Part shown: piece by piece, positions 1-64,000 of the stretch
Numbering within the stretch: the first letter of the stretch is position 1
Layout of the letters: each line of letters begins with the position of its first letter
Source of the DNA: Prosopocoilus inquinatus
Taxonomy: Eukaryota; Arthropoda; Insecta; Coleoptera; Lucanidae
Length of the DNA: 64,000 bases
Assembly: GCA_036172665.1 (NCBI GenBank)
Contig: CM069878.1
Coordinates: forward strand, 21,214,501-21,278,500
Reading direction: 5' to 3'
Position numbers and translations under genes: made by a program
The notes under the pieces: generated by a model
What the model was told of the DNA's origin: nothing
The model's database searches: none
What the model saw: only the letters and a program-made list of their open reading frames with translations

Positions 1-1
1 G

Positions 2-443
2 CCCTTTCAATCTCCTCCGTACGTTCTGAGACACCGAGTATTTCATGGAAATCTAACTGCCGTTCGTTATTTAGAAATATTAGTAAACCAACTTGAACAA
101 TTTTTGGATATCATGCCATTGGATCAGAAAAGATCTGTTTTGTTTCCAAGACAGAGTGCCAGCGCACAATGCCTTAAATTAGAGATTATCTGAATAAAAA
201 ATTTCCTTTTGAGTGGTTAGGAACTTTCGGAACAATAAAGTGACCTGTCGCACTTAAATTATTTCCTTTGGGGACATTTGAAACACAAAATTTATAAAAA
301 AATTATAGTTCTGTGGCTGAACTTAAAGATAATGGATTACATTCATTTATACCTGTTCAAATTTCTAAAGCCTTATCTCCAGTAAGTAAAACATGCCTTT
401 CTTGTTTAACCCAAAATGGTGGTCATATGGAGCACCTTTATTA
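2..443 (+). pseudogene. Decayed Tc1/mariner-like transposase, C-terminal half
   Basis: Translated in shifting frames, this stretch follows the C-terminal half of the intact-looking transposase at 20.7-21.5 kb. There is a GNL-x-x-x-RYLEIL segment (about 44-85), a QDRVPAHNA segment around the second catalytic Asp (about 150-178), an RDYLNKKFP segment (about 186-212) and an NGGHMEHL C-terminus (about 415-440). At least one frameshift lies near 148 and in-frame stops follow, so it is dead. The N-terminal half would lie outside the window. Assignment to the superfamily rests on motif order; the exact family is uncertain. Confidence 0.65.
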
Positions 444-603
444 ATATTTTTATAGTTTTGTTTACTGCTTTTAGTTGTTTTTCTTTTTGCTTCTATTAAT
501 TCTTTTCGTTGCTTCATTGTTAATAGGTATGGAATTAATTCGTTGTTAGTTTATATTATTGTTCAAAAAGTTCATGTTTAAAATTGTTTATGTTTATACG
601 TAT

Positions 604-928
604 TGTGGCGAGCCAACCTGACTTAGCGCAAGGCGTCAAGAAGTCGGTCCGCTGTTGTGTCATCGGCCGTCACGCGGTCGGGGCCTACATCGAACAAACT
701 AGAATCTTCCAGCGTAGAGACTTCCAGACGCCAGCAAATGATATAAAATCGCCCGGAGTTGACTCACCAGGCAGTCGAATTCGAACAGCGATCGCCGAAG
801 TTAGATTTTAGTGTGAAAATAAATTGTTAGAAATAAATTAGTTTTTAAGCTTTATTAAATTACGGTTAAGTTTTTATCGAGTGTTTTATTCGTTTAAATA
901 AATAAACATAAACCCTAGAAACGTAACA
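604..928 (+). repeat. 5' LTR of E1
   Basis: The LTR begins TGTGGCGAGCC and ends CGTAACA, with TG..CA termini. It matches 6670-6996 almost exactly. It contains a TATA box, several AATAAA-type poly(A) signals (about 818-835) and a GC-richer U3. Confidence 0.95.
742..776 (+). promoter_or_regulatory. Core promoter in E1 5' LTR
   Basis: TATAAAA lies at 742-748. About 30 bp downstream is GCAGTCG, close to the arthropod initiator TCAGTC, and the solo LTR at 48554 has TCAGTC exactly at this place. The TATA/initiator spacing supports a start site near 772, which would begin the R region. Confidence 0.6.
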
Positions 929-946
929 GTGGTGTCGGTGTGCGGG
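929..946 (+). other. Primer binding site of E1 (tentative)
   Basis: Directly after the LTR end is GTGGTGTCGG. The TGGTGTC core is shared with E2 (50260) and the distant E3 (34312). This is the position of a tRNA primer binding site. The tRNA was not identified. Confidence 0.5.
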
Positions 947-1029
947 TTTGTGCAAATAAATAAACAATTTAAAGTAAATTAAATTTAATCAGATTATTAA
1001 ATAAGTACAGTATAGGAAGAAAAAAAACA

Positions 1030-2556
1030 ATTGCTACGAGAAAAGTGTTGTTGAAAGACTTAAAAGTGGCCGAATTAAAAACCGAATTGGAAGAACGAGA
1101 GTTAGAAACCTGTGGTTTGAAAGGCGCACTTCAACAGCGTCTCCGATCCGATTTGTTGACAGCTGGTGAAGATCCAGAGACGTTCCTTTTCGAAATTTCG
1201 TGTGGTCCCGTCGATTTTAATAAAATCTTGAAAGATGAATTTCGAGAACAATCCAGAAATTTCAAGGACGAACTTCGAGAACAATCCAGAAATTTGGACG
1301 AGAAGTTTCTAGAACAATCTGGAAAATTCAAGGACGAACTTCGAGAACAATCCAGAAATTTGGACGAGAAGTTTCAAGAACAGTCTGGAAATTTAGAGAA
1401 GCTTCGAGAACAATCCAGAAATTTAGAGGAGAAACTTCTAGAACAATCTGGAAATTTCGACAAATTACAAAATAAATTGTTGGAACAATCTAGAGACTTA
1501 GACGAGAAATTTCTAGAGCAATCCAGAAATTTCGACGAGAAACTTCTAGAACAGTCCGGAAATTTGAAGGGTGAATTTCTAGAACAGACGAAAGGACTCG
1601 AAGATAAACTAGTGGTAAAAATATCGGAAGAAACAAGAAACCTGCAAGAAAATGTAGAAGAAATAATATTCCAGCAGGATAACAAAATCAAAAATCTGGA
1701 ACAAATCATGGCGGGGTTGCGAGTGTTCGGGGATCAGCCACCAGTAGAAGTACTAGAAAATAATGAAACCCGAATTGTGGAAGGACCAGCAGAAAATTCG
1801 AAATTAAAAATAAAACCACCAACGTTCGATGGAAAGTCTTCTTGGCCCAACTACTTCAAACAGTTCGAAGCAGCAGCAAAGGCAAACAGATGGACGGCCA
1901 GCGAAAAAGCCACTTCGTTAATTGTGGCCTTGAGAGGGGACGCTATCGATGTGCTACAGACGATGCCGCCAGAGGAACAAGAAGACTTCGACAAGCTGGT
2001 GAATAGGATGGAAATGCGTTACGGACAGGCCCATCTGACCGAGGTATACCACGCGCAGTTGAGGAATCGCTGTCAGAAATCCGGAGAAACTCTTCAGGAA
2101 TTCGAAGCAGACGTTGCGCGTCTGGCCCAGTTGGCATATCCCACAGCTCCTGTTGAATTCCTCAAATGTTTGACGGTGCAGACCTTCATAGATGGAATCC
2201 GTGACCCAGACAATCAGCAGGCATTGAGAATGACCCATCCGAAGACGTCCAAGAACGCATTGGCTTATGCCTTGGAATTTGAAGCGGCGAGACGAGTTTC
2301 AAGAGGGCATGTCAAGGTGCGAGCGGCTATGGACTTCCAAGAGGAAGAAGAAGAAGAGTCCGCCAACGCCAAGGTGGGATCTGCTAATAAGGGGCAATCC
2401 AAGGAATATGCCACCGCCGAGGATGTTCGCCGCATTGTGGAACAGGTCCTCAAGCAGAAGAAGCCGCTGGTGTGTTGGAATTGCCAGGAGGAAGGACATG
2501 TTCGTAGGCGATGTCCAAAACCCAGACAGGATCCAAGGAAGCCACAGTTAAACTAA
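1030..2556 (+). CDS. gag: E1 Gag with SAP domain; start codon lost
   Basis: This is the structural polyprotein expected to form the particle and bind element RNA. Order: SAP-type helix-loop-helix (KVAELKTELEERELETCGLK region, about 1045-1160); then a hydrophilic repeat of about 11-residue units with REQSRNL and LEQSGNF variants (about 1222-1570), a predicted coiled coil; then a retrotransposon capsid region (about 1800-2320); an acidic run; and one CX2CX4HX4C zinc knuckle (CWNCQEEGHVRRRC). In E2 translation starts at ATG; here that codon is ATT (1030-1032), and the first in-frame ATG lies only near 1708, after the SAP domain and coiled coil. The reading frame is otherwise open. It has two more coiled-coil units than E2. 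Confidence 0.9.
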   Translation: MATRKVLLKDLKVAELKTELEERELETCGLKGALQQRLRSDLLTAGEDPETFLFEISCGPVDFNKILKDEFREQSRNFKDELREQSRNLDEKFLEQSGKFKDELREQSRNLDEKFQEQSGNLEKLREQSRNLEEKLLEQSGNFDKLQNKLLEQSRDLDEKFLEQSRNFDEKLLEQSGNLKGEFLEQTKGLEDKLVVKISEETRNLQENVEEIIFQQDNKIKNLEQIMAGLRVFGDQPPVEVLENNETRIVEGPAENSKLKIKPPTFDGKSSWPNYFKQFEAAAKANRWTASEKATSLIVALRGDAIDVLQTMPPEEQEDFDKLVNRMEMRYGQAHLTEVYHAQLRNRCQKSGETLQEFEADVARLAQLAYPTAPVEFLKCLTVQTFIDGIRDPDNQQALRMTHPKTSKNALAYALEFEAARRVSRGHVKVRAAMDFQEEEEEESANAKVGSANKGQSKEYATAEDVRRIVEQVLKQKKPLVCWNCQEEGHVRRRCPKPRQDPRKPQLN

Positions 2557-3371
2557 GCCGGGTCGGTGCAGAGGGGCAAACGTCGACCCGTATTCAAAGG
2601 CCCCCAAAGACGAAAGCCAACCAAGTAATATCCCTACGGCAGTTAACCAGCAGTATCTTCGTGGATGTTACCATTGATGACATTCCTCACACCATGTTAT
2701 TGGATACGGGTGCGACGAAGACCATCCTAAGACCCGACGTAATTAAGTCATCTGGACGCACCGAGCCGACCAAGTGGAGACTGAAAACTGCAACTGGAAC
2801 ATCAGCAACTGTCCACGGTGAAGTAGAGGTTATCATCACCATTGGTTCAACTCCAATAAAACACCGTGCACTGGTAGCAGACATAGAGGACGAGGCAATT
2901 TTGGGCATGGACGTCATGTGTGCCCACGGGTTTCAATTGGACTTAAAGCGTGGCGTGATGGCGGTCAATAATGAGGAGTTGGTTCTATATCAACGAGGAG
3001 ACGTGGCCGCTCGAGTAGTCCTCTCTGAAGACGTTGTATTACCCAGCAGGACTGAGGTTATCGTCGACGCAAAACTGAACGGTGTTTTTCAAGATGGGCA
3101 GGTCGTTATGGTTGAACCTAATACAGATGATCAGAAGATTGGAAGAGGAGTCCTCGTTGGGAAAATGTTGTTGACGGCGAAGAAGGAAGTACCTGTCCGC
3201 CTGATGAACGTCAATTGTTTCTCTGTCAATATCAAGAAAGGAACAATCTTGGGAAGCTGCACCATGGTGTCCTCCATCTCCCGGCAACTTGAAACAAACG
3301 TGCCAGAAGCGAAAGTCCCAAAGAAATTATGGGAAATGGTTATGTCAACAGCCCAGGAATTGACTGATTGA
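2511..3371 (+). CDS. pro: E1 aspartic protease (pro), in the -1 frame to gag
   Basis: This is a retropepsin-type aspartic protease that would process the polyproteins. The active site is LLDTGATKT (DTG near 2703-2711) after a hydrophobic VFVDVTI-type strand, and the ILGMDVM motif (about 2899-2920) is the C-terminal ILG-D/R-like motif of the family. The open frame begins inside gag. Its ATG at 2511 is in the overlap and probably not used; entry by frameshift near 2553 fits better. The frame ends at TGA 3369-3371, where all three frames stop. It is unusual for a gypsy element to have protease in a frame separate from both gag and pol. Confidence 0.88.
   Translation: MSKTQTGSKEATVKLSRVGAEGQTSTRIQRPPKTKANQVISLRQLTSSIFVDVTIDDIPHTMLLDTGATKTILRPDVIKSSGRTEPTKWRLKTATGTSATVHGEVEVIITIGSTPIKHRALVADIEDEAILGMDVMCAHGFQLDLKRGVMAVNNEELVLYQRGDVAARVVLSEDVVLPSRTEVIVDAKLNGVFQDGQVVMVEPNTDDQKIGRGVLVGKMLLTAKKEVPVRLMNVNCFSVNIKKGTILGSCTMVSSISRQLETNVPEAKVPKKLWEMVMSTAQELTD
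2547..2605 (+). promoter_or_regulatory. Candidate -1 frameshift signal, gag to pro (E1)
   Basis: In the gag frame, the heptamer G TTA AAC (2547-2553) directly precedes the gag stop TAA (2554-2556). GTTAAAC is a known natural -1 slippery heptamer. After a 5-nt spacer comes CGGGTCGGTG (2559-2568), which pairs with CGTCGACCCG (2581-2590): ten pairs including two G.U. Loop bases GGGGC (2573-2577) can pair with GCCCC (2600-2604), giving an H-type pseudoknot. The pro frame is -1 to gag and open here. The signal is identical in E2, and the layout is conserved with a different stem in E3. Confidence 0.75.
3361..3371 (+). other. Three-frame stop cluster at the pro/pol junction (E1)
   Basis: TGACTGATTGA contains a TGA in each frame: 3361-3363, 3365-3367 and 3369-3371. 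The pol frame opens immediately after the middle stop. The same 11 bases occur in E2, so the feature belonged to the active parent. No slippery heptamer is visible. Confidence 0.8.
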
Positions 3372-6300
3372 TTTACCAGAAGACAAAAGCAAAGAATCTG
3401 ATCGGCCGCTATCAAGATGTATTTGAGGTAGAAAATGGATCCAAGGGAAGAACTGATGTGAAACACAAAATAGAGACTGGAGAAGAAAGACCTATCCGTC
3501 AAGCTCCAAGGCGATTACCGTTGGCAAAGCGTGAGGAAGCGGAACGCATTATTCGCGAGATGGAAAAGGATAATGTGATAGAATCATCAAGCAGCCCGTG
3601 GGCGTCACCAGTAGTGCTTGTGAAGAAGAAGGATGGGTCCACCAGATTCTGTGTAGACTACCGGTTACTCAACAATGTCACCAAGAAGGACAGCTATCCC
3701 CTGCCACGGATTGATGATACCCTGGACACCCTAGCCGGCTCAAAGATCTTCTCAACTTTGGACTTAAAGAGTGGATATTGGCAAGTGGAGCTGGCGCCCG
3801 AAGATCGAGAAAAGACGGCGTTTTCCATTGGTATGGGTCTGTGGCAGTTCACAGTGATGCCATTCGGATTATGTAATGCCCCAGCGACATTCGAGAGGTT
3901 AATGGAGACGGTTCTGAAAGGTCTGTCCTGGACAACGTGCATGGTGTACCTTGATGACATAATTGTCGTGGGAAAGACGTTCGACGACCACCTAAGAAAC
4001 CTGGAAGGAGTGTTCCAGCGGCTTCGCGGAGCTGGCCTAAAGCTTAGCCTCAAGAAGTGTCACCTGTTCCAGAAGGAAGTGAATTACCTGGGGCACATTG
4101 TTAATGGAAATGGAATCGCCGTGGACCCTGTGAAGATTCAGGTGGTGAGAGACTGGCCAACTCCCAGAAATAAACACCAAATAAGGAGTTTCCTTGGCCT
4201 GTGCACTTACTATCGGCGCTACGTTCCTGGATTTGCAGACATTGCTAAGCCGTTAACAAAACTCACTGAAGAAGGTCGTCCATTTGAATGGGACCAACAG
4301 TGTCAAATTGGCTTTGAACAACTAAAGCAGTACTTGGTTAGTGCTCCTATTCTGAGTTATCCTCTCCCGGAAGGCAAGTTCGTCGTGGACACAGATGCTA
4401 GCAACGTTGGGATTGGTGGCGTACTCTCCCAGATACAAGAGGGGCAAGAGAAGGTGATCGGCTACTTCAGTAAAGTCCTATCAAAGCCGGAACGAAACTA
4501 TTGCGTCACAAGAAGGGAATTGCTAGCCGTCGTAAAAACGATAGAACACTTCTACAAGTACTTGTATGGTAGACGCTTCCTGCTGAGGACCGACCACGCC
4601 GCTCTAAAATGGCTTCTCCGTTTCAAGAACCCAGAAGGGCAAGTTGCACGATGGATCGAACGACTTCAGGAGTACGATTTTGAAATTCAGCATCGGGCAG
4701 GAACTAGCCATCGAAATGCCGATGCTCTGTCGAGAAGACCCTGTGCCGAAGACTGTAAGCACTGTAGTCGTTTGGACGAGAAAGTAGCCACGACTGCGAG
4801 GACAGCCATTGTTGATGACAAATGGCAAGGCGAAGAACTGCGAAAAGACCAGGAGAACGACCCGGATTTGAAATTAGTGCTAGAATGGAAAAGCAGGGAC
4901 GCGAGGCCTACCTGGGAAGAGGTAGCACCATGTGCACCGTCCGTAAAATCATACTGGGCGCAGTGGGACTCCATAGTGTTGGATCGTGGTCTTCTGAGAC
5001 GAAGCATAGAGAATCAGGAAGGCATGGAACAGAAGACACAGTTACTGATCCCCAAGAATAGGGTGCCAGAAGTTCTGAGGGAACTTCACGATGGAACTTC
5101 CGGAGGACATCTGGGAGTTAAGAAGACTATGGAGAAGGTGCGCGAAAGATTTTACTCGGTGAACTGCAAGGAAGACGTGAAGGATTGGTGCAGAAAGTGT
5201 ACAGTTTGCGCAGCCAGTAACGGTCCCCACAGGCGGGGTAAGGCTCCCATGAGACAGTACAACGTTGGAAGTCCTTTTGAGAGAGTTGCCATCGATGTAG
5301 CCGGCCCGTTTCCAGAAACGAATGGTGGAAACAAGTACATCGTCGTGGTAATGGACTACTTTAGTAAGTGGGTTGAAGCTTACGCCCTACCTAACCAAGA
5401 GGCGGTCACTATTGCGGAAGTCCTTGTCAGGGAATGGATCAGTCGGTATGGTGCACCTATGGAACTGCATTCAGACCAAGGAAGGAACTTTGAATCGGCC
5501 TTGTTCAAGAACGTGTGTACTCTGCTCGGCGTACGAAAAACTAGAACAACTGCACTCCACCCACAGTCGGACGGAATGGTGGAAAGGTTCAATAGAACCA
5601 TCAACCGACATTTGTCCAAGGTCGTTTCCAATCATCAGAGGGACTGGGACACGTACATCCCCCTGTTTCTAATGGCATACCGCTCATCTGTTCATGAGAC
5701 AACAGGGGAGACTCCCGCGAAAGTGGTATTCGGGCGAGAGCCGAGACTGCCCTGCGACCTGAAGTTTGGTGTGAAGCCTGGCGAAGTCTCTGCCGACGAA
5801 GATTACGTGAGCAAATTACGCAGGAAAATGGATGATATCCACAACCAAGTGCGTCACAATATACAGACGGCCAGCGATCGGATGAAGGAGCACTATGACA
5901 TCAACGCTCAACACGGGGGATACCAACCTGGAGCACTGGTCTGGCTTTATAACCCCCAAAGACGTCGAGGCCTCTCCCCAAAATTACAGACCTCTTGGGA
6001 AGGTCCTTACAAAGTGGTGAAACGGATCAACGACGTCGTTTACCGCATCAAGAAGGTCCCCCATGGCAAACCCAAAGTAATCCACTTCAACCGGATAGCC
6101 CCTTACCATGGAGAAGCAGATGAAGGGACAGTACAAAGGGCGCAAGTTTCCGAAGTGAACTTCGAAACCTTCATGTCTCATCACGCCGAAGGAAGCAAGG
6201 CACGGTTTGGAGTGACCCCGGAGAAGCAACAAGATCTCTTTAAAGTACCACTGGAGTACAGTCTGGCCCACTGCGTAGCAGAAGACCTGAAAATGTCCAA

Positions 6301-6487
6301 AGGAATCGCTCAGGTGTCTAGGAAGAAATTTGGCCAAATCGAGGAGCCTGAGGAGACAGCTAATAGAGAACCATCAGATGAAGTTAGCCATCCCCAAATT
6401 GGGCTGCGGATTGGACGGACTAGACTGGAGAGTAATTCGAAGCATGCTGGAAGTCATCTTCCACAGTCCCGTTCTGTGGAAGATTGA
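3368..6487 (+). pseudogene. pol: E1 Pol (RT, RNase H, integrase) with truncated macrodomain
   Basis: Replication and integration enzymes in one frame. The RT palm has MPFG and YLDD (near 3950). RNase H has the VDTDAS, RREL, RTDHA and NADALSRR motifs (about 4380-4735). Integrase follows with an HHCC zinc site (about 5085-5215) and a DD35E core whose first Asp is intact (AIDVAGPF), then a GPY/F module (about 5930-6110). The C-terminal macrodomain starts normally but loses 146 bp at 6346/6347 relative to E2, shifting frame to a stop at 6485-6487. There is no ATG at the frame opening; the first is at 3560. RT to integrase look intact. The CCCH finger is left in a detached frame downstream. Confidence 0.92.
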
Positions 6488-6687
6488 AGATTGAAGTCCT
6501 AGTCTGCAGCCACCACCCACAGGCAACAGTCAGCAACAGCAAAACCGTAGACTGTTACTTCTTCCAGGCGGGAAGTTGCAAGAATGGGCCAGCATGTAGA
6601 TTCCGACACCCTCCTTCAAGACTATCACCAGGAACATTTCGAGACGAAACGTTTCTAAGAAGGGGGCAGTGTGGCGAGCCAACCTGA
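6484..6687 (+). pseudogene. Detached CCCH zinc-finger tail of E1 Pol
   Basis: A 67-codon open stretch matches the last residues of E2 Pol. It carries the end of the macrodomain (EVLVCSHHP) and a complete CX7CX5CX3H zinc finger (about 6553-6609). It is out of frame with E1 pol because of the upstream deletion and the inverted insertion near 6468. It runs through the polypurine tract and ends at TGA 18 nt inside the 3' LTR. Confidence 0.75.
6657..6669 (+). other. Polypurine tract of E1
   Basis: AAGAAGGGGGCAG immediately precedes the 3' LTR. This is the plus-strand primer site. In E2 the same bases are also coding, in the Pol tail. Confidence 0.8.
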
Positions 6688-6996
6688 CTTAGCGCAAGGC
6701 GTCAAGAAGTCGGTCCGCTGTTATGTGTCATCGGCCGTCACGCGGTCGGGGCCTACATCGAACAAACTAGAATCTTCCAGCGTAGAGACTTCCAGACGCC
6801 AGCAAATGATATAAAATCGTCCGGAGTTGACTCACCAGGCAGTCGAATTCGAACAGCGATCGCCGAAGTTAGATTTTAGTGTGAAAATAAATTGTTAGAA
6901 ATAAATTAGTTTTTAAGCTTTATTAAATTACGGTTAAGTTTTTATCGAGTGTTTTATTCGTTTAAATAAATAAACATAAACCCTAGAAACGTAACA
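6670..6996 (+). repeat. 3' LTR of E1
   Basis: TGTGGCG..GTAACA, near-identical to 604-928, followed by the duplicated target GTAT at 6997-7000. Confidence 0.95.
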
Positions 6997-7000
6997 GTAT

Positions 7001-7560
7001 ATTACTATTTAAAATTGTTTCTAACTCTTTAGTGATATTTCTGGCGGTGTACTAATTTATCATTTATTAAAAAACTACAGTTTAATGAATATTTTATTGT
7101 TTGACATGAATCAAGGCCTACTATAATTCAGCTAGGCTATTTTCGAAAATAATACCAACATATTATATATTTTTGAAAAATACTCTTTCTAACGATGTCA
7201 AAGCCATCTGTGACTTCAAAAAAAAAAAAAAAACAAAGGTTGGGTTCGTATCTTGACTATTATGAACTTCTCATGTAGTTTAATTAAGAAACAATGATCT
7301 GCGTTAAAAGTCGAATAAAAAGTGTAATTATCATTTTTTTAATAACTTTAAAAAAAATATTTTATTTTATTTGCATTTGAAGATTTGGTGAATTTTTCGT
7401 TTTTCGACTGTACCATGAAAACAGGAAGAAACAGCGAATTTTTGATTTAACCATTGAAATTGGCATAAAAAGTTGACCAAATATTGCGTACTTAGTTTTT
7501 TTATATTTCCATTATTAACGGAGATACCTACAGAATACTATCGAAAATTGGACAGCCTGT
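7001..7560. other. AT-rich intergenic or intronic DNA
   Basis: I see no gene, inverted repeat or recognisable element here apart from short A and T runs (for example 7219-7234). Confidence 0.5.
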
Positions 7561-7569
7561 ACATGTCGT

Positions 7570-7985
7570 TTTACAGAAAACTCAGTACGACGACTCTCTC
7601 TATGGCGTTTTCTCACCCTTCTGTGACCACCATGCAAACCTAAACAGAAACACGATTCATCGCTGAACACTATATTGTTCCAATCTACCTCCCTAGTGTT
7701 CGCGTTCTCGACAACACTTCAGTCTTTGGCGGCGGTATTCAGCCGTCATTGGAAGCATTAGCAGTGGACGGTAAGAAAAGAGCCCAAAGGACCTGATGCA
7801 GGGTATATTGTTCACATACTGATAGGCCTGCCCTCCGCAGCATTCCACCGGCGATCTTGACGTTCTGTAGTGCGTCTTGGTTGTCCAACAGGTCTTATTC
7901 TTCTTCCTCTTCCTGCCACTCTGTGCTTGCCAAGTTCACATAACAGTAACTTCATTGCGATTCACGCGAGGGGAAACTTCCCGAC
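7570..7985 (-). pseudogene. Tc1-like transposase relic
   Basis: Read on the minus strand from 7985 down, this gives NRNEVTVM, then an SGRKRKK basic hook, then RPLLMLPMTAEYRRQRLKCCRERE, the HTH-to-catalytic linker typical of Tc1-like transposases. FSDESCFCL (about 7650-7676) holds the first catalytic Asp. Several stops and frameshifts interrupt it, and the sequence ends before the second Asp and Glu. No TIRs were found. Confidence 0.7.
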
Positions 7986-7989
7986 ATGA

Positions 7990-8822
7990 AGAACTCGCTT
8001 TTCGTAACTCGTAACTCAACAATTCGACCCCTATCAAAGTCGCTCTACTGATGGAATTGTCTACGTCTTCGCAATCTAGGTATTCTGTTTAAACTACTTA
8101 ACACAGAGAAAAGTGAAATCAAGTTGAACGAATTGGCAAATAAAGTATAAACAATGACATAAGAACTTGTAAGACAAAGCAATCAAATGTACAAGAACGG
8201 TAAGCCGTAAAAGGCGACTGAAAATTTTATCAAAACATGTTTTGTATTAAACAAACTTAAATATAAAAAATGGACAGAAAAATTTGACGTTCTCAAGGTG
8301 TTACATTTCTAATGTCTTTTAGTATATTTACCTAAAAAAATTACTTACTTTTTAACAAAAATTCTTAGTAACCTAATATTTTGTTTTAAAACAAAAGCAA
8401 TGCTCACATGGTCGCATTCAAAAGTTATTTCTATATCATGTGCTATGAATATCTAAGGTAGCGTCCTTAAGGGCGTTAACGTTAATATATTGATATTTTA
8501 AACTCATTTACCATTTAACAGTTTCATAGCCATTACGCTAAATGTTCTTAAGGGTGTAGTTCGCATGCAGGAGTATCATTTAAGATGAGCGTCGCAGTAC
8601 GTACGCTTTCGCTGTAAACCTGTACGGCAAGCGGCCTGTTCCGTTCTTTCATTCGCCTCTTTCATTTTATTCGTATCATTCATTGACTCAAAGATTCTTT
8701 CGTACGGAAGTGTTTTTTAAAAAACGAATTTTTTGAATCGTTCGTACTAGAACGATTCGTTTGTGAACGGCACAACTCTAGTCCCAACTACTTTACATTA
8801 TTTAAAACTTCAAACCAAAAAT
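7990..8822. other. Non-coding; possible hAT-like end near 8779
   Basis: No gene is seen. At 8690-8779 there is a self-complementary GAATCGTTCG..CGATTC block and a terminus CGGCACAACTCTA that resembles ends of some hAT MITEs. A matching left end was not found. Confidence 0.3.
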
Positions 8823-8945
8823 TATACAGTGCTTTTTCTTAACTGTGGCCACAGGAATTTAAGTGGTAAAAATTTTGAATCTTGTTAACTAACGTTCTTC
8901 TCAAAATTTTAAGCAAATTTTAGTTTCTAATAATCAATTACAGAA
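8823..8945 (+). repeat. Dispersed repeat; inverted copy at 13660-13775
   Basis: The stretch from CAGTGCTTTTTCTTAACTGT through the GCAAATTTTAG region reappears reverse-complemented at about 13660-13775 with scattered differences. Similarity does not extend beyond about 115 bp on either side, so these are probably two copies of a short repeat rather than the ends of one large element. Confidence 0.5.
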
Positions 8946-9156
8946 TTTATTATAAATTACACAATTGCCAGAATAACAGGTCCACCATCAATTTAATTAT
9001 TTTAATAATAAAGTTGAAATTTTTAATGAATAAATATTGATCAAATAGGTTAACGTCAGAAAGAAATTATCCACTGTCCTCTAAAATGTCTGAGTGACGA
9101 ATTAATTTTTGATTTTACAATACCATCGAAATGGGACACCTGTACACACATCTTAA

Positions 9157-9717
9157 GCCCGCAATAGACGATCATAAATTGCATGAAATTTACATGTAAT
9201 TTATGACAAAACCTATTTTTCAACGTGTATAGCGAGCAAAAAGAATTACATGAATTTATACATGTCAAATTGACAACAAAGAGCAAGTTCTATTTCTCAA
9301 GGTTTTTGACGTGAAATTTTAGTAAATTCTAGTGACTTTTATTATTGCTGTTGGCTGTTGGTTCAGATGAATGAAGAAGACTTCAGCTAGTTTATGTGGG
9401 TATAAGTTTATGAATAATTTTAGCGTCAAGACAATTTAATCAATGATGACCATGTGCTCTCCATTTGGATGATACCATAATCATCAATAACATAATCCAA
9501 CATTCCCATCTGCTCAAAGAAAATAACTTGTATGTAGTTAGGCGCATTAATTAGTTACCATTTTCACCAACATTAACATTCTAAATTACTATTTAACAGA
9601 ACATCTTTTTATTAATATAATTGAAACGTGTATTGCAAATTACAATTCATGAATTTATACACACATGTTTACAGGAATTTTTAAGTGAAATTATTGGAAC
9701 ATGTATTGCCGGCTTTA
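9157..9717. mobile_element. MITE-like repeat, uninterrupted relative of the one at 44.7-45.4 kb
   Basis: The segment from CTTAAGCCCGCAATAGACG to about 9285 recurs at 44720-45405, where a 566-bp MITE splits it. The right side (GTATTGCCGGCTTTAGAC, about 9700-9717) is a weak inverted match to the left end, so about 560 bp may be one TIR element. No transposase is present. Confidence 0.4.
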
Positions 9718-9744
9718 GACAAAACAAATAAAATGAAAATCAAC

Positions 9745-9815
9745 AGCTTAAGGATGCTCGAGGGATTCACCGCAATCAAAAACGATTTAGAACAAAATTT
9801 TTTTAAATAAAAAAT
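9745..9815 (+). repeat. Retrozyme fragment without ribozyme core
   Basis: GATGCTCGAGG followed by CACCGCAATCAAAAACGATTT matches the part of the 312-bp retrozyme unit just downstream of the hammerhead cleavage site. The core itself is missing. Confidence 0.55.
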
Positions 9816-10209
9816 TTCCACAGTAAATTTAAGTCCCTAAGATTCCCAGTTTCGCACCAACGTCAAAACACTGATGACAGTTAAAAGTTTCTTGCAGTCA
9901 TTTACTAAATTAGACAATAATAAAGTCTTTAAGTGAATAATAATCACTGTGTAGAACGACCTGAGTCACAGAAAATATCTGCTAATAATAACTAATAATT
10001 TTATAAATAAAACCGCACTTAATTCGTAAGTATTCTTATTTTAGGGAAGCAAAATTTTGTTGCTCTTTTTCGACATCTACGGTCCCTGACGTCCTCCGTA
10101 TTCGATTAGTTTGGTTATTTTGGAATACCTGTGAATGTGGCATTTTCCTAAAGATTAATTTGAGTTCGTAGTAATTGATGTATACGTCTTTGAAATTTAT
10201 AGCAGTGGC

Positions 10210-10285
10210 GGCTTTTCAGGGTAGGCAAGGTAGGCGTCGCCTACCCTAACGGTAGGCAAGGTAGGCGTCGCCTACCCTAACATTT
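10210..10285 (+). repeat. Tandem duplication of a 31-bp GC-richer unit
   Basis: GGTAGGCAAGGTAGGCGTCG plus CCTACCCTAAC is present twice in a row. Each unit is itself partly self-complementary (GGTAGGC/GCCTACC). It directly follows CAGTGGCGGCTT, which resembles a hAT terminus. Confidence 0.6.
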
Positions 10286-10289
10286 TATA

Positions 10290-11680
10290 AAGAATTAAGT
10301 ATTATATTTAATATTAATTACAAATAACCCATTGTTTATTTTTATGTTGATATTTTTGTCAAACAGGTAAGTAATAGCAGTCCATTTTTGAACGAATCCT
10401 AAGTTGCATTTCTGAACGGTTCCTCCGTTGCATATGATTATACCGGGTGGAAAGTTTCAAACCCGAACATAGCAAAGTTCCATTGAGAATTACGTTTCTG
10501 TAGATTACTGCTCGCCATTTAATGATACAAAAATGGTAATAGTATTAAATGAAAGATAAAATTAAGACCAATGTTATCGTGTTAAAATTATTCCTTCTGT
10601 GTTAATACTTTTGAAATAGAAATTAAATTTTTAAGTTTAAAATGAAAAATGTAGTCGCCTTAGTATGTCAGATTTGAAGTTTGCAATTCAATAACCAGAA
10701 TTTTATTTTATATGCTTCTTATTATTATTCATACTTACGACGAAAAACTGTTAGAATTTATTTATTTGCTTCTGCATTACTTCACAAAATACTTTCCTAC
10801 GATTCTTATTAATTTCAAAAAAACGTTGATGGCAACTGAATTTGTGGAATTGATGTGTTTTTTTTACTATTCCTTACAGTTGTGTGTTACTCATTCATTA
10901 CTCATTTCGTTCAAACAATAAATACATTTTCTTTTATTTATATCAGAAACACTAAAGTATTTCCAACCAAAACTATTTTTACGCTCAGATATAATTTCGA
11001 AATAATCTGACAGAGATCTGATAGAAAATTAAAATTGTTTAAAAATCTTCACTCACAGCCTACCTGTACATTGTACGTCCATATTATTGAAAGCCGTATA
11101 TCTCCCATTTTTTTTTATTAATATACGGTTTATATTATTATTGTAATTTTATTCTTTCTTCAAAAACGTAAAAATATACAGGATGATTCACGGAATATAT
11201 TTTAATTATTAAAATACATGAAAACAAGAGGTGAAAAATGCACGACTAAAACAGGAAGCTACAGTGCAGCGTAAGGCCTAGTACATACACTGCGATCGTA
11301 AATGGTTGAACGTGCCGCTTCATACAAAAATTTCTTGGTCCAGTTACTAGAAATCATTGTACCCAATTTAAAGGCGTGCGGATTAAAATTTCTATAGGGG
11401 TTTTAATCTGAAGTTATGTTCACACTAGAGGATCAAAGAAAATGTAACGTTACTTACTTGTAAAAACAAAGTCAACTGAATAATAGTATTCAAAAATACT
11501 TATTTACTGATTTCGAATGATTTAAACTGCAAATTGTAGAAAACTCAAACATAAACAAACCATACACGAACGCTACTGCTTGCCAGCTGATCTGGAGCAT
11601 TCAAAAACGCGAAAATTAACTAGGCGGAAAGTAGTTTTGATCACCTTTGGGTATTTACTTTCTCAAGGACGCTCAATCAT
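10290..11680. other. AT-rich non-coding DNA
   Basis: No supported gene. TACAGGATG near 11177 is one of several occurrences of this motif in the window. Confidence 0.4.
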
Positions 11681-11688
11681 TTACGACC

Positions 11689-11962
11689 ACAGTGTACTTG
11701 GATACAAAGTCGCGCAACTTTGTTTGAAAATCATGTTTCGCGATTGTTTCGAAACAGTTGCTAAACAAAATAGGGTGTATCTCAAGTGTTCTGGGACAAA
11801 ATCGCAGAAGTTTTGTATCGAAACCTAGTACACACTTGGATACAAAATCGCGCAACTTTGTTTTAGTCTTGTTTCGCGATTGTTTCGAAACAGTTGCTAG
11901 ATAAAATGTGATGTATCTCGAGTGTTCGGGGACAAATATCGCAGAATTTTTGTTTCCCATTT
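11689..11962 (+). repeat. Diverged tandem duplication, ~145-bp unit
   Basis: Two successive units each run CTTGGATACAAA, TCGCGCAACTTTG, TTTCGCGATTGTTTCGAAAC, TATCTC(A/G)AGTGTTC, ATCGCAGAA. They differ by substitutions and small indels. The open frames over them are not supported as genes. Confidence 0.7.
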
Positions 11963-12444
11963 CAAATGGGAAACTTGAAAAAGTGTTGCGCAACATTTGG
12001 AGGTGGGAGAAAAAAGATGAAGATCACAAATCCAATAAATGTCGCTCACAATCAATCACCTTCGTATTTTATCGGCTCTACTGTTTTTTTTTTTTTTAAT
12101 TATGTGTTCTCGAAAAAAACTAGATTTACATGGTACAGCTTGCTTGTAGCTTTGTAGGACATCTTTTTAGTAGAGTATAAAAATCGAATAATAAAAATAG
12201 ATATACAGGATGTTATCGAATAAGATGACAATAATTATACCACGTGTAGACCACATTAAAGTATTACAATTTAACCTAATTTATCTTCATACAAAACTCT
12301 TTCGTTCCTGAGGTATAACCTCCTACAGACGTAATTTGAAAAGAATATTTTCTCAAATATATCTGGAATGGTTTGAGGTAGATCGTTGAGATTTGACATG
12401 CAGTATAAGTAAAATACGAATAAATAAAAAAAACAGATAATATA

Positions 12445-13188
12445 CGTTGTTCACAAATTAAAAAACCACCACCTGTTGCATTATGTTGGTATAAAACTTT
12501 AGTCCCCTATAGAACATTATCAAAATATTAAGTTAGCAAGGCATTTGAAATTTCATATCAAAGTAATTTGTCATCTCAATTTTACTGTTATAACATTTAT
12601 ATTCATTTTAACAAGCCATTTCGGTACCTGGAAAACAGATAAATATTTTAAATGTTAAAATGAAAAAAGCACTTGACAAATGTTGTGCTGAAATAAAAAA
12701 TTTGGCGCCAGATTTAAGCAACCGGAAAATATTTGAGTCTGATGGTTTGTAACTACTTCTTCCTGGTTCTGGATATTTTATATTTAAATTCAATAGTTTC
12801 ATGCTACATTTTAGCTTATGTTCTCGTTCTTTTCTCTCTCTGCAAACGTAAAAATGTAATTACATATCTGCCTGCGTATTTCTACAAAAAATTCGTATGT
12901 ACTTGACACAATGGATAATTACAGCCTGTCTGTTATAAAATTTTTAACGAACGATAAGGTAAAAACATGGATCTATCATAATTATTAAATTTAGAAGCAT
13001 AGATCTGTTCAGAACACATATCTAATCTTGTCATTTATTTCAAAAATTACTTGTTAGTTTGGCGTATAACCTTATCGTTTATTTCAAACACTTGACAATT
13101 TTGTTACCATTTTTTAACTAGGACACTGTTGCCGATTGTATTTTTGGCAAGGCAACACCGTCAGTGGTCTTTTAATTTGTGAACAAAC
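12445..13188. mobile_element. TA-flanked MITE (744 bp)
   Basis: Imperfect terminal inverted repeats CGTTGTTCACAAATTAAAA and its counterpart TTTTAATTTGTGAACAAAC are flanked by TA (12443-12444 and 13189-13190), as in Tc1/mariner elements. A 415-bp deleted relative is at 44274-44688. No transposase is encoded. Confidence 0.75.
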
Positions 13189-13190
13189 TA

Positions 13191-14120
13191 TAGCAATAAA
13201 AGTTATGAACATTATGAACATCGTAAATAAGAAAAGATTACGCGCATACATGCTTTTCAACTATTGTTTAATGTTTACTGTGACTTAACGTCTTCATGTA
13301 TTGATATCTTTATTTTTACTTGCATTCAAAGAATTTTCCAAATAAAATTTTAGATTGTCATATGTCCTTTGACATTTAATTTATAATTTTCAAACGTCAG
13401 ACTATGGAAAAAACTGAAAGTGTCAGCTAAACTGATGTTCCTCACATGAATTGAATCTACTTGCGAGATAATGCAACTGGGGTAAGGGGACACAAAAAAA
13501 TCACATTTAAACTGAGTTTCGTAAAACAAACACGCAAAAAGAACGCGTTTAGTAGGCTCAAAATATTACCGAAGTTACACTTCATGTCATGAGTTAATCG
13601 CAAGGTAACTTTACCTCGCCTGAAATCACTTCAGGTGTCAGATCTAAGTCAACAAAATTTGTATTCCCCAGTATTATTAGACTAAAATTTGCTGAAAATT
13701 TTGAACAGAATATAAGGCAAAATTTTTAACATGTAAATCCCTATGGCCACAGTTAAAAAAAAGCACTGAAGTTTTTCTTCTGCACTGTTGGTTATTTTTC
13801 AAAACGAGCTTTCATGAAAAGTTTATTCCCGTTTGAACTGCTTAGGTGCTATTTATTGATAGAAAAAACAGCAATAACCCACACTCAGGAGAAACTGTTG
13901 CAAATAACCACTTAAATGATTTAAAAAAAATTCTGTTGCTTCTAGAAGTTAATAATCACCGTTGCTGCATAGACATAATTAAACTTCTTCCTAGAAGTTT
14001 ATTTGGTAAGCAGTGTGTACTTTCTTCTGTTAACTTCTTCCAGTTTTCAGAGAAAGGTCAAAACTTTTTAATCCGATAGTGATTAATTAAAACAGCAACA
14101 GGAAAGAAAATGATGAAAAC
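13191..14120. other. MED15 intron 2 or downstream sequence, nothing coding seen
   Basis: AT-rich. It holds one copy of the short dispersed repeat (13660-13775). No further MED15 exon is recognised. Confidence 0.4.
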
Positions 14121-14124
14121 TTAC

Positions 14125-14421
14125 TCATTTCGCGCACGTGAAGAATAAGTCTTGCCACAAAGCCCAGATATTCCTCTTTATTCTTAGCCTTTTGAAATAC
14201 ATGGTTTTCCATTTCTCTACTGTTCCGTGAAACAGACATCCCAGACTGCCGAATGGCTTCATCACTAAAAACACAAGCAAAAAGGAAATAATAAATAAAG
14301 AATCCTTCTTTATTCCTTAATTAGGACTAGCAGGGCCCGAATATGAAAGGAAAACTGCATACATTTTTGAGACGACGCTCTGCCGGAATGTGGGCGTCCG
14401 CCAGGAACCTTCCTCCGACAT
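14125..14421 (-). CDS. MED15: MED15 (Mediator subunit 15), exons 1 and 2 with KIX domain
   Basis: MED15 is a Mediator tail subunit that links activators to RNA polymerase II in the nucleus. Exon 1 (14363-14421) starts at ATG 14421-14419 and reads MSEEGSWRTPTFRQSVVSK, ending at a GTATGC donor. Exon 2 (14125-14264) follows a TTTTAG acceptor and reads IDEAIRQSGM..NSREMENHVFQKA..EEYLGFVARLILHVREM, ending at a GTAAGT donor. Together they form the KIX domain that opens animal MED15 proteins, and the split codon rejoins as Ile. Phase and splice sites agree. The Gln-rich middle and the C-terminal domain were not found in the remaining 14.1 kb downstream on this strand, so they must lie beyond the window. 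Confidence 0.88.
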
Positions 14422-14828
14422 GTTGAAATTAATATTTATTGTTTGTAGTCCACTTATTTTAAACCTATATTACAAAGTGGAAACCATAGAAATTACATAG
14501 AAAATATTCCAATATGAATGACGTTGAACCGATAATAACCATGATAGGAGAACTTTATATGAAAATGTGGCACCTTGTGTTTGACACTTGGGTTGTTGGG
14601 TTACTTCTCCTTCCAAACTCTAAAGGCGCCACCGTCCACTGTCGTAAAGGCGCTATAATATGGTGGCAACTCTGACTCTGAAAAGTAAACAGTTTGGTAC
14701 AAGTATTATTGGCAGTACTGAGGAGTATTCGATATTAATTTTATATATTGTAAGAGATAATTAATGTGTCGCAATTTACGTACTTCATCTTAAAACGTAG
14801 TTACTGGGTTTTCAGTTTTGTAATGTTT
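14422..14828. promoter_or_regulatory. MED15 5' region
   Basis: This is the stretch upstream of the MED15 start (minus strand). It contains GGCGCCACCG and GGCGCTATA patches near 14627-14660 but no TATA box I would defend. The promoter location is inferred from the gene position only. Confidence 0.35.
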
Positions 14829-15533
14829 TAATTGAAATTAATCTCCGTCCACAATAATTTTATATTCGTAGATACGTATTTCGGCAGCTAAGCTGCCACT
14901 TCAGTACGCTACCAACTTAAAAGCAGTTAAGAAGATCTACAAACAACTTAATCATCCTAATAAATTCATAAAAATGTAAAAACTAACAACAATCTAGTTA
15001 ATCATCCTAAAATATATATAAGTAGATATAAATTAATATGTAAACACCTAAAATTAACCGTCAAGAGTTAACACATTACAAATAAGAGCTAACCAAACAA
15101 CACGGAAATACGGAAATAAATAGTCCAAAGACCCGAAAAGAGGTTTTTATTCTAACGAATAAATAAGTATCAAATAACAGGAAATTTATACTTATTTATT
15201 CGTTAGAATAAAATTCTTTTTTCGGGTCTTTGGACTATTTATTTCCGTATTTCCGTGTTGTTTGGTTAGCTCTTATTTGTAAGGTTTTCTGACGGTTAAT
15301 TTTAGATATTTACATATTAATTTATATTTACTTACATTTAGTCATTTATACCTTTTAGGATGATTAGATTGTTGTTAGTTTTTACATTTTTATGATTTTA
15401 TTAAGATGATTAGGTCATTTTTAGATCTTTTTAAGTGCTTTTAAGTTAGTAGCGTACTGAAGATGACAGCTTAGCTGCCGAAATACGTACCTACGGATAT
15501 AAAATTATTGTGGACGGAGATTAATTTCAATTA
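14829..15533. mobile_element. Foldback element (palindrome, ~345-bp arms)
   Basis: The left arm starts TAATTGAAATTAATCTCCGT and is repeated in inverse order up to 15533. The innermost arms (ATAAATAAGTAT region, about 15160-15200) nearly touch. Both arms contain GGCAGCTAAGCTGCC-like blocks. The ends resemble those of the larger palindrome at 59278-61056. A short sequence GTAATGTTTT before the left arm recurs at about 15568, possibly a target duplication if the element includes the TTAAACCACACTTTCC tail. No coding sequence. Confidence 0.8.
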
Positions 15534-15539
15534 TTTCTT

Positions 15540-16500
15540 AAACCACACTTTCCTTTACTATTTTAGTTGTAATGTTTTGATTGTTAAATCTTGCCATATA
15601 AACGAACCAATCAAATAGCTACCCGCAACGCGGCGATGAAAAACCGTCTAGCAATGAATCCAGCTTTACAATTAAAATTCCGTACAGAGTGATCGCCAAG
15701 AAGTCGGCATCAAATGGGAAAAAACTTTATTTTTGATTTGTCGAAAACCTTTTTACGGCAATAATTTGTGCTTGTCTGAAAACCTATTTAACCCCATCAG
15801 GCATACCGAGTGAATTTTGCTTAGAAAATAGTTTTTCGAAATTATCAAAATCGTAAAATTGTTATTACTCGGAAACTAATCAAGATTTCAATGAAATTTC
15901 CTTAACCTGGGTTAGTTTCACCTTCTTGCATAATATTAATGCCAGAAAATAGCTTAGTATTCTTTAATTTCGCGAAAAATTGAATTTTTCTATTTTTATA
16001 TTAGAGTTTCTAGAAGTTAATTAAATACGTTTTAATTGTCTTTGAAAAATGTTTCTCCTGAAAGGCACCTTGCATCAAAAATGTAAAAAAATACGCAAAA
16101 ATATCACTTTTCGGTAAATAATCCAATATCTGAAGTGATAATTACTCTTTCTTATTATTTTTGCAATTATATATCTTTGAGGTTTTCGGGCTAAAAATAT
16201 TAAATCCTGAAGTTAAGTTTTAGTATGTGAAATTATGGGAATATTCTAAAAATTAAAAAATTCAATTTTAACGGAAATTAAAGAAAACTAAGTTACTTTC
16301 AGACCTTGATATTATCCTATATGCTGAAATTAACCCAATTTTAAAAAATCTCATTTAAATCTTGACTAGATTTCGAGGAATAACAATTTTGTGATTTCGA
16401 CCATTTCGAAATAAGTACTAAATAAGTAAAAATTACCTAATATATCTGATATCTGATCACTGTGTATGTATTTTCTAAACGGAACCAATTCTTAATATTT
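15540..16500. other. Non-coding AT-rich DNA
   Basis: I see no gene or clear repeat boundary. Confidence 0.4.
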
Positions 16501-16539
16501 TTGTTCAATAAATAACGCAAAGTAGGAAAAATAGTCCCA

Positions 16540-16710
16540 CTCCGTGCTGCTGTCAAAGCAATAAAAGACGATTTGCAACAAAATTTTTAAAACTTTCATT
16601 ATGGTTCGACAGCAAGCATGGCCGCCTTGCATGGGGGACTTATTATGTAGCAAACCCGCTTTAATTTGTCTATCCACCTGCAATGTCAGCAGGCGGATTC
16701 TATAAGGTCG
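16540..16710 (+). repeat. Retrozyme fragment
   Basis: GACGATTTGCAACAAAATTT, GACAGCAAGCATGGCCGCCT, TGCATGGGGGAC and TGCAATGTCAG follow each other as in the 312-bp units at 23.8 and 26.1-27.0 kb. The hammerhead core is absent here. Confidence 0.65.
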
Positions 16711-17220
16711 AAATCGACCAACTCGTTGTAATAGGAATTCTGTAATGGTTTCTCGAAACGCAAGTATCGGCAAACTCGAAAGATTTTACTCGATAGCTAT
16801 TAGGCTATCGTTGAATATTTTCGTCTCTGTCTCGCAAACTTAGTTTGGTTGATATCCTTTTCTACAGTTCGGTCGGGTAAATACTGGCGCTGTAAAATTT
16901 ATAGTTCAAAAATATTTTTATTAGTATTATTGGAACACTTGTTCCCTTCTACATACTTTAAATTTGAGCATAGTACCATGTTTCCTTAGTTTCATTTACT
17001 TGATTACTCTACTCCTAAACGGTTCAATGTGAGTTATTTTATTCAAAACTAAATTTCATAAATAATAAATAAGTAAGAATATAAGTGTGTTTCATTTTTT
17101 AATATAAAGGTAAGTTTCCTTATAATTTACGGGTATAATATTTGTAGGTATAACCTACCCATATTTAATTTTATTTACATATAATAAGATGTATTTGTAT
17201 TATTTCAATTTTAGATACCT

Positions 17221-18192
17221 ATGGCTTTCAAAATTAGAGATATCCATTGGGAAATCATGATAAACTATATGGAAGAACACAAAACGCTCGCCACTGGTAA
17301 ATTCGCAACACAAAACGGTCGCGAAAATTATAAAAAGCATTAGCAGAATTGAACAGCAGAATTAAATGCAGCTGGTTATGGAGAGAGAACTGTTGAAAAA
17401 TGGCAAAAAGTGAGATATTTACATTATATAATGACATTTTTAAATTAATTATTATATTTAAGTGTTGGGCAGATTTTAAATATGCATTAAAACGCAAAAG
17501 TGCTGCTATTAAATTGGATTTAGAGGGAACTGGTGGAGGCTCACAACACAACAAAGAATTCAGTAATATAGAACTTCGTTTTCTGGCAATTTTAGGACAC
17601 AGCTTTGCAGAAGGTGACGGTGTTCCAGAACGTGGGGTAATAAAACATTAAGAACAAATTAAATAGATAACTTATTCTTGATTTTATTCGAACAGTAAAA
17701 AACAATATATTTTTCTTTTCAGCTGTAGAAACACAGAAAAAGAGACGCCTGGAGGTATATGTAAAAATATTTTGTAATATCATGTACTTTACTAATATAA
17801 TTGTTTGATAAAATGGGTTCCAATTGAAAATGAAGTAAATGTGGATCCTCAACCAGCTTGCTCCACAGAAATAGCAAATGTACATTTGTATTAATTCATG
17901 TACATTAATAAGAAGCTTCTAATTAATTAACTTTTAAGCAAAAGAAACACCGGTCATTAAACGAAAACGGAGTCACAAAGACGCAACAACAATGTACGAA
18001 CAAAGCATCGAACTGTTGCAAAATATTAGTACAACATTAGATCAAAAATTAGGCAATATGGTCAATGCTATAAAAAATTTAGCAGGAACCATTCAAAAAA
18101 GTTCTCTGGAACTGCAAAATTTAAACAGTAGTATGCAAGAAATTAATGTAACTCTTGTTCAGATTAAAGAAAACATTAATGAATTACTATAA
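17221..18192 (+). pseudogene. Harbinger Myb/SANT-like protein, multi-exon, broken
   Basis: The ATG at 17221 starts MAFKIRDIHWEIMINYMEEH, a MADF/Myb-like helix. Two in-frame stops (about 17341 and 17350) break it. The frame continues with GYGERTVEKWQK, a GTGAGA..TTTAAG intron (about 17410-17460), then WADFKYALKRKSAAIKLDL and TGGG, the usual Harbinger trihelix end. Further exon-like pieces lead to a C-terminal segment YEQSIELLQNISTTLDQ..KENINELL (about 17940-18192), rich in heptad leucines and probably a coiled coil. In Harbinger elements this protein helps the transposase bind DNA and enter the nucleus. Confidence 0.65.
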
Positions 18193-18249
18193 TTTATTTG
18201 ATATTTGCAGTTAAATTTAAAATAAAAATATTAATAAATATTTTTTTAT

Positions 18250-19310
18250 TGAATGTAACAAAAAATATCTATTTATTATGTTTTGTCTCGTTTGTGTTCC
18301 TTCGTTCAATAAATCATGATTGTTTGCCATGTCTAAATTATTTTGAAATTCTTGCACTGGCTCTTCAATATTTTCAAATTGTTGGTTGAATGGTACGTTG
18401 CGATCAACACAAAGATTATGCAGTATAGCACATGCTGTAACCAAGTTACCCACAAACCTACAAAATAAATAGTGACTTAATAGAAATGAAACAGTAAAAT
18501 AAAGAATAGCAGAAGTGAATAAAATACATACCTTGGTTCGTATTTTGCAGTACGTTCCTTCATTAAGCAACGGAAACGCATTTTTAAAAGTCCAATAGTT
18601 CTCTCAACTGTATTTCTTGCTGAAGCACATGCTGCATTATAATTAGCTTCTGGGAACCAGGTAAAACGTTTGGCACAGGAGTAAGTAAGTAAATATGGCT
18701 GCAATGGATAGCCAGAATCTCCTATAAGCCAGCATGTTTCCCCATTTTGATATAACTGTTGCATATATCTTTGTATAGCAGAATGATGCCATATGAACGA
18801 ATCATGAGTTGAGCCTCCGAAATTAGCATTTATATTTAAAATTTTTAATAGTATATCACAAATAATCTGCACATTTAGTGAATGATAACCTTTTCTATTT
18901 ATAAAATTGTGTTTTTCTTCAACGGGTTTTAAAATAGGTATATGAGTTCCAACAATTGCACCTACAAATTATTAAGCTTTAATTTTTTTGTACTTGCCAA
19001 TATAAAAACATATTTACCAATAGCACCAGGAAAATTAAATTGATTCATGAAATTCACTCAAATAGTATTACGTTCCAGTGGAGTTTGTGGGAACTTTATG
19101 TAAATATCTGCCATATGATTACATATTGCCGTTGTAACTTCATAAATACATCTATGTGCTGATGTTTGACTGATTCCGAAATTAAAATCATCTCCAATGC
19201 TTCTCTGATAACCTCCGGTCGCATAATATCGTAAGGACACTAACACTCTTATTTCCGTAGGTACTCTGGTTGATCTAATTCTTGCCGCTAAATGAGGTGT
19301 CAGCACATTT
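18250..19310 (-). pseudogene. HARBI1-type transposase, catalytically broken
   Basis: Read on the minus strand: an HTH part (STRVPTEIRVLVSLRYYATGG, about 19306-19060); an in-frame stop near 19075; then PGAI and, after a short intron (about 18963-19013), GAIVGTHIPI. Next come GGSTHDSFIW, GDSGYPLQPYLLT and ARNTVERTIGLLKMRF, then FVGNLVTACAILHNLC after a second intron (about 18460-18531). This is the DDE superfamily nuclease order. In the family the first catalytic Asp sits in G-x-I-D-G-T-H; here that position is Val. The second Asp (GDSGY) and the Glu (TVERT) remain. It is inactive on both counts. Confidence 0.8.
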
Positions 19311-19470
19311 ATCAGTAATAATACTTTCGTTAAGGCTCCATTGGAGTCCTATCTGAGTGCATAGTAAAATAGTACATTCGTAGAATCCGTTTTACAGGCG
19401 TATTTTTACATTTGAAAAAATGCTCGCAATCTAGAAGAATTCGGCTTTGTAAACTACAGTGCGGTGACAT

Positions 19471-20025
19471 TTTCTTTTTTTCAAAATTCAATTAGATTTT
19501 TTTTATTTTAATTAATTTGTATAAAATTAAGATTCCGTTTTTCTCGGTAACGAAACAAAATCATTCAATCATATTTGTGTCAAAATGTAGGGAAGCTTAG
19601 TATCTAATGCGGAGACATTTTCTTTTTAAGTAAGAGTTAAAAATTTATTGTTATTTTGGTAATTAAAAGGTCCGGTAACATTCCGAGAAAACGACTAAGT
19701 TAGGCAACTTTGCGTACAGCATATTGATGATTTACGACCGGTACCGCAGCAGGTAGTACAGGGGCTTGCTACAGGCCTCCAACGTAAATAATTTAGTTCA
19801 AGACACGCTTTTTGCCAGGTTCTGTGGAAGCTATTACGTATTGAGGTTCGCTAATAACTGTTGATTTAATGTTTTCAATATCGGATATCGATAACTAAAA
19901 AATATCGAAATATCGACTTTTATCTGTATATCGATATTTATTGGATATGTCGATTTTTGATCGACATACCGATGTTATCGATTTAATAATATAGTATTGA
20001 TATTACCGATTATTATTTAAGAAAA
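19471..20025. repeat. Non-coding; ATCGAT-rich block at 19875-20010
   Basis: The right half is an irregular run of TATCGAT/ATATCG words. It is matched on the other side of the mariner by 22010-22165 and by 48399-48520. It looks like the ends of one dispersed element into which the mariner inserted. Confidence 0.5.
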
Positions 20026-20027
20026 TA

Positions 20028-21783
20028 CACGGTGGCCAAAAAAATGCGGACAAACGCCAGGTAGAACGATTCTTTGTTCAATTCTGAGGCGATAATCTTA
20101 ATCCAAAAAAGTTATGCGGTCCTTCCTTAAGGCTCACGAGACCATCAAACCTTAAGATGTACGGCTAAAATTTAGCAAAATTCGTCAAATTTATCTATGT
20201 AAAATCATTGTGGTGAAATTTAGAAATGGAATTATCTCAAATGCATTGATGTAACTAATCGATTAATACCAATGGTTTACATTTTTAACATTTCTTCATT
20301 GGCTTTTTTGAAATTAAATTACATATGGCAACGTGGTACTGTAAGGCTGCTTGTTTAAAAGTAGTAAGTAGTTGTCAATTTTTGACGTTTCTCATGTGAC
20401 ATTTGGCTCTTGAAATAAGATAAACATTTTGTGCTGTTCTTAGTATCGAACAATGTTTACCTTTGGAGAATACGCCGACATGTATATGGTATTCGGATTT
20501 TGCAATGGAAATGCAAACTTGGCAAAAGAAGAATATCAAATACGGTATCCTCAACGGCGACATCCATCCACCAACACGTTCCGTAGAATGGATCAGTGAC
20601 TTAGAGAAACTGGCTCCTTTATACCGAATTATCGTAACAGCGGTAGACCTAGAGGGCGTCGAGCAGTTCAATTAGAAGAGCAAATATTGGATGCTGTTTA
20701 CGAAGATCCGACGTCCAGCACAAGACAAATAGCTCGGGAACTAAATATTCCTAGCAAAACAACAGTGCACTCAGTACTATCTCAAAATTTGTTGCATCCG
20801 TTTCATGCAAGGAAAGTGCAGCCTTTGTATGTGAACGATAATGTGCACAGAAGAATGTTTTGTAACAATATTTTACAAAGGATTCAAGAAGAGCCGAACT
20901 TTTTATTGCATATTCTCTGGAGCGACGAATGCTTGTTTACGAGAGATGGCGTCTTTAATAGCCATAATTTTCATTTTTGGGCGGACGAAAATCCCAAGGC
21001 AGTAAGGGAAATTGGACATCAGAGAAGATTTTCGGTAAATGTTTGGCTGGGGATTTTAAATCTCCGAGTTGTTGGACCAATATTTCTTCCAAATCGTCTA
21101 AATGGAATTGAGTACGTTAACGTTTTAGAAGAAGTACTGGATAATATTCCACTGAATTTGAGACCCAACATGTTGTACATGCATGACGGAGCCCCTGCTC
21201 ACAATGCCAGAATTTCTAGGGATTGGTTAAACGAACACTTTCCGAATCGGTGGATAGGGCGTAACGGTCCAATAGCATGGCCGGCAAGATCTCCCGATAT
21301 TAATCCTCTGGACTTTTTCGTTTGGGGGTTTTTAAAGGAAAAGGTCTATGCAACGCCTCCAGTGAACGAAGAGGATGTAATTAATAAAATTACGGCGGCA
21401 GTTCGATTAATCACCCCGGATATGTTGGAGCGCGTTTTGAATTCGCTTCCTCGAAGATTGGAATTATGTCTGGAAACTGATGGCTACCAATTTGAACAGT
21501 TCTTATAATTTTTTCATATTATCTTTAAATTTGAATACAATTGGTATCCATGTTAACATAAAATTCTTGCTAATTTGCGTATTTACCTGATTTATAGTAA
21601 ATAATAAAATGATTACTACCACAGTACTTGTCTGATTAGGTGTTGCCAAATTTACAATTCTTTTAAGCTGCTCGTGTGATTTAAGAAAGCACTGTACTAC
21701 TTTTTTCAATTAAGATTGTCAACTCAGAATTAAACAAAGATTTGGCCTGCGTGGCGTTTGTCCGCATTTTTCTGGCCACCGTG
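20028..21783 (+). mobile_element. Tc1/mariner-type transposon, nearly intact
   Basis: Terminal inverted repeats begin CACGGTGGCC and continue through ATGCGGACAAACGCCA on both ends, about 32 bp with one indel. TA flanks both ends (20026-20027 and 21784-21785). It carries one transposase gene with a single internal stop. Confidence 0.92.
20453..21508 (+). pseudogene. Mariner-like transposase with one premature stop
   Basis: From ATG 20453 the frame runs 48 codons to TGA 20597-20599, then stays open to 21508, about 351 residues if the stop is ignored. An N-terminal HTH (MFTFGEYADMYMVFGFCNGN) is followed by a GRPRGRR hook and a second HTH (STRQIARELNIPSKTTVHSV). The catalytic domain has ILWSDE, YMHDGAPAH and RSPDINPLDFFVWG. 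The distance from the second Asp to the Asp of SPD is 36 intervening residues, longer than classic mariner DD34D. One nonsense change separates it from an uninterrupted frame. Confidence 0.85.
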
Positions 21784-22009
21784 TATATAATCATTATCGA
21801 TCGGCCAAGACCATTTTCACACATTTGGTCTAGTATTAAAAACATAATTGACTGGACTACAAATTAATTGAAATATTTTAATTTTTTTTTATATCGTGAC
21901 CGTGAGTCGTAAACGAAATTTGTAATTTAATAAAATTCATGTTTTATAGATTTAGTCCAACGAATTAATATAAAATATGATTAAGTATTAATATTCAATT
22001 AAATTATCC

Positions 22010-22165
22010 ATAATATCGATAAATCCGACTTATATCGATATTATCGATATAGTGATACCACCAATAATCTCTATAAATCCGGCATATATCGATAATATCG
22101 ATATCTTAAATTGAAATATCGTAATTCGATAAATATCGATATTATCGATAATATTGATATATCAA
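22010..22165. repeat. ATCGAT-rich dispersed repeat
   Basis: Irregular alternation of ATATCGATA words interspersed with TAAATCCGGCATATATCG. The reverse complement is strikingly similar to 48399-48520. Confidence 0.6.
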
Positions 22166-22172
22166 TAAATAC

Positions 22173-22950
22173 TCATAAGTCTTTTCGGAACAGAATTCTA
22201 ATCGTTCGGTTCCTTTTCAACCGCGGATCTATTATTTCTGGTAACAAAGCTTTCATATAAAATTTTTCTGAAATACCCATCATTTCTGAATTCCAGAAAT
22301 TATCGTTTTTTTCAATAATGTCACATACTAAATCTTTCCCCGTGTATACAACGAAATAGCAAAAATGTCTATTAGTAATATGTAGTTGACCTTGAGCTTG
22401 AAACATATAGTTATGATTAGATTTTAATTTAATTTCATCCTCTAAATCAATAGTCAAAAATGTTATTATTTGTGCCTTGATTGCTTCTGAAATAGTCATA
22501 TTTCACGCTGAGTACGGGCATTTTACTTCTATTATCGCATCATCACCTACTAGTCCATCCGGGGACGCCGCCAAAATTTTTTTATGATTATCCACAAACA
22601 AACCACATTTTGAGACCGATAAATTAAACTTAACTTTAAATGTCTCTATAGCCTCTGCTTCATTATTAATTCCATATTGCAACGGTTTTGGGTAATTTCC
22701 AGTTTATCCACGAATACAAAATTGCTTTTGCTGTATTACTAGTGTTTATCGATGATCTCATATTACAAATTTTTCCAAAATTACTTGCTGTCGACCTAGT
22801 AGATTTCTCCTTAAACCACTCAGGATTTGTATGTTGCCCTAACGTATTTTTTTGATTAATATCTGCATCGCAATTGTAAAGAACATTTAAAAAAATATTC
22901 TTTGCTTTGTCATATTCTCCTGCTATCATGTCTGGAAATCTTGTTCCCAA
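22173..22950 (-). pseudogene. YqaJ-like (lambda-exonuclease family) nuclease relic
   Basis: On the minus strand: STASNFGKIC (about 22780), YGINNEAEAIETF, KCGLFVD, ASPDGLVGDDAIIEVKCPYSA (about 22500-22590), and LKSNHNYMFQAQGQLHITNR (about 22370-22430). The D(x)n E-x-K active site (PDGLV..IIEVKC) is the YqaJ signature. A frameshift near 22670 and a stop near 22505 break it. Eukaryotic YqaJ nucleases are usually linked to transposons or viruses. ISL2EU-type DNA transposons are one known carrier, but no partner transposase is visible here. Confidence 0.75.
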
Positions 22951-23810
22951 GTATCAGCACCATAATCTGAGTCTCTAGTAGAGATGGAACGAAAATCCTG
23001 CCGCGGTTCTGAATCCGGCCGATTCGGCCTATGAACGAACGGTCCGGTTTCGGCCGAACAGTTCGGTGTACCGGCCGGACCTTTGTTCATCTTAGGATGT
23101 CCGGATGACGATCGTAGTCGGAATTTCATAGACGCACAATAAGTTAAAACTTGTGTACGCACAGAAGTAATACTTTTTTCTTCTAATTGCCGGTTTATTT
23201 CTGAGTTTCAATCGTTTTTCTAAGTACTTTGTAGAAAATTCCCCAATACTACCATTATTACGAATCAATTATAATTAAGATATAGATTAGGAGGGGTTGT
23301 TTTGTCGATTATGGATTATGGGATTCTCAATTACGTTCTTGCTAATCTGAACCTACTTGTTTGTTGATTCTTGTTATTGTTACTTATTTTCTTGGTTTTA
23401 TTTAGAAATCTTTCTGTGAAAAATAAGTATTAAGTTGTTTTGTGGATTATGAGGATTATCGTTCTTACTAATCTGAATCTACTTACTTCGGTACAACGAA
23501 ATCTAAACATGCAACTAGTTCAACTGTTCATCAAGGTTGCGTATCTCGATACGTCACGTCACGTGATAAATTCCATTGTGCATATTAATGATATTTTTGC
23601 GTTATTTGATTAATAGGATCACAGAACTGATTTCATTTTTAGTGAATTAGATTAAGCTTTAGGAAACAGATTAAAACTCACTCTATTAACTTCACTGCGG
23701 GGAATAAAAGTTTCGTGTGACGTCAGAAGTTACTTTTGCGGGGAGGAAATTTTAAACTGCATATTAAATGGGAACGAGGCAACCTGCTAAATGCAATATC
23801 AGTTTTACCA
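22951..23810. other. Non-coding, with a GC-rich patch
   Basis: TAGAGATGGAACG at 22979 looks like a hAT-type terminus and starts a GC-rich patch (22979-23110) full of GGCCG/CGGCC words. The rest is AT-rich with no gene seen. Confidence 0.35.
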
Positions 23811-24125
23811 ACCTGTTCACCATTATTACATCGCAATTGCGAATAAATTGATCAAGTCGTTTTTGGTTTGCAGTGGAAATTTTGAGCTAGTTCCTGCTGA
23901 CGAAGCCCCAAACAGGGCTGAAACAGCTGTACAGAGGCTGCTCGAGATTTTCACTGCAATCAAAAACGATTTGCAACAAAATTTTGAAAATTTTCATTAT
24001 GCTTTGTAACCAAACATGGCCGCCTTGCATGGGGGAATTATTGTGTAGCAAACCCGCTTCAATTTGTGTATCCTACTGCAATGTCAGGTCCGAAAGCGAT
24101 CGTAGGATGTCGCTGTTTTACTGTA
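23811..24125 (+). mobile_element. Retrozyme monomer with hammerhead ribozyme
   Basis: One ~312-bp unit with the same segment order as the array at 26113-26964: TACATCGCAATTGCGAATAA, hammerhead core, CAATCAAAAACGATTTGC, ATGGCCGCCTTGCATGGGGG, CTACTGCAATGTCAGGTC, GTAGGATGTCGCT. A single copy, plus orientation. No protein is supported. Confidence 0.75.
23882..23945 (+). ncRNA. Type I hammerhead ribozyme (23.9 kb copy)
   Basis: The core CTGACGA (23897-23903) is followed by stem II AGCCC/GGGCT with a 6-nt loop, then GAAA (23920-23923). A minimal helix III C-AGCT-G follows, with cleavage triplet GTA (23929-23931). Helix I pairs TTGAG with CTCGA around an internal loop. The inner helix I has one mismatch and one wobble. 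Confidence 0.85.
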
Positions 24126-24870
24126 AAAAAAGAAGTCAAACTCGGCAATAAATCGCCACGTGCCAACAGTGTTGCCAATAGTGAATGAAAGCGCATTTAG
24201 ATGTTTTTCATTTATCTTCCTTTTCTGCTTGGTGCAAAAAGTTTAAAATGAAATGAAAATAAAAGATTTGTTACTAGTCGGTGTTTTTCTTATGAAATGG
24301 GTAGTTTTACTTGGTAGAGCCATGTGACAAGATAATTTTCCCAAAAAAAACTTACAAAATGGCAGAGACAAGTTACCATAGTGAATGTTTATGAGTTAAT
24401 TCGAGACTTCTCTATTTGATGATGATACAAGACATATTACCGCCGCGTCAAAACAAAAATTTTAACCTCAATTATGAATGATCAGAAGCAATGTCTAATT
24501 CGGATGAATTTGAACCATCCTTCACTTATTACACCGTAAAGCCACTAATAGCGCGAAAAGGCAAATATAAAAATAATTAAGGCAACAGACAAGTTGAATA
24601 TTTATTATTTATTTATTTTTTGTTGCCTTCAAATAACGAGTGTTCAATAAAAAAAAAACGGCCAAGAAGCCTGTAGCAGGCTTTTGTTGTCGGGAACGCA
24701 TGTCGCGATTAACTTCATTTGAATTTCAACTTTGACAAGTTGACGGTTAAACCTAACCAACAAAACAAGAAAGCTGCGTCTGCAATTTTTTTTCTAATAT
24801 TTATACTTAATACAAACTATCGATAATAAAAGTTTCTTTTTGAAATGTCTTCGTTGAGTTAAAGTGAGGT
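24126..24870. other. Non-coding DNA
   Basis: No gene recognised. Confidence 0.35.
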
Positions 24871-25521
24871 CACAGTATAGACATCAATTAGTAGGGACAG
24901 CTTCTGTCGGCATCTTTGAAGTTCATACTACAATTTTTCGAACCTATGTTGACGAGCAGTCATTCTAATGCTACCAGATGTAGCTACTTGAAAAACTTAT
25001 TTATATCGTAAGATATACTTCTTATTTTAAAAAACAAAAGCTTGTTTTATTAGAAAAATTACAAGTGAGCTCAAAATAGTCGAAACATGATGAAATTCGA
25101 TAAGATAATCTAATGGTTACTTATCTACCGAAACAGCTGATCGGTAATTGACGGCCATATTGAATGTGTGCCGAAATTCTGACGGAACGTCCTTTCTGGC
25201 CATGTTCAGGTGATAACCGAGCCTGAATGCAGACCCTCATGCAGACTCAGCATATTGAAAGTTCTCTCGTGTTCTTAAAGGGTTAATGTGAGAATACTAG
25301 CTGCTGAAGCTTGGCACTCCAAAAGCATGTCTGTTCAATAGCTATGTTGAATTAGTAACTCAGCTCCTGTGGTTACCTGAACGAGGCTATCAACCATTGA
25401 CCATTGCGCCACGCTCGGCCGCTTGATGAATGCCCGCTCATTTCCATTTCGCACATGCGCTCTTAGAAACGGTAAGAGCGAAAAGCCCAAGCTGTCCCTA
25501 CTAATTTATATGTATACTGTG
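24871..25521. mobile_element. hAT-like non-autonomous element (651 bp)
   Basis: Ends CACAGTATA..TATACTGTG with extended inverted similarity over the AATTAGTAGGGACAGCTT block. Flanked by GTGAGGT at 24864-24870 and 25522-25528, a 7-bp perfect duplication consistent with the 8-bp rule of hAT elements after one change. No transposase. Confidence 0.7.
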
Positions 25522-26293
25522 GTGAGGTTAGAAATGCAAGTGACGCTTCACGCTAGCCGTATGAAGAACCCTACGCTAAACGTTCAGAATAAATTCATGA
25601 CTATCTAGACCGTTTTTTTAATTGAAAAAATAAATTTCTGTTTCCATAGTTTCCAGTTTTCACTTCTTGCTTCAGTTAATAGGGGCATTCAACAAATAAA
25701 TCGATCAATCTAAACGTCAATGATTTGTCGTGACAGATGACTTATAACCTCTAACCAACAATAGTAAAATAAAAATAAATTTAAAAACGCCGTTTTTTTA
25801 TCCCCGACACGCTGAGGAATCTCATAAAACTGAAATATTGGCACAATAGCACTTGTAAATAATGTATTTCTTCTTAAGGTCCAAATATAGTCTTTTGCAC
25901 AAGGTATAATTTTACAATTTATTCATTAATCTAATGCGGCTCATGTCTTCTGAGCATTGCACCAGGAAGCGGTAACAGGTCATCGAAATTGTCAGCGTAT
26001 TTCTTTTTTAATTCCAAATTCCTGAGGTCCATTTTTTTTAAAGGACACATTTTTTACTTTTACACATAACACTCACCACTTCTTACCTTTGACAGCAAAT
26101 GATACTTTTAACAGATAAAATAGCGACATCTTACTATCGCTTTTTGACCTGACATTGCAGTAGGGTAGACAAATTGAAGCGGGATTTGCTCCTAATGAGT
26201 CCCCCATGCAAGGCGGCCATGCTTGCTGTCAAGGCATAACGAAAGATTTTAGAAAAATTTTTGTGCAAATCGTTTTTGATTGCAGCGAGAACC

Positions 26294-26358
26294 TCGAGCA
26301 GCCTCTGGACAGCTGTTTCAGCCCTGCTTGGGGCTTCTTCAGCAGAGACGTAGCTCGA
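26294..26358 (-). ncRNA. Type I hammerhead ribozyme, copy 1 of array
   Basis: Identical in core and stems to the copy at 26854-26918, read on the minus strand. The cleavage triplet GTC maps to 26310-26308. The distance to the equivalent site in the next unit (26620) is 312 nt, the predicted monomer length. Confidence 0.92.
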
Positions 26359-26605
26359 CATTCCCGCTGCAAACAAAAACGACTTGCCCAATTTATTCCC
26401 AATTGCGATGTAAGAGTGATGAACAGATAAAATAGCGACATCTTACTATCGCTTTTTGACCTGACATTGCAGTAGGGTAGACAAATTGAAGCGGGATTTG
26501 CTCCTAATGAGTCCCCCATGCAAGGCGGCCATGCTTGCTGTCAAGGCATAATGAAAGATTTTAGAAAAATTTTTGTGCAAATCGTTTTTGATTGCAGCGA
26601 GAACC

Positions 26606-26664
26606 TCGAGCAGCCTCTGGACAGCTGTTTCAGCCCTGCTTGTGGCTTCTTCAGCAGAGACGTA
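26606..26664 (-). ncRNA. Hammerhead ribozyme, damaged copy 2 of array
   Basis: The core CTGAAGA..GAAA and the GTC site remain, but stem II has a C-to-A change (AGCCA) that breaks one pair. The outer strand of helix I is lost where the array inverts at about 26664. Confidence 0.8.
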
Positions 26665-26853
26665 GCCTTGACAGCAAGCATGGCCGCCTTGCATGGGGGA
26701 CTCATTAGGAGCAAATCCCGCTTCAATTTGTCTACCCTACTGCAATGTCAGGTCAAAAAGCGATAGTAAGATGTCGCTATTTTATCTGTTCATCACTCTT
26801 ACATCGCAATTGCGAATAAATTGGGCAAGTCGTTTTTGTTTGCAGCGGGAATG

Positions 26854-26918
26854 TCGAGCTACGTCTCTGCTGAAGAAGCCCCAAGCAGGGCTGAAACAGC
26901 TGTCCAGAGGCTGCTCGA
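26854..26918 (+). ncRNA. Type I hammerhead ribozyme, complete copy
   Basis: Outer helix I TCGAG/CTCGA; internal loops CTACGT and GCTG; inner helix I CTCTG/CAGAG; CTGAAGA (26870-26876); stem II AGCCC/GGGCT with loop CAAGCA; GAAA (26893-26896); helix III C-AGCT-G; cleavage after GTC at 26904. All invariant hammerhead positions are present and every helix pairs perfectly. The very short helix III is typical of retroelement-associated type I hammerheads. Confidence 0.95.
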
Positions 26919-27189
26919 GGTTCTCGCTGCAATCAAAAACGATTTGCAAAAAAAAATTTTCTAAGATACTTTTAACGATTAAAAATTTAACAATCGATGT
27001 TAAATCGATTCATGTACGTTGAACGCTAAACAGTATGTAATCGTAAATCGATTGTGAATCGATTATATCCGTTGAATGCCCCTAATGTGTTTAGCAGTTT
27101 AAAGTCCATCTTGGTTCAAAAGAAAAATATTCTTCTCTCTGGATTAATGTAGCTGATTTTCTTGCTAAATCGATTACCTCGTATTCATA

Positions 27190-27320
27190 GGGCGTTTACG
27201 GAAAGTCCAATCCGATTAACCCGAGTAGAAAAGAGTGAGAGAGACCGCATAGATGTCGTGTGCGGAAGAGTGAGAAAAATAATGATCGGATTAATTGGAT
27301 TAGAATTTCCGTAAACGCCT
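27190..27320. mobile_element. 131-bp MITE
   Basis: Terminal GGGCGTTTACGGAAA pairs with TTTCCGTAAACGCCT, and ATA is found on both sides (27187-27189 and 27321-27323). Short, non-coding. Confidence 0.75.
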
Positions 27321-27590
27321 ATAGTAGACAATTCAGCTCACCTGACACCATGTTTTATATTCAAGTAGGCATGTCATAAAATAATAGATACGAAGTGTCA
27401 ACATCACTTAATTACTTAAAAATTGTGCTTCCATTTGAGTAGATAATAAATTATTCAAATCAAAGATTTGTAGTTTGCAAAAGATAAAATAAAGATGACA
27501 TATATCTTGAACATAAAGAAGTTTTCACAGGATTGAGTAAAATTCCTGGATACTGCAAAATTGAATTAGGGTCAAGTGGTGTAAAAATGG

Positions 27591-30454
27591 AATCCGGGAC
27601 ACTTGCGCCGTACACATTTGTACCACTGATACATTTGCGCCCTTCTAAGAAAAGGTGCTCAATAACGGCACAGGTAAAGATTTAAAGTTGAACATTTGCG
27701 CCTCCATTCTGGGAAATTATTTATTTCTTACATAGATGAAAATATACTTGTGTAAACTTATTTCGTGATGACATTTATCTGAAACCTTATTTCTTACAGA
27801 TCAAAAATAATCATTTACAGGGTGGGCCAATAGTGCGCATTCGGTGGATAGCGCCTATATTAATGCAGATTTTGATTTAAAATTAGTTACAATTATACAG
27901 GATGTTCCGTGTGGCTGTGCCAGACCAAAGTTGTGTTTTTTTTTAATGAAACGTACTGTGTATTATGATTTATTTCGATTCGTCTTTAAGAGTAGATAAA
28001 TTTATTATAAGGATGTTATGTACCTAAACCTAATAGTTTTTGAGATATTGACATTTCAATGTAAAAATATGCTACTATTCGGTGTTTTACAGATTAGATG
28101 TTTATTAAAATTCGGAATTTAAATTTTACAATAACGTTATATAACCTCTGTATATTTTATTACTGAATTTAATAGGTCTTTGATTAAGCTTTACAATGAT
28201 ATAGGGTTCAGTATGTGTTACATAACAAACCTACACACAGTAAGATGTCAAATTTGTAAATTCATAAAACAGCATTATTCCGTCTTCCAATGGAATATTT
28301 TGTCTACAATATCGTTGATTTTATTTAGAAAAACTGTATCGAGTCTGTTTCAAGTTTCTAGTCTGCTGTCAAATCATAAGTTTTAAGAAAATTGTTGCAA
28401 ATGATTTTTTTCTTATTTTTTTTTGTATTTATTAGGTTTACATTTTCAAAGGCATCTTCTTATTAATAAATAGCACTAAAACACAAGACAAAAATCTATT
28501 TTTTTAAATGTCAGAAATTCTTTCTTTCAGAGCGAACTTTTTTTAACTGTTATAAAGCGCGTGTTTTGCGCAGTAAAATTAATGCGTAAACACCCATTTT
28601 TTGAACAATTGCAGAAAACGATATTTGCATGAATTGTTCATAATATAAAATAGAAGTAAAAATAAAACTAAATATAAAATATAATTATAGAGAACATTAA
28701 ATATTTAAGAAAGTGCAATCAACAGAAGAAAACATAAAAAGGGTAGCAATTATAGTTAAACCAGAGTAGTCTCGAGTTTAAAATTTTTAAGATTAAAATA
28801 GGTACCTAATACACACAAATAATTCAAAAAGTAAGCTTGTGTGTGGATAAAAAGTTAGGACAAAACTTGGGGGCCTTATAATAACGAGTTTAAAATTTTT
28901 AAGATTAAAACAGGTACTTAATACACATAAATAATTTCAAAAGTAAACTTGTGTGTGGATAAAAAGTGAGGACAATACTTGGGAGCGTAATAATAACAAC
29001 CAGTAAATGATATCACAGCAAAGTGCCAGAAAATTGATATACAGGGTAGGGCAGAAGTATGGAACCGGCTTAATGTTTCGAAAACTGTTTGACGTATGTA
29101 TTTGAAATTTGGTGTGCGACTCAGAGTCAATAAGACCTACATCACCAATTTATTTCAATTGTCTATCGGCTCTTGTTTCTGAGATCCAGTGCCTACTTGA
29201 TTTTTCTTAAATGACAACCTGCTGATTTTTTCCTCTATTTAATAGTTCGTTTAATTCTTTACACGACGACATAAAAATATTTATCTATTGCATAAGAAAA
29301 TTTCTAGAAAATAATGTTTGAAAGAAAAAGTTAGAAAAAATGGTTTCCGCTGATATTTAGTATTTGTTTTCGTGTTTTTAAGGCAATTTTTATTAAAATT
29401 TTCTTTAGTTCTATCTTAAAAACATCCCATAATCTTGTGGATTTGCAGTCTTTTGTTAAAACTAGAATTTTTGTCGAATATCAAACAATAAACCATTTTT
29501 CGTAACTTTTTCACTCAAACGTTTTTTTCTCGAAAATTTTCTTATGTAATTGATAATTATTTTTATGTGGTCGTTTAGAGAATTAAAAGAAACAATTAAA
29601 TAAAGGGAAAAAAATCAGCAGGTTGTCATTTAAAAAAAAATGAAGTATGCGTTGCATCTCGGAAACAAGAACCGATAGACAATTGAAATAAATTGATGAT
29701 GTAGGTCTTATTGACTCTGAATCACACATCAAATTTTAAATAGATACGTCAAACAGTTTTCGAAATATTAAGCCGGTTCCATACTTTTGTTCTTCCCCGT
29801 GTTTGCTTTTAAAGCAACTTTTTGTGAAGTTTACTTTAGTTCTATCTTAAGAACAACTCATAAGCTTGTGGCCTTCTAGTTTTTTCATTAAAACTAATAT
29901 TTTTGTCGAATATCAAACAATAAACCATTTTTCTTAACTTTTTCATCAAGCGTTATTTTCTCTAAATTTTGTTATGTAATAGATAAATATTATTATGTAG
30001 TCATTTACAGAATTAAACGAGCTATTACGTGCAGGAAAAAAATCAGCAGGTTATCATTTAAAAAAAAATCAAGCAGGCGTTGGATCTCAGAAACAAGAAC
30101 AGATAAACAATTGAAACAAATTGGTAATATAGGTTTTATTGACTCTAAATCACATACCAAATTTCAAGTAGATGTGTCCAACAGTTTTCGAAATATTAAG
30201 CCGGTTCCATACTTTTGCCCTTCCCTGTATATGATTATTTTTGATCTGCAAGAAATAAGGTTTCAGATAAATGTCATCACGAAATAAGAAGTTTACAAGT
30301 AAATTTCCGTCTATGTAAGAAATAAATAATTTCCCAGAACGGAGACGCAAATGTTCAACTTTAAATCTTTACCTGTGCCGTTATTGAGCACATTTTCTTA
30401 GAAGGGGCAATGTATCGGTGGCGCAAATGTGTGGGGCGCAAGTGTCCCGGATTC
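27591..30454. mobile_element. Foldback-type element with ~235-bp inverted arms
   Basis: Left arm 27591-27826 begins GAATCCGGGACACTTGCGCC; right arm 30223-30454 is its inverse with few differences. Each arm carries several ACATTTGCGCC-type subterminal repeats. The interior holds a further nested inverted repeat (29038-30231) and AT-rich DNA; one frame-length stretch (28180-28386) has no recognisable match. No transposase. Confidence 0.75.
29038..30231. repeat. Nested inverted/tandem repeat with ACAGGG termini
   Basis: TATACAGGGTAGGGCAGAAG at 29038 is inverted at 29790-29812 and again at 30210-30231. The unit includes GGAACCGGCTTAATGTTTCG and AATCAGCAGGTTGTCATTTA blocks: one copy in one direction, then two in the other. 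Confidence 0.7.
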
Positions 30455-30639
30455 ACATTAGTTCAGAAGAACAATAATAATGATTTAAAGATCTACAAAT
30501 AAACAATTGCATACTGTATTATATGCACGTGCGCAGTTAAAAGTGATGGAAGTAATTTTATTTAAAATTTGCGGGAAATATTATTTACCAAGTGGTCGAA
30601 AATTTCAAAGAATATTATTAATGCTGGGGCAGCGGCGCA

Positions 30640-30772
30640 AATGTAAAATTGCACAATTGTCACATTACCTGACCGTTCCCCGTAAATTTAAAAATTTAAC
30701 CCGAGCGGCGCAAATGTATCGATGGTGCAAATGTCCGCGACGCAAATGTCCCGACACCGTAAAAATGAGACA
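30640..30772. repeat. Cluster of GCGCAAATGT-like words
   Basis: GGCGCAAATGT, GGCGCAAATGTATCGATGG, TGCAAATGTCC and ACGCAAATGTCCCGACACCG follow closely. These are the same kind of subterminal repeats as in the 27.6/30.4-kb arms, so this may be one end of a related element. Confidence 0.5.
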
Positions 30773-30969
30773 CGCAAAATTTAGGTGAAAAATGAGACAT
30801 CAAATAAAATTGATAAAATAATATAATCCGATACTGCCGATAGTTTTCATATTATAAATACTTTATTATTCATTTATTAGCTTGCAGTTAATAAATGTTT
30901 CTATCCAAGACAGTATTATTTTACTTATATATGTGTTAATTTCTTGTAGGTATTTTTCTATTAAATATA

Positions 30970-31315
30970 ATAATAATGCTTTATTGATGATATAAACAGA
31001 AGGTATATCATAGGTCAAAACATATAGAATAAAAATACAAAATACAGCATATTGTATAAAAAAGTATTCTAGGCAGTGTAAATATGCTGGAGAAATTCTT
31101 CAATCGAGTAGAAAGTATTTTTTATTAAATAATTTTTAATGATATTTTTAAACTTCAGAAATGGAGTTGCTCTTATTTCGGCAGGCAGAATATTGAAGAA
31201 TTTTATTGCAAAATAATTAGTTCCATTCCGAAATTTATTTAATCTGTGTTGTGGCAGTACTATGTCAGAATTGTGTCTAGTATTGTGGTTGTGAATGGAC
31301 AATTTTTTACTCTTA
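30970..31315 (-). pseudogene. 3' end of a jockey/CR1-like non-LTR retrotransposon
   Basis: The minus-strand frame reads SIHNHNTRHNSDIVLPQHRL, then NYFAIKFFNILPAEI, then FKNIIKNYLIKNTFYSIEEF. This is the conserved C-terminal tail after the RT domain in jockey/CR1-type ORF2. It is followed by a short 3' UTR ending in a TAATAA-rich tail near 30970. The copy is strongly 5'-truncated, as is usual for LINEs. Confidence 0.75.
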
Positions 31316-31344
31316 AAGTCTCGTTATTGGTGTAGAGGTCGCCC

Positions 31345-31450
31345 ATGATTTCTCAGTCACAGTTTCACTTTAATCTTCAGTTTTTTTTTACATAGGAACA
31401 GATGGAAGCTAACTGAAAATTAACGTTAAACAGTGACTGAGCAACCAGCC
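31345..31450. repeat. Imperfect hairpin MITE
   Basis: TTTCTCAGTCACAGTTTCAC pairs with GTTAAACAGTGACTGAGCAA around a T-rich loop. It resembles the 38249-38390 element. Confidence 0.45.
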
Positions 31451-32838
31451 CTTAATACATGCATTTTATAATATTGTTACAGCCGTCACGCGCAAACAGA
31501 TCTATTTTTAGCATCAGTACGCCACCTTGCGTCACAGAACATGACCGAAGACTACTCGATCATTCCAGTATGTTCCAGCAACAGAGGGCTCTTCTATATA
31601 AGCCGTACTAAGGCACTCGATCTCTGTCTAAGGACACAGGTACTGCCATCATATGGTTTTGACACTTGACAGTGGGTATTTGATCTTGAACAAGCGGATT
31701 GTCAAAAATGACAAACTGAATATTTTAGGTAAATCAGAAGGTAAATGTAAGGCAAATCATTTTAATTTCTATTTTATTAACGACAAGAATAAGTTTATAA
31801 TAAATAAGGAATAATTTTACAATAAATCTAGACGTTAACGCTGCGAATATGACAAAATAAACCGAAAAGTAACCAAAAAGCTTACGTGAGTCTATTAGAA
31901 GCTTTCCAGGTAAAATATTAAGTTTACTTAAAACCCGAAACTATTTCAAGGCATAAATCTTTAAACAGTTGACCATATAAACCGAAGTTTCAGTAATTTA
32001 GCTGTTAACTTTGAAATTAAAAATTGTGGACTGATTGTAATTTTTCATCATGTTCCATGGGTAAGCTATTAGGTTCTGGATAATGGGACTTGGAAAATAA
32101 TTGGATTAAGAGAATTCCAAAAACATTTAGGATAAATATGAGGTTTAGGATCCAGTCCAGAAACCATAAGTAATACCTGACAAAAAAGTTACTTTTTAGG
32201 CAGAACTTTCCCATTTATTATGTCATACCACTTCGTTCGTAGTCGCTTAACTTTACTATAAATTTATACTTTGTCTCAATAAAATGGAAATTTAAATAAT
32301 TTTGCGTCCTTTTTCGTTTTGATTTACATAAAATATTCCAGTTTGTCATTTTTGACAACCCACTCGTTCAAGGTCAAATACCCACCGTCGCGTGTCAAAA
32401 ACATATGATGGCAGTACCTGTGTCCTTAGACAGAGATCGAGCGCCTTAGTACGGCTTAAGGCACTCGATCTCTGTCTAAGGACACAGGTACTGCCATCAT
32501 ATGGTTTTGACACTTGACCTTGACCTTGACCTTGGGTTGTCAGAAATGACAGTCTGAATACTTTATGTAAATCAGAATGCAAATGTAACGCAAATCACTT
32601 TAAATTTCTATTTTATTAACACAACACTTAATTTTAAAATAAATCTAAGTGTTAATGTGCGAATATGACACAAAAAATGGAAAAATAACCAAAAAGCATA
32701 CCTGAGTTTGACGTGAGTATATTGGACGCTTTTCAGGTAAAATATTAATTCATTGAAAACCCAGAAATTATTTCAATGCATAAATTTATAAATAGATAAC
32801 TGTATGAACAGAAGTTTCAATAATTTATTTGTTAATAT

Positions 32839-33611
32839 TGTCACGATAAGGATTTAATTTTTAGCCTAAAATGAATAATTATAAAATGTAAAGGTGTCGC
32901 GACGAAAAATTTCCGCGAGGAATAAAGTAGAACAATTAAGACAGGAATCTTGCGAAATCTAAGCTACAAGCGGTTCACGTTTCATAACAAAACACCGGTG
33001 GCACGCGCTATATGTGGGACAAATTAATACAACAGGTGACGAAAGTAGAACACAGAAACATGTCATAACAGTCGAATAGACAGATTTTCGCATATATAAC
33101 GTACGGAAGAAGATGCGGAAGAGGTCGAACCAGCCGTCGACCAAGTAGACCTAGTGCCAACTTCCCCAGGAGGACCTTCCTCACCGATGCCGTGCAACCG
33201 CCACCCGCATCAGGACGTTGCCCGTTCCATGGAGGCATCCTCACCGACGCCTTGCCGCCGCCACCCTCATCAGGACGCTGCCGTTCCACGGAGGCATCCT
33301 CACCGAAGCCTTGCTGCCGCCACCCTCATCAGGACATCTCATCGCAATTGCTGCAGCCCTCGAGATTGCCCTGGATCCGGTTAGCCGAATCGTCGGGTCT
33401 CTTCAACCCCAGCACAGAGGGATTCCTCATCCTCGCTGTCGCAGCCGACCCGTCGCGATTACGATAATCACGAAAACGCACCCCCGCACATTTAAAGATC
33501 GGCCGCCGATAGATAATAATATTCATTAAATAAAGGTATACATTGTTTTGGTAAACTGTGTTTTCAAGCTCTACCACTGAGAACCCGCTACCTACCCCTA
33601 ACCACGTGACA
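32839..33611 (+). mobile_element. Solo LTR (773 bp) of an unrelated LTR element
   Basis: Starts TGTCACGATAAGG, ends CCACGTGACA, and is flanked by ATAT at 32835-32838 and 33612-33615. It contains a GC-rich tandem repeat at 33177-33345 and a CATATATAACG box near 33091. Orientation is inferred from the TATA box and a late AATAAA-like word (ATTAAATAAAGG, about 33524). Confidence 0.85.
33177..33345 (+). repeat. Three tandem ~57-bp GC-rich units inside the solo LTR
   Basis: TCCTCACCGA, GCCGCCACCC, CATCAGGACG and TTCCA(T/C)GGAGGCA recur in order three times. The base composition is unlike the AT-rich surroundings. Open frames across it are products of the repeat. Confidence 0.75.
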
Positions 33612-34337
33612 ATATTTAAAAAAGCTGTGGACTGTAATTTTCCGCCGTGTCCCACATGTGACTGTCAGACTCTGGATAATGGAACTTGAAATGTAATTAG
33701 ATGTAGCAAGTTCCAAAACCAATAAGGATAAAAACGAGGTTCAGTGCCCAGTCCAAAGAGCCGTAGGCAATATTTGACCAAAACAAATGCTATTTAAGCA
33801 GAACTTACAGTTTCTCGTAATAGCAGTTGACTCTTGTCCGATTCAAGATTAAAAGCTTACAGTTTTTCGTTTATTATGTTATATTCCTATTGTAAACGCT
33901 TGTAGTTATTATAAATTTATATTTTGCCTCAATAAAATGGAAATTTAAAGTAATCTGCCTCATTTTTCGTCTTGATTTACATAAAATAATTCAGTTTGTC
34001 ATTATTGACAACCCACTCGTTCAAAGTCAAATACCCACTGTCGCGTGTCAAAAACATATGATGGCAGTACCTGTATCCTTAGACAGAGATCGAGTGCCTT
34101 AAGTCGTACGATCCGGCAGGAGTGATTAGTTATAACGTTAGCGAGATAAGGATTCGTACATCGAATAAATAGAAAATACATTTTGTAAAAGTGTTTTTTG
34201 ATAGACAACCTCATTACAATTGTGTTGTTAATTGTGTAAAGCGATAGCTTTGAATTAAAGTGTTCTGAAATTTATCGACTATAATTTGTGAACCCCAAAT
34301 TCGTAACAAATTGGTGTCAGAAGCGGAAATTTCAAGA

Positions 34338-35636
34338 ATGAAGCTGTGCGAGTTAAAAGTGAAAGATCTGCGTGAGGAATTAGAAGAAAGAGGCCTGGAA
34401 ACTTCGGGAAAGAAAAGTGTATTACAAGAACGGCTGAAACAAGCGCTTGTAGATGAAGGTAAAGACCCGGAAACATTTGAATTTGAAATTGAAGGCGCGG
34501 CAGCTCTACTGAAAGAAGTGAAAGAAAACATGGAAAAAGGTAACGAAAATATGAAATTAGAAATGCAGGAAGTGAAAGAAAATATAAAAGAGCAGACGCA
34601 AGAAGTGAGAAAACAAATGGAAAGTTTGGATATGAAAATGGAAACTTACAGTTTAAAAACCGATCTGAATATAGAAAACATGAAGATGCAAATCGATGAA
34701 ACGATCGAAGATTTTAAAACCGCATGTGACGAGAAAATTGAAGGCGTACGAAATCAGTTTGATAGTACAGTAAAGGACATGAAATTTGAATTTGACGATA
34801 AACTTGATGAGAACTTTGGTGGAAAAAAAATTTAGTTCCAAGATAAATTTGAAGACTTAGCGAAACAACTGCATAAAGTGGAACTGGGTCGTTCGATTGC
34901 ACCATCATCTGCGTCGTCAAACCAGAAACTAAAACCACCCAAATTCGAAGGCGACTTACCTTGGTCCATTTTCATCAGACAGTTCAAAATTGCTGCTGAC
35001 GTGAATGGCTGGAATGACTGTGACAGAGCTGCAGCACTCGTTTTGGCTCTGCGAGGCCCAGCATTGAGTGCATTACAGTTCATTCCTGAGGAAGTACAGA
35101 ACAACTTAGATCAACTGGTGGAGAATTTGGAAATGCGTTTTGGTGATGCACATATGAAGCAACTCCATACCATCCAATTGAAAACTCGTACCCAGAAAAA
35201 TGGTGAGTCACTTCAAGATTTTGAACTTGACATTGAGAGATTGGTAGGCATGGCATACGGAGATTTCTTATCTGAACCAGTTTTTCATCGTTTGGCCATC
35301 CAAGCATTCATCGACGGCATTAGAGATCAGGAAATGCAACAAGTATTACGGTTGGGTAACTTCTCCAAATGCACAGATGTACTGGCCCGTGCACTGGAAT
35401 TCGAGGCGGCAAAGCAAGCATCTAGAAGCCTAGTACGAGTACGAGAGATGAAAGCTGCTGATGAGAGTACCCTGACAGAAATCCTGGAAAGGCTGAAACA
35501 CCTTGAAGAGAATAAATCCACGAACAACAGCAGACGAATTACAACTTGTTAGAACTGTGGTAAACCAGGCCACTCGAGTTCCAACTGCCGGCGCAAACGA
35601 GCGCGCCAAGAAGATGACAGCGAGTCTTTAAACTAA
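34338..35636 (+). pseudogene. gag: E3 Gag with SAP domain, two nonsense codons
   Basis: The start ATG at 34338 gives a clear SAP domain (LKVKDLREELEERGLETSGK, residues about 5-36). A long charged helical region, probably coiled coil, follows. A TAG at 34833-34835 interrupts. The capsid part is conserved with E1/E2 (KPPKFEGDLPW, EMRFGDAHM, QAFIDGIRD, ALEFEAAKQ). The zinc knuckle CxNCGKPGHSSSNC has TAG (35550-35552) in place of the usual aromatic. The frame ends SLN-stop at 35634-35636, directly after a slippery heptamer. Confidence 0.85.
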
Positions 35637-35669
35637 AACCAGTCAGCAAGAAGGGGCGCATGCTGACTG
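35627..35669 (+). promoter_or_regulatory. Candidate -1 frameshift signal in E3
   Basis: T TTA AAC (35627-35633) in the gag frame directly precedes stop TAA. A 6-nt spacer is followed by CAGTCAGCA (35640-35648), perfectly complementary to TGCTGACTG (35661-35669), with a 12-nt loop containing GGGGC. Heptamer position, loop length and GGGGC match E1/E2 while the stem bases differ. A matching downstream pseudoknot strand is not obvious. Confidence 0.7.
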
Positions 35670-35718
35670 ATTCTCCGGATAGCTTCAAGATTGTCTCTAT
35701 TTCCAGAATAAGGAACAA

Positions 35719-36679
35719 CCCAAGCACCAAGGTGTCGTCTTTTTCACGTCAAAAATTGGTCATCGTTTAGGTCGAATGACCAATGTCAGTGACGTATTAA
35801 AGACGTAAAAATGACGGGCAAATGGCACAGCCCGGCGACGTCGTTTTACGTCAAATAGTCGTGTATTTCTGACGTCATTTTTAATTGTATTATCTATGAC
35901 GCATAAGTAACCAAGGAACTAAATCTTATTTTAATTTTTATTCAAATATCTGTACATATGTATACATATACCTACGAACAACAAATAAATAATATTTTTA
36001 ATAAATTCATACATATTTTTTAAAATTCCAAATACAAATAACGAAAAGCTATTACTAAACAGTTTGATTCTACTTTATAGTGAAATAAAACAATTGAATT
36101 AAGTGCCCAAGTCCTATCACAAGGACCGTTAAAATATTAATATAACAGGTTATGAAATATGAGTCCAATACCCACCTTCTTTACACAATTTGCTAATAAC
36201 TAAAACAATAAATACCTAAAGCCAGTACACGTACGAGTAGAATATACTTTAGTTTGCTAATAAATAATAAATTAACGCTTAAAAAAAAATCGCACTAAAC
36301 TTAAGCTCCACGGGCACTACGATTACGATATGCAAGAACAATGTCGACTGTTGCCGCATGCGTCACGTACCCCGTAATAGAAGTCCAGTAAATATCTTAT
36401 GTATTAAAATGGTATTAATTAATAAATTAAATCATGTTCACAATTTATACTTTCGTACAAAATCTAATATCTTGTCAAATCTATAACTAAATTTATTATC
36501 GAAACGAAACTTTTAAAATTAGTGTCAAATTTGTTATTAAAGTGACGTTTTATTAACGTGATTTATAAACGTCAAATTTTAAACAAAATTTTTACGAAAA
36601 AATGACGTTTAAAATTCGACGTCCTTGACCAATTTTGACCAAATAATGACGTGATAAAAACGACAGCTTGCTGCTTGGG
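35719..36679. mobile_element. TIR element (961 bp) truncating E3
   Basis: Ends CCCAAGCACCAAGGTGTCGT and ACGACAGCTTGCTGCTTGGG are inverted copies, followed inward by CACGTCA and TTGGTCA on both sides. ACGTC/GACGT words are frequent inside. No clear target duplication and no transposase. E3 sequence does not visibly resume on the right. Confidence 0.65.
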
Positions 36680-36768
36680 TATTAAGATGTATACATAATG
36701 CGAAACAAAATTTATATTATATTTTATATATATTTGATTAAAATTAGTGCAACAACAAGAATTTCATC

Positions 36769-37890
36769 ATGAGATTTTTAATATTAAGAATTCTAAACCA
36801 TTCTAATCCTCATTTCATCACTTTAATAATTAGGCAAGAACATATGCGACTGTTACATGCAGGAACACAATCAGTTTTAGCATCAATCAGAAGAACGTTT
36901 TGGCCATTAAATGGCAAAATTCAAGTCAAAAAAGTAATCAGAAAATGTATAATTTGTTTTAAGGCTAATCCACAAGTTTCAACTGAAATAATGGAAGAAA
37001 TACCTGGTTCACGTTTAAGTATTACAAAACCATTTTTATCACATGGCATAGATTTTCCATCGTCCATTTCCGATCAAAGCGCAAAAAACTCGAAATTCTA
37101 AATTAATTAAAACATACATTTGCCTTTTTATATGTTTTATTACAAAGGCTATTCATTTAGAGCTCGTAGGTGACATGACCAAGTATTCATTTTTTAATGC
37201 ATTAAAGCGTTTTATATCACGTCGAGGTTTGTGCAACGATATATATTCTGATAATGGCACAAATTTGGTATTGGTATTGTAAGTTATTTATTAGAAAACG
37301 CAATCAATTGGCATTTCATTTCACCTAGAGCACCTCACTTTGAAGGAATGTGGGAATCAGTCATAAAATCGGTAAAATATCATTTAAAAAGAATTTTGAA
37401 TAACACAAAATTTGATTTTGAATCATTTAATACTATATTATTACAAATAGAAGTTGTTCTAAATTCTCGGCCATTATCACCAATGTCAAATGATCCAAAT
37501 GATCTAAATCCTTTAACACCTGGGCATTTTCTTATTGGCGGAGCCTTGACATCATTACCTGAAGAACAATTGTATGATGTATCAACAAATCGTTTGACAA
37601 AGTACCAGCATATGCAGCGGTTGATCCAACATTTTTGGAAGCGGTGATCTACTGAATATATCCACAATTTGCAGCAACGTAACAAATGGCAATTATCAGC
37701 AACGCATAGCGTTCAAGTCGGCACGATGGCAATCATTAAGGAAGACAACTTGCCGCCATGCAACTGGATATTGGGTCGAATCTTGCAGTACATCCAGGAG
37801 AAGATGCGTGTAGTGGCCGTTAAAATAAAATACACTCAAATCAGGCGTCCTATCAGTAAATTGTGTATTTTACCAATTCAAGGAAATTAA
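36769..37890 (+). pseudogene. pol: BEL/Pao Pol: integrase region relic
   Basis: The integrase zinc site reads IIRQEHMRLLHAGTQ..FWPLNGK..CIICFKANP. Next are the PFLSHGIDF first-Asp region, AIHLELVGDMTKYSFFNALK, YSDNGTN (second Asp, about 37240), and PRAPHFEGMWES (Glu). The tail RPLSPMS..LTPGHFLIGGAL..NKWQLSATHSVQVG is typical of BEL/Pao. Frameshifts near 37080 and 37275 and a nonsense codon at 37645 break it. RT and gag are missing to the left. Confidence 0.85.
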
Positions 37891-38014
37891 TCATTATTTA
37901 CTCTAATGTTAACATCATAATTATTGAAAATCAAATTAATCATTATTATTATTCATTCCAATGTTATCAACATGATTAATATTATTACATTTTTGAAAGG
38001 GAGAAATTTCAAGG

Positions 38015-38245
38015 GCGGCAGTATGAACAATTTTACTTTAGTTGCCTTTGAAATATAAAAAAGAAAAGTGACCATTGATTTTGTAGTTACAAAAATAATA
38101 ACCAACTATCAATCATTCATCCCGTATTTTTTATAAAAGCAAAGGCTTTTTTTTATTAAAGAGAAAATTAACATTTTTTCAATAGCAACGAAAGTAACGA
38201 ATAATGAATACTTTGTAACGAGTATAAATTTTTTCGTTACTTTTA
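38015..38245 (+). repeat. Possible BEL/Pao 3' LTR remnant
   Basis: GAAAGGGAGAAATTTCAAGG followed by GCGGCAG looks like a polypurine tract, after which TATGAACAATTTTAC could start the LTR. TTTTTTATAAAAGC (about 38128) is TATA-like. The 3' boundary is not defined. Confidence 0.35.
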
Positions 38246-38248
38246 CAG

Positions 38249-38392
38249 CACTGAGGTCCGGTTTCTCCATTACAGTTTAACTTTAAGCCCAGTTTAATTC
38301 CTATGGAAACAATTATCCTTGCAATTGTTGCCATGGGAATAAAGCGAAGTTTAAAGTTAAACTGTGATGGTGAAACAGCAGTGTTATATTTT
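38249..38392. mobile_element. Small palindromic MITE
   Basis: GCACTGAGG..GGTTTCTCCATTACAGTTTAAC is inverted as GTTAAACTGTGATGGTGAAAC..GCAGTG. About 140 bp, non-coding. Confidence 0.6.
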
Positions 38393-38732
38393 ATAAAACA
38401 TTAGAACTTTCTGGAGACAAATATGAGCTATATAATAGAAACACTTAATATGATACCAAAAATTTATTTATCGCTGCAAAGCCACAAGAGCTGAAAATGA
38501 GGTTTTATCTTTTTTGTATTTCTGCATGTAAAAGATTCAGTTAAATCATGTATATATTTACTGCAGTATCTTCTTTCTTTTCATTTTAATTATGAGAGTT
38601 TACATACAAATAGTAATGACAAAATATAAAATGATTACTTCCATTCTTTTGACATCAAAACTAAATTTACAAAAAAAAGAATGAATGATATAAAAAGTGA
38701 AATCTAAGTATATCTTTATAAATTAGTGGATC

Positions 38733-39652
38733 TCAATTACTAATAAGTCCCAAATAGTCATCCATCAGCGTTCCGATTGCAAACTGCAAAATAAATCATA
38801 AGTAACATACAACTATTAAAAAAAGGGTTAAAAATGCATTACGATTCCTGTTGCATCCACTCTCGTGCCGACAATTTTCAATCTAATTTCTCCTTCAGCA
38901 TGTATGACTACATCTTCATCCTTAGTTTTGTAACACTGGGGGTTAACATTAGGGCAAAATTCCATTTCTGCAGGAATAGACTAGAACATAAATATATTAT
39001 ACACAGCAATTCTAAAATTAATTTACTTACGTGGTGTGAAATAAAACACGAGAGGGGGCCAATTTCTGCAAACATTCCAACCTGTAAACACCTGTTTATA
39101 TTTTCTCTGCAGACTCAAGCGAATTTAATGATTACCTTATTTACTTGCCTGACAACAGCATCCAAAACTTCACCTTTGAATGGCCTGAACACTATCGCTT
39201 TGTATTTAACAGGATAAACAACAAAACCTTGGCCAGGTAGAATCAGCCCAGCACCAATATTGTCAATTGTGGTCACCGCAATAACAAAACCGTACCTGCA
39301 GTTACAACAATAGTGCTTAGTTGTTATAACTAAAGAGGATTTACGTACTTTCCCGTGCAGGTTCCCTCCACCTCTGTATACAATTTCGTTTTAACTTTTT
39401 CAAGTAGCTGAGGGCCAAAATACTGAGGATGAAGTAGAATTTCATGTTCCAAGGATATCTGTTCATATGAAGGATTGTATTTAATAGCGTTTTCCATTGG
39501 CTGCAGTATTGTGCACTGAGAGTATTTCCATCTCGGTTCAGCATTTATATAATAAACCGAGATGGAGATACACTCAGTGCACATTGGTGCAGCCAGCGAA
39601 AATTGTTATAAGACAGTTAAAGCAAAACGGGTAAACATACATGGTAAAACAT
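38733..39652 (-). CDS. Polr2G / Rpb7: RPB7, RNA polymerase II subunit (six exons)
   Basis: RPB7 pairs with RPB4 to form the stalk of RNA polymerase II and binds nascent RNA. Coding exons, in gene order: 39641-39652 (MFYH), 39349-39458 ([26 protein letters not shown]), 39136-39295 ([31 protein letters not shown]), 39031-39081 ([17 protein letters not shown]), 38843-38980 ([18 protein letters not shown]), 38733-38783 ([15 protein letters not shown], stop). All introns are GT-AG, and the total of 522 nt gives 173 residues against about 172 in animals. It has an N-terminal RNP-like domain and a C-terminal S1/OB fold. Frame and conserved blocks look intact, so it is probably functional. Exon 1 encodes only four residues, and intron 1 carries a hairpin MITE. 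Confidence 0.95.
39507..39587. mobile_element. Hairpin MITE in RPB7 intron 1
   Basis: GTGCACTGAGAGTATTTCCA and its extension TCTCGGTT are mirrored by AACCGAGATGGAGATACACT and CAGTGCAC, with a short AT loop. About 80 bp, close to the intron 1 acceptor at 39459. Confidence 0.65.
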
Positions 39653-39747
39653 CTTCAATGAATAAGCATTTCACTTATTGTTTAAAATTGAAAATATTTA
39701 GGTTATGTAATGACATTTACACATTACGACCCCTGAAGTAAACAGAG

Positions 39748-40551
39748 GTTGCGTTAAGTCAACGGCAATTCTGACCATAGTGGTCGAACTTTACTAACCG
39801 CTCACTTAACGGCCACAGTTAATGGTTAGATAGGCACTGTGATTATAAATTATGACAGAAGAGGGCGGGAATGGAACAAGTTTTGAAAGGGTTTGTAAAG
39901 GTTCGAAATTAGTGAAATACGCCACTTCGTTTAAACCTTTGGATACTAAAAAAGTAATATATCTAACTTTTAGCTACAATCCTTATTTCACATCATCACC
40001 AGTGGTTGCGTTAAGTGAATGGTTATTTTAAACAAAATCGTTAAGTCAACGGTCAGACTGTACCATGTGATCAATCAGCTGATTGGAATAATTGGTCAAG
40101 TTTTAAAATGTGACCAGCGTGGTCTGAAACGTTAAGTAGTTAGTCGAATCAATTTGACAGATCAGAATAGCAAATACAGGTGTTGTGAAATAAGGATTGT
40201 AGCTAAGAGTTAGATATATTACTTTTTTTATTACCCAAAGATTTAAACTCGTGATATATTTCACTAATTTCAAAAACATTAGAGACTCTTTCTAAACCTG
40301 TTCCATTCCCGCCCTCTTCTGTAATAATTTATAATCACAGTGCCTATCTAGCCAATGGGCACGTTCAGCGGATGCGTTACTTTCTCAGCAGTCGTTTGTG
40401 ATTGGCTATTACCTTCATGTGAGCCAATCACAATCGATTGCTGAGCAAGCAACTCAGCCGCTGAACGCGCCCATTAACTGTGGCCGTTGAGTGAGCGGTT
40501 AGTCAAATCCGACCACTTTGGTCAGAATTGGCGTTCACTTAACGCAACCAG
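39748..40551. mobile_element. Foldback element upstream of RPB7 (~260-bp arms)
   Basis: Left end GGTTGCGTTAAGTCAACGG and right end CACTTAACGCAACC are inverted. The arms also share AACTGTGGCCGTT, GGCACTGTGATTATAAATTA and GAGGGCGGGAATGGAACA, and AGA is on both sides. It lies about 100 bp upstream of the RPB7 start, so it could affect that promoter; nothing in the sequence shows that it does. Confidence 0.75.
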
Positions 40552-40835
40552 AATTTCACCTCCAGGGGTGCGTTCTAATTTCGCGTTGGGTGTTAGGGGG
40601 CGTTATCCACGCCGTTGACAAATTGCGTTCGCCAATGACCTCAAACGTTCATATTTTACGTCGGAAGTAATCGGGTAACGTATCTCACACAGAAGGGTGA
40701 AGTTTCTCCAGCATGCGCACTTACTCTTTTTGATTTACTTCAGATATTAGACGTGTTGTTTTGAAAATGTAACTTACGTGGAATCCACTTAAACTGAATT
40801 GATCCATTTAGATTGAATCGATAATTACATTTCTG

Positions 40836-41105
40836 TCAAAAAAAACAGCATTTTGTTGAACAGATGACCATATAATCTTCAAAAATTTTGTTGCAAATCG
40901 TTTTTGTTTGCAGTGAGAACCTCGAGAAGCCTCTGTACAGCTGTTTCAGCCCTGTTTGGGCTTCGTCAGCAGAGCTTTGACAGCAAGCATGGCCGCCTTG
41001 CACAGGGGACTTAGGTAGCAAATCCGCTTCAGTTTGTCTATCCTATTGCAATGTTAGGTCAAAAAGCGATCGTAGGATGTCGCTGTATAATCTGTTCATA
41101 TAACC
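40836..41105. mobile_element. Retrozyme copy with internal inversion
   Basis: The minus-oriented half with hammerhead (40840-40974) joins a plus-oriented half at GCAGAGC/TTTGACAGCAAGC (about 40975). The plus half runs through TTGCAATGTTAGGTC and GTAGGATGTCGCT. The joint is within a few bases of the joint in the 26.1-kb array. Confidence 0.75.
40921..40974 (-). ncRNA. Type I hammerhead ribozyme (40.9 kb copy)
   Basis: On the minus strand: CTCTG, CTGACGA, AGCCC, 5-nt loop, GGGCT, GAAA, C-AGCT-G, cleavage triplet GTA, CAGAG. Inner helix I is perfect. The outer helix I strand is lost at the inversion joint. Confidence 0.88.
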
Positions 41106-42888
41106 TTCATTGAAATGGCTTGTAAGAAATTGTTTTAAGTAAAATAAAAATGTACAAGATGTCTGAAGAATAAAATAAAGGTGTTAAAGATGTATCACAT
41201 TTAAATGCAACCTCACTGCACCACTGTGCGACTAAGTGCACAACTTTAGCGTTCACAAATAGACTGTGTCCAATAAGTTACCGGACAATTTCTTGAATAA
41301 CCACGGTCGTTAAATTGGAACGCCCTCAAGCAGGTTTCCTTTTTTACTGTTGTGCAACCACGTGACACCACGGCGGGAAAGTGCAGACATGGGTAGGGAA
41401 TGATGAAGCGCGTCTCGTTTCCGTCAGATTTTTTTGTTCTCTCTCTAACTCATTGTCCTTACCAATTGCAGTACTTTGAGAGATCTAGGGACTTTACTGA
41501 GGGCAGTTGGACACGAAGTGTAGTAAATTTGTATCATATCTCTGTTCTTCACTTATAAAATAAAACGATAAAACTAGCGCAAACGTAAATGACAAAACTT
41601 GACCTAGGATCAAACTGTCAAAATTTTGTTCCCAATAAAAGAACGTTTTATTTTCGCAAAAAATGAAAAATTGGATTTTTGGCAAAAATGTGATACATCG
41701 TTGTAAAGTGGAAAAAAGACGTAATCTCAAAATGTTAAAATCCAAGATGGCATCTTGAAAATTATTGAAAATGGGATGCCATATTCGAATTCTTCATAAA
41801 AAAGTGTCTGAATAATGTCTTGGTTAGGAATGCCTGGTACGATTAGTTTACGGTGAAAAAAATCAAAAACGAAAATCAGAAATTTTTATTTTTTTGCGAA
41901 ATTTTCAAACCCATTGAAGATATTTCAAATTTCTTTTCAACTTGGTCCTGATTTAACCAACTTATCCCTTAAGATAAGTGAGATCCCCATAATGGCATTC
42001 GAAAAATGACGCCTGTATAGTAACACAGTAACATTGAAAACGACAGAAATATCGAATTGTTTTCACGACCGAGAACATCTCCTTCCACGGCAGGTATATT
42101 AAAACTTGCGCACCTATAAACAAATTATACTTTTCTATTCGGCAACGCAAACTTTTATAATTGCGCAGGTGTCACAAATTAAGGTACTAAATTGACACAT
42201 TTCGTGTTCAGGTAGCGACGTTAGTGATTTTTTTCTATCTATCCTTGTCACACAATAAACTCTTAGTGGGAATGGGATGGCGTTACCTTAATACGTTAGG
42301 TGATGTAGTGTGTTGATTAAAAGTGCTTTCTTTTGCTAGAAAGTTTGAATCTGGTTTCGAATAGTGTGAAACTGGATTCCGTAGTTGTTGCAACAAGACA
42401 CCTCAGATTTGAAATATTGTTCACCTGCAAATAACTGCGATTCAATACAAAGGAAACATAAAAACAGTTTGATTCGAAGGGCAAAGGGGATCCGGACTGA
42501 ATTCCAGGAGAGTGGGGATTAAACCGTTTGCAAAAGAACGTCCGTTTTAGAATCGAAACCAATCGCGTTTAGACGACGTTGTTGTGAGTGAAAGAAAGCA
42601 CTTTAAGTGATCTTAGCACAGTCACTCAACAGATGCGAAGGCATCGGGCGGATTCCATATCTTCAGATTCCGTAACCTTCCGCCATTGTTTAAGTGGTTC
42701 ATAAAGTGCGATGTTTGAAAATTGCGACGTATTGCAGTATTAATACGTTAATGTACTTTTCACCAATTTGCTGTTTTAATCAACGAATAAAGATAGTAAT
42801 AAAATACCGCAAAATCATTTGATTAACAGTAAACCAAGCACTGCACTGTATTTTGTAACCTCACAATGGGTTCTGTTTTGTAACATTG
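41106..42888. other. Non-coding DNA
   Basis: No gene recognised in 1.8 kb. The open frames here match nothing I know. Confidence 0.4.
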
Positions 42889-42896
42889 ATATGGAC

Positions 42897-44251
42897 CAGG
42901 AGAGAGGTTTATTGGCAATTGAAAATTTTTGTCCATGCTGTAGTAGTAACGTATTTATCCGCAGAGATGGCGCTGAGTAATTGTAAATTTGGCGCGAATG
43001 AAATCTCACATGTTGTCAATGTTAATGGCTTTAGTGATGGCGGAGATGGTGATCGTTTAAGTAAATTAAAAACTGGCACAAATATAATGGGTTAAATCAA
43101 ATTGTCCGTTAAATAAACATTGTTGATGATTAAATTATTTTTGTGTGACCAGAGAATAGTCTCTAATATAAACAGAGTTTGAGAAAAATGGACCTCGCAA
43201 GATCTGCAAAAGAAGATATAAATGTGTAGTTATTGGGTGCAATTCATGTTCCAATTAGACCAAATTTCCTTCAATTTGGAATTGGGGCTGCTAATTTAGG
43301 TAACGAAGCTCTGTGACAATTTCGATGCAAGAAGATGTGTATGCGTCACACTGATGAAAGGTTAGCATTACCGTTAGCATCATAACAATCCATAATAAGG
43401 TTTTTATTTTACCAAGTTAACAATGGCAGTAAAATATAAATTGTTACAGATATGTGTATCCAGGCCATGAATGCAGGAAGATTAAATTAATACGGAGACT
43501 TAACCTGTATCCTACATCGTATTGCCTACCGAGACAATTCATCATTTTAATAAAAATGAAAGTGCAGAAGATAGTAGCTAAAACTATGAAACAATCACTT
43601 TAAATAATTTTATTAAAGTGTAACAAATATTATTGTGTGTGAGTGATTAGCTGATTTATAAAATTTAAAGGTGGTCAATGTACAGTATTCTGAATAAAAA
43701 TTGTTAAAAAAAAAGTTTAATTTGCAGTAATTTTGAAGATACTCGCACTTAAAGTCAAAAATAATGTGTACGGATAAAAAAAGTATGTATTGAATTGCAA
43801 TTTTGAAAGCATTTCCATAAATTATGAACTTCATGAATGACAATGTACAAATAATATGTTATTACTTGCAGTTACTTTTACAGTTAAGTATAGTAATTTG
43901 AGAATAATATGTGGTTTCTTTTATTAGCTTAAAATTTAGTAAATATCATAATTTAAGCATGATTTTCTGTTTCTTTAGGTTTTCTTCTCCACACATTCAT
44001 TTAGGTAATACGTTATATTCTGTAAAGACTTGTAATGTATATTACAAAATATTAGAGTCTTTGCAGAATATAACGTATTACTTAAATAAATGTATGGAGA
44101 AGAAAACCTAAAGACTTATTTAAATTAAAAAGGCGCGTAAAAAGCGCGCGCAGAATAGTGGCGCCATCGCAACAGACAAATACCTTACTAAGTACTACTA
44201 CGTCATATTACGTGGACAAAAAATTTACATGGAAATTGGTTCTCTCTCCTG
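42897..44251 (+). mobile_element. hAT non-autonomous element, copy A (1355 bp)
   Basis: Ends CAGGAGAGAG..CTCTCTCCTG, with an 8-bp duplication ATATGGAC at 42889-42896 and 44252-44259, the hAT signature. It is the inverted counterpart of copy B at 45416. Short frames in both copies (for example NCKFGANE..SHVVNVNGFSDGGD) are conserved but look like shared sequence rather than a transposase. Confidence 0.88.
43970..44113. repeat. Perfect-looking hairpin nested in hAT copy A
   Basis: TTTAGGTTTTCTTCTCCA, TTTAGGTAATACGTTATATT and TGTAATGTATATTACA lead to the mirrored second arm ending in GGAGAAGAAAACCTAAAG. Copy B has the same hairpin at about 45550-45690, so it predates their spread. Confidence 0.8.
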
Positions 44252-44273
44252 ATATGGACTTGATATTGCTATA

Positions 44274-44688
44274 CGTTGTTCACAAATTAAAAAAACCACC
44301 ACCTGTTGCATTATGTTGGTATAAAACTTAAGTCCCCTATAGAACATTAATAAAATACTAAGTTGGCAAGATATTTGAAGTTTCATGTCAAAGTAATGTG
44401 TTAAATAAGTTTTACTATTAGTTCATTTACATTTACATTCATTTTAATAAGCCGTTTCAATCCATTACAGTTTGTCTGCTATAAAATTGCTTACGAACGA
44501 TAAGGTAAAAACCATGATACTATTATAATTATTGAATTTAGAACCAGAGATTTGTTCCGAAGGTATAACCTTATCGTTTATTTCAAACACTTGCCAATTT
44601 TGTTACCAAGTTTTTAACTAGGACTCTGTTGCCGGTTGTATTTTTCATAAGGCAACGCCGTCAGTGATCTTTTAATTTGCGAACAAAT
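44274..44688. mobile_element. TA-flanked MITE, deleted relative of 12445-13188
   Basis: Begins CGTTGTTCACAAATTAAAA and ends TTTTAATTTGCGAACAAAT, with TA at 44272-44273 and 44689-44690. Shares the ACGAACGATAAGGTAAAAAC and CTTATCGTTTATTTCAAACA blocks with the longer copy. Confidence 0.75.
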
Positions 44689-44745
44689 TATACCATCGAA
44701 ATGGGACCCTATACACACATCTTAAGCCCGCAATAGACGATCATA

Positions 44746-45311
44746 AGGTATATTCGTTTTAGAAATGCTGGGTTTGCCACAATAGCGTCATCGTCAAGTA
44801 GCTGATGCCCAGCTAGGTCAGAAATTGATCTAAAACGAATAGTTTGTGATGGGCAAGTTGTACCCAGAGAAAAGAAAAATGTTAAATCAACATAATTTTC
44901 GTTTAGGTACGTTCAATGCATTCATTTATTTAAAAGAAAAGCCATTATGTATTCTATTCAAGTAAAAAAATGTTTGAATCAACAAGAAACTGCTTGAATT
45001 AATGTAAAGTGTGCATCATTCAAATAAATAAATGCATCAACTGTATTCAAACAAAGATTTTCCTGTGTGATGAACACCGACCTTGCTGAAAAATAATTAA
45101 ATTAAGGTTAAGTAAACAATACTTTGGTGTTGACGCAACTAAACCCTACTCTGGAGTAGGTGCACATTGCGTCAACACCAGCGTTGCCGTAGTGGCAATT
45201 AAAACGAATATGCCAATGTCAAATACCGCATGCCGAAAATCTAAAACGAATACGCATTTCGTTGACGCAGGTGACTTGCGGCAACCTAAGTCATCTAAAA
45301 CGAATATACCT
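44746..45311. mobile_element. MITE (566 bp) with perfect 18-bp TIRs
   Basis: AGGTATATTCGTTTTAGA and TCTAAAACGAATATACCT are exact inverse copies, with ATA on both sides (44743-44745 and 45312-45314). The uninterrupted target is visible at 9173-9185. Internal TAAAACGAATA words (about 44832, 45201, 45240) are subterminal repeats, probably transposase binding sites. Confidence 0.85.
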
Positions 45312-45415
45312 ATAAATTGCATGAAATTTACATGTGATTTATGACAAAACCTATTTTTCAACGTGTATAGCGAGCAAAAAGAATTAAATGAATTTATACA
45401 TGTCAACATGTGAAC

Positions 45416-46752
45416 CAGGAGAGAGAGCTAATTAATAAATTTTTTGTCCACGTAATATGACGTAGTACTTAGTAACGTATTTATCTGTTGCGATGGCGCC
45501 ACTATTCTACGCGCGCTTTTTTACGCGTCTTTTTAATTTAAATAATTCCTTAGGTTTTCTTCTCCATACATTCATTTAAGTAATACGTTATATTCTGCAA
45601 AGACTCTAATATGCTGTAATATACATTACAAGTCTTTACAGAATATAATGTATTACCTAAATGAATGTATGGAGAAGAAAACCTAAAGAAACGGAAAATC
45701 ATGCTGAAATTATGATATTTACTAGATTTTAAGCTATCCAAACAAACCACATATTATTCTCAAATTACTATATTTAACTGCAAGTAATAACACATTATTT
45801 GTATATTGTTATTCATGAAGTTCATAATTTATGGAAATGCTTTCAAAATTGCAATTCAATACATTCTTTCTTTATCCGTACACATTATTTTTGACTTTAA
45901 GTGTAAATATCTTCAAAATTATTGCAAATTAAACTTTTTTTTAACAATTTTTATTCAGAATATTGTACTTTGACCAACTTTAAATTTTATAAATCAGCTA
46001 ATCACTCACACATAATAATACTTGTTACATTTTAATAAAATTTTTTAAAGTGATTGTTTCATAGTTGTAGCTCCTACCTTCTGCACTTTCATTTCTATTA
46101 AAATGATGAATTGTCTCGGTAGGTAATACGATGTGGGATACAGGTTAAGTCTCCATATTAATTTAATCTTCCTGTATACATGCCCTGGATACACATCTGT
46201 AATAATTTATATTTTACTGCCATTGTTAATTTGGTAAAATAAAAACCTTATTATGGATTATTATGATGCTAACGGTAAAGCTAACCTTTCATCAGTGTGA
46301 CACATACACGTCTTCTTGCATCGAAATTGTCACAGGGCTTCGTTACCTAAATTAGCGTCCCCATTTCCAAATTGAAGGAAATTTGGTCTGATTGGAACAT
46401 GAATTGTGTCCAATAACTAGACATTTAAATCTTCTTTTGCAGATCTTGCGAGGTCCATTTTTCTCAAACTCTGTTTATATTGGAGACTATTCTCTGGTCA
46501 CACAAAAATAATTTAATCATCAACAATGTTTATTTAACGGACAATTTGATTTAACCCATTATATTTGTGCCAGTTCTTTAATTTACTTAAACGATCACGA
46601 TCTCCGCCATCACTAAAGCCATTAACATTGACAACATGTGACATTTCATTCGCGCCAAATTTACAATTACTCCTAGCGCCATCTCTGCGGATAAATACGT
46701 TACTACTACAGCCTGGGCAAAAATTTTCAGTTGCCAATAAACCTCTCTCCTG
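45416..46752 (-). mobile_element. hAT non-autonomous element, copy B (1337 bp)
   Basis: Same family as copy A in reverse orientation. Termini CAGGAGAGAG/CTCTCTCCTG, with the independent 8-bp duplication ATGTGAAC at 45408-45415 and 46753-46760. Contains the same nested hairpin. Confidence 0.88.
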
Positions 46753-46768
46753 ATGTGAACTTATTCTA

Positions 46769-47285
46769 TAGTGTTGTGAGTCGGTAAAATTACCACGTTA
46801 CTTTACGGTAAATTTTCAATGTTACCGATAAGGTAACATTCATGTTACCATTTGTTACCGTATGTTACCTCGGTTGTCAACATAATGTAATTGCAACTTA
46901 CAAACCTGTAAAATGCGAGTAAAGCAATGAAAAAAATGAACAAGAAATATTTTTAATTATTTAGAAAAAAAAACTTATATACTAAAAGAAAGTAATAAAT
47001 ACTTCATAACCCAAAATGATTTTCGCTTTGACATTAAATTATTTAGTGGAAATACAAAATATTAAATATTGTAAACCTTATTTTTAACAAAAGCCAAAAA
47101 TGTAATGCGTATTCCATATCAAATTAATCAGGAAATTGAGTAAATATCACATTTTTAGTTAAAAGTGTAATTGGTAACTCCGACGCGAGATGTCGCCACA
47201 TGAGCTGTAATTGGTAATGTTACGGTAACATTACCGGTAAGGTAACATTAAAAATAAATAACCGGTAATTTAACAACACCAGTAT
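46769..47285. mobile_element. Possible hAT-like MITE rich in GGTAAC words
   Basis: GTGTTGTGAG..GGTAAAATTACC on the left and GGTAATTTAACAACACCAGT on the right are imperfect inverse copies. GGTAAC/GTTACC recurs many times near both ends. ATTCTATA on the left and ATTCTGTA on the right may be a decayed 8-bp duplication. Confidence 0.5.
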
Positions 47286-48160
47286 TCTGTAAATAGTTTC
47301 GTAACAACTTGCTATCCATTTCAAGTATGATCTCGAGATAATACGCATCTCTCATCACTTTGCGGTCGGCAATCGACATGAATTGTTATGAAATCGTAAC
47401 AAATTCTCTTCAAGTTTTGAAGACCATATGTATATGTAGATTAATACATGTGCATTGACGATATGAAGCAAGAAAAGTTGTTCCTGCCAAGAATTTCTTT
47501 TTTATTTCGCAAAATCGAAAACTCCCGTAAGCGCACGTTTTACCGTAAACACGCATAACTTTCTTAATAAACAACTCGGAAACGAATTTTCACAGATGGA
47601 TGAACCTTGCGCTTCAAGGATGTGGAACCCCAAAAGTTGTGCTCCCCTAGAATTTTCAGTAATTCGACAGAATGTCGAACGATGCATGGACTTTTCACGC
47701 GCCAAAAATGAAGTGGCGCGCGTAGAACTTAATAATTAATTGCGGTCGTAATAATTGCTCTATCTCATACAAATAGGTATAATTCAACCCAGGTGCACTG
47801 CAGAGGTAAATAATTTTGAAACACATTTGAGGTTCGCGTTCACAGTCTAGACTTGACGCAATTTTTCACATTCGTCATAATATCTACACTTTGTGCAAAC
47901 TACATCGGTACGTTCAAGACAAAACGACGTAAGCGTCATTTTCTATAAAATTGGAAATTTACCATTAAACAACACCGCTAAACGCAACAATTAATATGAA
48001 TTCTACCATTTGAGTGTCAAGTGAATAGTAATTTATATCCGAATTATTTGCGTCTCTTGTTTCTTTTTAGTTTCAAATAAATTAATTGCCATTTTTTCCA
48101 ATAGTTCTTTTTTGAAGCTTATTAAGATAGTAAAAAGACAAGCGCTAACATTAATGAATT
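47286..48160. other. Non-coding DNA
   Basis: No gene or clear element recognised. Confidence 0.4.
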
Positions 48161-48164
48161 AAAA

Positions 48165-48260
48165 AATTTTGTTGAAATCGTTTTTTTTTATTGCAGTGGA
48201 TCTCTCGACGTCGAGCCGCCTCCTCTGTACGTACATTTGCAACGTCCTACACTGCTGCAA
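48165..48260 (-). repeat. Diverged retrozyme fragment
   Basis: AAAATTTTGTTGAAATCG, then a T run, then TTGCAGTGGATCTCTCGACG follows the minus-oriented retrozyme unit, but the hammerhead core is degraded beyond recognition. Confidence 0.45.
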
Positions 48261-48398
48261 GCAAGCTGTGGCATGGAAATCTTTAGTTTTTTTTGGGACC
48301 AAATAATTAAAAAGAAAAACAGCAAAGCCGACAACCAGCTTCAACGCAAGGGCTTCAGCGATGCCTTCCATAGTATCGATGATGACTAGAGCTGTAAG

Positions 48399-48520
48399 AA
48401 TTTATCGATATATCGATATTTATCGAATAACGATATTTCCATTTAAGATATCGATATATCGATAATATCGATAATATCGATATATATCGGATTTATCGAT
48501 ATTATTGTTGGTATTGCCTT
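48399..48520. repeat. ATCGAT-rich dispersed repeat
   Basis: Irregular ATATCGATAT words including TATATCGGATTTATCGATAT. Inverse of 22010-22165. Confidence 0.6.
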
Positions 48521-48553
48521 ATCGCCTCTTAAATGGCCTGAATCTGTTCATAT

Positions 48554-48879
48554 TGTGGCGCGCCAACCGGCTTAGCGCAAGGCGTCAAGAAGTCGGTTCG
48601 CTGTTATGTGTCATCGGCCGTTACGTCACCGGGGCCTACATCGAACAGACTAGATTTCTCCAGCGTGGAGGAGTCCAGACGACGGCGAATGATATAAAAT
48701 CGCCCCGGGTTGACTCAGCAGTCAGTCGAATTCGAACAGCGATCGTCGAAGTTAGATTTTAGTGTGAAAATAAATTGTTACAAATAAATTAGTTTTTAAG
48801 CTTTATTAAATTACGGTTAAGTTTTCATCGAGTGTTTTATTCGTTTAAATAAATAAATTAAAACCCTAGAAACGTAACA
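48554..48879 (+). repeat. Solo LTR of the E1/E2 family
   Basis: Starts TGTGGCGCGCC, ends CGTAACA, and has ATAT on both sides (48550-48553 and 48880-48883). It is visibly more diverged from the E1/E2 LTRs than they are from each other. The clean duplication around a single LTR means loss of the internal part by LTR-LTR recombination. Confidence 0.92.
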
Positions 48880-48883
48880 ATAT

Positions 48884-49931
48884 AGAAACGGCGCGTACTC
48901 ATTTAATCGGACCTGTATTAAATTGGTATAGAGCGGGAAGCGAGAACATAAAATGTTGGATTGATTCCGAATTTTATTTTCGAAGAACATTTGTCGCAAC
49001 GTCAGGGAGAGAGTGTTGGTCATTAGCTACTTCTTGTTTCTAGCCGCGATTTTCGCTTAAACAATTTTTAGAGGAATAGGCAAGAAAGATATAGTATGTA
49101 CAGTTGAAAAAGAAAACTTGCACCAATCCTTGGAAAATTAAGGTGTGTCTTGATTGTCCACTTTCTCACTGACATTTGTTGAACATAAATAAGTATCAAA
49201 TTATTCATCTTCAGTTTTCAAATTAAATTCTTTACGGAACTAAAGAAGTTTTTGCCGACTAAAATTTTTTGTTAAAAATAAAATTTTAATTAGTAATATT
49301 GCATTTTTTAATGATATAAAATTGAAGTTATTTTCAGTGGCGACTGTTGTAGATAAGAGTACATGGAGTAAGAATTCCGTCGGCGGAAGCACGTCGAACG
49401 TCTACCAAACGTTCCAGACTCTAACGCATGCATGACTAATTCGTCACGCATTAGATCACCACAATATAAATAAAAAAATGAATTGAAGAGTCTGTCATTT
49501 TTAAATAAAAATTAAAATTAGAATGCAAAGGACATGGTAGTGATGTTCGGGAAAATGTTAAATAGTTTTCAAGAAATTATAATTAATCGAATCAAACTCA
49601 ACATAAGAAAGAGTAACGTACGATCGAAATAAAATCAGTTAGAAAAGTGTTTTAAAAGTTTTTATTTTTCACTTGTTTATTATTTATTGTTTATGTCTGC
49701 GATGATTACTAACTGTACGAGTTTTCTTTTAACTCTTTATATATAATAATATAATATATATAATATATATTAATATTTATTCTTTAATAAAAACATTATA
49801 ACTGTTCTAAATCTTCACCTTCACGTTTTAAACAATAATGGCAAACGATTATTAAAGGGTTTCATAGATTTTTTTTAAGTACACTACCTACATAGTTGAG
49901 ACGTAGCTCGTTTGCACATACTGCAATGTAT
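48884..49931. other. Non-coding; AT microsatellite at 49738-49790
   Basis: No gene seen. 49738-49790 is an irregular TATAATAATATA low-complexity run. Confidence 0.5.
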
Positions 49932-50258
49932 TGTGGCGAGCCAACCTGACTTAGCGCAAGGCGTCAAGAAGTCGGTTCGCTGTTATGTGTCATCGGCCGT
50001 CACGCGGCCGGGGCCTACATCGAACAAACTAGAATCTTCCAGCGTAGAGACTTCCAGACGCCAGCAAATGATATAAAATCGCCCGGAGTTGACTCACCAG
50101 GCAGTCGAATTCGAACAGCGAACGTCGAAGTTAGATTTTAGTGTGAAAATAAATTATTACAAATAAATTAGTTTTTAAGCGTTATTAAATTACGGTTAAG
50201 TTTTTATCGAGTGTTTTATTCGTTTAAATAAATAAACTCAAACCCTAGAAACGTAACA
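49932..50258 (+). repeat. 5' LTR of E2
   Basis: TGTGGCG..GTAACA, 327 bp, TATAAAA at about 50070. Followed by TGGTGTCAGG (50260-50269), the presumed primer site. Confidence 0.95.
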
Positions 50259-50356
50259 GTGGTGTCAGGTGTGGGGTTTGTGCAAATAAATAAACAATTT
50301 AAAGTAAATTAAATTTAATCAGATTATTAAATAAGTACAGTACAGAAAAAAAAACA

Positions 50357-51820
50357 ATGGCTACGAGAAAAGTGTTGTTGAAAGACTTAAAAGTGGCCGA
50401 ATTAAAAACCGAATTGGAAGAACGAGAGTTAGAAACCTGTGGTTTGAAAGGCGCACTTCAACAGCGTCTCCGATCCGATTTGTTGACAGCTGGTGAAGAT
50501 CCAGAGACCTTCCTTTTTGAAATTTCGTGTGGTCCCGTCGATTTTAATAAAATCTTGAAAGATGAACTTCGAGAACAATCCAGAAATTTCAAGGACGAAC
50601 TTCGAGAACAATCCAGAAATTTGAACGAGAAGTTTCTAGAACAATCTGGAAATTTCAAGGAAGAACTTCGAGAACAATCCAGAAATTTAGAGGAGAAGCT
50701 TCTAGAACAATCTGGAAATTTCGACAAATTACAAAATAAATTGTTGGAACAATCTAGAGACTTAGACGAGAAATTTCTAGAGCAATCCAGAAATTTCGAC
50801 GAGAAACTTCTAGAACAGTCCGGAAATTTGAAGGGTGAATTTCTAGAACAGACGAAAGGACTCGAAGATAAACTAGTGGTAAAAATATCGGAAGAAACAA
50901 GAAACCTGCAAGAAAATGTGGAAGAAATAATATTCCAGCAGGATAACAAAATCAAAAATCTGGAACAAATCATGGCGGGGTTGCGAGTGTTCGGGGATCA
51001 ACCACCAGTAGAAGTACTAGAAAATAATGAAACCCGAATTGTGGAAGGACCAGCAGAAAATTCGAAATTAAAAATAAAACCACCAACGTTCGATGGAAAG
51101 TCTTCTTGGCCCAACTACTTCAAACAGTTCGAAGCAGCAGCAAAGGCAAACAGATGGACGGCCAGCGAAAAAGCCACTTCGTTAATTGTGGCCTTGAGAG
51201 GGGACGCTATCGATGTGCTACAGACGATGCCGCCAGAGGAACAAGAAGACTTCGACAAGCTGGTGAATAGGATGGAAATGCGTTACGGACAGGCCCATCT
51301 GACCGAGGTATACCATGCGCAGTTGAGGAATCGCTGTCAGAAATCCGGAGAAACTCTTCAGGAATTCGAAGCAGACGTTGCGCGTCTGGCCCAGTTGGCA
51401 TATCCCACAGCTCCTGTTGAATTCCTCAAATGTTTGACGGTGCAGACCTTCATAGATGGAATCCGTGACCCAGACAACCAGCAGGCATTGAGAATGACCC
51501 ATCCGAAGACGTCCAAGAACGCATTGGCTTATGCCTTGGAATTTGAAGCGGCGAGACGAGTCTCAAGAGGGCATGTCAAGGTGCGAGCGGCTATGGACTT
51601 CCAAGAGGAAGAAGAGGAAGAATCCGCTAACGCCAAGGTGGGATCTGCTATAAAGGAGCGACCCAGGGAGTATACCACCGCCGAGGATGCTCGCCCCATT
51701 GTGGAACAGGTCTTCAAGCAGAAGAAGCCGCTGGTGTGTTGGAATTGCCAGGAGGAAGGAAATGTTCGCAGGCGATGTCCAAAGCCCAGACAGGATCCAA
51801 GGAAGCCACAGTTAAACTAA
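50357..51820 (+). CDS. gag: E2 Gag with SAP domain; zinc knuckle His lost
   Basis: 487 residues from ATG 50357. SAP domain at residues about 6-42 (DLKVAELKTELEERELETC), coiled-coil repeats about 62-155, capsid about 230-405 (PPTFDGKSSWPNYFKQFE, QTFIDGIRDPDN), acidic stretch about 422-430. The knuckle CWNCQEEGNVRRRC has Cys461, Cys464, Asn469 and Cys474; the third ligand is His in E1 and in the family (AAT at 51761-51763). SAP domains bind DNA or chromatin scaffold elsewhere in eukaryotes; a role in nuclear or chromatin targeting here is inference. The frame ends directly after the slippery heptamer 51811-51817. Confidence 0.92.
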   Translation: MATRKVLLKDLKVAELKTELEERELETCGLKGALQQRLRSDLLTAGEDPETFLFEISCGPVDFNKILKDELREQSRNFKDELREQSRNLNEKFLEQSGNFKEELREQSRNLEEKLLEQSGNFDKLQNKLLEQSRDLDEKFLEQSRNFDEKLLEQSGNLKGEFLEQTKGLEDKLVVKISEETRNLQENVEEIIFQQDNKIKNLEQIMAGLRVFGDQPPVEVLENNETRIVEGPAENSKLKIKPPTFDGKSSWPNYFKQFEAAAKANRWTASEKATSLIVALRGDAIDVLQTMPPEEQEDFDKLVNRMEMRYGQAHLTEVYHAQLRNRCQKSGETLQEFEADVARLAQLAYPTAPVEFLKCLTVQTFIDGIRDPDNQQALRMTHPKTSKNALAYALEFEAARRVSRGHVKVRAAMDFQEEEEEESANAKVGSAIKERPREYTTAEDARPIVEQVFKQKKPLVCWNCQEEGNVRRRCPKPRQDPRKPQLN

Positions 51821-52635
51821 GCCGGGTCGGTGCAGAGGGGCAAACGTCGACCCGTATTCAAAGGCCCCCAAAGACAAAAGCCAAACAAGTAATATCCCTA
51901 CGGCAGTTAACCAGCAGTGTCTTCGTGGATGTCACCATTGATGACATTCCTCACACCATGTTGTTGGATACGGGTGCGACGAAGACCATCCTAAGACCCG
52001 ACGTCATTAAGTCATCTGGACGCACCGAGCCGACCAAGTGGAAACTGAAAACTGCAACTGGAACATCAGCAACTGTCCACGGTGAAGTAGAGGTTATCAT
52101 CACCATTGGTTCAACTCCAATAAAACACCGTGCACTGGTGGCAGATATAGAGGACGAGGCAATTTTGGGCATGGACGTCATGTGTGCCCACGGGTTCCAA
52201 TTGGACTTAAAGCGTGGCGTGATGGCGGTCAATAATGAGGAGTTGGTTCTACATCAACGAGGGGACGTGGCCGCTCGAGTAGTCCTCGCTGAAGACGTTG
52301 TATTACCCAGCAGGACTGAGGTTATCGTCGACGCAAAACTGGACGGTGTTTTTCAAGATGGGCAAGTCATTATGGTTGAACCTAATACTGATGATCAAAG
52401 GATTGGAAGAGGAGTCCTCGTTGGGAAAATGTTGTTGACGGCGAAGAAGGAAGTACCTGTCCGCCTGATTAACGTCAATTGTTTCTCTGTCAATATCAAG
52501 AAAGGAACAATCTTGGGAAGCTGCACCATGGTGTCCTCCATCTCCCGGCAACTTGAAACAAACGTGCCAGAAGCGAAAGTCCCAAAGAAATTATGGGAAA
52601 TGGTTATGTCAACAGCCCAGGAATTGACTGATTGA
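51775..52635 (+). CDS. pro: E2 aspartic protease (pro)
   Basis: Retropepsin-type protease in the -1 frame relative to gag, with LLDTGATKT and ILGMDVM motifs. ATG 51775 lies in the gag overlap, and entry by frameshift at 51817 is more likely. The frame ends at TGA 52633-52635 in the same TGACTGATTGA cluster as E1. Several silent and conservative differences from E1 suggest constraint before insertion. Confidence 0.88.
   Translation: MSKAQTGSKEATVKLSRVGAEGQTSTRIQRPPKTKAKQVISLRQLTSSVFVDVTIDDIPHTMLLDTGATKTILRPDVIKSSGRTEPTKWKLKTATGTSATVHGEVEVIITIGSTPIKHRALVADIEDEAILGMDVMCAHGFQLDLKRGVMAVNNEELVLHQRGDVAARVVLAEDVVLPSRTEVIVDAKLDGVFQDGQVIMVEPNTDDQRIGRGVLVGKMLLTAKKEVPVRLINVNCFSVNIKKGTILGSCTMVSSISRQLETNVPEAKVPKKLWEMVMSTAQELTD
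51811..51869 (+). promoter_or_regulatory. Candidate -1 frameshift signal, gag to pro (E2)
   Basis: Base-for-base the same as in E1: GTTAAAC 51811-51817, TAA stop 51818-51820, stem CGGGTCGGTG (51823-51832) with CGTCGACCCG (51845-51854), loop GGGGC (51837-51841) with GCCCC (51864-51868). Confidence 0.75.
52625..52635 (+). other. Three-frame stop cluster at the pro/pol junction (E2)
   Basis: TGACTGATTGA, identical to E1 3361-3371. Pol opens in the frame of the middle stop. Confidence 0.8.
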
Positions 52636-55600
52636 TTTACCAGAAGACAAAAGCAAAGAATCTGATCGGCCGTTATCAAGATGTATTCGAGGTAGAAGAT
52701 GGATCCAAGGGAAGAACTGATGTCGTGAAACACAAAATAGAGACTGGAGAAGAAAGACCTATCCGTCAAGCTCCAAGGCGATTACCGTTGGCAAAGCGTG
52801 AGGAAGCGGAACGCATTATTCGCGAGATGGAAAAGGATAATGTGATAGAACCATCAAGCAGCCCGTGGGCGTCACCAGTAGTGCTTATGAAGAAGAAGGA
52901 TGGGTCCACCAGATTCTGTGTAGACTACCGGTTACTCAACAATGTCACCAAGATGGACAGCTATCCCCTGCCACGGATTGATGATACCCTGGACACCCTA
53001 GCCGGCTCAAAGATCTTCTCAACTTTGGACTTAAAGAGTGGATATTGGCAAGTGGAGCTGGCGCCTGAAGATCGAGAAAAGACGGCGTTTTCCTTTGGTA
53101 TGGGTCTGTGGCAGTTCACAGTGATGCCATTCGGATTATGTAATGCCCCAGCGACATTCGAGAGGTTAATGGAGACGGTTCTGAAAGGTCTGTCCTGGAC
53201 AACGTGCATGGTGTACCTTGATGACATAATTGTCGTGGGAAAGACGTTCGACGACCACCTAAGGAACCTGGAAGGAGTGTTCCAGCGGCTTCGCGGAGCT
53301 GGCCTAAAGCTTAGCCTCAAGAAGTGTCACCTATTCCAGAAGGAAGTGAATTACCTGGGGCACATTGTTAATGGAAATGGAATCGCCGTGGACCCTGTGA
53401 AGATTCAGGTGGTGAGAGACTGGCAAACTCCCAGAAATAAACACCAAATAAGGAGTTTCCTTGGCCTGTGCACTTACTATCGGCGCTACGTTCCTGGATT
53501 TGCAGACATTGCTAAGCCGTTAACAAAACTCACTGAAGAAGGTCGTCCATTTGAATGGGACCAACAGTGTCAAATTGGCTTTGAACAACTAAAGCAGTAC
53601 TTGGTTAGTGCTCCTATTCTGAGTTATCCTCTCCCGGAAGGCAAGTTCGTCGTGGACACAGATGCTAGCAACGTTGGGATTGGTGGCGTACTCTCCCAGA
53701 TACAAGAGGGGCAAGAGAAGGTGATCGGCTACTTCAGTAAAGTCCTATCAAAGCCGGAACGAAACTATTGCGTCACAAGAAGGGAATTGCTAGCCGTCGT
53801 AAAAACGATAGAACACTTCTACAAGTACTTGTATGGTAGACGCTTCCTGCTGAGGACCGACCACGCCGCTCTAAAATGGCTTCTCCGTTTCAAGAACCCA
53901 GAAGGGCAAGTTGCACGATGGATCGAACGACTTCAGGAGTACGATTTTGAAATTCAGCATCGGGCAGGAACTAGCCATCGAAATGCCGATGCTCTGTCGA
54001 GAAGACCCTGTGCCGAAGACTGTAAGCACTGTAGTCGTTTGGACGAGAAAGTAGCCACGACTGCGAGGACAGCCATTGTTGATGACAAATGGCAAGGCGA
54101 AGAACTGCGAAGAGACCAGGAGAACGACCCGGATTTGAAATTAGTGCTAGAATGGAAAAGCAGGGACGCGAGGCCTACCTGGGAAGAGGTAGCACCATGT
54201 GCACCGTCCGTAAAATCATACTGGGCGCAGTGGGACTCCATAGTGTTGGATCGTGGTCTTCTGAGACGAAGCATAGAGAATCAGGAAGGCATGGAACAGA
54301 AGACACAGTTACTGATCCCCAAGAATAGGCTGCCAGAAGTTCTGAGGGAACTTCACGATGGAACTTCCGGAGGGCATCTGGGAGTTAAGAAGACTATGGA
54401 GAAGGTGCGCGAAAGATTTTACTGGGTGAACTGCAAGGAAGACGTGAAGGATTGGTGCAGAAAGTGTACAGTTTGCGCAGTCAGTAACGGTCCCCACAGG
54501 CGGGGTAAGGCTCCCATGAGACAGTACAACGTTGGAAGTCCTTTTGAGAGAGTTGCCATCCATGTAGCCGGCCCGTTTCCAGAAACGAATGGTGGAAACA
54601 AGTATATCGTCGTGGTAATGGACTACTTTAGTAAGTGGGTTGAAGCTTACGCCCTACCTAACCAAGAGGCAGTCACTATTGCGGAAGTCCTTGTCAGGGA
54701 ATGGATCAGTCGGTATGGTGCACCTATGGAACTGCATTCAGACCAAGGAAGGAACTTTGAATCGGCCTTGTTCAAGAACGTGTGTACTCTGCTCGGCGTA
54801 CGAAAAACTAGAACAACTGCACTCCACCCACAGTCGGACGGAATGGTGGAAAGGTTCAATAGAACCATCAACCGACATTTGTCCAAGGTCGTTTCCAATC
54901 ATCAGAGGGACTGGGACACGTACATCCCCCTGTTTCTAATGGCATACCGCTCATCTGTTCATGAGACAACAGGGGAGACTCCCGCGAAAGTGGTATTCGG
55001 GCGAGAGCCGAGACTCCCCTGCGACCTGAAGTTTGGTGTGAAGCCTGGCGAAGTCTCTGCCGACGAAGATTACGTGAGCAAATTACGCAGGAAAATGGAT
55101 GATATCCACAACCAAGTGCGTCACAATATACAGACGGCCAGCGATCGGATGAAGGAGCACTATGACATCAACGCTCAACACGGGGGATACCAACCTGGAG
55201 CACTGGTCTGGCTTTATAACCCCCAAAGACGTCGAGGCCTCTCCCCAAAATTACAGACCTCTTGGGAAGGTCCTTACAAAGTGATGAAACGGATCAACGA
55301 CGTCGTTTATCGCATCAGGAAGGTCCCCCATGGCAAACCCAAAGTAATCCACTTCAACCGGATAGCCCCTTACCATGGAGAAGCAGATGAAGGGACAGTA
55401 CAAAGGGCGCAAGTTTCCGAAGTGAACTTCGAAACCTTCATGTCTCATCACGCCGAAGGAAGCAAGGCACGGTTTGGAGTAACCACGGAGAAGCAACAAG
55501 ATCTCTTTAAAGTGCCACTGGAGTACAGTCTGGCCCACTGCGTAGCAGAAGACCTGAAAATGTCCAAAGGAATCGCTCAGGTGTTTAGGAAGAAATTTGG

Positions 55601-56084
55601 CCAAATCGAGGAGCTACGAAGACAGCATCCCGTGGTAGGCAAGAGCTTGCAGATCATTGATTCGACGGCAGATCGGAGGCGCCACGTGCATTATTTAGTC
55701 ACTAAGAAGACATCAAGCGGTAAACCTGACTATGTGACTATGTGGAGAGCCCTATATAGCCTGAGGAGACAGCTAATAGAGAACCATCAGATGAAGTTAG
55801 CCATCCCCAAATTGGGCTGCGGATTGGACGGACTAGACTGGAGAGTAATTCGAAGCATGCTGGAAGTCATCTTCCACAGAACGGGAATTGAAGTCCTAGT
55901 CTGCAGCCACCACCCACAGGCAACAGTCAGCAACAGCAAAACCGTAGACTGTTACTTCTTCCAGGCGGGAAGTTGCAAGAATGGGCCAGCATGTAGATTC
56001 CGACACCCTCCTTCAAGACTATCACCAGGAACATTTCGAGATGAAACGTTTCTAAGAAGGGGGCAGTGTGGCGAGCCAACCTGA
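52632..56084 (+). CDS. pol: E2 Pol: RT, RNase H, integrase, TARG1-like macrodomain, CCCH finger
   Basis: 1150-codon frame with no ATG at its opening (first ATG is residue 66). RT about 60-260 (MPFG 165-168, YLDD 195-198). RNase H about 338-455. Integrase zinc site H575/H582/C612/C615. The core has His644 where the family and E1 have catalytic Asp, then Asp704 and Glu740 (35 residues between). GPY/F about 852-915. Residues about 955-1092 resemble the TARG1/OARD1 macrodomain: SLAHCVAEDLKM..GIAQVFRKKFG, YLVTKK and PKLGCGLDGLDW; Lys1025 and Asp1066 sit 41 apart as in the human enzyme's catalytic pair. A CX7CX5CX3H finger follows (C1107, C1115, C1121, H1125). The frame runs through the PPT and stops inside the LTR. 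The ADP-ribosyl hydrolase role is inferred. Confidence 0.92.
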   Translation: MIYQKTKAKNLIGRYQDVFEVEDGSKGRTDVVKHKIETGEERPIRQAPRRLPLAKREEAERIIREMEKDNVIEPSSSPWASPVVLMKKKDGSTRFCVDYRLLNNVTKMDSYPLPRIDDTLDTLAGSKIFSTLDLKSGYWQVELAPEDREKTAFSFGMGLWQFTVMPFGLCNAPATFERLMETVLKGLSWTTCMVYLDDIIVVGKTFDDHLRNLEGVFQRLRGAGLKLSLKKCHLFQKEVNYLGHIVNGNGIAVDPVKIQVVRDWQTPRNKHQIRSFLGLCTYYRRYVPGFADIAKPLTKLTEEGRPFEWDQQCQIGFEQLKQYLVSAPILSYPLPEGKFVVDTDASNVGIGGVLSQIQEGQEKVIGYFSKVLSKPERNYCVTRRELLAVVKTIEHFYKYLYGRRFLLRTDHAALKWLLRFKNPEGQVARWIERLQEYDFEIQHRAGTSHRNADALSRRPCAEDCKHCSRLDEKVATTARTAIVDDKWQGEELRRDQENDPDLKLVLEWKSRDARPTWEEVAPCAPSVKSYWAQWDSIVLDRGLLRRSIENQEGMEQKTQLLIPKNRLPEVLRELHDGTSGGHLGVKKTMEKVRERFYWVNCKEDVKDWCRKCTVCAVSNGPHRRGKAPMRQYNVGSPFERVAIHVAGPFPETNGGNKYIVVVMDYFSKWVEAYALPNQEAVTIAEVLVREWISRYGAPMELHSDQGRNFESALFKNVCTLLGVRKTRTTALHPQSDGMVERFNRTINRHLSKVVSNHQRDWDTYIPLFLMAYRSSVHETTGETPAKVVFGREPRLPCDLKFGVKPGEVSADEDYVSKLRRKMDDIHNQVRHNIQTASDRMKEHYDINAQHGGYQPGALVWLYNPQRRRGLSPKLQTSWEGPYKVMKRINDVVYRIRKVPHGKPKVIHFNRIAPYHGEADEGTVQRAQVSEVNFETFMSHHAEGSKARFGVTTEKQQDLFKVPLEYSLAHCVAEDLKMSKGIAQVFRKKFGQIEELRRQHPVVGKSLQIIDSTADRRRHVHYLVTKKTSSGKPDYVTMWRALYSLRRQLIENHQMKLAIPKLGCGLDGLDWRVIRSMLEVIFHRTGIEVLVCSHHPQATVSNSKTVDCYFFQAGSCKNGPACRFRHPPSRLSPGTFRDETFLRRGQCGEPT
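56054..56066 (+). other. Polypurine tract of E2
   Basis: AAGAAGGGGGCAG, directly before the 3' LTR and inside the Pol reading frame. Confidence 0.8.
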
Positions 56085-56365
56085 CTTAGCGCAAGGCGTC
56101 AAGAAGTCGGTTCGCTGTTATGTGTCATCGGCCGTCACGCGGCCGGGGCCTACATCGAACAAACTAGAATCTTCCAGCGTAGAGACATCCAGACGCCAGC
56201 AAATGATATAAAATCACCAGGCAGTCGAATTCGAACAGCGAACGTCGAAGTTAGATTTTAGTGTGAAAATAAATTATTACAAATAAATTAGTTTTTAAGC
56301 TTTATTAAATTACGGTTAAGTTTTTATCGAGTGTTTTATTCGTTTAAATAAATAAACTCAACTCA
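56067..56365 (+). repeat. 3' LTR of E2, two internal deletions
   Basis: Compared with the 5' LTR, it lacks 15 bp just after the TATA box (GCCCGGAGTTGACTC) and about 13 bp near the 3' end, but still ends CA before the duplicated GTAT. The first deletion moves TATA about 15 bp closer to the presumed start site. Confidence 0.88.
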
Positions 56366-56369
56366 GTAT

Positions 56370-57364
56370 TGATACTTTTGTTTTTAAACTGAACATCGGA
56401 ATATTTACATTATATATTCAAACTTAAAAAAAAACTTGCGGTATGTATAAACGAGTTCATTATGTATGTACTTGCTAAGGTATCTACCTACAATTATATT
56501 GTAGTAATACACAAACAAATCACTTCATTGTCATAGACACCAAACAAAATACTCAGACAGCAGCCTTGGCCTTATTTCTTATAAACCAATTTGTAAGCTT
56601 TTCATGAATTAGTTTACAAAAACCTCGAGCCAAGGCACAGTGGGTCAGAATTAAAATCTAGAGGGAAAAATTACGATTGCAAGTTACGCGTGTAATTAAT
56701 TTCGTGCTAATTATTCATTTTGAGTAAATGTGTGTAATGTACTCCTGGTGGAGTACATTCATTTCAATGGGCAGTATCATGAACTCAACTAAGAACGAAT
56801 TTATTACACTTATTATAATTTATTCTTCTAATGGTGCTTTAAAATTAAAATATTCGAGTCGCACTACAGTACTATTAATAAATTAATAATGTTACAGCTG
56901 AAAAGTTGACGATTTGTTCTTGCTTTTTACAAATTTACTTATTTTAAAATTGAGTAGGTGATTCTGTGAGGTTGTTTATTTTCTTACTTTTTCAATAACT
57001 AACGCAGTATCCCTTTTTCCGCAGCTCAGAACTTGAGTTGTGCTGTCAGAAAAAGTTCCTTTTCTGTTTGCAGAAGCAAGAGCTTTACCAATTTTTCATT
57101 TGTTTTTATGCTTTTTGGATAAATCTATAATTAATAAATTGTTATTTTTCCTATATCATGTAGGTCTTTTCAAAAATAATAATAATAATAAAATAATTAA
57201 TGTATAATAATAAATATAAAATTAAATTAAATTGAAGTAAAGAATTTAAAATCATGTTAGGTACAGAAAAGAAAAATGAAACATCAAGAAAGGGAGCAGC
57301 TGTTTACAACGTTCAAGCTTGAGAGTTGATACAAATGATAATTTATGTAAAATTTTATAAAAAA
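56370..57364. other. Non-coding AT-rich DNA
   Basis: No gene or clear repeat recognised. Confidence 0.4.
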
Positions 57365-58320
57365 ATTAATTTGACCATATTATGCATTACACAAAATGCA
57401 ATAGGTAATGAGATATTTTAATTTTTGTGTTTTCCTTAGAAATACGCTCCCTACTAAAGTTTATTTAACATTACCCAGAAAGTATAAAAGGTTTTTTTTT
57501 TAATATTTATGTTTTCCTGGTTAGACTGATTGAAAACAATGAATATTCTCTTTCAATTTAAGAGGACAACAGCTTCTGTTAGGTATTAGTTTTGTAGAAA
57601 CTTCAGTTGAGAAATCCCTTAAAAAGTCCCGTGATTCCACTAAATTGGAATTTAAAGAAAATTGTTCCAATGTTACTTTGGAAATAAATCGAAATGAATA
57701 TTCAAGCAAATCACCTTCCAGTTAATTTTGTTTGGCTCTGAGGAATCGGCTTCAGTTAAAAACCGAAAAATTTAAACTTTGAGCTTACACTAGAACAATT
57801 TTCTTTAAATTTCAATTTAGTGAAATCACGAGACTTTTTAAGGGATTTCTCAACTGAAGTTTATAGAAAACTAACAGCTAACAGAAGCTGTTATCCTCTT
57901 AAATGGAAAACAATGAATATTCTTTCCCGCACTTAATAATTATTATTTGCTGGAAGTATGATGTATACCAATTTTTACTAAAACTTGATACTCTCGTTGA
58001 AAGGCAATAAATCAGAGAAGTTTTTAGAATAATTTGCAAGTTGATTGTATTACCAAATTTTGGAAATAAGTCAGAATGAGTGTTCAAGTAGGTTGGATTT
58101 TTTGTGTGTCTTTTCAGTCATTGTATTAAAGTTTTTAACTTAATGTTTGTTGCGTAGTACGTGCTATTATTTAGTCTAAACAGGAAAACATAAATATTAA
58201 GAAAAACTTTTATACTTTCTGGGTAATGTTAAATAAACTTTAGTAGGGAGCGTATTTCTAAGGAAAACACAAAAATTAAAATAGCAAAATTGCATTTTGT
58301 ATAATGCTTAATATGGTCAA
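57365..58320. mobile_element. Foldback element (~950 bp)
   Basis: The left arm, with TTGTGTTTTCCTTAGAAATA and ACGCTCCCTACTAAAGTTTA, is inverted at 58170-58290. An inner pair also mirrors: TTGAGAAATCCCTTAAAAAG at 57608 against CTTTTTAAGGGATTTCTCAA at 57832. Two minus-strand frames inside (57521-57709 and 57899-58087) resemble each other weakly but match no family I know. Confidence 0.7.
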
Positions 58321-59277
58321 ATCAATTGCAAATGAGCTCTACCAACACGCCCTCAAAGTAATACGTCGACTTACCAGTCATCCTATATACATGGAAAAAC
58401 AATTTAAAGTGATTTAAATAAAATAGATAGGTTCATCATTTGGAAAGTCAAAATATTCAAATCATTACCTACTCGACTTTTATGATTGCAAACATAATCG
58501 GAAATAAATAAATAAATTTTGCTTAAAAAAAGCATTTACGACGAAAAATAGAAACGTTTGTCTCCCCAAAACTTGAGTAGTAACTTAAGTGTATTCTGGC
58601 AAAAACGAATAAAACAACAACAAGAAATGATTTGCAAACCTTTGCAGCAGCTCGAGGCTCCTTCCTTAATAACCACAGCCCTGCTACGTCAGGTCTAGAT
58701 TCTTGTAGGTTTTGTTATTCCGGAAACACCAGTTGACCTTCAGGTGAAGCCGCGAATTTTCTCCTGGCCATTTGACTCCATAAAGTAACCCAGTGCGGAT
58801 CAGTTTGCTATACCCTCTGGATGTGCCTACAAGAGTGCGAGTGTACTAAAAAATTATTTTCTGAGCACCAACTCCAGGATTTTGAAATAACAGGTACGAT
58901 ATCAAATTTTATTTAAGTAGTTTGCTTAAGAAGGAATTTTTATTACGTTATGACTAAAATTGTTTTTTTTATGATAAAATTAGGCGATAAAAATTTCTTT
59001 AAAATGTTTCCCAAGCGAAAATCAAAGAAAAAAATTAATATTCAAAAGGAGTTAAAACAATTTAAATTTTTACTTTATTTGAAAGGAATGAAAAGCTTTT
59101 TAGACGAAACTCACTTTACAAGAATTCCCAACCGATTCTTTTCCTTTGTTTTAAAGAAATAAGTCTGAGTAATAAATGAAAAATGATGAATTTATTAATT
59201 CTTGTTTATTGATGTTGCTTATAAATTATGGGTTATTCAAAATGAGAGTCGTATTTTTAAACAATAACTGTTAAAAT
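58321..59277. other. No supported gene; possible decayed coding sequence 58560-58880
   Basis: 58610-58860 is less AT-rich and has coding-like stretches (for example SPATSGLDS then CRFCYSG), which might be the end of a LINE ORF, but stops break it and I cannot place it. Confidence 0.3.
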
Positions 59278-61056
59278 AATTGAAATCAACCTCCGCTCAT
59301 AATAATTTTTATATCCGTAGATACCGATGAGAAGTTAGCAATAAAATTCCAGCAATAAAATTATAAAATTTCAAAACGCTGCCACCGCTAAAATAACGAT
59401 CACAGATCAATAATATTTAATCTATTACAAAGAGTATAATGTGTAGATTCCCCTCATATGAAGAAACTGAAAAAATATTTGATATTAAGTTAACTATGAC
59501 TATTTAAACCAGCATAAGTCATTATTTATATATCGCACCAAAACAATTGCTTTCACTGAAAATTTTCACGTAGTCATAAAGTAAACATACATATCTATTT
59601 AATAATGCCTTCAGAAAGTTTTAGCCGGTTGATTTGAAGTAATTAGAAATTAATTAAAAGTGACGCACAGATCAATGAAACAGTACCAATTTCAAATGTT
59701 CATAACTTTTCTCAGAGAACTTGCATAAAAATTGTGTTTGCAGAATATTAAAGCACGGATCGAAATCTATCGTTTAAACCACCCTCTGAGTTTTAGCCGG
59801 TTGGTTTGAAGTAATTAGAAATTAATTAAAAGTGACGCACAGACCAATTTCAAATGTTCATAACTTTCCATTCCGAACTTGCATAAAAATTCTGTTTGCA
59901 GAATATTAAAGCACGGATCGAAATCTATCGTTTAAGCCACCCTCTGAGTTTTAGCCGGTTGGTTTGAAGTAATTAGAAATTAATTAAAAGTGACGCACAG
60001 ACCAACTTCAAATGTTCATAACTTTCCATTCCGCACTTGCATAAAAATTCTGTTTGCAGAATATTAAAGCACGGATCGAAATCTATCGTTTAAACCACCC
60101 TCTGAGTTTTAGCCGGTTGGTTTGAAGTAATTAGAAATTAATTAAAAGCGTCATTTTTATTAATATCTAATAACTTCAAATCAACCGGGTAAAACTCAGA
60201 GGGTGGTTAAAACGATAGATTTCGATCCGTGCTTTAATATTCTGCAAACAGAATTTTTATGCAAGTGCGGAATGGAAAGTTATGAACATTTGAAATTGGT
60301 ACTGTTTCGTTGATTTGTGCGCCACTTTTAATTAATTTCTAATTACTTCAAATCAACCGGCTAAAACTAAGAGGGTGGTTTAAACGATAGATTTCGCTCT
60401 GTGCTTTAATATTTTGCAAACAGAATTTTTATGCAAGTGCGGAAAGGAAAGTTATGAACATTTGAAATTGGTCTGTGCGTCACTTTTAATTAATTTATAA
60501 TTACTTCAAACCAACCGGCTAAACCTCAGAGGTTGGCTTAAACGTTAGATTTCGATCCGTGCTTTTATATTCTACAAACAGAATGTTTATGCGAATACTG
60601 CATTAAAAGATATGGACGTTCAAAATTAGAATTATTTTATTGCTGGGAATGCCACAATTAATTAATTTTCTAATTACTTTAAATCAACCGGCTAAAACTT
60701 TCTGAAGGCATTATTAAATAGATATGTATGTTTACTTTATGCCTACGTGAAAATTTTCAGTGAAAGCAATTGTTTTGGTGCGATATATGAATAATGACTT
60801 ATGCTGGTTTAAATAGTCATAGTTAACTTAATATCAAATATTTTTTCAGTTTCTTCATATGAGGGGAATCTACACATTATAATCTTTGTAATAGATTAAA
60901 TATTATTGATCTGTGATCGTTATTTTAGCGGTGGCAGCGTTTTGAAATTTTATAATTTTATTGCTGGAATTTTATTGCTAACTTCTCATCGGTTCCGTAG
61001 ATACGTATATAAAATGGATATAAAAATTATTGTGGGCGGAGGTTAATTTCAATTAT
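59278..61056. mobile_element. Giant palindrome (~880-bp arms) with 158-bp tandem units
   Basis: The outer arms (GAAATCAACCTCCGCTCATA.. and its inverse) are nearly identical to about 59600 and 60720. The inner part is an array: units starting TTTTAGCCGG at 59619, 59791, 59949 and 60107 (158-bp spacing for the last three), then the same units inverted at about 60187, 60360, 60517 and 60690. The centre is near 60150. The ends match the 14829-15533 foldback. No coding sequence. Confidence 0.88.
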
Positions 61057-64000
61057 CTCTTAAACCACAGCCTCCTTTACTATTTTAGTTAAAAAATAGC
61101 CGAATCTGCGCGTAGAATAATTTTTTTTATAGTAGTCACGACTTTTTAACTTGTTTAATGTAAAACCACCACATTACATGCTTGAAATTTCGACAATAAA
61201 AACTTTTGCACGTCCAATTTTTCAAAGAAAAAAAAAAACATGCCATATATTAATTTACAGTGATATTTTAATGTGTAACATATCCCTATGTTGCTTGCTA
61301 AAATAATCATATCAAAGCATGGTAACCATAAGCAACTTATACCACTAATTCAAATAATTTAAAAGTCTAGCACACTTTGAAATAAAAATTTCCATACAAA
61401 TTTAAGATTAACTCATGTTTAATCCTTTTTTAAACAGATTCTGAGCACCAGAAAACGTACGCTTACTAAATTGCACTCACATGCAGGTCAAGAGAACAAG
61501 TAAACGTCTGATTAGGAATAATAAATAACACACTGATTGGTCATTTTTTTATTATTTAAATCTTCTCTGTAATTCAATAGTTCCTCAAATATAGCAAATT
61601 TGAAAGCCGTTCCGTCACATTTTACTATGAATTTTCTTAATATGATATTTTCTAAACAATACCCATGCCCAATAAGCTTGCCAAGCCAGAAATTTTCTAC
61701 GAACAAAGTTATCATTTTAATTTTTTTAAATTTAATAAAACTTAATATTTCACAGACTTCACGGTAATCATGTATCACATGAAACAGTCATCATGACAGA
61801 TTGAGAAAAAACGCGGAGTAAACAAATACGATATTACGTTGGTTGCCTAGATTTACAATGTTTTGACATGGTTATTTTAAAATGCAACATAGCACAGTGG
61901 TATAAGTAGATTCCATTTAATACATAAAACCATATTCAAAAATAATGAAATATCTTATTCTAACAAAAATAAATATACAGGGTGTCCCAAACACGTAATT
62001 TAAAATTATTTTCAAATGTACAGGTTGTTCATTTAATAAGTTACGAACCTAACATATTATTTTTTAAACGAAATACTATACATTTTATTACAGTTTCGGT
62101 TAGCCCTTGAAGAAGCGATAAAAATGAAATAAATTATATTAACTTACGTTTAGTATTTACCGAGTTATTTTTAATTTTATGCAAAAAATCATATTTGATC
62201 GGCTGCCAAATTATCAGTTTTAATGATGCGACAATCAGCCTTAGACTAAAATATTTCTAAATCTCTCTACTTTTACAATATGTATTCAAGATTTTAAAAA
62301 TCTAGCAACTATTAACAAACGCTACACATCAATTCGCACATTGTAAATTTTTTTTTCAAATGGGACAGCCCATATATTATAGCCTATATGTATAGCCTTT
62401 TCTACGACCTTTCTAACCATACTATATTTTACTATCTTAAGATTGATAACTTGTGTCACAAATTAGTAAACTGATTATAAAAATTTATAAATAATAATAA
62501 AATAAATAAATTTTTTGCTAAACATGCAGTTTCTTGTCTTTGCGTGTTTTAGTTAGCCAATCTTTATTTTTACTTAGAAATTGTTTATGTACTCTGTGAC
62601 ATGACAAACATATTTCCCTCAAAGGTTTACAAAAAATCTATATTTTCCGTTATTGGTTGAATTTGATGATCTTTAATTTCACTTGATTACATTTTTGCAG
62701 TAGACAAAACAGAAAATTCTTCTTTCGAATGCTTATATTAGTACGCCACACGTAATAAAGTGTTCCATAGGTTTTCTGTACTGCATTTGAAAATTGTATT
62801 TTTCTAGTAAAAATGCAGATTTATGCACTTAATTTTTTTAGTACTACTTAAACGAATGTGTAAACTTAAATAACAGTTAAAAATTATTACCGCCAAAGAT
62901 AGCCAATTTCTAAAAAGCTTTAGTGAATAAGGGAAAAGTTAAGGCTCAACTTTGTTAATATATTTTTGTCCCTAGCGTATCCCGTATTATAATATTACCC
63001 ACGATAATGGATTAATTAGAAAATCTAAAATACCTGTATTTGTGCAGTCCATGTTTAAAATCAGAAATTGCCCTTGTGTTTTAGTAAACTAATAGTTTAC
63101 AGTGCTACTCCACTGATGAGTACATAGACACTTGAAAAAAATGCTTAACTTTAAAGGTTCAGAATTTTGTTTTATCTTATAGCTAACTATTCATAAATGT
63201 GAATTTGATTTATCTAATAATATTACTCAAATAATCTGTGATTATTTTATTATTTATCATAAACTGGGAAAATATATTTTGGCCAGTTTCTTGAGGTTTT
63301 CTTGAGGTTTCACTGTGCATAGGGATAAAACTGAATAAAATAAAAGCACTGTATATTTTCTTACGTCAATTCGCTGAAACTGTAACCTCATCAAAATATT
63401 TGTCTTTTTAATTGATAATAAATAAAACTATTTTTTATTTCAACAAAAAAAGTAAAATAAATGTTTGCTAATTATTACTCCTATTAATTAACGTAAGTCG
63501 GTATGTTAAGTAATTATTGGTCTTTAAATATGGCAAATAAAATTTACAGAACTTTTAATCCAAGATGACGTAATCTCAGCCTACGCTTTGGTTTCGAAAC
63601 CAATTATATTACGACAGGGAAAAATATGATTCGAACTTCACTTTTGCAGTAAGTACATTCTTGAGATATAAATACACGCAAAAAGAAGTTTTAAAACTAG
63701 TTAAAATAATATCTAATCAACCTGCTAAGCATAACTTAGTTGTGAATTTTTTTTTATTTGTTTAAGTTTAACAAAATATCTGCTCGATCATAGTTAATAG
63801 GTCATTATTGTGTCACGTTAAAAATGTATTCATAGCCTTTAAAAATTAGTTTTGTTTTTTCTTAGAAAGAACATTTCTTGATTTCATTGCGGCGGATAGT
63901 AGAATCTGTCACAAGGAAATTCCAGAGTGACGCTGTATTTGTATAAATTTAAATAAATTTGTAAATACTTTAAACGGATGCTGGAAAAAAATGGATATCC
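61057..64000. other. AT-rich non-coding DNA
   Basis: No gene recognised in 2.9 kb. An 88-codon minus-strand frame (61512-61778) has no motif I can identify. TATACAGGGTGTCCCAAAC at 61976 is another copy of the ACAGGGTG motif. Confidence 0.4.

What the first reader, a model, noticed from the sequence alone, without database searches (positions are those of the whole stretch)
55494..56006. Gypsy retrotransposon Pol fused to a TARG1/OARD1-like macrodomain and a CCCH zinc finger
Seen: after the GPY/F module, E2 Pol continues in frame with a segment whose motif order (SLAHC-x-AED, GIAQVF-x-KKFG, YL-x-TKK, P-K-x-GCGLD-x-LxW) follows the TARG1/OARD1 macrodomain. Lys1025 and Asp1066 keep the 41-residue spacing of the catalytic Lys/Asp of that enzyme. 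A CX7CX5CX3H finger follows. Known: TARG1 removes ADP-ribose from Glu/Asp; macrodomains of some RNA viruses counter host PARP-based defence, and CCCH fingers bind RNA. Inference: the element captured a host hydrolase, perhaps to reverse ADP-ribosylation of its RNP, of integrase-bound chromatin, or of a host block. I know of no described LTR element with this tail.
Basis: partly seen in the sequence, partly recalled or inferred. Interest (0 to 1): 0.96.

Follow-up and report, generated by a model that had tools for sequence, protein, structure and literature searches.

The report
Retrotransposon integrase carrying ADP-ribose eraser
This jumping element carries behind its integrase a TARG1-type domain, also found in sequences from six named beetle species, that is predicted to strip ADP-ribose tags and was likely captured once from an insect gene, which would suggest that insects use ADP-ribose tagging against such elements.

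Summary
The 1150-residue Pol of a Ty3/gypsy element (52632-56084) runs in frame, after the integrase GPY/F module, into a macrodomain (55494-55910) and a CX7CX5CX3H finger (55950-56006). The macrodomain matches human TARG1 by sequence (E 8e-29) and predicted fold (1.2 A, TM 0.95); Pfam's general Macro model misses it. Catalytic Lys and Asp are kept in 27 of 27 chosen element tails. The tail recurs in six named beetle species and unnamed sequence sets. The 27 tails form one clade (99/97); tail and integrase distances track each other (r 0.78, 11 rows). This fits one old capture, likely from an insect, perhaps beetle, OARD1 gene. The finger is less constant (missing or altered in 4 of 26 rows). 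A review reports macrodomain ORFs in fish retroviruses; a TARG1-type tail behind a Ty3/gypsy integrase was not found in my searches. Best mechanism: an eraser that undoes host ADP-ribosylation of the element's RNP or integration complex. Activity and target are inferred. The window's other copy has a broken tail.

The parts
49932..50258 (+). 5' LTR of the element (E2), TG...CA
   Evidence: matched by the 3' LTR and by E1's LTRs
50357..51820 (+). gag: SAP domain at the N terminus, 33-nt (11-residue) repeats, CCHC-type knuckle with one ligand changed in this copy
   Evidence: SAP PF02037 27.4 bits, cut-off 23.9; knuckle read by eye
51736..52635 (+). protease ORF (aspartyl protease)
   Evidence: PF13975 42.2 bits
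52632..56084 (+). pol ORF, 1150 codons; stop codon lies inside the 3' LTR
52890..53369 (+). reverse transcriptase
   Evidence: PF00078 E 8e-37, residues 87-246
53556..53942 (+). RNase H-like domain
   Evidence: PF17919/PF17917
54315..54488 (+). integrase H2C2 zinc-binding domain
   Evidence: PF17921 71.4 bits
54582..54821 (+). integrase core (one expected core catalytic residue changed in this copy relative to E1 and the full-length relatives read)
   Evidence: PF00665 44 bits; change read by eye
55269..55370 (+). integrase C-terminal GPY/F (p58 C, SH3-like) module
   Evidence: PF22938 45.9 bits; beta strands there in the model
55494..55910 (+). TARG1/OARD1-type macrodomain, residues 955-1093
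55704..55706 (+). codon of Lys1025 (TARG1 K84)
55827..55829 (+). codon of Asp1066 (TARG1 D125)
55950..56006 (+). CCCH zinc finger CX7CX5CX3H, residues 1107-1125
   Evidence: PF00642 27.2 bits; best PDB kin CPSF4 E 8.8e-9
56054..56066 (+). purine-rich tract (likely PPT) just before the 3' LTR; encodes part of the conserved C-terminal LRRGQC
   Evidence: sequence; motif recurs in element tails, that stretch is of low confidence in the model
56067..56361 (+). 3' LTR, 3' end missing relative to the 5' LTR, 15-nt internal deletion
604..6996 (+). E1, second copy of the family (98.2% identical to E2); 4-bp duplication GTAT at 600-603 and 6997-7000; its macrodomain is broken by a 146-nt deletion at 6344/6345 and a 16-nt insertion at 6465-6480

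Best explanation
Pol of this Ty3/gypsy LTR element ends, behind the integrase GPY/F module, in a TARG1-type macrodomain and a CCCH finger, a tail that was likely captured once from an insect OARD1 gene and is predicted to be a working ADP-ribose eraser that would undo host ADP-ribosylation of the element's own RNP or integration complex. Shown: the domain's identity by sequence and predicted fold, the kept catalytic Lys and Asp, the single clade of element tails, and distances that track those of the integrase. Inferred: that it hydrolyses ADP-ribose; that its targets are Asp/Glu-linked ADP-ribose on integrase-bound proteins, or ADP-ribose on nucleic acid ends, both known TARG1 substrates; that the finger holds the eraser on element RNA and came from elsewhere than OARD1. 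The likely writer is a nuclear PARP: Drosophila has only one, and mobile elements misregulated in its absence are mainly upregulated (PMC7712786, passages).
For: TARG1 sequence match E 8e-29 and fold match rmsd 1.2 A, TM 0.95. TARG1 K84, D125, T83 and the second Gly of GxG kept in 27 of 27 element rows; H32 in 25 of 25 and C33 in 24 of 25 rows with a residue there. A pure reader would not need the lysine nucleophile so strictly (inference). The 27 element tails form one clade (99/97; 96% of 200 bootstrap trees), on the other side of a 98/99 branch from 20 of 21 prokaryotic/viral-contig rows. W1038, kept in 26 of 27 elements, occurs in only 3 of 53 other rows, which group together (94/84) as host-like OARD1: Photinus, Aromia, one unnamed. 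A tree holding elements with those three is 6 lnL better than the free search (p 0.635, so not proof). Tail and integrase-core identities correlate, r 0.78 over 11 rows (55 pairs), 0 of 2000 permutations; tail and RT 0.55 over 7 rows, not permuted. The macrodomain is better conserved (mean 57%, 20 comparisons) than the linker before it (40%, 20). Convergence: the best viral fold match is VP8 of Kadipiro virus, a Seadornavirus, and P0151, of the same length (456 aa), has a dsRNA-binding motif plus a TARG1-type macrodomain 44% identical to this one. TARG1 acts on MARylated proteins and on ADP-ribose at nucleic acid ends (PMC7050489 passages) and on thymidine-linked DNA ADP-ribose (PMC8501950 abstract).
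Against: No activity was measured. S35 of TARG1, a ribose contact, is Ala in 21 of 25 element rows with a residue there, and the first Gly of GxG is Ala or Ser in 10 of 27; the strict published TARG1 pattern fits only 19 of 140 aligned sequences, though it fits the window's. dN/dS could be taken from one pair only (E1/E2: 3 synonymous, 2 nonsynonymous in 159 tail codons, 0.19), too few to tell it from the rest of Pol (0.37). E1, 98% identical, has lost the domain, and E2 itself is damaged in gag and integrase, so neither copy here is shown to be active. Insects are not known to me to have the vertebrate antiviral PARPs (recalled), so a defence to counter is not established; the Drosophila authors say element upregulation may be indirect. 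The finger is absent or altered in 4 of 26 rows (gene models or contig ends may explain some). 110 of the 120 proteins listed are from one species. The donor is not resolved.
Confidence: 0.45

Rival explanations
1. Chromodomain analogue: the macrodomain mainly reads ADP-ribose on chromatin and tethers integrase to PARP-marked sites such as DNA breaks, as the chromodomain of chromovirus integrases tethers them to methylated histone.
For: It sits behind the GPY/F module, where chromoviruses carry their chromodomain (position recalled); their integrase chromodomain binds nucleosomes and can steer integration (PMC3601003 passages). ALC1-like macrodomains include readers (PMC7050489). The linker before it has low confidence in the model.
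Against: The catalytic lysine is invariant in 27 of 27 rows, more than a reader should need. No integration-site data.
Confidence: 0.2
2. Nucleic-acid eraser: the tail removes ADP-ribose from ends of the element's RNA or cDNA, with the CCCH finger holding the RNA; no protein target is involved.
For: TARG1 clears ADP-ribose from nucleic acid ends and thymidine; a dsRNA virus protein pairs the same kind of macrodomain with a dsRNA-binding motif, and such a virus has no integrase (recalled).
Against: The finger is absent or altered in 4 of 26 rows while the macrodomain stays; no RNA ADP-ribosylation in beetles is known to me (not searched).
Confidence: 0.2
3. Passenger: a host exon was transduced once and is carried without use; conservation reflects general constraint on the Pol reading frame.
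For: E1 lost it; only one copy pair could be tested for selection.
Against: At about 57% mean identity between families the frame is open and active-site residues are fixed, while the linker drifts to 40%; a passenger should have lost catalytic residues in some of about 18 element families (70% clusters).
Confidence: 0.07
4. Artefact or chance resemblance: no real macrodomain.
For: Pfam Macro below its cut-off.
Confidence: 0.01

Closest known systems
TARG1 / OARD1 / C6orf130 (ALC1-like macrodomain ADP-ribosylhydrolase)
   Same: 36-37% identity in the structural alignments with its crystal structures, same predicted fold (rmsd 1.2 A), K84/D125/T83/H32/C33 equivalents, 41-residue Lys-Asp spacing
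   Different: Here it is the C-terminal tail of an LTR-element Pol, followed by a CCCH finger; S35 is mostly Ala in the element family, the first Gly of GxG is Ala or Ser in 10 of 27 rows; activity untested
Fish Epsilon-like endogenous retroviruses with extra ORFs for macro domain proteins (cited as Basta et al. 2009 in PMC4977317)
   Same: A retroelement that carries a macrodomain (passage)
   Different: Extra ORF in a vertebrate retrovirus, macrodomain type not stated in the passage; not a Pol tail, not Ty3/gypsy. The 2009 paper, looked up under a DOI that I recalled, is not held
Chromoviruses (Ty3/gypsy with integrase chromodomain)
   Same: A domain of chromatin-related type attached to integrase; position behind GPY/F recalled
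   Different: Chromodomain there, macrodomain plus CCCH here; no chromodomain hit in this Pol
Kadipiro virus VP8 (Seadornavirus) and P0151
   Same: TARG1-type macrodomain joined to an RNA-binding module in a genetic parasite
   Different: dsRNA virus, dsRNA-binding motif instead of CCCH; P0151 lies outside the element clade. That P0151 is Kadipiro virus rests on equal length; the two were not compared with each other
DarG antitoxin macrodomain
   Same: Next fold matches after TARG1 (5m3e, 24% identity)
   Different: NCBIfam DarG scores 42 bits against a cut-off of 250
MacroD-type macrodomains of alphaviruses and coronaviruses
   Same: Overall macrodomain fold
   Different: Fold matches far behind TARG1 (E about 1e-6, 16-17% identity); different catalytic motif (recalled)

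Membership tests
Ty3/gypsy (Metaviridae) LTR retrotransposon | pol order protease - RT - RNase H - integrase | tested here: met
   PF13975, PF00078, PF17917/17919, PF17921, PF00665, PF22938 in that order
Ty3/gypsy (Metaviridae) LTR retrotransposon | flanking LTRs with TG...CA ends and target-site duplication | tested here: met
   E1: LTRs 604-928 and 6670-6996 with GTAT duplication; E2: LTRs present, 3' end lost, duplication not readable
Ty3/gypsy (Metaviridae) LTR retrotransposon | RT falls in the Ty3/gypsy clade of an RT tree | not tested
   no reference RT set was aligned; the clade within Ty3/gypsy is not assigned
Errantivirus (env-bearing gypsy) | env ORF after pol | tested here: not met
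   pol stop 56082-56084 lies inside the 3' LTR that begins at 56067; no room for env
Chromovirus | chromodomain behind integrase | tested here: not met
   no chromodomain among Pfam hits up to E 1
TARG1/OARD1 (ALC1-like hydrolase) | closest in sequence to TARG1 among macrodomains of known structure | tested here: met
   TARG1 chains E 8.3e-29 to 1.3e-28; next macrodomain (5m3i, a DarG macrodomain) 8.7e-6
TARG1/OARD1 (ALC1-like hydrolase) | TARG1 fold | tested here: met
   predicted model
TARG1/OARD1 (ALC1-like hydrolase) | catalytic K84 and D125 | tested here: met
   27 of 27 element rows; role of residues from PMC6397177 passages
TARG1/OARD1 (ALC1-like hydrolase) | published pattern TKx(30,35)Px[IL]GxGxD | tested here: met
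   window copy fits; 19 of 140 aligned sequences fit the strict form, 131 of 140 a form of my own with Gly/Ala/Ser and small spacing changes
TARG1/OARD1 (ALC1-like hydrolase) | ADP-ribosylhydrolase activity | not testable with these tools
   needs enzyme assay
Pfam Macro PF01661 | score above the curated cut-off | tested here: not met
   17.6 bits against 22; beetle host-like OARD1 P0190 also below (18.4), P0155 just above (22.6); element P0134 above (32.7), element P0163 below (15.2)
CCCH zinc finger PF00642 | score above the curated cut-off and CX7-8CX5CX3H ligands | tested here: met
   27.2 bits against 20.5
DarG antitoxin | NCBIfam equivalog cut-off | tested here: not met
   42 bits against 250

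The most novel reading that the evidence does not exclude
Insects use ADP-ribosylation against genetic parasites, and parasites answer with stolen erasers: beetle Ty3/gypsy elements fused an insect TARG1 hydrolase plus an RNA-binding CCCH finger to integrase, and separately an insect-borne dsRNA virus (Kadipiro) joined a TARG1-type hydrolase to a dsRNA-binding motif. The integrase-borne eraser clears the element's RNP or integration site in cis, a role that I know of for no described retroelement domain.
Probability: 0.3. Interest if true: 0.92.

Novelty: new variant of a known kind. Interest (0 to 1): 0.78.

Why it matters
Retroelements rarely keep captured host enzymes for long (recalled). 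Here a host-type ADP-ribose eraser sits behind the integrase, and related tails with fixed catalytic residues occur in beetles of two infraorders (Elateriformia and Cucujiformia). If active, it points to ADP-ribosylation as a barrier to retrotransposition in insects, which lack the vertebrate antiviral PARP set (recalled; Drosophila has one nuclear PARP, PMC7712786), and gives an enzyme assay that tests this directly. It also helps explain why most database names seen for these proteins are 'C3H1-type' or 'uncharacterized': Pfam's Macro model is flagged for none of the 120 proteins listed there.

Tried and rejected
Chance resemblance and MacroD-type viral macrodomain: rejected. Bacterial or large-virus donor: the element tails lie across a 98/99 branch from 20 of 21 prokaryotic/viral-contig rows; one viral-contig row (L001) lies on the animal side. 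Vertebrate donor: not formally excluded (33 lnL worse, p 0.072). Exact host donor: unresolved, since 133 columns are few for 80 rows; elements plus the insect rows p 0.426. The test of elements with the Kadipiro-like rows did not finish. CCCH finger captured together with OARD1: a CCCH pattern was found in 0 of 32 host-like proteins, so a separate origin is likely. The conserved C-terminal LRRGQC was considered as a protein motif and set aside, because part of its DNA is the purine tract before the LTR and the stretch has low confidence in the model. GTDB contigs with the window's own tail: 22 pattern matches, none a relative; with the alignment: six loci, five Ruminococcus and one other Clostridia. 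Unseen rows: 13 of 133 hits and 1031 of 1151 were not listed and not examined; one search scored only 7997 candidates. The tree used the window plus 58 proteins that I chose from the hits seen and all 21 loci; none of these fell to the length filter. The 20 rows compared with the window include near-copies (P0049/P0004, P0124/P0144, P0081/P0096).
Full report
What is there. The element E2 spans 49932 to about 56361. It has a 5' LTR (49932-50258), gag (50357-51820, SAP domain at the N terminus), a protease ORF (51736-52635), pol (52632-56084) and a 3' LTR from 56067 whose last part is missing. Pfam gives the Ty3/gypsy order protease, RT, RNase H, H2C2, integrase core, p58-type C-terminal module. 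The pol stop codon lies inside the 3' LTR, so there is no room for env. A second copy, E1 (604-6996), is 98.2% identical over 6284 aligned bases and has both LTRs and a 4-bp duplication GTAT. The organism of the window is not given; kinship of the element suggests a beetle (inference).

The tail. After the GPY/F module the same frame continues for about 230 residues. Residues 955-1093 match human TARG1 (C6orf130/OARD1) with E 8e-29 over about 140 residues, while the next macrodomain in PDB, 5m3i, reaches 8.7e-6. AlphaFold2 with a 20-row alignment gave mean pLDDT 81.8, and Foldseek placed TARG1 structures in the first eight ranks (crystal structures: rmsd 1.2-1.3 A, TM 0.91-0.96 by target, 36-37% identity), then DarG. 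Pfam's Macro model alone would have missed it: 17.6 bits against a cut-off of 22; two beetle OARD1-like proteins sit at the same edge (18.4 and 22.6). Residues 1107-1125 form a CX7CX5CX3H finger that passes zf-CCCH; its best PDB kin is CPSF4. A second model, of residues 841-1150 (mean pLDDT 73.5), has beta strands over the SH3-like module, a low-confidence linker, the macrodomain, and a poorly modelled finger and end.

Catalytic site. In TARG1, K84 forms a covalent lysyl-ADP-ribose intermediate that is resolved with D125, and H32, C33, S35, T83 and D125 hold the distal ribose (PMC6397177, passages read). Lys1025 and Asp1066 are the equivalents of K84 and D125, 41 residues apart. Among the 27 chosen element rows, K84, D125, T83 and the second Gly of GxG are kept in 27 of 27; H32 in 25 of 25 and C33 in 24 of 25 rows with a residue there; S35 is Ala in 21 of 25 (also Ala in Photinus, Aromia, Ctenocephalides, Blattella and one Drosophila row); the first Gly of GxG is Gly in 17, Ala in 8, Ser in 2. 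Over the 140 sequences aligned (the window and 139 hits, mostly one Aromia family, six of them probably not element tails), Lys is kept in 136 of 137 and Asp in 140 of 140. The CCCH pattern is found in 117 of those 140 and the strict TARG1 pattern in 19.

Not a one-copy accident. A search with Pol residues 945-1150 gave 133 Pol-sized proteins at E<=0.001; of the 120 listed, 110 are from the longhorn beetle Aromia moschata, one from an Erysiphe pulchra assembly and nine from unnamed sets. Searches with the tail added Molorchus minor, Gonioctena quinquepunctata and Pyrocoelia pectoralis, Exocentrus adspersus and Brassicogethes aeneus. Families were looked up for Aromia (Cerambycidae), Gonioctena (Chrysomelidae), Brassicogethes (Nitidulidae) and Pyrocoelia (Lampyridae); Molorchus and Exocentrus as Cerambycidae are recalled. 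For Gonioctena and Brassicogethes the listed protein holds the tail without an integrase match, and for Pyrocoelia only the last residues of the integrase module, so the fusion there is inferred from kinship. At 70% identity the 140 sequences fall into 22 clusters, 18 of them element-like by my reading.

One capture, then joint descent. In an 80-row tree the 27 element tails form one clade (99/97; 96% of 200 bootstrap trees), across a 98/99 branch from 20 of 21 prokaryotic and viral-contig rows. The tree is short on columns (133) and does not resolve the donor. Hints point to insects, perhaps beetles. The non-element rows of highest identity are P0216 (47.8%), P0155 from Aromia (47.1%), P0151, the dsRNA-binding protein (47.0%), and P0190 from Photinus (46.7%). 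W1038, in 26 of 27 elements, occurs in 3 of 53 other rows: P0190, P0155 and P0216. A tree that holds elements with these three is 6 lnL better than the free search, not a significant difference (p 0.635); elements with the insect rows p 0.426, with vertebrates p 0.072. Macrodomain and integrase-core identities correlate across 11 rows (r 0.78; 0 of 2000 permutations), macrodomain and RT across 7 rows (r 0.55, not permuted), as expected if tail and Pol have travelled together. Mean identity to the window: RT 81%, RNase H 70%, integrase core 75%, GPY/F 71%, linker 40%, macrodomain 57%, CCCH 50% (6, 10, 10, 19, 20, 20 and 18 comparisons, near-copies included). The finger is the less constant part: missing or altered in 4 of 26 element rows, and the CCCH pattern occurs in 0 of 32 host-like proteins.

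Selection. Only E1 and E2 could be compared at DNA level: 3 synonymous and 2 nonsynonymous changes in 159 shared tail codons (ratio 0.19), against 10 and 13 in 939 codons of the rest of Pol (0.37) and 11 and 9 in 282 of protease (0.25). These counts are too small to rest on. E1's macrodomain is broken (146-nt deletion that takes out the catalytic lysine, 16-nt insertion), while E2's tail is intact but its gag knuckle and integrase core each carry a substitution that should damage them (read by eye). Neither copy is shown to be mobile. The window's own assembly could not be searched.

How it may work. TARG1 acts on MARylated proteins, can release whole polymers, and removes ADP-ribose from nucleic acid ends (PMC7050489, passages) and from thymidine in DNA (PMC8501950, abstract). 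An integrase complex makes nicked DNA, which would activate nuclear PARP (recalled). In Drosophila there is one nuclear PARP; of eight mobile elements significantly misregulated without it five are up, and ten more, nine of them gypsy-superfamily LTR elements, rise below that threshold; the authors say the effect may be indirect (PMC7712786, passages). I therefore favour an eraser that rides on Pol and undoes ADP-ribosylation of the element's RNP or integration complex. The position recalls the chromovirus integrase chromodomain, which binds nucleosomes (PMC3601003, passages; its place behind GPY/F is recalled), and this keeps the tether reading alive. A second parasite, Kadipiro virus (Seadornavirus; insect-borne, recalled), has the best viral fold match (VP8, 456 aa, E 3.7e-16); P0151, also 456 aa, pairs a dsRNA-binding motif with a TARG1-type macrodomain 44% identical to this one over 156 residues and lies outside the element clade. 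Two unrelated parasites joining an RNA-binding module to the same hydrolase type is the strongest hint, by inference, that the target is something insects do to parasite nucleoprotein.

What is known. Five searches of the paper library (1, 2, 19, 11 and 4 papers, of which 15 of the 19 were listed) showed no title or abstract opening that describes a macrodomain fused to an LTR-element Pol; of those papers I opened passages of two (PMC4977317, PMC7050489). The first, a review, states that fish Epsilon-like sequences occasionally include extra ORFs for macro domain proteins, so macrodomain capture by retroelements has a precedent. The Pol-tail position, the TARG1 type in an insect Ty3/gypsy element and the CCCH finger are what is new here as far as I could search. 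Most subscription papers and repeat databases were out of reach. One JGI fragment (P0142) bears the name O-acetyl-ADP-ribose deacetylase, and some UniRef names read Macro domain-containing protein.

Verdict. Identity of the domain is near certain; long-term retention across beetle elements is well supported; enzymatic activity is likely; the biological target is open.

Noticed in passing
P0151 and BFVD A0A8E0KJF2: Kadipiro virus VP8 appears to join a dsRNA-binding motif to a TARG1-type macrodomain, a parallel to this element; identity of P0151 with VP8 was not tested.
   Followed up: partly
window 52632-52635 and 3368-3371: In both window copies protease and RT-integrase are in different frames with a 4-base overlap, whereas in relatives such as P0010, P0066, P0081 and P0100 they are one ORF.
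   Followed up: no
window 50522-50862: Gag has 33-nt (11-residue) repeats whose number differs between copies (E1 has 63 nt more near there), behind a SAP domain.
   Followed up: no
window 34311-35552: Remains of a third, related gag (SAP domain; PNMA-like match just under the cut-off); no third Pol was found in the window.
   Followed up: partly
window 48571-48870: A 300-nt stretch 92% identical to part of the 5' LTR, probably a solo LTR of the family.
   Followed up: no
window 59323-60993: Inverted repeat with 336-nt arms 98% complementary around 158-nt tandem repeats; looks like a foldback-type element.
   Followed up: no
window 18477-18872 and 20687-21508: Transposase fragments: DDE_Tnp_4 type, and a Tc/mariner-like one just under the DDE_3 cut-off.
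   Followed up: partly
P0135, P0137, P0138, P0141, P0149, P0159: A set of alike unnamed TARG1-like proteins, most sharing a further C-terminal tail; possibly another multi-copy, perhaps mobile, macrodomain family.
   Followed up: partly
P0096 (EPUL_004988): A Pol of this element type in an Erysiphe pulchra (powdery mildew) assembly, probably insect DNA in that assembly.
   Followed up: no
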